DNA of 64,000 nucleotides from Chlorops oryzae. Lineage: Eukaryota > Arthropoda > Insecta > Diptera > Chloropidae. Of this stretch, positions 1-64,000 are shown one piece after another. The DNA lies in the NCBI GenBank assembly GCA_020466095.1, contig CM035807.1, forward strand, positions 25,448,129 to 25,512,128. Reading direction: 5' to 3'. Both the position numbers and the translations under genes were made by a program. A model generated the notes under the pieces. That model searched no databases. It saw only the letters and a list, made by a program, of their open reading frames with translations, and was not told where the DNA came from. Every line of letters begins with the position of its first letter. Positions within the stretch are counted from its first letter, which is position 1.

Positions 1-3000
1 TATTAATAAAGCATATTTTCAGGCATTCCAACCGATAACCTACAAAGGAAATAAAAAAAAAATTTTTCTTTATCAGCGGAAATATGCGGATTTAATTTTT
101 ATTTTTTTTTTTTGCGCTTTAAATGAAATAATGTGAAGGAATTTGTTTTATGAAATTACCCAGCTGTCTGTGTGTATCCCTTTGCGTAGATATGTAGCTT
201 TCGTATGGCACTATATGCTTGCATATGCATGCATTCGCGCTGATTAAGCTGCGGTAAGTTTAACAAAAGACCTGATGAACAGGAAACCGCCGACGACTAC
301 TCATGTTGCGCGATGTGTTTGACCACAATGTCGTATAAAAACTGATGCAACTCATCATTGTTTAACATGATTATGTATGTGTATATGCCATGCATGTTTC
401 TGTTTTTAACCCTAAGGGAATTTTTAATTTTTCCCCTGTTTTCCTTTGGCACACAATGCCGCCGCTTCTGGGATTTCGCCCAAAGGCAAGACAATTATGA
501 AATTTTCAACATTGTAGGACGCAAAAGTATGATCAAGTTTCATTAAATTTTTTACGTTGCAGTGTTTATAATACCACAATATCATTGTGATATCTCTCTT
601 GGCCATATAACATATATCAAGTCTTAATTCTGGCTGAGGTCAATTCAAAAGAATGAACCAGGGACTGATTGTTATACTGACAAGCATTTCATGACCGGCA
701 AAAGGGACCTGAAAAGCATTTGCACTCTTCAAGAAAACCAGATGAAATTGACCTTGACTACCGCCGACTGCAGTAACTGATCTAGTCATCGTTTCATAAT
801 CATACCTTCACCGAAGAGAATATGTTCATTTTCCAAGCATAATTTATTGCGTTACTCTATGCTTACATATATAAGTATATATATATATGGTTTTCAAAAC
901 CCATTTTACCAACCCCGACAGAGTCAATCTTTTCAAAAGTCACAAAATTTGTTAAAAATCAGTATTTTACAAACAAGTAAGAAGACGAACAGGGAATTAC
1001 AGAGGGAGAGAAAGAGAGTTAGAAGAATTCAAGGAAAATCCCTCATTGAAATCACTTGCCCAACAGAGGCAAGAAAAAAAAATTAAGGCATGGAGAAGGA
1101 CGAGAAGAGGATGTGCAAACAATTCATTGTGCCAGTTTTAGCCACAAGCTGTTACCTAATTTTCTTTCTGATGTGGTTTTTGCAGTCATGTCCTCTTTTG
1201 TTGGCAATGAGAACAATGCCCAAATGCTCTAATCCATTTCATACTACTCAAACACGTACAACGCATTGGCTGAGACACTCTGCGCTATCCACTCGAAATT
1301 TTCGTCTGTAATAATTACCAAAAGTTCATCCTCCTCTCGCTCTCATTTTGAGTATTGCCCGAAATCCCTTAGACTTTGCAGAGATACACAAATTTATATA
1401 CATGCATATATTTCTTCCTATATAATTATAGATGTAGATTTGCAGATGTACGTGCGACATTTGTATATAGTTTTTTAAGGTTTTTTTTTGTTTGAGTTTC
1501 GTCCTTGTGCAAGATTTTTCAACTCTGTTTACACCGGGCTTTATAGAAAATTGTCTCTTTGCTAGACTTTCAGATGCGTCATAATGAGTGTGTAAGACGT
1601 AACGAGTTCGTGTGCGTGTTGATGCGTGTGTGTGCGTGTTCATCGTGCATCTGTTTTTGCAGCGAAACAATTGTTACGTAACCGAAAAGCGGTTTTGAAA
1701 GCATATTATTCGACCCATTCTTCTTGCTCTGCTGTGATATGCCCTTCGAAATATGCTTCGCTTTATTCATTTTACTCGTATTACTTGTGATATGCTCGTT
1801 GAATTGTATTGTGTGTGTGTGTTTGTGTTTTTTTTTTTTCTTTAACGAGTAGTAAAAGCATCGAAGCATTTGTATGTGTTTGTGACGTGGGGGGAGGGGA
1901 GCTTAGTCCACCAATTGTGCTTTTGTGTGGCGCGTTTATTGTGGCGTTTGCGGTAAATTTGTACCTCGACAGATGTAAACTAACACGTCCCCACGAATAA
2001 ATGTCCGTCTGTCTGTGCGTGCTTGTGTGTGCTCGTCATATGTAAATGCGTTTCCTCAAAGGACAAACGCTCGTGCATTTCTTCATAATGTAGTCTCTAA
2101 ACCGCAGTCATGTGCTGTTCATGCTTTTTGCCGCGTATTTGTGCATACGTTCTGCGGCCATAATGCTCTTCTGTGCTGTACACCGTGGCGCGACATGTCA
2201 TTACGTTTCTAGTGTTTCCTTTACGGGAAATTATGGTTTCGAATTCGAATTTTGTTTTGACTTGGGTTTGGCTTTCGCTTTGGTCGTGCATCAGATAGAG
2301 AGGGATCCCTCTCTTGCACTGTGTTCGGTTTAATTTCGTTTGTACTTGTTGTCGTCACCGGGTTATAGTTGATGCATCCATTTCGTCCCGTTGGTATGTA
2401 TTTTGAATGATATACACACAAATATGTATATTTTTTGTTTTTGATGGAATATTGCTTTGGCGTTGTTCTCTCTCATCGGGCTATTGAGCTCAAATTTTGA
2501 AATTCTTTTGGATAATTCTCACTCGTCCTGGTCGCGCACTATCACTTGAAATCCGTTCAGAGCTTTTCACCATACACAAACTCTGGGCATTGCAATAGAT
2601 CCTTTTGAGTTTGCACTTACGTAGCTATAAAGGTGTAAGTGTGTATGAGTGTGCGAGTGTTTTGGGGTATTCGGGTGTTGGGCTGTGGCATTGGTATTTG
2701 GCACTATTGGCCAACGTGTGCATTAGGCATCTTTAGGCCGGACGGATGCAATCAGGCAATAAATTGCATGAGCTCGAGCATCATGTCTGTCTGTCTGTTG
2801 TGTTTGTATCAACGTCCAATGATTTGCCTTTCATTTCTTACCCAGGCCGCCGCCGCCATTGCTTTTGTTGTCTTGTGTGTTTGTTGCCATCATGCAAATG
2901 GATTTTGTGGCAGAATCCATCACCAGCACTAGCAGCGGCGACGGCGGCAACGATAATGGCAGCGACAGCGCGTGCATCTTCTTGATAATGAGACAGTAAA

Positions 3001-3724
3001 TTTGTATTTTGAAGCTGTCATTGTCTTGGCAGCTATTTTGTTAATTACAATTTATGCGCTGTTCTTTTTTTTTTTTGGTTTCTTGCTTTTCGCCGTTGCC
3101 TTTTAAATGACGTTTCATTCATTAATTAAGATTGACAAGGATAACTGACTAGAAAAATGACTTCAAAATTCATTTACTCATTTAAATTTACAAAAAAAGG
3201 ACCGTTATTTTGTTTGGAAATTATGCGTGGAATTAATTTGTTAGAGCTATTTAGGATGGGTGGGTGAGGAGTTTGTCCCCTCACTTGAATGAAGAAAATT
3301 TTTTGCTTTTAATAATCATAAAAACACAGTCTGCTAGAGAAGCGTGCGCGTAGAATTTTACTCAGTTTTGAAATTTTTTAAGCCCCTAACATTCCGAAAG
3401 TCGCTTGAAGCCGAGCGTACTCATTACCCTCAAGTAGCAATGAAAATACCGTGCATACATATGCGATCTAAAAATTTTATGACGAAAGTTAAGTTCAAGA
3501 ATAAGAAAAGCAGAATTAAGCGCAACTTTTTTGCAAATAAATTTTATAGTCTCGTCATTAACAACCAGCAGCAGCAGAAGCAGAAGCAGCGTAGCCGGTT
3601 GTCACTCGCATTACAGTTACGTCTTTGTCCAACGGAATCCGACATTCCGTATTCTGCTTTCTGAATTTACAACCCATAAAAGTTCATCTTGATAATAATC
3701 TTAATCTCTCTAGCGTAACCGGTG

Positions 3725-3776
<52 letters not shown>

Positions 3777-6644
3777 TTGCCCACCGCAAATGTGTGGGTA
3801 CTTGAAAAGTAAACCACTAAAACCGAGCTTTTTAAGACGTAAGCGCGCCACTCACTATCCAAGGACATTCTCACAGCCTATGATAAGAAAAGTTGGTTGT
3901 GGACCCCCTTTTGCACTCTTGTAGTGTGTATGTGTGTGTGAAGTCATCATTGCCGGAGCATTCCATATTCATAATTGCTAATGGAATATGCTATGATACC
4001 TAGTAACGCCAGGTGTTAGTGGCGCTTTACTGTTGACGATGGTACGCTGGCTTGTCATTATCGTATCGGTGCGGTGTGATGCGATGCGAAGCGAGAGGCG
4101 AGGCGATGGGTGGCAAAATAGTAGGGGCGGTTAATGTCCTAGGAAAAGTAGAGCGACCTTTAGGCGGAACAATTTTGGGACATTATTTTTCTTGGTAGAC
4201 CTTAATGCGCCAGGTGTCGCAATATTTCAGTCAGTTCACCTTTCACACCACTTAGCTAAGCGAACTGCTTTAGGCGCCATTTTCCGATACCACACCGTTC
4301 TTGTCTCGTCTCGTCTCGTCTCGTTTTATATCTCTTTCTATCTAAAACATTGTGCTCGAAACCTGAATTCTGAATCCTAGGAGAAATTAATTTGCAACTT
4401 GTGAGACATTTTCACTTGATGTGTTTTGTGCCTTGTGCTGTGCTGCTTTGTTGCCTGCCGTATTTCATACTTCAGTCTGTGGTCGTTTAAGCGTAGTCAA
4501 GGTTTTTTCGTTTTCCTTTTTTTTTTCTATAAAATGTTCTTTCTCTCTTTTCGTTCATACAATATCCTTCTTCTATTTTAGTAAAGTTTATAGCCATTCG
4601 TCGGCATTTTGCTTGTGGTGTCTCTTACTAATTTCTTGCTTACGGTGTGGGTGGGGATGATGGCGGCGGTGCTACTATTGGGGAAGCAGCTGTTGTCGTC
4701 GTCATCGTCGTCTACGTTTTCCACTTTCGACGTGCTCCACTTTCGTGATTACCTTCGCTTCAACTAACATTGTCACAGATCGTAACCACAAGCTATCTTA
4801 GTGTGCTAATTTTCTATTCTATTCGTATAACTCGTATCTTGGCTCCTTGTGCGTTGTCCTCTGTGACATTTGCAATCGTTTACGACTGCAGGAACACTGA
4901 CATTTTAGCTCCGCTCCGTTGATAATCGATGATGGCGAATGGCTGCTGAACTATCGTAAAAAGTACAGTTATGCTGGAGAAAGAATCAGGAGCATTAAAA
5001 GATTTACAATATCAATCCCTTCAAGCGGATTTATTTTTTTTTTTTCTTACAGTGGTTTTTCTTATAGACGTTTTTCTTACAGTGTACATTTCCTCGACTC
5101 CAATGGCAACGTTGAAGACATTAAGATCGCTTCGCATCGCATCGCAGTCGAGGTACGATTGACGTTAGAACTTTTCTTGTTAATTGGTTCAGTCACCTGT
5201 CTGATTCCTGATGTCCATTTACAGTTTGCCAGCGGAAGCGGAAGTGTCTTTTAGTCTTGCTCATTTGCTTTCGGTGGTTCGTCGTTTGTGCTTGTTGGTT
5301 TTAAGGGTGACCATAGTCTTAGCTTATGGAATTACAAAAGCCATTCCATGCCTATTTAGCCAGTTAAGCAAGCTGGCTAGAGCTTCGAGCTCCTTGGAAA
5401 TGGAATGGCATTGTGGTGTGGCGTGGTATGGCGTTGTATGGTGTGGTATGGTCTCTGTGTTTATGTTACTTTCTAAAGCAACCTCCCTCGATTATCGTTA
5501 AGTAAATTGGTCATCACCACCCACTTTCGTTCTATTTTGTTTCTTTTTTTTTATATATATTTTTGTTGTCTCTTTTTTTTCTCCTCCCATATTACTAGCG
5601 ATGTTTGCTGTTCTTTGCGTTCACATGCCTTGCCGGTTGACATTTTCATTTTTGATGCTTGATTTTTTTTTCCTGCTTGCTTTCACCGCTTTCTTTATCG
5701 ACATTGAATTGGTTGGCTGAATTCATGTTGGCTTCATGGTTTCTGCTTCTCCTACTTCGTTTTTTGTCATATTTTTTTCTTCGTTTTTTTTTTTTCATAT
5801 TTTTGTCACCTTACTCATAATTTCCACTCAAAGCTGACGTTTATGGCGCGTTGCACAGCAGGACATGTCAAGTTAGTTGAGGACAGCCGAAAACGGTAGA
5901 ATTGCGGAATGACTAGACCGAACTGAACTTCTTTTGGATACTCGTACTGTGTTCATACATTCATACGACGAGTATATCTGAAGTCATCTGGCTTAGTGCT
6001 GTCGTCAAATGTTGTCCTTCATCCTGTTGTTGTTGGTTGTGCTATGAATTTCCGCTATTTTTTTTATTTTTACTTTTATTCTTTTGATTAATAGGTGTGT
6101 TAATGGATGTCATTTTCTTGTTTCCGTTTTAGTTTTCTGTGTGTCGTCGTTAACGTCGTCGTCGTCATAGTCGTTGTCTGCCAAACCATTACGTAGCCAT
6201 TCTGCTCATTTGGGTTATTTTATGCTCGATTTTGGTGCACAAGTTGCGGTTTTTACTATCGATCCTAAACTTTTGAAGCACACTTTTAGGGTCGTCGTCG
6301 TTATATGTATGTTGGGCATGTCTTGACTAATCAGCATCGTTTCAATCGCCCTTCTCTCCACCCCGCTATTTTCAATTAGAAAAATGTAATTACAAACGAT
6401 TTGAGGTTTGGTATTTAAGGTTTTCACGGTTTTCACTCTATTGAAATTAGACGAGTGTCTGCCTTCAATGATTCGTGTGAGAGCAGCAACTAATTGCCTG
6501 TATAATAAGATGCACTTTTCTTTTCAATTCGTTCACTTCCTTCAATTCTCAGAAGTCACTTTTCAAAAGAAGTAGGAAAAACTTTGCCCAAATTGTGCTA
6601 ACTGCAAAATTTATTCAAAACTTTACCCGTAAGAGGCACTCCCG
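1..6644. other. Stretch without a recognised gene (5' flank or upstream intron of heph)
   Basis: No open reading frame here resembles a known family; the frames are short and dominated by low-complexity T-rich or GT-rich translation. Visible structure is limited to T runs, GT/CA tracts, a perfect AG tract at 3729-3773, CGTCT repeats near 4302-4324 and GTC/GTT trinucleotide runs near 4693-4712 and 6145-6175. PTB genes of flies have several widely spaced promoters, so this may be upstream intron or promoter sequence of heph, but nothing seen here proves that. Confidence 0.5.
3729..3773 (+). repeat. (AG)n microsatellite
   Basis: An uninterrupted AG dinucleotide run of 45 bases. On the + strand it is purine, so in a + strand transcript it would read GAGAGA, the opposite polarity to the CT arrays found further downstream between the heph exons. 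GA repeats are also typical binding sites for GAGA factor. Confidence 0.95.
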
Positions 6645-6722
6645 ATGGACGACGATGACGACTATGCAAACAACTCAATTATATTAAACCAACTGAACGA
6701 GATGAGAATCAAGAAGAAAGTA
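6645..6722 (+). CDS. Candidate alternative first coding exon of heph (weak)
   Basis: An ATG at 6645 opens 26 codons reading MDDDDDYANNSIILNQLNEM then RIKKKV, followed directly by a perfect GTAAGT donor at 6723-6728. The end is phase 0, which is exactly the phase needed by the acceptor of the RGSDELL exon at 16425. In vertebrate PTB a short N-terminal exon beginning MDG precedes the RGSDEL block, so a small acidic start exon here is plausible. The frame also runs on past the donor to a stop near 6798, and no upstream promoter element is recognisable. A second donor, GTAGTA at 6720, would also leave phase 0. This is inference from phase and codon flavour; it may be chance or belong to another transcript. 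Confidence 0.3.
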
Positions 6723-7645
6723 GTAAGTCTCGGAAAAGCTCATATTTCAAAGGATTTGTGTTTATTTTCTTATTTCCGTTTTTCTTTGAAATGAAAGGAA
6801 AACGAATTCGGAAAATACTACAGCAACAGACCATGTAATAACTTGAAAAACTTTCGAAGAGATCTTTCCAGAGAAAGTTGCCGATATCATTTAAATTTCA
6901 ATTTCAATGTTCTTAAAGGAACTCTAGAACGTCAAGGGGGGGTGTGGGGCAAAAATGTCGAATTTTCCTGGCACTCAAATAAAGTGATGGAAAAAATAAA
7001 ATAAAATAGAAATTTGACACCGCAATAACGGAATGAATTTCTGCCATGTGTGCGTGTGTGTGTGTGTGTGTGGGGTATGCAGAGAGCTAGGAAATGTGCA
7101 CATGATTTGTAACTAACGTATTAGAAAGAAGCAGATAACGCTCTGGTTAAACGTGCGTGCCAAACCGCGCCGAGTCGAAGGAATAGAAGAAAAGACCAAT
7201 TGAAAGTAATATTTCGAATTGATTCGGAGAATGAGATGGGGAGGGCAAAACCGAAGCAAAGCAAAGCGATGCATAAAGTAGGCAAGGGAGAGAGGAGAAA
7301 CTCAAAACATATTTTAGACGATTTTATATCCGGGAAATCCTACCGCCGCACATGTGCCGTTCAAGAATTCAAATAATCAAAATAAAAAACATTCATATAT
7401 CGAATGTGTATGTTGTGTGTATGGAATTGAACGAACATAAAGAGGAGAAGGCAAAAGCGGAAATAAAAATAAGAAGAAATTTGTTTCTACTGCTGCTGCT
7501 GCTGCCTAAATTTTTTGAAGACGATAAAAGTTGAGCATGTCAAATATTTTCAACGTCTACGTCAATGTTTCACTTCAATTCGACATAGCACGTCAGCGTG
7601 CTCGTTGAACTCGCACTTCCGCGCACTGTGCCGTTTACCTTTACA

Positions 7646-7648
<3 letters not shown>

Positions 7649-7677
<29 letters not shown>
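7649..7677 (+). repeat. (CA)n microsatellite
   Basis: A CA run of about 29 bases followed by short C-rich sequence; ordinary dinucleotide repeat. Confidence 0.9.
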
Positions 7678-7679
<2 letters not shown>

Positions 7680-7937
7680 ACAAGCCCCCCACTCACATGA
7701 TTTTATTTTTTCCCAACAAACCATAAAGTCGTGCACATGCTTTGAATAATTTATACGACAAAGTTGAAGTGTATACGGCCAAGTATTAAGACCTCCAGTT
7801 TTTCAAGTGAATCGCCAGTCAGTCAGTCAGTAATCGCATGCCTGTGGGGATACTAAAAGAAGAGAAAAACAAAAATCGTATTCCCCCTTCCCCTAAGCCC
7901 ATATATATGTATATAAATAACTACTCAAACGTCCTGT

Positions 7938-7938
<1 letters not shown>

Positions 7939-7968
<30 letters not shown>
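7939..7968 (+). repeat. Poly(A) run of 30
   Basis: Thirty consecutive A residues. I looked for an adjacent retroposed gene or SINE body and saw none, so this is called a mononucleotide repeat and not a retroposon tail. Confidence 0.85.
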
Positions 7969-7970
<2 letters not shown>

Positions 7971-9526
7971 AAAAAAGGAGCAAATTCAAAAGAAAAAGTA
8001 GAAAAGTTAAATGAAAATGAAGACATCAGTCCAACTGGAATACCACGACTCGCAGTAGGAATAAAAAATAGTGATAAATGCCTGAGCAAAACTTTTTTCT
8101 AACTGCGGAAAATTATGTTATTTTTCTTGTGACTGGGTGGCCTCTCACTGTCCGACTCTGCTGTGTGCTGGCTGCTACCTATTACTGAAATTGCTACAAA
8201 TCGCTACCACTTCTCGAAACTTTTGTAATTCTTTCATCCCTACTAAACTAGACTCCAACGTCCATTCATCCGTCCATTCATTCTGTCGTTCGTTCCTTCG
8301 TTTCTTTTGCTTCTGCGTTTGGCCGTTCATTCCATTTTGTGTGTTGTTGTTGTGCCTTTTACGCAATATATTTTATTTCAACAACAAAAGCGCGAAAGCT
8401 CATCCGCTCGTCCGCTCCTCGCTGCGCCACCGCGATATTGCCCCTTTATTTAAAATATGCAAACAAATTGTGCTATAAAATAGGTTTCAAGTTGCTAGCC
8501 CGTTTGATTGCCTTGCTCTTCTTGCCAGCCATCGCTATGGCCGTGTGCCGCCTTTAAATTGTATTGCAACAGATTCTGAACGCGCCTCCGCCTCCCATTG
8601 GCGAAGCTTATTGCAAATATTTAATGGTGCTGCTGCTGTTCCTGCTGCTGCTGCTGCACATAGTCAAAGGGAAAAATACTACTCAACCCCCCCTAATTGA
8701 AGATGTCTATTTTCATCGTATTCGCTTAAATCATGCTGCTGTGTGTGCACTGTGTTGTAACATGCCGTATCGGTTAGCAAATGACTTGACAAGGGATACG
8801 ACGAATGATGGCCAAAATGTAACGCTTAACGATTCCTTCACATTGAGCAGTGGTACTTTTCAAAATAAATATTTTCAAATATCACTCGAGCTATATTATC
8901 CTAGCGAAGAAGGTAGAGTGAATTAGGGGCGAGAGGAGATCGTTCTAGATGACCACAGCAGCAGCAGCAGCATCAGGGGACACGCTATGAAAGCCTAGAA
9001 AAGCTAATACACCTTAAGCTTTCGGAATATTCCTCAGGAAGTATTTATGTTGCCAGGCAGGTGACTATAGTAATGAGCCAATTCACATTTTTCATTTTGT
9101 TGTGTATCGTAGGAATATTTTAGCTCCCAGCTGTTGCCTATTGTTATTTAGCTTTTGGGGGCCAAAGGAATTCAACCAACCAAACGAACAACCGTCCAAC
9201 CGACAGACCAACCGACCAACGGACCAACGTAGGATTGTCCGTCTTTGCGTTACTTTACTTCGTATTCATTTCGGATAATTTATTGCTCTATCTAAAAAGC
9301 GTGCTAAAACTTGCGCAAACTGAGAGATGGCCAGTTCATATTGTTCTATTAAGTCAGCTGACAATTCAGTCCAGCTCCTTCGCTCGGTCGTTCGTTTTCC
9401 TTCGCTCGGTCGCTGGGATATACTAATGCCTGCTGAGGTTACGCTTCCATAGCAAGTGATGCTCGGCTTGTTAAATATTTATTACCTACTTAATTTCTAG
9501 GCCAAATGAGGAGAAAAAATTGATAT

Positions 9527-9550
9527 ATATACATAGGTACCTATGTATAT
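9527..9550. repeat. 24-bp perfect palindrome centred on GGTACC
   Basis: The arms of 12 bases are fully complementary around a central GGTACC. It is AT-rich apart from the centre. No flanking inverted-repeat element was recognised. Confidence 0.7.
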
Positions 9551-10557
9551 TGTTTGTACATTCAGGTGTGTTCTGGTTTTTGTGGAATTGAAATATCAAT
9601 TTTATTTGCTCTTCAGATAAATTTCGTAAACAAGATTTAATTGTAAGCCTTGTCAATAAGGCAAAAATACTCTAAGCAGAATTTATTGCTTTGATTTATT
9701 GTTGGTTTGGTTTCTTTTAAGGTTGGTTTTATGTTATTTAAATGATGGAATATTTCATCCTTGGTCGGGAGTAAAAGATTCGGTAAGAATTTTCTGATTA
9801 AATATTTAAAGAATTATCGGATTATTTGTGAACGTTTTAACCGTGAGATCTCATTTGAAAGGACGTCAGTAGCGAAAAAGATTTTTGTTTTTTGTTTTTT
9901 AAATGTCTTAAAAGTTCATAAATCCTCGTCATTATTAGCATTTTTGAATGTCAGAATCACAGCAAGATTTTTCACATTTTAACCTTGCCTTTGGCATTTT
10001 TAATATACCAACCCCCTCTCGCTTCAAATCTCTCTCTGTCGGTCTATCTCGCCCTCTTTCTCTAGTTTACTCGCTGGTTGGTAAAAAGCAATCTTATTAC
10101 TACTTTATATTACTTCTAGGAATGTACTTACATTTGCATCTAAAGCTCGTTGCCATAAAAATGTCTACTCATCGCGAATTGTGTTCCTTTGAGGATTCGC
10201 CTACCTGCTTTTATTTGCCCCCGGCCCCCGCATTCTCCGTTTTTATTCTATAAAATTCTCAAATGTCTAATAATTTTACTTTTTTCTTCCACGAACATGT
10301 CATTTTTGGTTAAGCGCTTGGGAAGCCTTCGTTCATCTTCTTTTTGTCTATTTACTACGGTCTACATATTATATGGTAAAGCTTAATATTTCTGTTTTTT
10401 TTTTCCATTACGTCAAGAGTTTTGTTGATGTTTTGGTATTAGGGAAATGAAGACACATCAACCCACAAAAAGGAAACAAAAAAAGTGGCAAGCGAAATCC
10501 TGGTGTTATTCACATCCTTGTTGCTGGTATTTATTTTACGTGTGCTTTAAGCCGCAG

Positions 10558-10610
10558 CGAGAGAGAGAGAGAGAGCAGAGAGAGAGAGAGAGCGCGAGAG
10601 AGAGAGAGAG
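10558..10610 (+). repeat. (GA)n microsatellite with short interruptions
   Basis: GA dinucleotides interrupted by GC and CGC, three sub-blocks over about 53 bases. Purine on the + strand; possible GAGA-factor type sequence. Confidence 0.9.
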
Positions 10611-13600
10611 CTAGCTTTCATATTGTCTAGCGTTTTGAAGCTTCAGTTGTTTCAATTTCTTTGCTCCATAGTTCCAAAGTTTGAATGTTCTGCGTCTGTT
10701 CGTATGACTCTGCTGTCCGACTGTCTGTTTGTTTGTTTGACATTTTTTTTTTCTTATTTATATTTTTGCGTATTTATTTCCGGACCTAGGTATTTTTCTA
10801 ACGAGAAACCCAAAAGTAGCGGCAAAGTTGTCATGATATTTTGATTTTCTCATTTTACACTCACCTTTACCAGGAACATGGTGTATTAGTTTCGCGTGGA
10901 TTTTGTAACAGCCAAGAACTAAGCTCTACAGGATTATCAAGAAATTTTATATCCTCTTTTACATCAAGATCGAAACGAATCGGCGATCAGATATGGAGAG
11001 ATATGACTGAACGATTAGTGTAAATTGGATCTTAATTGGAAAAAGACGTGGTCGGAACACTGGCGAGACAGGCAAAAAGGGGCTCATATGAAGTCCAAAA
11101 ATTGTAGTGTTTTAATTTCAGTGACATGCTCAGAGAAAGATAATCGTAGAATTGGAAATGCTGGGCCCTTACTCTGTAGTTCGACTCGATCAAAGATCTG
11201 CTCGGATTCGAACGTTCCATACTTCTCTCTTGTTCGAGTGTCGGGTGTTCGGATTAACAATTCGAATAGAATTGCTTTCCGAGTAGGGATCCAGTTTACC
11301 GTATAAAACTGAATAATAGAATTCGGGGATGTGATCAGGCGTGAATGGCCAACTGCCACGCCCTCGTGATAATGATATTTTTTTATGAGAATAATTTTTA
11401 TTTTGATATTTTTATCAAAGACTACTACGTAGATGGACAGTGGATTCGGACAGAATTGAGTCCTCCTTTCAACGCCTAAACTGAATGAACTCTTTAATAT
11501 TCAATGCAATTTTCGCGATTTATATTGAGAGGATTTGGTTTATTTTTATTTAATTTTTTTTTTTTTTTTTTTGTTTCTGATATTCAAAAAAGTATTGTGC
11601 CTGAAAATTGAGCATTTTAGCAAAAATAAATTAAAAATTCTATCTGCGTGAGTGGAATTGACATGTGTAATTCGTTTCAATTTAGTGTCGAGTGCAACGG
11701 AGAAGAGATGTCATCGGTTAGGTTTATTAAATTTTCCAAAAACTCTATCAACACCTAAAGCCAAAGCGGATTTTATTGAGTTTCGTATCACACACAACGC
11801 ATTATTCGGTTGAAATTGGATGATTGCGAGGCATTTTCGGTTTGAGCACGTACAAAGAGGAATTTTAGTGCATGAAGATTTCGCTTCAGCTTTTGAAATG
11901 ACCCTGTCGGAAATGTGAGCTTCATCAATCAATCAATCAATCGATCGATTGATCTCTCAAAAACGAAATTTTCAGCATTGTGAGAGGAACGACCCCTAAT
12001 TGCTTTTTTCATATTATATCAATAATATATTATGTAGGTAGGTATATAATAAGGATCATGCACTTTTGAGAAGCTGCATTAAATTTTAAGCAAAATGATC
12101 ATCATTCTGGTTGAGAGCCAACTAAGTCCTTCCGTTCAAGCCCTAAGAGTACCTAAGTATATAAAACCAACAATTTTTGTCAACATATTTTCCAAATAAT
12201 TGATTTATTTAAGTTCACTCACCATTTGAGTAGGTGCTTATGTGCGTGTATGTGTGTGTGTGTGGCACTTTTATTAGTTCGTTCGGTCTGGCAATGGAAT
12301 ACAGCTTGACTTTCTCGCATATTGTGCTGCCGCCGCATGTAACGGATATGCATTTTGATTGCTTTTGAATTTTATCGCTGTCTGTGTGTGTGTGGAAACA
12401 GCACAAATTTTCAACCATAATTGATGGGTTTCATTTTCCGGCATGTTCCATGTTTAGAAGAGCCACTAATAAAAAGATTCTTTAACACATTCAATTTATG
12501 AAATATTCGAGTTTAATATATGCAAATTAAGTTGTAATACGATGGCGCTTTTAAATTGATTACATGTTCGGACTTCTGTGGTGCGTGTGCGTAGAATAGG
12601 TATACAACTTTTTGCCGCAATTGTTATGTTATATCGTGTATTAATTTGCATATTTTACTAATAGCAGCTTGCATTTAGAGGGATTCTATAGAATCGCGTG
12701 ATAAATGGAGAGAAGGCTTTCTGAATACGCAAAAAAAATACTTTAATTTTGTCTATAAGACGAAAATCATTATTATGTTGGGTCAGGTTGACGTCGTGTT
12801 GTGAACTTTTGATATGTGGCCTTTCGCTGAGAAATATGCTTCATTTTTTTTTTTTTTTTGCTGCTCCTGCTCCTACAATCGTCATGCTAAAAGATTAAAA
12901 TATATGGAGGTATTCTCTGGCGTTATTGCTCAATTCTTTTGGTAGAATTCACAAAGGATGGTGTGTTGCTGGCTTAAAAGGGCGTTTTTTTTTATTTTCT
13001 GTGTTTAACCATTCAATTCTTTTCTGTGTGTGTTCATTTGTGTTGAAAAATAATTGTTATTGCAAGCTTTTTTTGTTTCAAAAGATATTGCTACCTGCAG
13101 CATGACCAACATTGTACTCTGTACTTATTGCAGTGTCGGCTACAACGTACGGCAAATCGGAAATGTTGTTGATGCCTATCTGAAAGGTAGACAAGTCAGA
13201 GGCAGTGCGAGTGCGAGTCCGAGTCAAAGAGTCGTCGTTGTCGTCGTCGTTGTAGACGTAAAGCCTTTAATCGACAGCAACATATTCGATTTTAATATTC
13301 ATACGCTGTCATGAATTCATAAAATTTTACTCAATGACGGAGTACATGTCGGGCGAATTGGGGGGCTACGCGTTACAGGGGGACCATATGACTCGGTAAT
13401 GGGGTCATATAGGTATTCGACGTTTGCACACACACACACACACACACCAGACGTAGTATAGACAAATACAAATGGAATTGGTGAGAAGAAAGAAGGCCTG
13501 CTCGTGTTACTGTGTGCACTATGTATGCTTGCAGGATGATAGTTGAGACCGCATCACGTCACTCAATCCTTGCTTGGTTGCTTACCTACCAACCTGGCCG

Positions 13601-15608
13601 CCTGCACTTTTATGCTCGCTTACAAACGCAACTGGCAGTGTATTCACATACGTACAACGTACTTGCTAAGCCAGCGAACCGTACTAACGACCGACAATCC
13701 TGATAGTAGAGTGCCAAAAGGTAGATGCACGTGTGATGCGGGCGTACAGAAGTTGATATTTGTGCATGATGAGTAGTGTAAGCAAGCGTAAGTTTCAGCA
13801 TTCATGCTCCTGCAATATGATTTTTTTACTTCTTTCTTTCAAATCGAAAATGTTTCTGTGTGTGTGTGTGTGTGTGGTGAGTGTGCGTGTTAACGTGTGT
13901 TTCGTCGTATGCGATAAATTGCTTGCGAATGAGTTCGTTTGTTCTCTTCATACTGTATGCTTTCTCGAGTGTCTGCTTTTAGATACAGTATTAAATATGT
14001 ATGTGTGTGTGTGTGTAGTGCATTGAAGGTTTGCTAAAGACGGGTTGGAGAAGTGTAGAGAACGATAAGAGCGCTCTGCTAAAGTATAATGCAATGACAG
14101 CAAATCCCTGCAAACAGCATTAAAGCTTGAAAATTGATTCACATTACATTTTTCAGCATACCTTTTTTTTGCTTTTGCTCAATTATTTTGCATATTTCAA
14201 GGGGTAGGAAAAAGGATTAAATTTCTCATGATTTTCTGTGTGGCAGTTGGATGAAACGAAAGTTCTTTACACTTAAAGTAAATTTATATAAATTCTGAGC
14301 TTCTTTTTTGTGTCTTTCTGTGTCTTTCTTCCATCGGAGGCAGTCAAAGCGCGACGACTGACTCAATATGTACTTCAGAAAGATGTCAAATCCCTCTAAA
14401 TAATTCCTCATTTGTCAACAATTGAATAAAGAAAATGCGACGTTCAGTTCATTTGTGTGAAACTTTTTTGTTTTTTTTTTTTCGTAAAAAAAAAACTGCA
14501 GCATAGTTTCCCCTTTTCCATTCAGCTCTTAAATAATATAGTGAAAGAAGAAAGAGGGAAAAAGGGAAAATTGCTGCAATGCTCTTACTGTAAAGTGTGT
14601 ATTTCCAAGTGCTCCGAAGTAAATAAAAACAGAAAAGTCCCATCACAAGTTTTCTAATCTAGTCCAGTAAACTTCTTAGTAGGCACATAAGTACTTGAGT
14701 GCTAAGACTCTGCGAAGAAAGCTTTTTTTAAGCACCCGAACGGTAAGCGAACTGCTGCCGTTGTCGTCATTCATGCACGTTTTTTGTAGGGGAGGGGGTC
14801 GGTGGTTGTAGGTATGACTGATATTTCGGACTTGTACTAATGGACTGACTTACAGGAAAATTAGTCTCATACTTCATTCTTTTTTACAGCTTGGAGGCAA
14901 GTCTCAACGTAACATTCTTGACTTCTTTAGTACTAGCGTAGTTTTTGTAGGTATATATATTTGTCTATTAGGAAAAAGAAAAAGGAAAGTGAAATGTGTA
15001 TGGAAGTGTAAACCATTTGAAGTAATTAAATGTTTACCGAGTGTAGATGAGCACAACATGAAAATGGTTGAAAATGTTTAAAAAAGATTCCGAGTGGAGG
15101 TCCTAAATTTTTTAAATTTCCCAAATTTCACCAACTTAAGGCTTTAAAAAGCGCGCTATTTAAAAGCAGCAGATTTTCTCTTAAATAATTGGCATGTCAT
15201 AAGCACGCTCTAAGCTCCTCGTGAATGCTTTTGAGAATCTGCTTTGGATTAATTCCATTCCATGTAGAGCTTTATAAGCCCGACTGTTGTGCATTCCCCA
15301 CACCTTGCGAAGGAACTCAGGCAATTAAATGCAATTAAAATAGATCCATAGATTGCATAGTATAAGGGTCATTAAAATCTGAATTAAGCTTAACATTGTT
15401 TTGTGAATTCGAATCCATCATTCAATTGTGAAAAATTCACATTCTTTCATTTTTGCCTCAAAGTATGCAACAAAATATTTATTTCCATGAAAGTCACTCA
15501 TTTCACTTAAGTCTAATACTCAATGAAAGCACACCAAGCGTTAATCTTGATTCAGGAAAAAACGCTGTTGATTTTCATGCTGTTGTTGTTGGTTTGCGTG
15601 TATTGTTG

Positions 15609-15661
15609 CTCTCTCTCTCTCTCTCTCTCTTTCTTCTCTCTCTCTCTCTCTCTCTCTCTCT
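15609..15661 (+). repeat. Pure CT tract, 53 nt
   Basis: An uninterrupted pyrimidine run made of CT repeats with one TTTCTTC interruption, ending about 760 bases upstream of the first secure heph exon. If this region is transcribed as upstream intron, the RNA would carry CUCUCU motifs close to the exon. Confidence 0.9.
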
Positions 15662-16424
15662 GTAGTGTCATAGTCAACTTTATCACTTCAAGCGATTGTG
15701 CGGTATGTTGTTCAAAGCATGATGGCGCGGTTGCAGGATGTTATTTTTCTGTTTGTCACATTCTTTTGTGTTTGTGTGTGTTTTTCTTTTGCTTTGTTTT
15801 ACTTTTATGACGCAGAAATTTCGGTGTAAAATACTTTAAGCAACTAGATGGATGGCGGGATGTGCCTTCACTTTCAAAGCACAAAAAAAAATAAGTAAGG
15901 AAGAACGATACGCAGGATAGCATGTAGTATATTCACTCGTGAGGAATGTGCTTGTGCGTGTAATTGTGCGTATGGAAGTTTATAGTAGGGAAGTCGACGA
16001 GAGTATAGGTACTTTTTCTGTGGAAAATTACCCTTTTCAATCCGTGTAAGTAGGTAATCCGTGAGAACAGACATTTTATATTTTTCTTTTGTTTTTGGTT
16101 TATTTTTATTTTTTTTTTCCTTAATTAAGTGCAAAAGCAAACATGAGTAATTAAACGTTATTTACATATGGATGGCACAGAGAAACACAATTATTTTGAT
16201 GTTGCTGCTGCGAGACGTGTGTGTGTGCGTTTGACTGTGTGGTTTAATATGAAAGAATATTTAAAATAAAATATTTCTCTGAAAATAAAATCTTCCGCTC
16301 GCTGCAGTCACTTTCGAGTACCACTTTGCGTGGAGTACTTTCCTTTGTATAAATACTGAAAAACAAATATTTATGTAAAAATATTTTGTTCTAAAGTTTT
16401 CCTTTTCCTCCATTTTATTTTTAG

Positions 16425-16545
16425 CGCGGAAGCGACGAGCTTTTAAGTCAAGCAGCAATTATGGCGCCCGCATCCGACAACAATAATCAGGATCTTGCCA
16501 CAAAGAAAGCCAAATTGGAAACAAACGCCGTACTTGGCGGTGTTG
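16425..16545 (+). CDS. heph: heph exon: N-terminal RGSDELL block
   Basis: This 121-nt exon begins after a TTTTTAG acceptor and ends at a GTAAG donor (16546). Read in phase 0 it gives RGSDELLSQAAIMAPASDNN, continues through a short basic KKAKLE patch and ends in LGGV plus one base. RGSDEL is the conserved sequence found near the N-terminus of animal PTBs (KRGSDELF in vertebrates), and the KKAKLE patch fits the bipartite nuclear localisation region known for that end of the protein. A methionine codon at 16461 lies inside the exon and could serve as a start in shorter isoforms. I prefer to treat the exon as internal, because the conserved residues before that ATG are in frame and preceded by a good acceptor. 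The upstream exon supplying the true start is not secure. Confidence 0.92.
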
Positions 16546-16695
16546 GTAAGTTGCAAAAGAAATTAAATCATTTACTTAAATATATAACGATTTCTAATAA
16601 CCTCAGCACGCTAAACTAGTGCAGAAAATCAAGGAGCATTTATGGTCTTCACTTGAGAGGAATAAAAATTCATTTTCAAAATAAAAGGATAAGTT

Positions 16696-16806
16696 TTTCT
16701 TCCCTTAGGGGCGGGCTCAAAAGCAATCGGCCGTCGAAACAGTCGAAGCAATAACAGAAACACTTCAAAAAATTTCTGATTCATTTCTTCCCTTAGGGGC
16801 GGGCTC
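16696..16806 (+). repeat. Mosaic insertion bounded by a 23-bp direct repeat
   Basis: A 23-bp segment (TTTCTTCCCTTAGGGGCGGG then CTC) occurs at 16696-16718 and again at 16784-16806. Between them, 16719-16768 matches 18281-18330 at 48 of 50 bases, and 16772-16788 is identical to 16861-16877. The block therefore consists of copies of three local sequences placed end to end. This pattern is known from templated end-joining repair of double-strand breaks, for instance after transposon excision; an assembly artefact is the alternative. Confidence 0.8.
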
Positions 16807-16903
16807 TCTCCAGTTCTGTCAGAAATTAAACAGAAAAAAAAACACTACATATACACATAGATTTCTGATTCATTTCTGAAGCGTTTTTTTTATACATATG
16901 ACT

Positions 16904-17142
16904 AGAGCGTGTATTTTTAAGCATTTATAAATTTGAAGCATACTTTGTGGGGGGGATATTTTTTTTCTTATCACCATTTTGGAAATAAGTAGCGAATTTG
17001 AACTTCAAGGGGATTTCCTAGCTTTGAAAAAGTCTTAAATAGGCTAAAAATCGATTTGAATCTTAACTTTATGTAAATTGAACAAATTTTTTGCCCCATA
17101 AAGTACGCTTCAATTTTATAAATGCTTAAAAATACACGCTCT
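16904..17142. repeat. Inverted-repeat element with arms of about 49 bp (MITE-like)
   Basis: The left arm starts AGAGCGTGTATTTTTAAGCA at 16904. The right arm, 17094-17142, is its reverse complement with only a few differences. The 17150-17215 flank shares a run (CTTTAAACGTGAAAAGAT and following) with 38411-38460, so the region belongs to dispersed repeat material. No transposase is present. Confidence 0.7.
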
Positions 17143-20100
17143 ACATATGACAGAGCTAAAGATAGCCCTTTAAACGTGAAAAGATCGAGAAAGCGGAAAA
17201 ATGCAAAATTTTTCATACAAAACTTCGTTCATTAATTTTTAAGCCTTCTTGATTTGCCAGTTTTAGAAATTTTCGAGGCAAAAACACGTTTAAGAGAAGA
17301 CCCGTCACCCAGTATTTTTCTTTCGTTCGCGACCACATTTTCCAACATTTTCCGTTTAAGTTTCTCTGTAATTAGATAGTATGGTATGTGGTAGCTTTAC
17401 ATGTGGTGCAGAAGCTTAGTTAGAAATTTCCATAAAGAAACTGTTAAATAAAAGCGCTAGCGATCGCGATCCCATTAATGAAATTGGTTTCAAGTTTCCT
17501 AGGACTTGCTGCAAAATAAAATCGGGAATGTCACTGCTTTGCCATTCTCACATGCAGCTTGCATAACCCAACCAATCCTAATAATTGTAAGACTTACATC
17601 GGCCGGTTGAACACTAGAAACTCTGGCACTGTATGACGACAGAGCAATATTATTAGAAGAAAAGAAGTGTACCCCATTTCATTTGATACCAGTAAGGAAA
17701 TGATTCAATCAATCCTCGCCCATTTCCATTTTTTTATGTTTTTATATAATTTTTTTTTTAATACTGTCAACCACCAAAACTCAAAATGGCGTTCGCTCGT
17801 TGTTTCCTTTACCAACAAACCGCTTAATCATTTACGTAATTAAGTAAAAGCCACGAAAATATTCCCTCTAAGCCACAAAAATAAACAAAAACAAATCAAC
17901 ACCATTTTCAGTCCTACATTAATGAACGAACTTGCCGGTCTGTTAATTTGCCTCATCGCCGCAATAATGTAAGGGAACGCGCATCGGTAAGGCAACATAA
18001 CGCAACTCCCATCATTCATTTATAAAATACATACGTAGGCATTGATTTGGTGAACACAAATCAGTTTCATTGAAATAACTTCGACTAATTTCGTTTCGAG
18101 GGCTGAATGCCAACCACCGCCATCACCACCACGGCCACTCTCGCGGCGTATAAACATATTTTTTTGTCAATCAAAATTCGAAAATCGAAAGCCATTGTAT
18201 GTGTGCATATTGTTGCGGTTTTGGTGGGCTTATGATTTTCCAAAAAGCATAAACTCGCGCTTATCGCCACATTGAGCCACAAAAGCAATCGGCCGTCGAA
18301 ACAGTCGAAGCAATAACAGAAAAATTTCAATGCTCGCACGTAAAGTAAACAAATCAAAAGGTCATACTTCACTGTGCTGTTCTGTGCTGTGCTATGCTTC
18401 CGTCGATTCTTCAAAAAGCAATGATTTCGATTAAGAACAATTATGCAAAATATGCCGAAAAATATGCAGTAAAATTTGTTAATTAGACAATCGAACCATA
18501 AAAGGCATAGAAATTCCTTTATGAAATATTTCGAGATGATGAAATGAAAACACGTTTATGCATTGCTTATTAATTTTTGCTATGAAATTTCTGGCTTTAT
18601 ATTTCTTTTAAAAATTCTCATACAAAAATTCAAGCAGCCATAATACACATGCCGAACATCTGGCACTGAAATCAGCTTCCATTGTATGTATGTGTGTGTG
18701 TGTGAGTTTCCTTGTTGCAACATATCCGGCAAGTCATTTAATATATGCCGAAACTTCGGTTCCTGTAAAATAATGAACAACTTTATCCTGGTCATCGATA
18801 TAATGAGCATACTTTCAGTATTCACAGCATACGGAGCAGCCAGCCACTGTGTGTGTTGTGCGGTGGTCGAATCGTCCGATTTAATACCAATACCAAGAAA
18901 AACTTCCGATGCCACGAGACAATGAACGTACGCTCGACTTAAATACACACAGACACGCTGATAACGACGACAATAATGATAGTGATAATGATGACAAAAA
19001 AATAAAAATAAAATGGCTGGAAAAGAGAAAAAGGTTATGAAAGCGAACAATCAGCTCTTCCAGCGGCGAAAGGTCGACGTGCCGTTTATTATTATGGAAT
19101 GCTATTGTTTTCGGGCAATCTATCTGATAGCTTTATTGAAAGCATATTGGGTAAATATCTTTGTGAAGAGAGCAAAGGCGGCGGCGGCGGGAGCGCGAAT
19201 ATGTTAAATTTTGAGCCGGCATCGAAATTTTTAATTAGTATCCAATTAATAAAATACCGCTGAGCCTGAAAAATAAAGCAGAATGGAATTTCGGTTTTGG
19301 GTGGAAAATTTCATTCGGAAAGCTTTTTCTGGTTAACGCTCTGTCGGAAATGAAAATCTTCAGAACTTTTCTGATTTCACAATATTGAATCGGTGGGATT
19401 AAAAACATTCAATTAAAATTAATTTTTTACTGCTTTCCGGATGACAAGAATAGCACATTTCAGGCCGTCAAATCTGCCTTTAAGCATATATCCTAGTAAT
19501 TACCATTTGGAAATTTTCCTAATTGAAATTATTCCTAACTAAATGCAAGAACGTTTCATCATAACCACCGTTCTTGCATATACATACAAACATACCTAGA
19601 TTACTCATACTTACGTCTCGATATGTTGAAAGGTGAACAAAGTCAAGCCAAAGTATGCCAACCGCTGCCGCCGCCGCCGCCACTTTACTGCCAATTTTCA
19701 TTAACGAAATGAAAACGGATGTCAGCCCAAATTGATTTACCGATGTTGAACGCCAACACTTTCATATACCCTTCACACGCACACACACCCATTTTATCCA
19801 CATCGATACCAAAAGCCACTCATACATTCCTAGAAACCATCTCAGCGTACCAACTTCGTTCGCAAGGACTTCTGCGTTATTTCCTTTCCTTGCGCTCTGA
19901 GTAAGGTAATTTCTATGCACATTGATCGATACAAAAATCGAAAAAAAATTCTATTTTTTTTCAAAAATAATTTTTATTGCTAGCAAACGACTGCTGTGGG
20001 TACATACATACATATAAATGTGTATGTATGTGTGTGTGTAGTACGTTGCGTACCTGTAAGCACTTTTACTCCTTTCGTTACATCCAATTGCCTCGCTTGC

Positions 20101-20789
20101 TCTTTACATACGAATATTTGAATAGAAATTGTGTGCGCGCTGCTTCAGTGTTTTTGCAACCGCATAGCATAATATTTATTTATTACTTCACAAAGGACTT
20201 TTTCTATTAATTAAAAAGCAACAGACTCGCTTTTGGCTTTATATGCTGCAGCAGACGACAGTATACCAGCTGTGACTTGGTCGGGTTTTTTCTTATCATT
20301 TTTTGAGATCGTTTTGGTGTGGCTCGCACTGGAAGCTTTAAGAGGAGATTCTGCTATTATATTCAAATTGAAAGCATACAAGTGTGAAATAATTTATAAA
20401 GGACTAAAAATTTGTTTTTCTTGTACGACAAAAGTCATTTAAATACGAAGTATTTAGTAATGAACCCTTACTAATGAACATGGATGGTCCATTAATAAGG
20501 GCCAAAAAAAAAAACTTCGTGAACAAATGTCGTTAGTGTCCAAATTAATGCCTCTGTATATGAAATCAAGTCTCCGGGTAACTCAAAATCGGTATCGCAT
20601 AGACACACAGGCGACCTTGAGGAATATTATGATTATGACTTTGAAAAAAAAAATACGCCATAAAAGTTACGAAAATTTCCTTAAGAACGATGAAAAAATC
20701 TAAATTAATGAAACTTGAAAATGTTTTTCAAACCTTTCCTTGACTGATGCCAAAAAAATTATTTCAAATAATTTTTTCTTTTCCGAAGG

Positions 20790-20946
20790 AAAGGGTATAT
20801 TAAGTTTGGCACGGTGTATGTAACATACCAAAGGATGCGGTAGATATAGACTTATATATTTATTCTTGATCAGGGTGATCAAAGAATATCTAGCCATGTC
20901 TGTCGTCTGTCTGTCTCGTCTGTCTGTTTGTCTGTCTGTCTATCTA

Positions 20947-20977
<31 letters not shown>

Positions 20978-21345
20978 GGTCACATTTAGTTTTTCGTAAT
21001 TTACTCCTAAGCCATGAAAGATATCATATTGAAATTTGGCATGGACTTCAACCAGGTAAATGTCCAAAAACTGCATACAAATTTTTTTCGTAGTCCCTTC
21101 TTGGGTCGTGGGAAGTGCTTCAGAAGTTTCAAAAATCACGATTTTTAACGTTTTTCCTGGAAACTTTTTTACTATACATCCCAGCTTATTGAAATTTGGT
21201 GTGTGTATAGCTACTATGTAGACTTAAGCTTTCGCTGAAAAAAAAATTGCGACATCGCTATAACTATGGTCATCATCCTACACAATAGAAAAAAACTACT
21301 CTTTCTCTTATTCTCATATCTGAATACAAAAATTAATTTTTTTCT
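20790..21345 (+). mobile_element. Dispersed transposon-like repeat with internal (TCTG)n tract
   Basis: Sequence such as TTTGGCACGGTGTATGTAAC, then ATTCTTGATCAGGGTGATCA, then AGCCATGTCTGTCGTCTGTC followed by a TCTG microsatellite (about 20897-20979), is the organisation of a family common in fly genomes. It runs directly into the satellite that follows. No coding capacity is visible. I cannot name the family with certainty; a Helitron-like non-autonomous element is one possibility because such elements often combine a microsatellite and tandem repeats. Confidence 0.5.
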
Positions 21346-21349
21346 TCAT

Positions 21350-22035
21350 CTGATTGTGTATTTTGCCGCCAAATAAAGTCGTCCATTATGGATAAATTTT
21401 GACCATGACCACATTTCGCGAAATTCGCAAAAATTGATTTTCACTATTTTGAATTGAGTATTTCGCAGCTAAACAAAATGTCCTCTAAGGGTTAAAATTT
21501 GATCAAGACCACCATCCGCGAAATTCGCGAAAATTTGATTTTCACTATTTTGAAGTGAGTATTTCGCAGCTAAACTAAATTTCCTCTAAGGGTTAAAATT
21601 TGATCAAGACCACCATCCGCGAAATTCGCGAAATTTGATTTTCATAGTTTGAATTGAGTATTTCGCAGTTAAACAAAATGTCCTCTAAGGGTTAAAATTT
21701 GATCAAGACCACCATCCGCGAAATTCGCGAAAACCTGATTTTCACTATTTTGAATTGAGTATTTCACAGCTAAACAAAATGTCCTTAAGGGTTGAATATT
21801 TGATCAAGACCACCATCCGCGAAATTCGCGAAAATTTGATTTTCACTATTTTGAAGTGAGTATTTCGCAGCTAAACTAAATTTCCTCTAAGGGTTAAAAT
21901 GTGATCAAACCACCATTCCGCGAAATTCGCGAAAATTTGATTTTCAACTATTTATGAATTGAGTATTTCGCAGCTAGACATATTGTCCTCGGTAACGGTT
22001 AAAATTTGACCATGACCACCATTCGCGAAATTTTT
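21350..22035 (+). repeat. Tandem satellite, unit about 101 bp, six to seven copies
   Basis: The same unit recurs with the TTTTCAC(T)ATTTTGAA landmark at 21441, 21542, 21642, 21742, 21843 and 21944, a period of 100-101 bases. Each unit carries GTATTTCGCAGCTAAACAAA, then CCTCTAAGGGTTAAAATTTG, then a 13-base dyad CGCGAA-A-TTCGCG. The first and last copies are more diverged, as expected at array edges. Confidence 0.93.
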
Positions 22036-24123
22036 TTGACTTAATAATAATCTCGAGTTTTAGAACCTAAATCGAAGTACAGATAAGGTATAAATAGATT
22101 CCAAGCTAGAACAACGAAAACGGCAGGAATTTTCGAATTAAGGTAATGTTTTAAACATATTTTAGGCTGAGGAAAAGGTGTGTGCAATCGGCTTTGCCGA
22201 TGTAAATTTTTACTTTGTTTCTATATAACATTGTAAACCATAAAACATCTTTCAGAAGAATGAGCTTGGTTTAAAGGCATTTTTCGCTATTTTTCGTTCA
22301 TTTTTTTAGAGCATTATTCACGACATTTTCTTAAGACAGTTAGAGGTGCAAATAAGTTTGTTTGTTGCTCAATTAAGAAGAAAGGTCCTGTGCTTATTTC
22401 AAAACTGATTGGAAAGAAATCATTTTAGTTCATTTTCTTCCGCGCACGAAACATAAGCCAGAATCCAACTTTGAGAATCCCTCAACTAGGTTAAAGCTTC
22501 TTTAGTGGAGACAGACATTAGACAATGAAACGAGTTACAGTAGATCTCAAGTAATATGTCACTTCTCTCAATTGGTAGCCGAACTTGGAGACGAAAAAAA
22601 AACATTCGAAAGCTTAAGAACATAAAACAAGAGAGCCACATCTTTCTCCAATCTAACTTTATGTATTTTTTCTTGGTGTTTGACTTTCGAAAAATGTAAA
22701 AAAAAAAAAAAAAAACATAAACCGAAACGATGTCCTTGGCACTTTCCCAAAACTATAAAAAGCCATAAGCACGAAGTTATAACAGCAAACATCAATAAAT
22801 ACTGAAGTGACAACTGAAAAGAGTCGGCGACATGTCGCTTGCGATCCAAGTTAAGTGGATATTGCACGGACGTGAAGAAAATTTTTGAAAGTTTTTTGCG
22901 ATGAGGTCTTGTCGTGCGACAAAGGACTATCCGATCCGATCGGTCATTCATTTAGGGTTACAACAATTTTTTCTTATTTATTCCTGAGAACAATTGAAAT
23001 AACCAAATTGAAAAATTCCTTGACATTCCAAGAGGAAACTAAATTTAGCTACGAAAAAGAGATCAAATAAAAAAGAAGCATAATACTTACATATAAAGAA
23101 TACAATACGCATACAATGACAAAAGAAGGCCACAATAAAACATCACACGGCAAGCAATGAAATTCACGTAAATGTAATAAAAACGTTTCGCCATATATTG
23201 GTGGGTGATAAATACTCAAAACGAATGGGCGCGGACGAAGGAGGAAGGATGGTGGTGATGACAATGGTGATAGCGGCGGCGGTGCTTGCTGTAGCTTTTG
23301 TACTCTCTTCAACATATGTTGTGGCCGCTATGTCCTGCATATCCTCGATTCATGTGCTCCGGTTTTTTTTTCCCGTTCTTTTACTATTGCTTTTTTCTTG
23401 TGTTTGAACGTATTGTATGCATAGTACTTGTATTTGTTTGTTTATTGGCCGATTTTTGGTTTAATGGTCATGTTCGGCACGTTCGTGTGCGATCATGTAT
23501 CGTTGGAGGAATGAAAAAGCAAGTCAGACAAAAAATTTGTATGCTTGTTTCTTACTTGTTATTGTTGGGTGTAGTGTGAGGGGTTTTTTCGTTTTTTGTT
23601 CTCTCTCTCCTAGTGTCCTCTTTTCTATTAGAGCCGTTACTGTCGCATAGCTAAACAAAGCTAAGCCAGTACACAGCAGACTAGTGTGCTGATTCGGGAG
23701 GGGATCTTTTTTTTTTTTTTTTTTTTGTTCAACAATATCTTTTCACGTTTGTTACAATTGAAATAACATATCAGTCCTGCTGCTGTTGTCAAGCTTTTCC
23801 TTCTCTATTTGTGTGTGTTGGATTGGAGCTTTGTTATTTAGAGTGTGCTTGGTTTAGATAAAACGGTTACTCCAGTGGACGTTTGGAATTTAAAACTATT
23901 TTTCGTTGAACAGAAATTGCACTGTTGTTGTTGTTGTTGATGGTGGTGCTTCGAAGAGACTCCGATTACAATCGAAAATATCGAATTGAGGATTTTTGAT
24001 TCCCAGCAAATTGATTTTGTGAAGTGTGAAGAATTAAAGCTGATAGTTTTATTCGTTTATAACGACTGAAAGGGCGAACTGCAAGCCATCGGCATGGACT
24101 AGTCCTTGGCTTCTGAAAATAGA

Positions 24124-24595
24124 CCTCTCTCTTTCTCTCTCTCTCTCTCTCTCTTCTTTCTCTCTCTCTCTTTCTCTCTCTCTCTTTCTCTCTCTCTCTT
24201 TTCTCTCTTTTCTCTCTTCTCTCTTTTTTTCTCTCTCTCTCTTTTTCTCTCTCTCTCTCTTTTTCTCTCTCTCTCTCTTTTTCTCTCTCTCTCTTTTTTT
24301 CTCTCTCTTTTTCTCTCTCTTTTTTCTCTCTCTCTCTCTTTTTCTCTCTCTCTCTCTCTTTTTCTCTCTCTCTCTCTTTTTTCTTCTCTCTCTCTTTTTC
24401 TCTCTCTCTCTCTTTTTCTCTCTCTCTCTCTCTTTTCTCTTTTTCTCTCTCTCTCTTTTTCTCTCTCTCTCTCTTTTTTCTCTCTCTCTCTTTCTCTCTC
24501 TTTTCTCTCTCTCTCTCTCTCTCTTTCTTTTTCTCTCTTCTCTCTTTTCTCTCTCTCTCTCTCTTTCTCTCTCTTTTCTCTCTCTCTCTCTCTTT

Positions 24596-24632
<37 letters not shown>

Positions 24633-24853
24633 TTCTCTCTCTTCTCTCTTTCTCTCTCTCTCTCTTTCTCTCTTTCTCTCTCTCTTCTCTCTCTTTCTTC
24701 TCTCTCTTCTTTCTCTCTCTTTCTCTCTCTTCTTTCTCTTTCTTCTCTCTCTTTCTCTTCTTTCTCTCTCCTTCTCTTTCTCTCTCTTCTCTTTCTTTTC
24801 TCTTCTTCTTTCTCTCTTCTCTTTCTTTCTCATTCTCTCTCACTCTCTCTCCT
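24124..24853 (+). repeat. Giant CT-rich (polypyrimidine) array in heph intron
   Basis: From 24124 to 24831 there is not one purine: 708 consecutive C or T bases, mostly CTCTCT blocks separated by TTT to TTTTTTT. After single A bases at 24832 and 24842 it continues to 24853. The pyrimidine strand is the sense strand of heph, so the pre-mRNA would read CUCUCUUUCUCU for over 700 nt. CUCUCU and UCUU are the preferred sites of PTB, the product of this gene. It lies 6.3 kb upstream of the RRM1 exon. Very long apparent ORFs here on both strands are low-complexity artefacts. Confidence 0.97.
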
Positions 24854-26927
24854 CAATTATTAGTGAGCATTCCATTTAAATATTAGACTTCCATATAACA
24901 TAGTGGGCACCTTTCTCTTCAGGGTACGAGAGTAATTCAGGCAATCCCGATTGCTAATCGACGCATAATGTAAGGCCATAAAACGTTTTCTCTCCTGAAG
25001 ATTACATATTTACGCGTTCTTAAAATTCAATGATTTATCGTTTTCATACCCGTGAATAAAACTTCCGGCCACATTAAAGAGAGTTATTAAATACCAATCA
25101 TATGGTCGATTGCATCAAGAAATTAAAATGTGCTGCAAAACTCAGCGATTTTACTGTCCTCTTAATAGCTCAAACAGACTCCCCAACACCACAATAACTG
25201 TGTTATTGTAACAAGGCGCATGGTATTTAGTACCTCCACCCCACTGTCGCGTGGTCAATGGGAATTATACTTACATTCCGAAGGACTCGATCTCGCGCAC
25301 ACACACACACTCATGCACGAACGCACATGGGAAAATTTAAAATAAAATAAAAAATACTTCCCTGGATTTTCAATTAAGTGATTTTGAGCGAAAATTGCGT
25401 AAATGAAAAATAAATAAATTATTCATATTTAAATTGAAAAGTTAACAAAATGTAATGGAGAGTGGCTACTGAATACATTATGTCATAGCGTGGCGTTGTT
25501 TTTGGTTATGAGAAAGATCATAAGTGAAATTGCCATTATTAAGTTTATTATACATTAATGACCAAAATAATAATAGCGCGATGTACGTGCGACGATAATG
25601 CATACAATATGCTTATTTTTTCATTTTTTTTATTAAGCTTCATTCACAGAAAAGAACAAAACGAAAGGATGAAAAAAGCAGAAAATCGAATTTTATTGAT
25701 AAATGCGAAAGTCCTTGGAGGGAGTTAATTAATGACAATTTAAATTCATAGCACGGAAAAACAATTTTCAAAGTAACAAAAGGCGGGCATTGTTTACAAA
25801 TAAATACACGATTACTACAGCTACAGGCAAATAGTGGTTAACCATGCGTATGTATGTTGTTTCGTATGTGTACATTCGTGCGTTTGTTGTGTGTGTGTGG
25901 TCCTTATTATTGTTGTTCTTTAGTATGGTTGAATTCATTTTTTAATTACTGTTGATTATTAACAATTGAAATTTTCGATTTTTCGGTTCAATGCTTGCCG
26001 GAAAACATCGCCATCCTTTAATTCCTGTAATTGCTGGTGTATAAATTTATAGGAAATTACATAAAATAGGAACTCATTGTTTTCCTATAAAATTATTAGG
26101 CTCAAATAAATTCTAAAGCAAGAGTAGCTAATCGGAAAATTCAGACCGTAAAATTTGTCGTAAATAGACTACGCTATGATTTCACAGTATTTTGATTTGC
26201 GGCATGATTACCTTTTCTTTCTCTGTCTTCATTTTTTTGAGAGGAAGCCATTATCTCTTCAGATACCCTTGGATCTGAGGATTCATCTTTTGATTGGTTG
26301 AGTTAGACAGAGATTGTACAGGATTGGAATAGGTAAAAAATCGGAGAGAAGGAATCCGAAAAGGGTTTGGTTCTCTCAAAAATTTTGCTTCAGGAGTTCA
26401 GTAAGTGGTAGAGAATCGATATATTCCACAATTAAAACGTTTTCTCTCTTCCTCGTGGTACTCTCGCCATCAAACCAACTTTTCGCCGTTGATTTACCGC
26501 CTAATATGAACGGCGATCATGTTGCAAAGCCATTGAAATCCGAATTCGCCGGCGTTACAGAATACTACCGATGCTATGCTGTTATCGATTTAATAGACGT
26601 TATCAGCATGTCAAAAGGCAGGAAAGTAACACAGGAAGTGCTCTGTATTGTCCTCGTCCTCAAGGTATGAAATGTATCTAGGGCAGTGGTGTTCACGCCA
26701 TACATCATTTGATGGCGCTCATTTCACACGTATTGCTTACGCTCTTTGTTCAGTCGGTAGCAAACAATTTTTTTTTTAGCGCCGCTGATTTACCAACATC
26801 GCGCGCGTCTGTACAGCTTTTTTGTTTCACTGCACCTAGATGAATTACATGCTAAATTTTTTGAGCGAACTCGCCTAAAACGTGGACATTCACCCACACA
26901 GTCTCAGGGCTAATTTTGAACGGCCAC

Positions 26928-27101
26928 ATCCATAATAGTGTGCACTGCTATGTGAGCAGCCAATTTGATCGCTGACCGAAACGTCGAGAGATTCAACACC
27001 GAATGCTAGTTAGATAGACAACACGATCCATAATAGTGGCATGTTGTGAAACCATTTGATCGCTGACCGACCTCGAGAGATCTCCGAATGCTGTTAATAG
27101 A
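26928..27101 (+). repeat. Diverged direct duplication, period about 98 bp
   Basis: Two successive units start ATCCATAATAGTG at 26928 and 27026 and share TTTGATCGCTGACCGA, CGAGAGAT and CCGAATGCT landmarks in the same order, with small indels. The sequence before it, starting GGCAGTGGTGTTCACGCC near 26692, looks like transposon terminal sequence, but I could not define a clean element. Confidence 0.7.
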
Positions 27102-30100
27102 CAAATTTAAATAATAAAATACGGATTGGACCCAATCTTTATTCCATAATTTCGTTTGGAACAGCTCAATTCATTTCCGGTGTAAATTCCAACGGTGTAT
27201 GTATGGGCTTCTTGACTGTTATTCCAACGTACCACTGCATTTTTCGCTCTCCTCAAAATTTAAAATAAGTAAATAAGTAAACTTTCCAAAACTTCTCAAT
27301 GTTGATTTTTCTTTTTGAACTTTTACGACTTTTAAAATTTCCACAATCATCTTTACTCAGTCACGCACAAGTTCATTTAAATACAAAAAAAAAAAAAATA
27401 ATTTTCCACTCAATTTGCTTAAATGTTCGCCCTCGATTTTCTCTCTTCTTATTTTTTTTAAATTCATTTTTTTTTAAAAGATTCTTTGCGAGCGTGTTAC
27501 TCACAATTTCAGGCCCTCGAGAAATGTAATTCATTAAATATTTTTCCTGCAGCTAGTCTAGCTTTGGTTGATTTCCTCATTTTTTCCCCCGACTTTCTCA
27601 TTTTGTGGGGATATTTCCTCTAGGCAAACATCACTCTCAGCATTGCTATTTCCGCTATTTCAACGCCCGCCCGCATGCTCTTCCGACATCCTCCACCGAA
27701 ATGCGAAAGATGGCGTTACAGTTTTAATTGCATTTCAATTACGAAAAGTAGTTTCTCCTTTTCGAGTTGAATGAAGCGAGCACGAACATCGAAGTCGGAG
27801 TCGAAGGCAGAGTCAGTCTTGTTCTTCGTCTTTCTGTGGGAGATTTATTTTCTTTTTTTTAGTTTAATTTGACTTTCGAACATTTTCAATTTGACATTAC
27901 TTTCAATATATGATGATGATCGTCAATGTGATAAGGCGCTTGTTTCGTCAGCTTTTTTTCATTCACACGCGACTACGAAAATTGGCTTTAGTTTTTCAAT
28001 TTCATCGCCGGAAAAACTATCTGAATTTTCGCCAAACGTTCCGCTTTTTCGCGAATCTCTGTATGATGTATTACACCGATTTGGCCAGCAGACAGCTGAG
28101 ATTACTCGTCGTGCTCTCCGACGTGTGGCAGGCTGTGCGTATCGCAGTTTCAATCTTGTTGCCTTCCTGCGTCAGGATGAATTCCATTTGTAATTTTTTT
28201 TTTCTTTTTCTTTGAATTTTCCATTTCACTTCAATTTGGGTAGTTTTTTTTTTTTTTAATACCTGCATACCATGAATTTCCCACTGTATTGAATCCTACA
28301 AATTGTTTTCTTCTGACTGAAAATTGTTTTTCTTTTGCTTTTTTCGCAAACACTCGAAAGCTTCAAATTTTTGGATTTTTGTAGTTTTTGTAAATTTTGC
28401 AACCATTTTTAGGAGAAAATATAAAACCAAAAGTAAAAAAATCTAAAAAAAAAAAAAATCCACCCAAGTACTCTTCAGTTGCACTAAATCTTGACCTGGA
28501 TTTTTTTGTTTTTTCTCCGATTTCCGTGATTCATGTTTTCCTCTCTCGCTCTTGCTCTGGTCGTTTTGTAATTTCGTTTCAACCTTATTTCCTTTTCGAA
28601 CTAATCAAAAAGAGTAATTTCCGATTAGTATTGAATGGGAATGTTTTTTTCCTCGGTGCTTTTACGTATAACTACTTTTGATGCAAAAGAAAAATGGAGC
28701 ACTGGCCGCTTTGTTTAGGGGGCAAAAACCAGGTGGGGGAAAATTTCATGTTATTCTTCTCACCCCAAAGCTCTGCTCGAGTTTCTAAACCCTTCTCTTG
28801 TTAAATCTGAAGAATTCCATATATTGGAGCATTGCGAAGCAAATTACTTAGCCAATCAGCACGAGGGTTATGCTAATAGAAAGAGAAAAAAAGCCACACT
28901 AGACATTGGAAACAAGGAGCAAATCCCAGAGCAAGAGTAGAGTGGTATGTACGACTCATCTGCGCAAAAAGTCTTAATACTGTCCTTGGCAGCTGCTGTA
29001 CATCTGTTGTGGGCTTGTTGTGCGACCAACGTTTACACGGATGTACGGCGGTGTACCTCACATGTGTAAATGCGCCTCCCATAGGCTTAGGTTGAGGGCA
29101 AGCTTTAGCAATTGCAATTCAACAGGAAACCATGTAGAAAGCTTAAATCCCCAATTGTGCAACTTTGGGGAATTTGTAAAACAAATACAAAAACCCATTC
29201 GTGTGCAGGTAAAAGTAAAAGAATAATTGTGTGTATACAAAAAGAAAGAAACAAAAACAGGACAATTGTCGCTATCCGGCAATGCTTTGTGGATAATGGG
29301 CTAGATGTGATGGAAAGGCAGACTTAATCGGGGGAAAAATTCTCGACCGGATATAAGAATTGCATGCTGGCAACTGAGGAGGTACAGATTAGAGTTTGAC
29401 TTGGGTCTGAGCCTTAGAGAGAGGCTTCTATGTGGCACCGATCTAATATGGTTTGACTGACTGCGGCTTGGTTTGAGTTCAGTGCACCAAAAACGACTTC
29501 TAATACAGAATGAATCTGCGTACAGACGCACAAACATCCTGAAACACTACAAAACTGCAAAAAGTGCGCCTATAAATTTGCTGTTGAAAAAAACCCACAC
29601 TACTTCCATGTTTAAAGTGCAACGAAAAGAACGCTAGGCTACCCAAAATAGCGGGTAAAAAATAAACCAAAAACCAAGGAAAGTAGTAACACCCGACGAT
29701 GGTATGTTGTGTTGATTGTGTTGAAAGGCTGTAATGAATTTATTTACTGCAAGTGTAGAAAATAAAACCAAATCAAAGTACACTCAAAAAAAAATGTCTG
29801 CCAAAATGTGTTGTACTAAGAAAATGCAATTGTAAAGGAGAACAGAAAAAAAATGAGAAAAAACCGAGCCAATTTTTAAAGGAATTCGTTTAATATGAGC
29901 GCACACGAGCGTGATTCTTTTGGGTCCATCTCGTGGTCCTTTTTTGTGTGCCCCGGTCGCATTATTTCATCGTCGGAGGAGAATTCCGTTTTCAACGCTT
30001 ACGCTTTATTTTCCGCTGTTTTTAACTCCTTTCAACTCGTTTTATTTTGGGCTTTGCATATTGGAGTCCTTAAAACTCGCTCGCCATGCATGAATGACCG

Positions 30101-31138
30101 GCCGTGGAGCGACGTTAAAACAAAAATCAAAAAACAAAAAAACGAGCGAAAAAAAGGGATATCGGAAGCGGAAACACCGCCATTGTCGTCGTTCTCGAAC
30201 ATCATACAAGAGAGAAGAACACACGCGAGTTTATGAAAAGCTCTTTATGTTTTTATGGATTTATTTAATTTTTTGTTTTTTTATTTCGTTGTTGAATTTT
30301 TTTCCTCTTATTTTTATTTTTTTTTTTATTCTGCATTCGTGGCTTAAGGCTAATTGTGTTCACAGTTACTCACTTTTCATGACATGATGACCTGTGCATT
30401 TTCTGTGCCAGCCTGCGTGCATGTTTATCTTATATAGATTCACATACAGGCAGAATGATATGCACACACACACACACGTGCGCCTACGCGTATGCTATAG
30501 AAAATATATTTTGAAACATTGGCAACGGTTTTTTTTTTTTTTGTTTTTTTGTACACGTTGTGTTTTGTATGGCCACCAGCGCTAACGTGTGTATATACGA
30601 ATTAATTTTTAATCGCTTATACGAGAGAATAAATAAATAGACAAACAATCAATTGTGGCGTTGGTGATGTCCTCGAAAATGTTATAGCCGCGCACCGAAT
30701 TTTCATTAAATTAAAATTTACGTTGTAATCGCCTTTGTAAGCGAAAGAGCGTGAGTTCAATTTCGTGGGTGTGGGTGTTGGGGCTTGGTCTGCATGATGA
30801 TATTGCTTTTATAAAGGTGATCAGAGGATTTGTCCTGTCAAAATGTATGTGTGTGTGTGTGTATGAAAAAGAAAAACCTTTTAATGTTCATTCAGCTTAT
30901 TTTTCGGCAGTCCAAGAGAGAGATCAACTTAAATGAAAACTTTGAGAGCTCTAGACATTTTGAAGCGCATAATTTTATTCAAACGCAATTACTTAACGGA
31001 CCGAAGAACACTTGTGAACTTATAATTAGGCATTTTAAATCTCCCTAATTAATCTATATTCTAACAGAGAATATTAAATGAAAAAGCTACGAAAATTATT
31101 CATAATATTTTTTGTTTTTGCTTTTTTGTTTTTTTCAG

Positions 31139-31407
31139 GTAAACCATCAAAAGTTATTCACTTACGTAACATTCCAAATGAATCTAGCGAGCCAGATGTC
31201 ATTTCATTGGGCGTTCCATTTGGGCGAGTCACCAATGTGCTTGTGCTGAAAGGCAAGAATCAAGCATTTTTAGAAATGGCCGACGAAGTTTCCGCCTCGG
31301 CAATGGTATCCTGTTACACTGTCACACCGCCACAGATGCGCGGTCGTATGGTTTATGTACAGTTTTCAAATCATCGTGAATTGAAAACGGATCAAAATCA
31401 CACTGGC
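31139..31407 (+). CDS. heph: heph exon: RRM1
   Basis: This 269-nt exon starts after a TTTTTTTCAG acceptor and ends at a consensus GTAAGT donor (31408). It completes the split glycine codon left by the 16425-16545 exon and reads GKPSKVIHLRNIPNES onward to HRELKTDQNHTG. It encodes essentially all of RRM1: RNP2 is VIHLRNI near its start, RNP1 is NQAFLEM in the middle (after LVLKGK), and the last strand is GRMVYVQFSNH. RRM1 of PTB binds short pyrimidine motifs and is needed for the compact RNA-looping function. The length is not a multiple of three, so skipping it would shift the frame. Huge sense-strand pyrimidine arrays lie on both sides, 6.3 kb upstream and 1.9 kb downstream. Confidence 0.97.
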
Positions 31408-31601
31408 GTAAGTAATTTGACGTTATATTTTGATGTAATTTGTTGTTTTTGTTGTTGTTGTTTGTCAACAAAAGCAAAACTATGAGGATTAAATGTTGTG
31501 ATAGTTCTGGTGTAAATTTTTGCGAAAGTTTTTATAATTAAGCAGAGAAAAATGAATGTAGTATCTGTTCAAATGGACTGCCAGTTCTAATGGATTAAAC
31601 A

Positions 31602-31672
31602 CAGTCAAACTTCAATATCTCGAACCACCCGCTATCCAAAGAAATAGTTCGAGCTATAGAGACATAGGGAAA
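31602..31672 (+). mobile_element. Truncated pogo-like MITE, left end
   Basis: Begins CAGTCAAACTTCAATATCTC and continues ATCCAAAGAAATAGTTCGAG, the same left-end sequence as the complete copy at 44902-45073. The matching right terminus is missing. CAGTCAAAC-type ends with TA target sites are typical of the pogo/Tigger branch of the Tc1-mariner superfamily. Confidence 0.7.
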
Positions 31673-33303
31673 CCACTTAAGGTGATGTTTTTATATCATG
31701 TGTACACACCATATACTAAAAAAAATTTTTTTTAAAATCCAGTTGTTTAGCGTCAGGTCTGAAATGGTTAAGGTGACCTTACCCCTTACTCTTTACTGGA
31801 TGATATGTTAAATAAATAGAAATTTTTCCTTTAATAACCCTTTACTCCTGATATGACTTGGTTTTTTATATGGGTTCCTAGGCGAAAGAGGGTTCAAAAA
31901 ATCCACTTTTGCCATATCCGAGCTGAAAATAAAAAAAAAATCCAAGAAATTTTATATTAAAAAGACATCGAATCTTTGGCTTTTAGTTACTTCTTGAAAG
32001 TCACCACAATATTCTAACTCTTAAGCTGCCTTAACGTGATACGTAGTCACGATCCCTGCGCTTTACCTCCCTGAATGCTCGGCTTACTTCTCCCCATTAT
32101 GCTTGCACACGACGCACGTGTACTATAGCCAAAGTGATGGATATTCAATGGGAATATAAGGAAATATTCCAAATAAAGGTTAGACGTGTAGTGGCTCAAA
32201 AAGTTCGCAGCAATAACAATAACCCCAAATGCAATAATATAAAGCAACAATAATAGGTTACATTTCACTGATTACCTTTTTCTGCTGCTGCCACTGCCAC
32301 CACCACTACATATGAATACATATTTCGCCTGGCTCCTTTTGTCAATTCGATGTGTAAGAGCTTTAGTCATGACTGTTTGTATAGCTCTACAAATGTACCT
32401 ATGAATGTGCTTCAACGGACACAGATGCAAACAAGAAAGTAAACATATCGCATCGGTATGTTCATTGTATTGTAAAGTAATTCAAAGACTTCCTTCCGAC
32501 GAACACAAATACACGTATTCCATTTGGATTTATTGAAAACATGCACGTGGAAATGGGTTTTCTGCCATTGTTAAAATACTCATACTTACCTTTGCTATTC
32601 CATTCTAATCCCAGTAAAAGCTCGATTTGCTCTTACACCTTTCCAAAAAATAAGAAAAACATACAGAGCTCAGATTTGAGATAGTCTATTAATGTTTACC
32701 TTAACTTTTTGATTTCTTCAAGTCATGCAGCAGAGTCCTCAATCTTTGATTGTGCCTTAGAAAATGTTTCTACAGAAATTTCTTGTATATATAATTTGAA
32801 AGATGACACTCAGAATAGATAGCATGAAATAAATTATTTGATTTGATGGATGAGACCCTTTTTTAGGGATGTCTTTTCCAAGCTAAGGCCAGTAAACAAT
32901 CAAACTGAGAGGCGGGGGTCTACTTTCTCCACTAATTGCTGAAATGTAAAGCTCTGCTACCCTTTAAGGCAAGGCAAATACACCTCATACTATTTCCTCT
33001 TTAACCTTTAACTCTTTAATAAAAGAAGCATACTTCGAAGGGCAACCGTACTCATGCACCCTTGCCGTTAAGCTGCGGTATGTTGCTCTGCTCTGCCACC
33101 AGTTTGCTTTGTTGTCTAGGGAGTGGAGGTATTAAGCCACAACTATTTTCTAGAACGAACTGTAGATGTTCTCCAAAAGTTGAGCAGCGGTTTGTAGAAC
33201 ATTCTTTCGAATAGTTAATGATCATGAATTTTCGGAGATAAAAATTGGCAGTAGTGTACTCTTGAGAACCAGTGAAGGAATTGAATGTAACAGCACAGAG
33301 AGA

Positions 33304-33972
<669 letters not shown>

Positions 33973-35459
33973 CCTCACATTCAAAGCTTTGACTCGAACC
34001 GATGACAATTATTTTCTCGATTGCAGCAAATAAGCAATCATGTCCTTTCATTATTAAATGTTATCAGGCAACAGTAACATAGATCCTATTGTCCATAAAC
34101 TTCTCCAATCTAATAAGGTATTCTATTATTAAATGTCCATAAGACCACATAAGTAAATAGAGCTCCATCGTAGATGTGTGCCTTGCATTACTGCGTCTCA
34201 CAGTGCGCAAATATTGGGATGAGTGAATGTTCATTTGTATGTGTGTGTGTTTGAATTCGATGACATGGTTCTTATTCAACTGTGTAACTGCCAATTAGTT
34301 TGATGATACAAATTACAAGAGGACGAATGCAGCGCGCACGAAGATTTGCATCGGCGCTCGTATCCGATAATTGTGTGAGTGTGCGCTTAATGAACAAGAC
34401 AACATCCTGCGGGTCATATAGAGGACGACATGTTCCTATGTATGTTTATATGTAAGTGTGTGTATGGAAGTGCGTGCGAAAGACATTGTATTTGGAGTAG
34501 TTGTGCTTGATGATGCTTTCAACCTTATTTGCATTTGGCAAACAAATTCGACAAGAATTTAATGTGCAACATTGATGAATGAGAGCAATATGTATATGCA
34601 GCAGTCTGTATTTAGCACTCGAAAATGTAAAGGTGCGAAGTATTAGACTTTTCGTTTTAGCCGCCAAAATAAATTAATCCTAATGGTGCCCATAATTTTC
34701 TCATTCCGTTCCGCTCCACTCCATTCTATGTAAGCGGGGCATCTCGCAGGATTCCAACCCTTTGTATTTTTGTTTTTTTTTTTGTTGCAAATTCAGTCTG
34801 AACAATGCATTACTTCGCTTTTACAGGAGCTTAAAAATTAATTTATCAATATTATGCTAAAACAATCGCACGTCATATTTGATCCCTATGAGTGCCCTAA
34901 GTGGAAGCCAAACACTGCCAACGTTTCCTTCGCATTGTACGCAAAGCAATTCCATTAAGCGTACGAAGAAGCTGCTTCGCATCCTTCGTGGCTCACACAC
35001 ACACACTCAGGCATGCATACATACGCACATGCATACATAAATTCTCCCATTTGTATGAGTTTCATATTTCGAGGTCGTACTCAGTTGCGCATTCAATATG
35101 ATTTGTTTCAAACAATCTTTTTAAGATTTCAAAGTCGATGCGTTCACGAAATATAAAGTGCATAAAAAATTTTGCTTTTCTTTTTGGTGTATTTTTTGAA
35201 AATTAAGCAAACGAAATTTCTCTGAGTATATACGATGTCTGCACTTGCTGTCGCATAACTTGATGAATACCGTCTTGCACAAAAATACAAATATTGCCGA
35301 AAGCGTTCGAGAAAACTACCTTTTGCTTCAGAAATCCTCGCAACTAAATTCATGTGGGCTTTAAGGATTCTCTCTAGCTCTTATGCGCTGCATTGTATCT
35401 TGAGCCTTGGATGTTACTGCTTATTTTCTGTAAAACTAAACTGCCAACATAAATGTCAG

Positions 35460-35461
35460 TT

Positions 35462-35495
<34 letters not shown>

Positions 35496-35512
35496 GTCTT
35501 TCCCTCTCTCCT
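35460..35512 (+). repeat. CT tract, 53 nt, one G interruption
   Basis: CTCTCT repeats with TTCTC and a single G at 35496, pyrimidine in the sense strand of heph. Third CU-type tract in the same intron region. Confidence 0.9.
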
Positions 35513-36070
35513 AGATTTAAGTTCAGCACGAGCAGAGAAAGTACGATAAGAAAACAGTGAAATATCAAAAATGATTTTACCCCTCATTCAAATTTTAAAC
35601 TTGTTTGTGCATGTGTGTGTGTTTGTGCTCAGTCTCTGACTCAGTGTTTTTACCCTTTCGCCTCGTTGGTCGGCTACAATCAGTCACTCTGAGCTTATAC
35701 AGATGATTGCAAAACCCTGTTCTATGAGGGTTAAGTCCCTCAAGGTATGCTTGCGAAAATGTATCAAAGTAACTGAAATACATTTCCGTTTACACACAAG
35801 CACATCTGAGTATGCATGTATGTGTGTGCGTGTGCTTGCCATGTCTACTTCTATGCGTTTCATATGGATGGATTATGTGTTTACTTACGTTTTAGGTACA
35901 TCTTGAACTACAAAGACTTCGTTCGAAATTTCAATGTTTTTTTTTAATAAATCGTAGTCTGAAGAACGAAACTGAAGGATTGGTTCCGCTGTTCGACGAT
36001 AACCATAAGACAATTTACACGCCTAGAGAAATATTTTGATTAATTTAGTTTTAATTTTATTTTTAATATA

Positions 36071-37355
36071 TTAGGTGTAGTAAAAAGAAATCCATTATTT
36101 TTCCAATAGATGGCGTTATTTATCTGCATCTCGCGTTGTATAAGTCGATCGTGTTCCGCTAGGGGGCATTTGAAAGATGACAGTTCCTACTAAAAAAGCT
36201 TTTTTGACACTTTTTGATTGATTGATTCAGTTTTGTTTGAGAGCTTGTCAAAGATGGACATCAGCAAAGAGAAAATTCGCTACATTTTACAGTTTTTCTT
36301 CGATAAGGGAGAAAACGCAAGCCAGGCGGCTGAAAATGTGAATAGCGTTTATGGACCTGATACTGTAACAGCCAATCATGCGCAATTTTGGTTTCGTCGA
36401 TTCCGTTCCGGTAACTTCGATGTCAAGGATGCACCACGCACTGGAAGGCCAATTGTCGAAAATGTCGATAAAATCATGGAAATTATCGAGTCCGACCGTC
36501 ATGTTAGCACTGTTTCGATTGCAAAAGAGCTAAAGATTGCACAAAAAACCGTTTGGAACCATTTGAATAAGGCTGGATACACAAAGAAGCTCGATGTATG
36601 GGTGCCACACGAGTTAACGCAAAAAAACCTCATAGACCGAATTTCCATCTGCGAATCGCTGCTGAACCGCAACAAAATGACCCATTTCTGAAGCGGTTGG
36701 TGACTGGTGATGAAAAGTGGGTCACTTACGACAACGTCAAGCGAAAACGGTCGTGGTCGAAACACGGTGAACCGGCGGAAACGGTGGCCAAGCCAGGATT
36801 GACGGCCAGGAAGGTTTTGCTGTGTGTTTGGTGGGATTGGCAGGGAATTATCTACTATGAGCTGCTCCCATACGGCAAAACTCTTAACTCGGAACTCTAC
36901 TGTGAACAATTGGACCGTCTGAAGGAAGCAATCGCCCATAAGCGGCCAGCTTTGGCCAATAGGAGAGGAATTGTGTTCCATCAGGACAACGCCAGGCCAC
37001 ACACATCGATAGTGACTCGCCAGAAGCTCCGGGAGTTTAGTTGGGAGGTTCTTCTGCATCCACCTTATAGTCCGGACCTGGCACCAAGTGATTACTATCT
37101 GTTCCTGTCCATGGCGAACAATTTTGATGGTGAAACATTCGCTTCAAGAGAGGCTTCTGAAATTCGACTGTCTCAATTTATTGCTAATAGGAACGAGGGC
37201 TTCTATGAGAGAGGCATAATGAAATTACCTTTAAAATGGCAACAAGTTATCGAACAAAACGGCGCATATTTGATCTAAATCGGGTCATTCTAACTATCTT
37301 AAATAAAGCCCTCAATTTAATGCAAAAATAATGGATTTCTTTTTACTACACCTAA
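36071..37355 (+). mobile_element. mariner transposon, 1285 bp, with intact 32-bp terminal inverted repeats
   Basis: The ends are perfect 32-bp inverted repeats starting TTAGGTGTAGTAAAAAGAAA (36071-36102 and 37324-37355), flanked by TA on each side, the mariner target duplication. Length, termini, and an internal transposase with WVPHEL and YSPDLAPSDYYLF signatures fit a mariner element (Tc1/mariner superfamily). Perfect end identity indicates recent insertion. It sits in the same orientation as heph within an intron. Confidence 0.96.
36254..37278 (+). pseudogene. mariner transposase, single frameshift
   Basis: Cut-and-paste transposase that would bind the terminal repeats and excise and insert at TA. 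Frame 1 from the ATG at 36254 (MDISKEKIRY) carries the N-terminal helix-turn-helix DNA-binding region and the WVPHELTQKN linker motif, and runs to a stop at 36689-36691. The second frame carries the rest: TGDEKW with the first catalytic Asp (codon 36709), HQDNARPH with the second (36985), and SPDLAPSDYYLF with the third (37090). Exactly 34 residues separate the second and third Asp, which is the mariner DD34D pattern. The two frames meet near 36678, where one base appears to be missing in an AAAAT run. All catalytic residues remain, so the copy is disabled only by the frameshift, unless that is a sequencing error. Confidence 0.95.
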
Positions 37356-37357
37356 TA

Positions 37358-37900
37358 TATACATACATATGTATGTATATTAGGACGTTCCAGACGTGAA
37401 AAAAATTTGGGCATCATTAGAAATTTTTTTTTTATTGAGGTTTAGATAGCGCGCTGATGCGTTTAAGTTGAAATGTAACAATTTTGGTATATAGCCTAAA
37501 TGCAAATTTATATGCAAATAAATGTTTTCGAATCGCTTAAACATATTATGAATCAATTGACCGGTAAAACATCGAACTGTTCCTGGAAAAATCATTAATT
37601 GAAATCAATCTTTGTGTTTTCTGCCTCTAAAAGTATACAGAAAAAGTTGAAAATCTGTCAAATTGGAAATTCTAAATTTACAAAAACTAAGTAAAAATTT
37701 TGTAGCTCTCTTTAAGGCGTTATTTGACGAAAATTCAAATCCTCTGAGCGACCTCTAAACCTCAATTTATTTAAGAAATTTTAAATGATGTCAAAATTTT
37801 TCGATTTACCATATCTTTCGTTTGAGACCCCGCCGTCTTCGAAATTAAAAACTTGTTTTTACGTCTGAAACGCCCTAATATACATACATATGTATGTATA
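37358..37900. mobile_element. MITE with mariner-type ends, flanked by identical 22-bp palindromes
   Basis: Inner ends are TTAGGACGTTCCAGACGT at 37380 and the reverse complement of TTAGGGCGTTTCAGACGT at 37878, preceded and followed by TA. Outside each end lies the same 22-bp perfect palindrome (TATACATACATATGTATG and complement), at 37358-37379 and 37879-37900. Either the palindromes are part of longer terminal repeats or they were duplicated on insertion. No transposase. The mariner element at 36071-37355 ends immediately next to it. Confidence 0.8.
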
Positions 37901-38277
37901 AAAAACTCGCATATCAATGATTCTAGAGCGTGCCTGATAATAAGGAAAAAACTGTACCCGATTTACATAGCTTCAGATATATTTCCTATTTGAGAGCATG
38001 GCCGGTTGCGCCACAATGGATTATTTATATGTATGAGTCTTAAGGTATGAATTAAGCTTTAACCTGATCCGTATTATTCAAGGCCAGTTGTCGTGAAGCA
38101 CGACTTTTTCTTCAAAAAAAGGCTGATTACCTACAAAAGAGGCGATAAGACTGAACAGTCCAATGGTTTCAATTTTTTTTTCTCTATGTAATAATTATTT
38201 TTTGTACTCCCCCCTTAAGTCTTCTCAAACATCAATAGAGATATTGCAGTGGTTTTCTAGTTATAGCTATACACCAT

Positions 38278-38552
38278 TCAGCCCGATTCTAAGTATTCCC
38301 GGGGAATCTTCCCGTGTGGAATTGAAAAACTTCTCTGGTTCTGAGAGAGAACAAAATGCGACCGAGAATTTCGAACATTTTTAAGCTGAGATCATCACAT
38401 TAGGGGTCTTCCCTTAAACGTGAAAAGATAAAAAAAAAATGGAAAAATGTAAAATGTTTCTTAAGTGACGCTTAGAAGACTTCATTTTTCAAGGGAGAAA
38501 AAGTTCTAGGGAAAACATTCCCGAGGAATATTCATTCAGAATAGGGCTGTAT
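38278..38552. mobile_element. Probable MITE with CAGCCC(G/T)ATTCT ends
   Basis: The left end reads CAGCCCGATTCTAAGTATTC and the right end is the reverse complement of CAGCCCTATTCTGAATGAAT, so the two termini are imperfect inverted repeats about 275 bases apart. Related end sequences occur at 47031-47240 and 63755-63775, and internal sequence is shared with 17150-17215. A dispersed non-autonomous family is the simplest reading. Confidence 0.55.
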
Positions 38553-41500
38553 AAATACGTTTCTATTTGATTTCCAGGCATGGCAGGGACTAGATTAATT
38601 CTCAGATCATAGCTGTATTTATATTTCTCTATTTTGTTGGCCTGATGACACAGTGATCAAATGTAGAGAGAATCCCTCTACGTGGCCCCGGCTAAGGAAT
38701 TATGAATGTGATACCTCAAACACCAACTGATTAACTGATTATTTACTTCAGCTGGGAAAATGGCGTCCTAGAGAGAAAAATACACAGCCAAAATGAAAAG
38801 AAAGAGGATATAAAAATCAACCTTGTAAAGGGGGAAAATGCATTACCAACATACAGACATAAATACGATGACGTGCGTGCTGAAGTTAAAGATCAGACCT
38901 AACATGCAATCACCACCACTCCGTTGTAAAGAAGAACGTGTCCTGCGACTAAAAAAGTGCAAATCCTTTAACTGGGCTTAACCTGTTTTAACAACGCTTA
39001 GTTTGCTTTCTTCTGGCTCGTGCGCGCATTTAGCGTTCAGTGTTCGTGTTCAACGCAGCTGAAACAAGAAACACCAACAATAACAATAGCACAAATACAA
39101 ACACCAACACCAACAAACATGGAAACATGCAACAACTTTTCACATAAGACAACTTAAGAAATAAATCAAATAAATAAGACAAGGCAAGTGCTGATAATCC
39201 TGCAAATGGACGTTCGTTCTGAACAAAAGAAAAACAAACAAAACGAAATCTTTTCCTCTGGTCAATTGAAATAAAGTAGAAAATTAAATAAACATCGAAG
39301 CGTAACAGAACGTAGGGAATGAAAAGCATAAAACCTGAGCTTAGGAGATATTATTATTAACGCAAATCAAACAGCAACAAAGAAAGAAGGAAAGAGAGAG
39401 TGAAATAAAGTGGGCAAGTTAATAAACGGAAAAGCAACGATGACTGGCGTTAACTGAATGACTGTCAAACGTCAGTCAATCTGTGGAGATGATTTGTGCG
39501 TGGATAGTTGACACTAAAGCCACACTGAGAGAAACGGGATTGTAATTGTCGACGATTTGGCAGTAAATACAAAATAAGATGATCCCGTTGATAGTCTTCG
39601 CAGCATAAGGCCAATGAACAATGAAGCGAGTTCTTTTCTTTCTAGATTATATAAATAGCTCTGCTGATGGCGCTCGGATTCGCAAATGGCGAGGAATTTT
39701 CTTCAAAATAGGACCCGGAATTCCTTTATAGGGTCCAGACTTTTTAACCATATTCTAGACACTCTCTCTTAGCACTGCTCCCCGGGAGGAAATGTGAATC
39801 AAAGAAAAGCCTAAAGGACTCCCATATACCTACTTATCTGAGCGCCTTAATCAAACACTCCTTCGCATTTTCCTCGTGTTTCGATGAGCAAGCTTCAATC
39901 AACTTGCACAATCTCCCCTGACGCTTGAGATGACTGTCCGTCAAATTCTAATTACTTTTCGAAGCTTCTTCTTTTTTTTCTCAGTGCCCGATTTCAGTAG
40001 CTTTCAGCAGTGACAGCCATCTGAAAGGAGGAAAAAAAAAACATTTCCAATAAACAACTACTTCAAATCCTCTGCTAATAACAGTAATCCACTTTGCGGG
40101 TTAATCGTTTGACATTTGTATTAGACAGCGTGTGCATTTGCATGTGTGTGATTTAATTTCTTTCTCATAGTACTCATGTTGTTTAGTTGATGTGTTTCAT
40201 TGCCTGTTGATTGGCTTCTTGCTTCCACGTCGAAGGATTTTGATTGAAGCTTGTTGGCGCACATGCTAAGCGCAGCGATTAAATGCTGTTAAGCTGTCCT
40301 TTTTTTTTCTCTCTATGTATTTTTGTGTACGTCGTGTGCATGTGTGGGTGTGTTAGATCCCAAGCCACTTGTGTAGAAAGAAATTTAGTTGGAATTTTAT
40401 TTATAAATGAAATGAGTTGCCTTAATGAAGAAAATTATAATTTGATTTTGCCAAATTGATAAGCAGATTATATCTTTCAGTTCTTTAGATAATTTTTGAT
40501 CTCTTTTCTCTTTTGTTTTCTACATTTTGGTCCTTTTTTTTGTTTTTTTTTTATCCCCGACGTTTGCTTCGCAATTTTAAGTGCTTTTCGTAGTTAAACT
40601 TTAACTTTAAAACTTATATTTTCCACATTTTCATAAAGATGGAAAACTATCGTCGACTTACTTCAATTTTATCACTTCCTTCAATCATTATTATCCCATT
40701 GCTGCTTCCCTATTTTTTTTAATTTTTTTTTTTATTTTTTTTTCTCATGGACCGGCCGAAAAGAAAAAGCGTTTGTGTAGCAAAAGTTTTTACTTGTTGC
40801 AAGTAATTCTTTCCGTTCCAAAACTTTATGGAGATGAGATGAGTGGGGGGGAAAAAAATAGAACATCTGAAAGATAATTTTTTTTAGTTACTCTCATGAT
40901 ACGAACTTTGTCTTTCCATATGAAAAATGCGAGGGGGAAAAAAGAAACACCGTTTCTTGCGAGCTTAAATTTAGTTGAGCTGCGCTAAAGTCCCTTGAAA
41001 CACGGTGGTCCATCTCCGACACGACGCAGTCATACTTCAAAGATGTCAAAACTTTATTGGAAAGACTTAACAGATTATCGATTTTTTTTCTTTTCTTTTA
41101 TTTTGTATCAATTTGTGACAAGAAACTGATTTCAATTCTCGAGAATTATTTAGAGTTCATTGAGCATTATATAAGATGGCGGATAGGATGGCCCAAGGGT
41201 CGATTTCCAAGAATTCAGTCAAAGGGGATTTCGGACTATTGACAATGGAGGGAGGATAAATTGTGGAGAAAAGCGGATCGAAATATAAAAAAATTATGTG
41301 CCCTTTTAATCTTCGCCATCCTTGATGGTCGTTCCTTAATAATAGTGGGTGCGGATCAAGATGGAGCTTATTGTACCATCTATTTGGTGTCATTGGGAGG
41401 AATAAAGCTGCAGCATACCATGGACTGTGAATATTTTCCCTCTTTCAATTGCTCCTTTATTATTATTTCGTTATAGAGGGGGTAAACCCCCCTCTCTCTG

Positions 41501-41610
41501 CCTGTTTTGATCTAACCTTTTGAAAATAACTTTCTTCTTCTTGCGTTTTAAAATTCCCAGCATAATCCGGGATCTGCCAAATGCGACCAATTCCTCCATT
41601 TTCTCCTATT

Positions 41611-41697
41611 AGATCTGTTCTCGTACTGTACAAAACTCTCCAATTTTTTGAAAACTGGGCAAAATTGGTTAGTTTCGTGCAGTACGGGAACAGACCT
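41611..41697. repeat. Short hairpin, arms about 37 nt
   Basis: The left arm AGATCTGTTCTCGTACTGTA and following pairs with the right arm ending GTACGGGAACAGACCT, with about six mismatches and a loop of roughly 13 bases. It could be a remnant of a small inverted-repeat element. Confidence 0.65.
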
Positions 41698-43054
41698 ATT
41701 CTATTCTCTTGAAAATATACACATCGTTCAAAAAAATTATAAGTATTTAGAAAATATTTCTTCCTTACCCCTCTTATTCAGTATGGAATTTTCCGCCGTG
41801 GTGAAACAAAAATGTAAATATTTCCAAACGCAATTTTAGATTTCTACCTGACCTAAAAGAAAAACCTACACAATAAGAATCGTTTGGTTTCATACACGGT
41901 TCATTCATCCAGTCATCTATCGATTCCATCGAATGTTTTTTCTAAAATAAACGGTCTTCCAGTTTGCTGCAGCCAAAGGATAACCAACGAACATTTCGCT
42001 TTCAAGTTGCAGCGTTGCAAGAAGAGTGTGAGTCCCAATGGATAAAAAGTAGTTAAGACTGTTTAAAAAATAATAAAATAAACGAATGAACAGCAAACGC
42101 AGCATAGATAAAACCGTAAAAGAAAAGCGAGAAGAGAAAAGCTGATCACTTTCTTCATCTTTTTTTTTTTATATACATATATAAGGAAAAATAAAATATT
42201 TAAACTTTTGTTAAAAGCTTTTCCATAATCTGTGGCGAATAAGAAAAAAATAAAAAAATATAAAAAAATTTTTAAAAAATGGGAAGCCACTGGTTGAGGC
42301 GTTAGTTGTGCTAGCAAAAAGTGTCAACGTCATTTTAAGAGCATTTCCTTTGTTTGCGTTTTTCCCCTGTGTATATTTTAGTAAAATTTCCTTTTCCTTT
42401 CTCGCATTTTCCCCCTGTTTTTTCAATTTTAAACTTTTGTACTTTATCGTTTTGTTTCTTAATTTTTGTGGCTTTGTGGAATTTATTTTGTGCATTTTGT
42501 TGATATACTGAAAAGCGATGATGTAGCCTCCCAGGGATAAGTTTTCTTCAGGGAAATTCAAAAATTATTGTTGCTTTTTAAGTTTTTTTTTTTTTCTTTT
42601 TTATGTGAGACAGATTGTGAAAGTACTTACTCTACTGAATGGTTTTTTGTGAGATTGTCTGTGCGATTTCATTCCTGAACTTTAGTGGAGCTTTCATAGC
42701 CACGACGGACCCAATTTCTAATGTTCTATTTTGATGGCATTTTTACCGTCTCTCTCTCAAGGCGTATAAATTGATAAATCTATTCTGTATAAATCGTACA
42801 AATTTAAAGATCAATTTTTGAAAGACATGACGATTTGTAAATAGTAGGAAAAAGGAAATTTTCCATCGCTTCGATGACTAAAATCAATGATAGAATTAAA
42901 GACACTTGAGGGACATTTTCGATTGAAGTGCAATTATGTAATGCTGAATGCCACAAAAGCCGCATATAAGCTTCTTATGCATATATGCGTGTGTGTAATC
43001 CATTATGCTTATATGATAATTTGTATTAATTTAGATTGGCGTATGTGTATTAAA

Positions 43055-43144
43055 CAGTCAAACTTCCATAACTCGAACTTCTACAACTCGAATTTTTGGT
43101 AACTCGAACTGATAATGGTGGTTCGAGTTATGTAAGTTTGACTG
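43055..43144. mobile_element. pogo-like MITE, 90 bp
   Basis: Starts CAGTCAAACTTCCATAACTC and ends with the reverse complement, GAGTTATGTAAGTTTGACTG. Internal TAACTCGAA motifs repeat. Same family as 44902-45073, with a shorter interior. Confidence 0.85.
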
Positions 43145-44901
43145 TACATTTATACATGCATTCTCCCACTGTTTAGAATGCTTTATGCCTGTGTGTATGT
43201 GTTTGACTGTGTTTGCATTCATTAACAATACATACAATGCAACAATTATTTATGCGCCATTAATAGAAGCAGTCTCGACCAACTGTCGTCGACTAATATA
43301 GATATTGCTCTGTTAATTACCACAATAGTCTTTCATATAAATGCGGTATGTGTGTACATAAAAGAGTACTTAGCATAAGAGGACAATATGAATATCTGTT
43401 CACTACTCTGTCCAATATTTGCCATGTGTACACTGCACACACTCACAATACACACATACATATATGCTCTCTTAGGTCGCAACAAACTGAATTATGTATT
43501 CAATTTTTTTTTGGATTTCTATAGTATACTTGGTATAGGTACTTGCCTTTCAGTTTTTAATTTAATTTTTTTTTTCTATCCGCCCTCAATCCCTTTTCTT
43601 CCCAATGGTTTAACGACCTTATCTATCAGTCTTATTATTGACTTTATCAATAACAATTCAATAAAGATGGAGTGGAATGACGTTAAGTACTCGTGTGTGG
43701 GTTGGCCATTTGAGTCTATCCGATATTTTCAATGTAAATAAAAGCCACGATTGATTGAACGAGAAGAGTGTGAAGTGATTGCTAACCGGATTATATGCTT
43801 TAAATATTTTCTTCTCCTTTCTTTAATATTGAATTTTTCGAGTTCTTTTTTGTTTTTTTTCTTCTGTTTTCTCTCATAAAACTCACAAGTCATTAAATCG
43901 TAATGAAAATTACGCAACATTTTCCGGAGCGCTCTCAATGTCACAGCGCGCTCGTAGTTGACATTTACATAGTCCTTATACCCATCGATAAGTGTTTCAT
44001 TGGATTTTCTTTTAAAGATTTTCGCTTCAGTTAAAATACGCTTTACTACGACTTCAAAGAATATTTACCTGGGAAATGTCTTGAACGTACATGTTTTTCG
44101 ATATCGAAACCGCACTTTAACAACTGGCAATGTGCGCGGCGCACACGCACCGCATGCACACAAATGAAATTCGTTACATATTTACGTGTATAGAGGAGAT
44201 GCCTTCCACCGTGTCGCATACCGTCGTCGTCTTTAGCAATTCTAATCAATTTTTATTATTTTTACAATCTACGTTAGAAGTGGAAAGTCGTCCCTTTCTT
44301 TTTACGCTCGCTTACATAGCTCTCGAGCCAAGTGGTGTGTGTACCTACTATCATTGGTATTGCTCGGTATGGCGTGTACCCTCGGTGGGGCTTTCTCTCT
44401 GGCTCTGTTTCGCCCGGTACTGTCACTGACAGCTTCTGGCTGGCCTTCTTACCATATTACTTGACATTCAAACGTCGTCTCAATTTTTCTTTATATTTAT
44501 TTACTTTTTGTTTCTGTTGTTTTTGTTGTTTTATTATAGTGTTTAACTTTTTGTCGTCTGTCCACGAAGCATTTTATTTTTTGTTCTCGTTTTTTTTTTT
44601 TTTTTTGGCGTCTCTTCCGATTCTTTGGGTTTTTACCTCCGCTACTTCCGAGGCGTGCACTCGAGGAAGTCGGTTCGTTCTTCATCGTTTCATCGTAGGA
44701 ATGCTATGATTTTCGAATCAGAATTCAGCGCAAATAGAAATGAATTTACTTCCGAATGTCATTAGATGGTTTTCCGATGTGTGCGTTCTTTTATTTTCTA
44801 TTTTTGTGCGAGATTTTGTACATAAAAATAGCAATGAGCTAATACGAGTAGCGTAACTATACCATATAAACCTTCTGGCAAATTGTTTGGATGGAGGACT
44901 A

Positions 44902-45073
44902 CAGTTAAACTTCCATAGCTCGAACCACCATTATCCAAAGAAATAGTTCGAGTTATAGAGACTTCGACCTAGGGAAAGAGATTTGTATATAAAATATTCG
45001 CTATTGCCACCCGAGTCAGTTCGAGTTATAGAAAAATCGAGCTGTAGAAGCACGAGCGATGGAAGTTTGACTG
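44902..45073. mobile_element. pogo-like MITE, 172 bp, TA target duplication
   Basis: Starts CAGTTAAACTTCCATAGCTC and ends GCGATGGAAGTTTGACTG, with TA on both sides (44900-44901 and 45074-45075). It is the most complete of the four family copies in the window. It ends 230 bases before the acceptor of the heph exon at 45305. Confidence 0.9.
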
Positions 45074-45197
45074 TAATTCAGACGAATAATTTGGCCGACC
45101 TTGCCGTCCTGTAGTCACGACAGTGGCTTATACTTGTATATATGTTTTTATGTAAATCGATGATCATATTGATTTTTATTGATTGTGATTTGGTTAT

Positions 45198-45198
<1 letters not shown>

Positions 45199-45230
<32 letters not shown>
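45199..45230 (+). repeat. Poly(A) run of 32
   Basis: Thirty-two consecutive A residues, 74 bases upstream of the heph exon at 45305. The run lies upstream of the U-rich acceptor tract and so would bring a long A stretch next to the branch region of this intron. Confidence 0.9.
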
Positions 45231-45234
<4 letters not shown>

Positions 45235-45304
45235 CATAGTTTAAAACCATTTGTCTTTTGTTTGAATAAAAAATATATGGGATTTTTTTTTTCTTCTATT
45301 TCAG

Positions 45305-45610
45305 TCTGCGTTGGTGCCAGTCGATTATCGTATACAATCGCCAGTCTCTGGCTCACCACTGCCGATCTGCGGTCCAGTTGCAACAACAAATAGCACTGAT
45401 GGCACATCCACAGCTGTGGCTGTTTTACAAAACAATACGAATGCTATCAATGCAGCAAGTGGCAATTCGCTCGGCGGTCCGAATACAGTGTTACGTGTAA
45501 TTGTTGAATCACTGTTGTATCCGGTGTCATTGGATATACTTCATCAGATATTTCAGCGTTTCGGCAAAGTGCTAAAAATTGTAACATTCACCAAGAACAA
45601 TTCATTCCAG
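45305..45610 (+). CDS. heph: heph exon: RRM1-RRM2 linker and first half of RRM2
   Basis: A 306-nt exon, phase 0 at both ends, with acceptor TTTCAG and donor GTGAGT. It begins [20 protein letters not shown], then a low-complexity linker rich in Thr, Asn and Ala (residues about 20-60), then RRM2: [45 protein letters not shown]2 is LRVIVES. In PTB, RRM2 also carries a surface helix used for Raver-type co-repressor contacts, and the linker gives flexibility. Because its length is a multiple of three, skipping it alone would keep the frame but remove half of RRM2. The linker is the most variable part of PTB between species. Confidence 0.96.
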
Positions 45611-45750
45611 GTGAGTTGTGCGCGTTGCTACCGATTATTGTTATTCTCACGCATTTCGAGAACATATAATGCCATTTTATACATACATACATTTGTGTTG
45701 TTCATGCATGCATGATGTGGAAAACCTATTTTTTTTTTTTTGCTTTTCAG

Positions 45751-46036
45751 GCGCTCATACAATATCCCGACGCACATTCGGCACAACATGCCAAAACCAT
45801 ACTCGATGGCCAGAATATCTATAATGGCTGTTGTACGCTGCGTATCGATAATAGCAAATTGACAGCACTGAATGTCAAATACAATAATGACAAATCGCGT
45901 GATTTTACAAATCCATCATTGCCGCCAGGCGAGCCGGGCGCAGATATAATGCCAACAGCTGGCGGCTTAGTGAATGCAAATGATTTACTATTGATTGCGG
46001 CCAGACAGAGACCATCACTAACAGGTGATAAATTAG
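45751..46036 (+). CDS. heph: heph exon: second half of RRM2 and following linker
   Basis: A 286-nt exon, entering in phase 0 and leaving in phase 1, after only 140 bases of intron. It reads [20 protein letters not shown], then [31 protein letters not shown], then a linker [18 protein letters not shown] ending [11 protein letters not shown]. The RNP1 strand (FQALIQY) is split between this and the previous exon. The [10 protein letters not shown] segment is the conserved fifth strand extension of RRM2. Two donors are usable: GTAACC after TTAG at 46036, and GTGATA after ACAG at 46024. Both leave phase 1, so use of the second would only remove four residues (GDKL region). Confidence 0.95.
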
Positions 46037-46463
46037 GTAACCCTTTTTTTATTTCATTTTGGTTCGCTTTACTTTTAACTTAACTTAACATAACTTAACG
46101 AAACTTTACTTAACTTAATTTTAATGTACTTTAATTTAATGTACTTTAATTAACTGTACCTACTTAGTTTTCCCCCAATTTTCGTATGTTCAAACGATTG
46201 ATTTCCCGGAAAAGAGCAGAGAATATTCAATTGATTTTTTTCAGACACCTATTCTTAGAAAATATGTCGTGGGTTTTTGAAGTTGCATGCTTTTACTAAT
46301 TTTTAACTTTATTTAATTTTAATTTTTAACTTTAATTAATTTTAATTTTTTTATTTTAATTTATTTTATTTTTATTTTATTTTTATTTTTTTTTTTTTTT
46401 TTGTTGCACGAACTCAACAAATTTTCGCTTGAAATTAAGTTCTCAAACATTTGCAATTTGCAG

Positions 46464-46657
46464 TTAACGGACTTGGTGCACCTGGTGTCTTACCACCATT
46501 CCCATTGGGCTTAGGAACACCACTGGCCGGAGGATACAGCAGCGGTATACCGAATTTGGGTGCTTTCGCCCTAGCAAACAGCAGTGCTTTGCAAACAGCA
46601 ACACCAGCTCTACGTGGATTTTCCAATGTTTTGCTTGTTTCGAATTTGAATGAAGAG
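46464..46657 (+). CDS. heph: heph exon: Gly/Ala/Leu-rich linker and first strand of RRM3
   Basis: A 194-nt exon, phase 1 in and phase 0 out. The split codon with the previous exon gives valine, then NGLGAPGVLPPFPLGLGTPL, GGYSSG, FALANSSALQTATPALRG, ending FSNVLLVSNLNEE. The last residues are the first strand of RRM3 (RNP2, VLLVSNL). The acceptor CTGCAG-type site (TTTGCAG at 46457-46463) has a poor local pyrimidine tract; the nearest strong one is a 20-base T run about 60 bases upstream. The donor is GTAAAT, weaker than those of the other exons. Skipping would shift the frame. Confidence 0.95.
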
Positions 46658-47030
46658 GTAAATATACTGAATAACTCGAGAAATACTGCTTTAAGATTTA
46701 AAGGGTTAAATGCCGAAACTGCGCTTTTTCGACTTATTTGATTTTCCATCGCACAGTTTTTTTTTTTTTTAAGTTCCCTCATCGCCCGCTCCTTTATCAT
46801 GGCTACATAGAACAATAATTAATGATAGCTTTTCAGCTGAGAGCAACTCTTATTCAATGCTTTCATATTGGATTCATATTGAAACACTTTAGGTAAACAG
46901 TACCGTAGCGTGTGATAGTCATGACGATGACTAAGGCTTCCAAAGAGTTAATAATTCTGAATGTTTCCTGGGGAATAGCAAAAAAAAATTCTGTCTAAGC
47001 GTACACTGCAGAAGCTAGCATATACACACA

Positions 47031-47240
47031 CCTATTCTGAATAATATTTCACTTGAACTTTTCCGCCAGTTTCAATAGAAATTTGTATGGAAACTGGCGG
47101 AAAAGCTCACGTGAAATATTATTCAGAAAAAGGCTGATTGAGGATCTAAGCATTTTGAATATTTTTAAGCAAAGGTCATCACATTTGTTTTCTTTTATTG
47201 AAAGGGAAAAAACTGCTGGGCAAATAATAATTTAGAATAT
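47031..47240. mobile_element. MITE-like element containing a near-perfect hairpin
   Basis: The left end CCTATTCTGAATAATATTTC and the right end, the reverse complement of TAGCCATATTCTAAATTATT, are imperfect inverted repeats related to the 38278-38552 element. Nested in its left part is a 94-nt hairpin (47035-47128), described separately. Confidence 0.5.
47035..47128. repeat. Hairpin: two 39-nt arms with two mismatches, 16-nt loop
   Basis: Left arm 47035-47073 (TTCTGAATAATATTTCAC onward to CCGCCAGTTTC) pairs with 47090-47128 (GAAACTGGCGG onward). Only two of 39 positions do not match. The loop is 47074-47089. The length and pairing are pre-miRNA-like, but the relation to MITE ends makes a transposon origin more likely. 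Confidence 0.85.
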
Positions 47241-48027
47241 GGCTAATGGAGATATGCCTCAGTCCCACTACTAAGCCCCACTACGCAGTGGTCCTCAAAG
47301 GCATAACAAAGTCAAAACATATGCCAAATATTACTAGAAATTACTATCGAACTAAAGGTAAAGCCAACCGTTGAGATCTTTGACGACACAGATGAAAAAT
47401 TGGCCACTAAATACAATGTGATAATTCTATTCAACAATTTCATAGACACTTAAATACATATATCTTCAATATATCTTTAACCCACTGCATCTGACGCCGT
47501 AGTCTGACAAACTCCTAAAAAAAGAAAATATTGCGAGATTTTGTAAAATCCAAAGTTGCGATCCTTGTGCTCTCTTAAAAAAAAATGCATTTTGTTTGAA
47601 ATGTTTATCCTTTTTTGGAAATAACGCCAAGAACGCGCCAGCTAAGAATCTCAAGAAGAAAATCAGTTTAGAGATAAGACGTCTGGTAGACCCCACGTCA
47701 GTTATATTGTTAAAATTAGACCACGTCAGCTGCAGAGGGCTTAGACATGTCCGCCTGTCCGTGACCGGATCTCCTTCCAAACGGCTGGACCAATCGCGTT
47801 GCACACGCCGTAGTCTAACGACGTGCCGACATAATTAACTAGGAACACTCAAAAAAAAATTTCCAAATTACTAGAAAGAATCTTGAATCTTAAATCTCAG
47901 GGTATCTTGCCCTACTACCTTCCCGCAGGGGCATCATTTGAACAAAAACAGCTGCGTTAACCTGCTTATATACTATAAGGTGTTAGCTAATACTCCTCTT
48001 GATTGAGTCATACATTGAGGGCACCCC

Positions 48028-48705
48028 TTAAGGGGATGGTATGGTTTTGAAGACGAAAAAATGTATGTTATTTTTGTGAGCATGAATGTATTTATTTTTT
48101 ATGTGTGGAGGCATGAATATTTGTACATTGAGTAATTTATTTATATAATTAGCATATATGACATTCGATATAAATTCATTTAAGTAACTTATTGGCAACG
48201 CTGGCATAAAGTATGGTGTATTTATCGCCATGAAAATATTTTTCGATGTAACACGATTCGAGTAACGCGACCATCTAAAATTTTTTTATGAAAATTAAAT
48301 TAACGATATTTAAATTTATTTTAATTTTTTTTTTGTTTGAAAAAAAAAAGATTTTCGCTAAAAAAAAAAAATAAATTTTTTTATTTTTTTAAATAGAAAA
48401 AAAGGCCACACGCTCCCTGTGTAGAAAAATTTAAAAAAAATTTTTAATCGATCGGTCAAGTAGAATTTTGCTGCATCTCGTGTTCACCGACTTCAAAAAA
48501 GTCGTTTTCCACAAAACCGATTTAAAGTTTTTTTCCCCCAACAAATGAAGGTGGGCCAATCGCTTTGAAATGCTGTATCTTCGTACCCGCTAGCACGATT
48601 TCTTTGAAATTTTTACACAATACTCGTGAAATGCTGTTCATTCAGAAAAAAAAATGAAATAAAAAATCGATCTAATATTTTTTCAAAACCATACCATCCC
48701 CTTAA
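48028..48705. mobile_element. Inverted-repeat element with TTAA ends (piggyBac-like MITE)
   Basis: The termini are perfect 24-bp inverted repeats, TTAAGGGGATGGTATGGTTT and four further bases, at 48028-48051 and 48682-48705. TTAA is the outermost tetranucleotide on both sides, which is the target duplication of piggyBac-superfamily elements. Total length 678 bases; no transposase frame. The interior is A/T-run rich. Confidence 0.85.
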
Positions 48706-49411
48706 TCATCGACGAACTCTATCAGCTGTGATGAGAGCTACAAAAAAAGAAAATTCAACTCTGAAGCTTTCATTTCCATAAATTGAACTTCATACTGATT
48801 TAAATAGGATCGCATATCGCCAGTCATTTTAACTCGTTCCCTTGTTTTTGGAAACCGCGGCTTTAAAGCGATTTTGGTTTTTTTTTTTTTTTTTTTTGAA
48901 ATACTCATTTATTCAACCAACACCGAATCCATTAGCAATTGCATATTTTTATTGTGAATTCCAATTTGTGTATTTTTCATTTATAAATCATCATGAATTT
49001 CTGCTTTCTGCTCGATTTTTTAATCACCTTGCTTCATATTTATTTTGAAAACAAATTTTGTCACATGAAATGAAAATATTTTTTCAAATTTATTTTCCGA
49101 TTTTTCACACTCGATAGTGTTTGTGTTTTACACTTGCTTCCGTTTCGATTATTCTCTCTTCTACTAACAATTTTATTTGTAACATTTTATCCTTTGTTTT
49201 TGTTTTTTTTTTTTTCTCCATATTCTCTTCAATAAAATGCAAGTCCAGTATTATTTACGTAATGCATACTATTTTCCGAAATACATTTGTTCTCATTATC
49301 AATTCACATAGAATAAACGTTGTTTTCCAGCTTCAAAAAAGTATAGTATTCAATTCAACAGAAAGTAGTTTTTTTTTTCAATACAATTTTAAATAATCTC
49401 ATTAAGAGCTG

Positions 49412-49435
49412 CTCTCTCTCTCTCTCGCGCTCTCT
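49412..49435 (+). repeat. CT tract upstream of the 34-nt exon
   Basis: CTCTCTCTCTCTCT, a CGCG interruption, then CTCTCT, sense-strand pyrimidine, about 320 bases upstream of the micro-exon acceptor. It would give CUCUCU motifs in the pre-mRNA. Confidence 0.85.
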
Positions 49436-49728
49436 ATAAAAATAAAAATAAAAATTTATATTTTATTTAAGCGTAGTTTCGATTCCTCTAAGTAAAGATT
49501 TCATACTTTTTGCATAACATTTTCCAATGGAAATTTATTGTTCTATGTACTTGTATTTTTTCAATTTCCTCTCGACTGACTTCTTTCAATGAAAAAAGGC
49601 TTATGTGAAAAGTATGAAAAAAAAAAAAATGAAAAACACTTAGCCCATATGAGAGAACTCTATTTTTCTAGTAAAATTTATAAATTTCTTATTTTGTTTT
49701 TTATGAAAACTCTCGCTAACTGAAAACT

Positions 49729-49756
49729 GTTTTCTTCTTTTCTCTTTTTTCTGTAG
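49729..49756 (+). promoter_or_regulatory. UCUU-rich polypyrimidine tract and 3' splice site of the 34-nt exon
   Basis: The tract is GTTTTCTTCTTTTCTCTTTT then TTCTGTAG. It includes UCUU and CUCUU motifs, known PTB sites, overlapping the region where U2AF must bind. In vertebrate PTB the equivalent exon is repressed by PTB through such sites; here this is inference from motif content. Confidence 0.65.
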
Positions 49757-49790
49757 ATGGTCACGCCTGATGCTCTATTTACCCTCTTTG
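49757..49790 (+). CDS. heph: heph 34-nt micro-exon in RRM3
   Basis: The exon lies between CTGTAG and a GTACGT donor at 49791 and is exactly 34 bases: 11 codons MVTPDALFTLF plus one base. It follows NVLLVSNLNEE in phase 0 and forms the first helix of RRM3 (vertebrate PTB has RVTPQSLFILF at this place, encoded by an exon of the same length). Known for vertebrates: skipping this 34-nt exon shifts the frame and yields an mRNA degraded by NMD, through which PTB limits its own level. The exact length, phase and protein position are the same here. The next exon, which should begin by completing a glycine codon and encode VYGDVQRVKI-like sequence, was not found before the end of the window. Confidence 0.94.
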
Positions 49791-50399
49791 GTACGTCTGC
49801 ACAAAATATAAACTTTTTTTTTTAATTCAATGAAAGACGTAATAGTATTTAAAGTGCTACTATTTTTTATCAATTTTTTTTAATAGTTCTCTTAATTTTT
49901 TTATGACTTCTTCATTTTCATTATTTCTTTTTTTTTTTATAATTCCTTAGTGTTGAAAATAGTGTGAATTATTTTTGATGAATTCTTTTTTATGTAGATA
50001 TAAAATTGAATCTTTTAGAACGCGTGAAAAATTTCTCTGCGCTAGAAGGGTAAAGTTTAAATTGCTCTTCCGTCTGTGAGAAAATATTATACCTAAGTTA
50101 ATGATGGGGGATGTTAAGAATATCAAATTCGTTACATTCAGTTTGCACTACAAACTCCAGAACGACTTGTAAAAAAGTCCCCAAGCAATTCGAATATCTA
50201 TAAATATCATCCTCGATAAAAATATTTTTCAATACGAAGCAAGATCAATTGAGGATGGTTATGGGCTTAGCGATGCAAATCAAGCTATTATCAATGCTTT
50301 GGGCTTGGCTTTTTTTTTTTAAGCTAGCCCTATCTCAAGGGCAGAACTCCTCAGACATACTTTGTCCATTGTTCTCTGACCCAAGATGGCATAAACTTT

Positions 50400-50690
50400 A
50401 CAGAGACTTCCGCGTTCTATGAATAAACCTCAGGAGGTCCCTGAAAGATAGGGAAGGAGAATTCTTTCCATACAAGTCGCTCGTACCGAAGACCCGCAGT
50501 CTGCTTCCCGTGAAAGCAGGACAGTGGAACAGGTAATTCTCCGCTGTCTACTCATCCCCTTCTCCGCAGTAGAGGCAGTCGAGGCAGTCGAGTTTTCGGC
50601 GACTCCTATCACCCTCAGGTGTTTTGCAAAAGCTCCATCCCCCGTTATAGCTCCTACCAGGAGCCTACAATACCTTGGCTTTGAGCACTA
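50400..50690 (-). pseudogene. 3' end of a non-LTR retrotransposon (C-terminal RNase H/zinc-knuckle region)
   Basis: Reading the - strand from about 50690: CSKPRYCRLLVGAITGDGAF, then AKHLRVIGVAENS. After a frame change at a short GAGGCAGTC duplication (50572-50590) it continues CLYCGEGDE, a stop, then TAENYLFHCPAF, GSRLRVFG and SFRDLLRFIHRTRKSL. The CxxC...HxxxC-PAF pattern followed by an RDLLRFI-type ending is characteristic of the C-terminus of fly LINEs of the I/LOA/R1 group. It has one stop and one frameshift, so it is a fossil. No reverse transcriptase remains nearby. Confidence 0.7.
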
Positions 50691-53600
50691 GACGAAGAAT
50701 TATTTTCAAATTGAAAGCCCGGAGGGTTACTTCCGAATCAAGTGCACCCAGAATCTAATTTGTCCACTACTCAGTCTAAATTTCGATGATTAAACTGAAT
50801 AGACGCCAGCCGCCCATTCGTGTCGATAATATAGAGAAAGAAAAAATGAACGCACCACAAACAAATTGAATACCAATAGAACCCCCTTATAAATCAATTT
50901 CAAGTTTATCCCGTGTTCAGACTATATTTCAAATATGGGGTGGATAGTCACAGTTTTAAATACCTCCACTAAAATGTGTTTCCACCTTTGAAAAAAATAA
51001 AATAAATTGAAAGACGGATATTGTTTTCACTTTACATTCAAACCATGTGTGCATTTTCTATTCGTTTAATGGGAAATTTTTAAAAACCCATTTTCCCAAC
51101 ACTATTGAACGATAACCAACCACCACCACCATCGCAACTAAAAATAAAGCTTAAATATTTGCACGGAAATTGTTGGTCCTCTATAACGGAAAACAACAGC
51201 AAATGCAAACATTGGGGAAACGAAAAACTAAATAAATATTTAAAGCGAACATAAAAAGCGGAAGAAAACAACAAGAACCAAAAAATAAATAAAAACAAGA
51301 AAACAAGAACGAAAAACAAAAAAACAAACAAACCATTTGAGAATTTATTGGAAAAGACTCTTGTTTGATGCTAGACCAAATGCAAAAGTCCCAAATAAAA
51401 CATTCATACGAAATGCACACTTGAAGTAGACGAAACAAAAAAAAAAAAAATAGAATAGAAAACGAAAGAAGAGTGAGAAGTGGACAAAAAACGTACCGAA
51501 AAACTCTAGACACGGAAGGACATAAAGCCTGGAAAAGACCATTAAGCTGTACGCTAACAATCCCATGCATACTAACAAGAGTCTGAACGGACATCGAAAG
51601 GAGAAAATTTTCCAACCAGAAGGTGGCTAAACAGTGGCGCAGTTCCCATTAGACTCATTTGCTAAAAAACAAAAAAAGAAAAAAGTGAACTTTATAGACA
51701 CTCAAACGTGAGTATCGATGGACTAAAGATATGTTATTACCAGGCCACCGTATATGGAAGCATATAGATAAGGAGAATTCCATTTCGGATTGAACAAGAA
51801 ATCTATTTACTTTTCTATTTAAATGGGGAAAAATTGTGATTTGTGGCTGTCGATTTGGATATCCCTAGCCCAGCGACTTGAAGATTTCGACCTATGATAC
51901 TCTACAGAGACTGCGTCACATACCGTCGCTAATTTTTCCAACTAATCGAGCAATCATGATATATGTAGGTTAAAGGGCCTCATTACCCATTTCAGTAGGA
52001 GGAATTATTCATATTTTAGAGGTAGGAATTATTCCTTAACTTTCCCACAAATGGGGCTCCCGAATCTCCGCTGTACTGCCTATGGTAAGGCCAGAACTTT
52101 GCGGTTCAGAGACAATGCCCTACAAATTTAAAATAATGCCCCAAATCATATACAGCATACTCTCCCAAGCGGACACCTACGGGACTGAAAAATATGTCCC
52201 CTTAAGAGGAAACTATTTGAGAAGAAACTATGCTACAGCATTCCCAAAAAGTACCCTTTTAAGAGGATTGCCCACTGGGAGAGAGTACAATGTACTGGAA
52301 AAATGCTTCGCTTAATATGCTTAACTTTTCATTGTAAATTCAAGGGAACGAGCTTCCATTTCGATGTCATGGAATTTAACCACACCACCTACTCCAAAAT
52401 ATAGTCTCGTCTGTAGCAGTTCTTTCAGGCAATTTTGATCCACTAACAGAATTAAAAAAAAAAGGAACGAGAAGTTCACACAATCCCAAGACTAATTTGG
52501 CCTTTAATAAAATTAATATTATTCGCCAAAACAATGCCAAATAACAGCGAAGCTGGACGAAACTTGACTCGTAAACAACGTTACCGTATTCAATATAGCT
52601 TGCACCTTTGCTCCTGCTCCTGCTCTTGCTCCTGCCTTTGCTCTCCTGGTCCTGCTTTCAGTTTACCGTTTTAGTTTAGAAAGCAACAAACCATGGCGTC
52701 AGAGCGCTCAAAGCGCAACAGTGCACTGCGATGTGTTAAGGAAGCGTATCGGAGCCGAGTATATTTAGGAACTAAGTAGTCCTTTTTCTCCATTTTGTTT
52801 TTCTTTTTTGAAAGTTTTTTATTGTTACTTTAATTCGCCTCTTTTTTTTATTTTGGTTTTAGTCCGTTTGAACTTTGTTACGAAGGCGTTAATGCTCAAC
52901 TAATTACGCCAATTCGACTGCAACAAAAGTTAAGTGCATAACTTTCTTGTACCGACATGATGTGCAGCATCCACAGAAAAAATATTTTTCTTAGAAAAAC
53001 GGCACTTGCTTTTATTTTCTTCTCAGTTGGCAATTACGGGGTTTCTTTTTAATATAAAGAAATCTTATTGCGGAAGTTCTCAAGCGCGAAAGTCATTAAA
53101 TTGAACTTCAGATGATTGCTTTTCATTTGAAAATAAATAAAGCTAAAGAGGAGAAGAGCTTCGCTGGGAATTCGCCAACGTTTTCGAAAAAACAGTTACC
53201 ATTGAATACTCATTACGTAATGTGAGACTCATTCGCGACGGCAAACGAATTCATACTTAACTTTCATCCATTTCGAAGAGTAAACTTTCATTGAACAGAA
53301 AGAATGAAGTAGAAAACTAAAGGGAAAATTCTCGGTCCAATTCTTGTAAATTCAAAAAAAAAAAAAAAAAAAAATTCAGAAAAAAGGAAAAGAAAGCGAG
53401 CGAACCCATATGAGTCACGTGCAAAATTGTATAGTATTAAGGAGAGGCTCCTTTTGGTGCTAGTATACATTCGTTTTATTCAATTGATTTATTTACTTAA
53501 AGCCAGACGTGTGTGCTCCAACGTTATTCGCTCTTCACAGTCCACTTCAATTCATCGTTAGTATTGGGAAAAAAAAAGGAGGACTACAATGTGAAGCCTG

Positions 53601-56600
53601 CCTCTCCAGTGAAGTATACTTGCCACTTGTCAATGTAGATTACCACTGGAACCTGAATACAATGAAAATAACTTCTCGTTTTTATTATTTTTTTTATATA
53701 TATTTTTTTTTCTTGTGCGATCTATTGTTTTTTATTTTTTTTACCTATTGTCAGCAGCAGTTTTATTTATCGGAAATTTACTGCTGCAAAGTTAAAATAA
53801 ATTTCCGTCGGGCTGCATATGGCAAAAAAAAAAAAATGAACAACAAATCATTAGAAAAAGTGGAAAGCCTTTTTGGAGCCTATCAGTTTTCATTGATAAG
53901 ATAAAAAAAAAAAAAAAATGGACACTTCGTTTATCGAAATGAAATTGCGATAGAGTGGATTAAAATAAGAAACCAGGAATTTCAACAATTGTGACACATG
54001 CTCTTTGATGGCCAATTACATTTAGAAATATATTGGAAAATATGCTTTCAATAATTGGCTACTCTTCAGAATGATGTCGAATAATTTTCACTATATAACA
54101 GGACCGATTATTTGGTGCGTCCTTCCAACTGCTTTTGAATTCCGATTTTTCCTTTTTCCGTTTTCCCTTTTTATTTCGAAATAGTTCTTTTGAGTTTCAA
54201 CAACTGACCGCAAATTACTGTTCAGCCGAATCCTGTTTACTCCAATAACCCACTCCAATATTGCCAAAAAATATCTACCTTCCAGAAACCACATTGCTTT
54301 AAGCAGCCATATTCTATTCAAATAACCATAGTCCTGGCTTATAGTCCTTAACTCTGCAGTCTGAATTTCAATGTACTCAATTATCTTTGTTTTAATTAAA
54401 GCAATTATAATATCCCATTTAATGGAAGAGCTCTTCGAATATAGACAAATAGAAAAAAGCTTACACTAGTTCCAAAAACATCGACAGGTACGTTACAAGG
54501 TAGGATATGGCTACGAAATTCCTTCGAACAAAGAAATTGAAAGGGGAAACTTCGTATGAAAAATGTAAAAATTCAATTTCCGTAGTAAATGCCAAAACTC
54601 TTTATCCTTTTGTTTTTTGTTTTTTTTTTTTATATTTTTTTTAATCCTGACACAAACAATAGAAGTTTCAAGTTTAAAACCCAAGAGTTGAGGCCAAATA
54701 TTTTCCTCATATTTACTTCTCAATCTGGTCGCTTTAGCTATTTGCTTTACAAATTCAAAGGAAGTTCAAGATGACAACAAAAACAAACACGACGACAGTA
54801 CCAAGAACAAGTACAAAATAATATACCGAGAACAACAAAAAACGAGGACAACAACGAATTCCAACAAAGGACAACTAAAACGAGGACATAATTGCCATTT
54901 AATGGATTTGTTACCACAACAATTGTTTTATTTGTATTCCACATGTTAGCACTGTCCTTGAGTGTTTTGTTCTGCTTGCCTGTCTATGTGTGTGTGCGTG
55001 CGTGCGCGTGTGTGTAACTGCGACTGAGATTCGAGTAACTTTAAAATGATACACATGTCCCTTCGAATGTAATAGACTTTACCGCAAAAGCATGTTTGTG
55101 AAATGAGTTTGCGAATGTGTCGTGTGTACGGTTATAGTTCGGGGATATATCTTGTCATATTTGCTATAAATTTGTGGAAATATCCGGTTTTGTTGTGTGC
55201 TTCAAGCTTTTTGCATTTCCTTCGAATTCAATTTGAAGAAGAACTTTTTTTTAATGCAGTGTGTTATGGTGGACGAAAGTGAGGTGGAGGAAGAGGTGAT
55301 TGGGTGTGGACAGGGAAAGGATTGTTGTATTCGTCTTCGTCTTTGTCTTCTCGTCCCTGAATAAGTCAAATTGCATTTAATTTGAATTTAAATTGTATAT
55401 ATAAAGTTGATTTCATCCGTAAAGTAACAAATAAAATACTTAAACCTTTCCTCTTGGCCGTTGACAGTTTTGTTGGCATGCAATAAACTTCCGAGTGAAG
55501 GGCATGCCAATGCAATGTGTAAGGAGGACAGCCATAACCGGAGAAAGACATTCAAATATGAAATACAATGTATGCATTTGCAGTTTTATTGGATTGGCTT
55601 TTAAACGTAAGGATTTATGGGTCTTCTTCTTCATATTTGCATTTTTGACTTATAGCAAGTAAATAAATAGACGTCAACTTTTATAATGACGAATTTTCCA
55701 GGGTGGGCTCTTTAAAGTTGCGGTTGGATTTGAACGTTGTAGCAGAAAGCTGACAGAGCTGAGGGATGATTTTTTGCTCCCCATTTCGATTTGTATCCTC
55801 CACAAGAGTGGATTAACATTCAATACTTTGGCTAACACCCATTTTGTGCTCATTTTAATCGGATTAATTGAAGGTACTTGATAAAATTGTTGTGAAAATG
55901 GCCCTTAACCAAAGTCAACTTGGAAGGCTCTTAATTTGTAAAGAACGAATTTAAAAGAATTTCCTTTGTTCATTCTCGTTTGGCTCGATTTAAATCACAC
56001 GATCAATTTTTTTGAGCTTTCCAAAAAAATATACCTGAAATTCCTTCCATACCGCACGGCAAAATGGGCAACATTTTCTGTTTGCCAGGGGACTACTGTC
56101 CCACCCGTTGCCTTTCATAACGCGTGCCATCTTACTGTGCAATATTCTGCCACCGATTCGTTCTTCTTCTATTCATTATTTCTTACTCAACGCAATCGAA
56201 TGGTCATAAAAAAATAAAAATAAAAAACTGAAAATGCAATAAAAAAACTTCTTTCATTTGCATAAAGTCTTGTTTTAAAACAAAAATAACATAAACCAAC
56301 GGAAGAGCGAACAGAATGCAGCAAATTTATTTATTTTTTTTTTTTTTGTGAGGTAATTCTTTTATTACACCATTAAGATTAATATAAGCCATGGCGCAAT
56401 TGTAACGCTATATGGAGCAGCATATCTACAGGTAAAATCGTAGTACAGTATTAGCCCAACTGCAATGCTATAATATTATTACGATCGAGTCTCACTCTCA
56501 AACCCTGGCATTTCAAATTGAAGTAGTTTTTGCGGTAGTGCATCATAAATGAATTTATTAAAAATTTATTCGAAATTGAAAGCTTTACAAAATGTGCTAT

Positions 56601-56810
56601 TTGCGTAAAAGCGGTCAGCTTAAATAATTAATGGATAAGTTTTAAGTCTTGAATTTTCACTTAACTTTGTTTACTTTTTTTCTTAAATATTTTCTTAAAA
56701 TAAAAATAAATAAAAATATTAAAGAAGCAAGCACCTGTCCAATTGAAAGATTCCAGTTTTGTTCGGTTTAAAAGTGAAAAAAATTCTATTGTTAGTTTGA
56801 TAGTTCGTAC

Positions 56811-58268
56811 CCCAGCGGGAAATTATTTCCTGCTTGACAAAGTCATCAGTGATATCATCGATGACATATAGGTGTAAGAATCATGCGTGACACCTTGGGG
56901 GACATGTCATCGTGGAGGGATGCTGTTCATGTGATTCAATGCTATTGAATACTGATATTTAAATCAGACCTGTTAAATCCCGATTAAGATTAATAATCAT
57001 GAATTATTGTTCTTTTTTTAAGCCATTATCATTATTAATTTAACTTTTTGAAATTTTTGATTATTAATGATTGCGATTACCAAATAATCGTGAAATAATC
57101 AGGACTATTTCAGATTAATGAAAAAAATCAGAAAAAATCAAAAAATAATCAAAAAAATAATCCCGATTAATTTTAGATTATTTTTGAATATTTTTTATTT
57201 TTTTTTTTTTATTATTTTTGATTTTTCCTGATTATTTTTGGGTTTTTTGATTTTTTTTTGATTATTTTTGATTTGTTCTGATTTTTTTTTATTAATTTTA
57301 ATTATTTTCAATTTGTAATTGAATAACATCGTTTTTCCAAAGTTTCCCTCTAGTCCGTGGGACCGGCACCGGACAAGTGAATTCACCGGCCACCTGTGGT
57401 TAGGACCACCCCTCGTCAAACCACCGGCAATACTTTCGAGAGGCGAATTTTACATTGCGATGTCATAGGCAAGGACATATGGGCCCCTCGCTGTACTACT
57501 GACGAGGGGGGTGTTCCTGACCACAGGTGGCCGGTTAATTCACTTGTCCGGTGCCGGTCTCACGGACTATAGGGAAACTTTGGAAAAACGATGTTATTCA
57601 ATTACAAATTAAAAATAATTAAAATTAATAAAGAAAATCAGAACAAATCAAAAATAATCAAAAAACTCAAAAATAATCAGGAAAAATCAAAAATAATCAA
57701 AAAAAATCAAAAATATTCAAAAATAATCTAAAATTAATCGGGATTATTTTTTTGATTATTTTTTGATTTTTTCTGATTTTTTTCATTAATCTAAAATAAT
57801 CCTGATTATTTCATGACTATTTGGTAATCGCAATCATTGAATAATATAGGTCATACAAAAATAATCATTAAATAATCACTATTTCACTCATAAGAAAAAA
57901 ATAATCTGATTAATTAATCATTAATTAAATAATCGTTATTTAACAGGTCTGATTTAAATAAGGACGAGTGCTCGACGCGAAAATCGCGGGTACGATCCCT
58001 GGCTGAGAAAAGCAAAAAATCTTAAAAATTGATTTTAAAAAATTTTTGAAATATGCAATGTGTTGCTCTCAAATGCTTTTTTTCCATCGCGCACCCCCTA
58101 CATGACATGTCATGCTAGAAGTCACAAGTGACGATGACATGTCACCGGTGAATTCACTGCCCAACTCCTGTACAAATGTCATACAAAATGTCCTATGAAT
58201 TCGCACACGTTCCGACTCCAAAGTCACCCTGACTTCATCGATGATGTCAGGGAACATTTCTCGCTGGG
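56811..58268. mobile_element. Non-autonomous inverted-repeat element with a nested foldback
   Basis: The left end CCCAGCGGGAAATTATTTCC and the right end, the reverse complement of CCCAGCGAGAAATGTTCCCT, are imperfect terminal repeats. Inside both ends occur ATCATCGATGA and ACATGTCATCG subterminal motifs in inverted arrangement. The middle is occupied by the foldback 56956-57960. No transposase frame and no clear target duplication, so the superfamily is not assigned. Confidence 0.6.
56956..57960. repeat. 1-kb foldback palindrome
   Basis: The outermost 21 bases (TATTTAAATCAGACCTGTTA and one more, 56956-56976) are exactly complementary to 57940-57960. Complementarity continues inward through degenerate AATCAAAAAT repeats and a GC-rich block (GGCCACCTGTGG, CCGGTGCCGG, AACATCGTTTTTCCAAAG). 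It ends in an unpaired centre of roughly 80 bases around 57420-57500. It resembles foldback-type elements; as RNA it would form a very long hairpin. Confidence 0.9.
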
Positions 58269-60664
58269 ACACTTCGTTCTTTTAACATTCTATTGGTGTG
58301 AAGACTACCACTTTTATTTTCAAGTCCTTAAGATCATCTTCTAATATTCTTCATTAAATAAAAGCGTTTGTCTCGACGACTTTCGAAAATAATCGTATTG
58401 TGTAATCGGCAAACATAAAAAGAACAAAAGGTGCCATTTAACCAATTCAAATAAAGTGGAGAATTTACATAAGAATGCCTCAGAAATAAAAGAACAATTT
58501 GTATGAAGTGTTATTTTATTTGCCCATATGTGTGTGTGTGTGTGCGCCTCATAATCAATGAGTGTTTCCGGCTTTTCGCTTGATTTTCCAACTCATATGA
58601 TTCAGGTTTTTTATTGTTATGCAAAACAACAGAAAATGAAACTAAAATATGAGTAATACTTATATGTGAGAGAAAAAGAATAGCATACTTTCCAGCTGTA
58701 CAAAGCTACGATTATTTATTCTGCTCGTCTTCATATGCTTGAGTGCATAAAAATTAATATACCAAAAAGGGTTTATAGAAAAAAATACATATATTTTTTT
58801 TTTCCAGCTAGAAGATAAGGCAAATGGGGGTCTATCAATCTTTAGAGCTATATCGCAAAAAGCGCTCTTTGTAGAATGAAATGACATCGCTCATGTATGT
58901 GTATGCATAGTATGTGTAAGCAGTCATAATGCTGTCATTATTATCATCGTATAAGGAAGGTAACATTGTGACAACGTCAAATCGATAACCGAATTCAAAG
59001 CCTGTCAGAATTAATAAATATGTTTTTATTAAAAATGAAGAAAAAAAGGGTGAAAATCGTAGTTAATCGTCTGAATGTAAGGAATTTTTGCAGCAAAGAA
59101 AAAAAAAAGAGGGTTATTTTTTTGAAAAGCTGACATTTCATTGCGTTCCATTCTGCTTCATGTCTCACTTGTCATAGAAACACGAAGGAACACGTTCTTT
59201 TTTTCTCCATTCACTTTATTTTTTCAGACCAGATATCTGAAACCCTTGTGATAGATGGGTATGGGAGCGAGAGAGAAGGAAAGCTGTGTGTTAGGACCCT
59301 TAGTAAATTGAAAACTCTGCTTTGCGAACAGCAACAAAGAGCATTGAATATTTGCATATTTGAGTTTAGATGTCATTGGTGGTCTATTTGTGTTCGTGCG
59401 TACGTTTTGTTTGCGCAAGGTGTTTTAAGGCTAAATGGTGTAATAAAGTTCAAGAGCATATTTGTATGCGGCAGTAAAAGCTGTTGGCAGTCATCGTTGT
59501 TGGTGTTGGTGGTTCATGTTCATGTTTTATGCTGTTGTTGTTGTTGTTGTTTTTGTAGGGATAATCGTTAAGAGTATCGGTGAGTTTTCGACTTAAAAGC
59601 GCAACTTCGTCGACAAAAGTGAAATTGCTTGTACGTGTGCTGCGTGCCGCTATTAGCATAACAAAAGCTCAACAAATACAAATAGACTACTAAAAGCATG
59701 CACAGTGGGTGGGAGGGTAGGTGGGAGAGGAGTGGGAGGGTTAGACCAAACGAATCGCGGCGAACAGAACAAAGCCGAAGATGAGGAAAAAGTGGCAGCA
59801 CATATGCAAATCTGTTGAAGCAGACACACTTTCATGCCATCACGCACGCTGTGCCGATAATGCTCTCTCAGTGTGCTGTCGACTCAAGTGTTGAGCAATT
59901 TCACGGATAGAGTCTTAACGGAGGAGAAAAAAAAACAAAACAAAAAAAAACCAACAAAAATCCAACAAAAATAATGAGAGGAAGTTAAAGGTAAACATGC
60001 GACATAAATTTTAAGATGCCTATCTAAACTCATAACCATGCACAATCTATAATAACCCATCATAAAAAAGGACTTTGTGTTGAAACAGTCAGTAGCGCAC
60101 ACTTCCCGGCTCTCCTACTTAATCAATTGGCGCGCAAGCGGGCATGAAATGTTTATTATCAATTATTTGCTATCGCTGCCTTCGCTTTGACACTGTAAAA
60201 AAAATTCGTGTCTTACACACGCAAAGGTCTAAGAGAATTTATTTAAGTTTTCGTAGAAAAAAACTCATCATCCTCCTCGTTTGGCAATTTCCCTTCTCCG
60301 AACCATTAAAATCTTTTAAAATTCCCAAATACAATAAATTGGCAATATTTTTTTTTATGTATCTTAGATTTTATTTATTTATTTTTTGTTCGATTCTGTA
60401 GGAAGTACCCGCGCGTGACGTCAAGTTTATATTAACCGCAACCGACAAGGATTGTTGTGAAGAAGAAAAAAATTTAATATTTTTTGCTGTCAGCCTTCAA
60501 GCTTTTTGCGTCGAAGTAATTTACTTCTGGCGTTTTCACTCCACTTTATTCAATTGCAGGCGTCCGTTTTTTTTTTTTTTTTTTTTTTTTTTTAACGTCG
60601 CACGCTTTTTCTTAACATTGAGGGTATAGCTTATTATTGCTTTTGAGTGTCTGATACCGATATA

Positions 60665-60777
60665 CAGTCAAACATTCATAACTCGAATTATCATTATCCA
60701 AAGAAATAGTTAGGGAATCGTCTTTAAAATATTCGCTATTACCTCCCGAATCAGTTCGAGTTATGGAAACTTTACTG
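60665..60777. mobile_element. pogo-like MITE, 113 bp, TA target duplication
   Basis: Starts CAGTCAAACATTCATAACTC and ends GAGTTATGGAAACTTTACTG, flanked by TA (60663-60664, 60778-60779). The internal ATTATCCAAAGAAATAGTT and AATATTCGCTATTACC segments match the copy at 44902-45073. Confidence 0.85.
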
Positions 60778-62153
60778 TAATTACGGTCATAAGCTTGTTC
60801 ATGCGTTTTAATTCTATTGGCACAGGAAAATTAGGGTCGGTAGAAATAAGGTTCTATTTGAAGAAAAGCGCATTCTACGATTCTCTTACAATTTTGGTTC
60901 CCTTAAGCGGAATTGTGTTGATGCCATTGACGATGATAATTTCTATTTGAATGGAACTATGGTTGGCTAAACGCCAGAAACAGCCATACTTTAGGCTTCT
61001 TTTTATAGCTTTGAAGAAGAATGATAGTAATTCTCTTGCTTATCGCCTTAAGTAATAGATGAACCGAGTGATGCTTTTTATGGGGCAGAGAAGAACTTGC
61101 TACAGTATTTTATATACATAGGAAGAAGGCTACTTATCTTCTTTTCGTTAAAAAGAGTTCTCGAATAGAAAAGCAAATAAAATAATCAATTCAATCTAAT
61201 CAATGCCATCCTGAAAATGCATCATTCACACCGAATCATGCAATTCGGAATATCCTCAATACCAGAAATACCTTCAGTTTCGAACAGTTCTGTACAAATG
61301 ATTTCCGCCGCATTGCATGCCGAATGGAATTTCGCTACGATTTCAGTGAAATCATCCACCGCCCCGCAGAGCACCGGATAAAACAATACGCAGCTTTAGC
61401 CACTTAACCAAAATGCAACCGATAAAAATCGACCCAGAAGACCAGTTTCAAAAGTGCAAATTTGTGCTCTGTGCCCTCGAACGAACACACACAGTAGCAG
61501 CCAGTAGTCGTTTCGGGATCGTTCTTAACAACCTCCCAAATACATGCACGTTAAAAAGAAACGAATAAAGACCCAAAAAAAGAAAAAAAAAACAGTCCAA
61601 AAGAAAGGAAATCTCTAAATGCAGCAATTTCGAGGATGCAAAATGCATTTCTTGTTACTGCGCGCATACCAAACAGCTAAAAAGAGTAAATCGAATAAAG
61701 TAAAAGTAAATTTACGAAGTGAACTCTGATGCACGACGATGTTGTGAATGTGCACTGCCGTAACCAAAGACTGTGCAAGAACGTAAGGCAAAAAATGAAG
61801 GGAGCAAAAAAAGGGAACTAAAGCGAACTTGAAGAAAAGAAAAAACGTACAAATTCAAGAACAAACATTGGCTTGTAGCAGTGGAAGTGAAAGCATTTAG
61901 CATTCTAAGGTATAAAAGGAATTGATGTTGGGTGCTAGTCGGGGAGAGCAGGGCATAAAAGTATTCAATTCAAGCAGAGAGAAGCCCCGAAATATATAGT
62001 CTGGCAAAAGAAATTGTTCATGCCAGAAAGTAAATCCATTTTACACAGACGATTGCCTAAGCAAACCACATCGACAACTTTTAGTCAACGCTTAGCGGAA
62101 AGCTCGAGCGATGGTGCGCCACCATTACACACTGCTGTAAAATGGGGAGAGCT

Positions 62154-62188
<35 letters not shown>
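62154..62188 (+). repeat. (GT)n microsatellite
   Basis: Uninterrupted GT dinucleotides of about 35 bases; the usual fly microsatellite type, no further function inferred. Confidence 0.95.
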
Positions 62189-62195
<7 letters not shown>

Positions 62196-64000
62196 CACGC
62201 GACGGTCTGACTGACTCACAGCCGCCGGACTGCCTTCAATGACTAACCGAAACTAAGAGCTAAAATCTAAAATGCACGCCACATTCTCTCTGTCGATTTA
62301 ATACCGGAGAATGCACTCGGGCAGTCTTCAATTGACTTTGGCCTTAGTGTACAGCCTTGTGACTCTTGGCTTGCTCATGCCGAAAATAGAATTCAACAAT
62401 TGCCGAAATATTTCATGCAGAATAGCAGCAGCAGCAGCAGTAGCATCAGCAGTTTAATGCAAGAAGAAGATGAGGAAGAAAAACCATAAATGTAGGATCC
62501 GCCGCCATGGTCGAGCTAGCCAAGAGAGGCGGAAAGCGGCGGGACACGCAGTGCTGTTGCGCTTACTCTGGCATAGCTTTTACGGTTTATTGGTTGTAAG
62601 GAAAAGATGCTGTTTATACGAAGCGTAAACTATGAATGCAAATGCGATACCATGATAGCACGGCAGCGCCCATCTTCGAAGGTTCAATTCTTCTGTTTTC
62701 CCTTCAATTTAAACATCAACTTGAAAGTTCTTCTTCATTTCCGTTTTTACTTTTTCCTGTTCTCCTCTTTACTTTTTGTGTGTGTTTTCTTCAAAAATAC
62801 TTTCTGCCATGATAATAATTTATTATCGAAGAGATTTACAAGTGGCAGTCCCAGTAGATTGCTACGTACCAAGGTACATCTCAACGTATACGCAAGCAAA
62901 TTGGTTTTATACAATAAGTATACTACGGGCATACCCATCGCTTTCTACCGCATTCTACGACATTGCCGTCGCGGCGAGAGCTTAAAAAACATCCTTAAAA
63001 AATACGAGCAAAAGTCGATGTCTATGTCTATGTTTGTGCAACGAATATGTATTCCCAGGAGCACCATTAAGTGCATGTTAAAATATTTTAGATGAAGAAA
63101 TATGCACCAATACGGCTGGCAGCGCATGGGCCCATAATAATCTGACGGCAAAGAGGATGTGTATATGTATTTCGTGCGCTTCAGTGGCGCGTTATATATA
63201 CTTTAAGGAAAGCTATTTTATAAAGAGTTATGTGTGCAGGAAAGAGAGAGGAAAAAATTGGAAAAAAATATAAAAATTGAGTGCAAATATTTTTATTGTT
63301 GCGCTGTGGTGGCATCTGTTGACTATTGACGGCATTGTTAACGTCGAATTCAGTTACTTTTTTTATACAGCGAAAGATAGTGAGATTTGATTGAATTTTA
63401 TTTATGATTGTCACTACATATTTTCTTTTCAAAGTGTATTGAATTTTTTGTTTTTTTCATAAGCTGGAGATTTTTCGCAATTTTTGAAGAAAAACTTAAA
63501 AGGGTTCCTATTTAAGCCCAACGGGGTTTTGCAATAGGGAAAATTTGAAGGTATTTATTTCGAGATATTCTCTGGGAACTTGTAGCTGAGGATTTGGAAA
63601 AATTTCTTCCATTCTAAGCACACTGTAAAAGTTAATATAAAGGCATCAAAAATTTCAACAAATTTTCAGCATTTTCAGGGCACCGCGTTCTTTTTTTATT
63701 GAAGCCATTTTCCGTGCAGAAATATTTCTAGGGTAAAAATTCCCGCAGAACATTCAATTAGAATTGGGCTGATTGTGTTTCCATGAAGTCCTTTAAGACA
63801 CCGCCACATTTAAGATACATTTAATTGAATTGGAAAGATGAAAAGAGATGCTAATGATTTGAGTTTTGCCTATTTCCTTGAATAAAATGAAATCTCTACT
63901 TTTGGCATTTCATTCTGTTGATTTGTTGGTATGGCTTCATTAAAGTTGCTTAAGGAGGAATTATTATGCACGAATATTGGCTTCGTTTAAGCAAGGATAA

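Follow-up and report, generated by a model that had tools for sequence, protein, structure and literature searches.

A purine-free CT array of 708 nt, lying in a predicted intron of the PTB/hephaestus gene, was found to be most probably an ordinary expanded intronic CT microsatellite, which the product of the gene that carries it could bind incidentally; its effect would likely be passive, and any feedback on the gene would be likelier to pass through a separate exon of 34 nt. The window, that is, the whole 64,000-base stretch of DNA analysed here, contains part of this gene on its + strand, with exons on either side of the array. The spliced prediction of 403 residues scored 425.3 bits against the hnRNP-L/PTB/hephaestus model TIGR01649 (cut-off of 287.4), its sequence and RRM layout were those of the PTB/hephaestus family, and its best PDB matches were PTBP1 structures. 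A total of 7,988 proteins were scored; 3,995 of them passed, and the best 120 were listed. Among these 120, the PTB proteins of Glossina, Musca, Haematobia, Stomoxys, Bactrocera and Calliphora were 88-90% identical to the prediction, and the full-coverage Drosophila proteins 80-83%, so that the source is probably a higher fly other than a drosophilid. Furthermore, with three fragments of human PTBP1 as queries, RRM1 was placed at 31147-31392 and RRM2 was located in two pieces (45491-45610 and 45745-45924), while RRM4 falls beyond the window. The six predicted exons and the introns between them were modelled from splice consensus, reading phase and protein homology (Table 1). The placement of the array on the sense strand of a hephaestus intron, put forward in the preliminary description, was thus borne out by the + strand PTB exons on both sides and by the family score, the intron itself being predicted.

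Table 1. Features of the PTB/hephaestus locus and of its CT arrays, with positions in the window
Feature	Positions	Strand	Length	Remarks
Predicted N-terminal coding exon	16425..16545	+	121 nt	RGSDELLS...
Predicted intron containing the 708-nt array	16546..31138	+	14,593 nt	Modelled on protein homology and splice consensus; phase 1 at either end
Purine-free CT/T array	24124..24831	+	708 nt	Sense strand
3' tail of the array	24832..24853	+		CT-rich, two A
Weak candidate pseudoexon	24864..24969	+		Array edge as polypyrimidine tract; chance level (95/500 shuffles)
Predicted RRM1 exon	31139..31407	+	269 nt	Frame shift if skipped
Predicted next intron, after the RRM1 exon	31408-45304	+		
Second (sister) CT-rich array	33305..33962	+	658 nt	45 purines; in intron 31408-45304
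Predicted exon, RRM2 first part	45305..45610	+		
Predicted exon, RRM2 second part	45751..46036	+		
Predicted exon, RRM3 start	46464..46657	+		...SNLNEE
34-nt exon	49757..49790	+	34 nt	MVTPDALFTLF; corresponds to vertebrate PTBP1 exon 11; outside the array

The array was the longest pyrimidine run of the window, with 39% C, 61% T and no purines, followed by a run of 100 nt within the sister array, while in the window shuffled 20 times with dinucleotides preserved the longest runs ranged from 16 to 23 nt. The 708 consecutive pyrimidines initially claimed were therefore exact; the span given for them (24124-24853) was right up to 24831, where the pure run ends, and wrong for the last 22 nt, which include two adenines (730 nt as a whole, with 2 A and 0 G). 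Tandem Repeats Finder reported (CT)n at 24125-24851, with a period of 2, 80% matches and 376.5 copies, and the tandem CT units with slippage-type variants were those of a dinucleotide microsatellite. The array lies 7,578 nt past the predicted start of the intron and 6,307 nt ahead of the RRM1 exon. Its interruptions consisted of 64 T-runs (2-7 nt long) and two CC, with neither CCC nor purines, and the first purines appeared at the 3' edge, where the repeat frays out. Moreover, when the array was divided into six equal segments, the final two contained no complete T-run of 5-7 nt, and TT and TTT dominated there. Such a pattern would be expected if a CT microsatellite had expanded by replication slippage with frayed edges, its T-tract variants being multiplied together with the CT units. 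In line with this, a 24-mer around a T5 variant was present eight times, which points to the copying of variants within the array.

Other origins and structures were also considered. A regular higher-order unit was discarded, as the match at lags of at least 8 (0.634) did not reach the value averaged over 200 shuffles of its units (0.676), and so was a transposon origin, as no repeat pairs longer than 40 nt were found at the flanks in a low-complexity-filtered self-comparison of the window. Among the 25 inverted-repeat pairs listed out of 130, the array had a single neighbour, a stretch of poly-T lying 400 nt upstream. No RNA families or tRNAs scored above threshold in the window, and the search for relatives of the locus gave 17 pattern matches in viral contigs and 121 in genome contigs, none of which was confirmed in either set. 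Regarding other repeats, a tandem array of about six copies of a 101-bp unit was observed at 21353-22032, in the same intron, ~2 kb ahead of the CT array. A mariner-family (Mos1-like) element terminated by inverted repeats was located at 36066-37360; two overlapping frames share its transposase between them, so that this copy looks broken. Finally, a 1-kb AT-rich stretch at 56956-57960 matched its own reverse complement at 82%, resembling a foldback element.

The sister array, too, is CU in the sense orientation and contains 28 G, 17 A and variants such as TGTC and TTCC. Pyrimidine-type and purine interruptions numbered 66 and 0, respectively, in the 708-nt array, compared to 45 and 45 in the sister array (p=5e-14, with copies of a single variant treated as independent, so that the contrast is overstated). 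This difference in purity may be due to a young age, to a mutation process at the locus or to selection. Given the 45 purines in the 658 nt of the sister array, purine freedom is no rule of the locus. As regards orientation, clusters counted from runs of at least 6 units numbered 5 for CT and 2 for GA in the window (p=0.45), which is not a significant bias, and the two large arrays would share their orientation by chance with even odds. The impure sister array and the non-significant orientation bias left without support the role as feedback sensor or condensate seed that had been suggested for the array. Furthermore, a second array of similar size in the window and the CT and GA counts argue for an ordinary microsatellite, while other points count against it: 708 nt is long for a purine-free run, the sister array is impure, both arrays have CU in the sense orientation, and the match at longer lags fell below that of the shuffles. 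Short CT arrays were also present on the + strand at 15609-15661 and 35460-35510, and GA arrays at 3728-3773 and 10559-10610.

CU-rich RNA is preferred by PTB, and the array had the high density of sense-strand PTB motifs that characterizes intronic PTB-binding elements. In particular, CUCUCU appeared 21.89 times per 100 nt in the array vs. 0.05 in the remaining intron, and UCUU 8.90 vs. 0.54 times. With the motif set used for the decoy RNA PNCTR (YUCUYY/YYUCUY), 541 overlapping and 107 non-overlapping matches were found in the 708-nt array, and 335 and 72, respectively, in the sister array. The dozens of PTB-type sites anticipated in the gene's own pre-mRNA were thus present, and these 107 non-overlapping motifs make binding plausible there. 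Composed of C and U only, the array RNA would be free of Watson-Crick self-pairing, and we infer that it is very likely bound by PTB. Once transcribed, this unstructured RNA would be coated by PTB and other pyrimidine binders, and weak splice sites near the array would likely be masked until the intron is removed, a passive and local effect. A selected regulatory role forms no part of this explanation, in which neutrality is assumed by default rather than demonstrated. The proposed masking resembles the silencing of weak splice sites by PTB without a conserved role, as cited in PMC7547044, although the cryptic exon is only a candidate in the present case.

Alternatively, the array might be an RNA-level splicing sensor, where PTB on the nascent transcript would alter nearby splicing and lead to a decayed mRNA, either through the pseudoexon at 24864-24969 or through the RRM1 exon jointly with the sister array. 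This is unlikely, despite the dense PTB motifs and the fact that both CU sense arrays flank the RRM1 exon, whose skipping was computed to shift the partial reading frame and to introduce a stop at its codon 70; looping by PTB between distant intronic tracts is, moreover, a published model (PMC3856098, partial text). However, the arrays are far from that exon (6.3 kb upstream and 1.9 kb downstream), and the PTB gene already has the 34-nt exon, of a known kind. A loose scan of the intron gave six candidate pseudoexons, two of which (24864-24923 and 24864-24969) use the 3' edge of the array and introduce an in-frame stop, but one or more candidates of this kind also arose within 100 nt of the array in 95 of 500 shuffles of the 500 nt downstream, which is chance level. 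A recursive splice site beside the array was discarded as well, the sole pattern match in the window being an ordinary exon end near 45611. It is highly improbable that PTB on both arrays bridges them so that the RRM1 exon is skipped, with frameshift and decay, array length then setting the PTB level; equally improbable, as part of that same reading, is that slippage of the array tunes this level quickly between populations. Altogether, the splicing reading is open but unsupported.

Several known systems share features with the array. As described in PMC7547044, hnRNP L attaches to its own intron immediately 5' of poison exon 6A and promotes the inclusion of that exon; this is also an hnRNP on an intron of its own transcript, but poison exon 6A has an effect, while the exons beside the array are only candidates. 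Multivalent intronic PTB sites that repress the surrounding splicing are likewise known from PTBP1 and MATR3 on LINE-derived sites (PMC6108849, partial text), which in contrast are transposon-derived, mammalian and outside the PTB gene. In Drosophila, Heph-GFP was found on Y-loops A and C, whose introns carry the (AAGAC)n satellite, and kl-5 mRNA granules were not made in heph mutants (PMC6508621, partial text), so that Heph acts on repeat-rich introns, albeit of another kind. There too, fly PTB is on the transcripts of repeat-rich introns and needed for their processing, but those are megabase introns with (AAGAC)n, in other genes and in spermatocytes.

The array might also act as DNA, its opposite strand being a (GA)n repeat where GAGA factor or CLAMP would bind and thereby mark an intronic enhancer or open chromatin, which is quite unlikely. 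According to PMC4945028, long GA repeats are bound by CLAMP better than short ones, and a similar sequence is recognised by GAGA factor; the dinucleotide repeat is the same, on the opposite strand and in flies, but it was studied there for X-chromosome dosage compensation. Moreover, a link between GA-rich binding sites and the polypyrimidine tracts of introns has been described in Drosophila (PMC6417741, partial text). On the other hand, the sense CU orientation would be unnecessary for a role as DNA, and a convincing promoter was absent upstream of the array: the scan of 22500-24124 for an alternative promoter, which was rejected, returned Inr-like motifs at 22946 and 23773 and TATA-like motifs at 22754 and 23092, and lacked any strong 5' splice site.

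That the length of the array or its T-runs are partly an artefact of assembly or sequencing is very unlikely. Assembly errors are common at simple repeats with T-runs, and nearly all the interruptions were an extra T, but the flanks were unique and the variants diverse, 611 out of 1000 20-mers and 967 out of 1000 40-mers being distinct (as converted from fractions).

Last, the intron array as a sponge that titrates the PTB of the whole nucleus is extremely improbable, as spliced introns are usually short-lived and, despite the motifs available per copy, ~190 intron copies would have to be present simultaneously to equal the lower estimate for PNCTR. For this precedent of an STR-rich PTBP1 decoy, a HeLa cell was estimated to contain ~36 copies, each carrying 2,178 overlapping or 565 non-overlapping motifs, which gives a capacity of 7 to 27% of the ~286,000 PTBP1 molecules (PMC6224606, partial text). 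The lower figure amounts to ~20,340 sites, i.e. ~190 introns with 107 sites each, or ~114 with both arrays, in an argument from HeLa numbers and not a test. PNCTR and the array both put many PTBP1 motifs on one RNA through pyrimidine-rich repeats, but the former is a separate RNA of >10 kb made by RNA polymerase I, whereas the latter is 708 nt within an intron. The titration proposed at first is therefore weak. Overall, the PTB gene, the predicted intron, the CU sense orientation and the dozens of motifs stood from the preliminary description, while the sensor and condensate roles gained no support.

Returning to the ordinary microsatellite, the likelier site of feedback by PTB on its gene, if it exists, would be the 34-nt exon ~25 kb downstream of the array, by analogy with vertebrates. 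Its peptide, MVTPDALFTLF, is matched by that encoded by human exon 11. The length and frame of the exon are those of the exon 11 type, since 34 mod 3 = 1 and skipping shifts the frame, and three UCUU motifs were found in the tract directly 5' of it. The regulated exons of vertebrate PTB genes (PTBP1 exon 11 and PTBP2 exon 10) are 34 nt long, and their skipping constitutes PTB autoregulation (PMC1940037, partial text). As in those genes, the pre-mRNA analysed here carries PTB-type sites and an exon of the same length and peptide; however, the vertebrate sites lie around that exon, rather than in a long CT array located 25 kb before it. Among the literature matches listed, none had a title dealing with such an array in an intron of hephaestus or with hephaestus autoregulation in flies, in a coverage that leaves out most subscription papers.

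Among the best 120 of the 3,995 passing relatives, the form including the exon was found in 108, an ending of the skip form in 3 (P0069 Chironomus riparius; P0072, from a contig of 2,043 nt; P0075 Anopheles atroparvus) and neither form in 9. The skip-form proteins read NLNEE or NLNDE, followed by eight residues fitting the shifted reading of the next exon. This fit is specific at all eight positions, for database proteins in which prediction errors are possible. Some of the nine relatives with neither form likely represent intron read-through or a faulty gene model. In addition, a partial protein of Ceratitis capitata (P0078) continues past the 34-nt exon as GTSAQ, which is the start of the intron in the window (49791 onwards), and this match hints at tephritid kinship or at a conserved intron start.

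If the array is a microsatellite only, it represents a further case of a repeat expanding within a long intron of a fly, here in a host gene whose protein favours such RNA. Should the arrays tune the level of PTB, the protein that reads a repeat would be dosed by the length of that repeat. The observation made alongside is perhaps weightier: exon skipping with an early stop seems to occur in Diptera and, if so, the feedback loop would be old, and the switch at the 34-nt exon may be common to flies and vertebrates.
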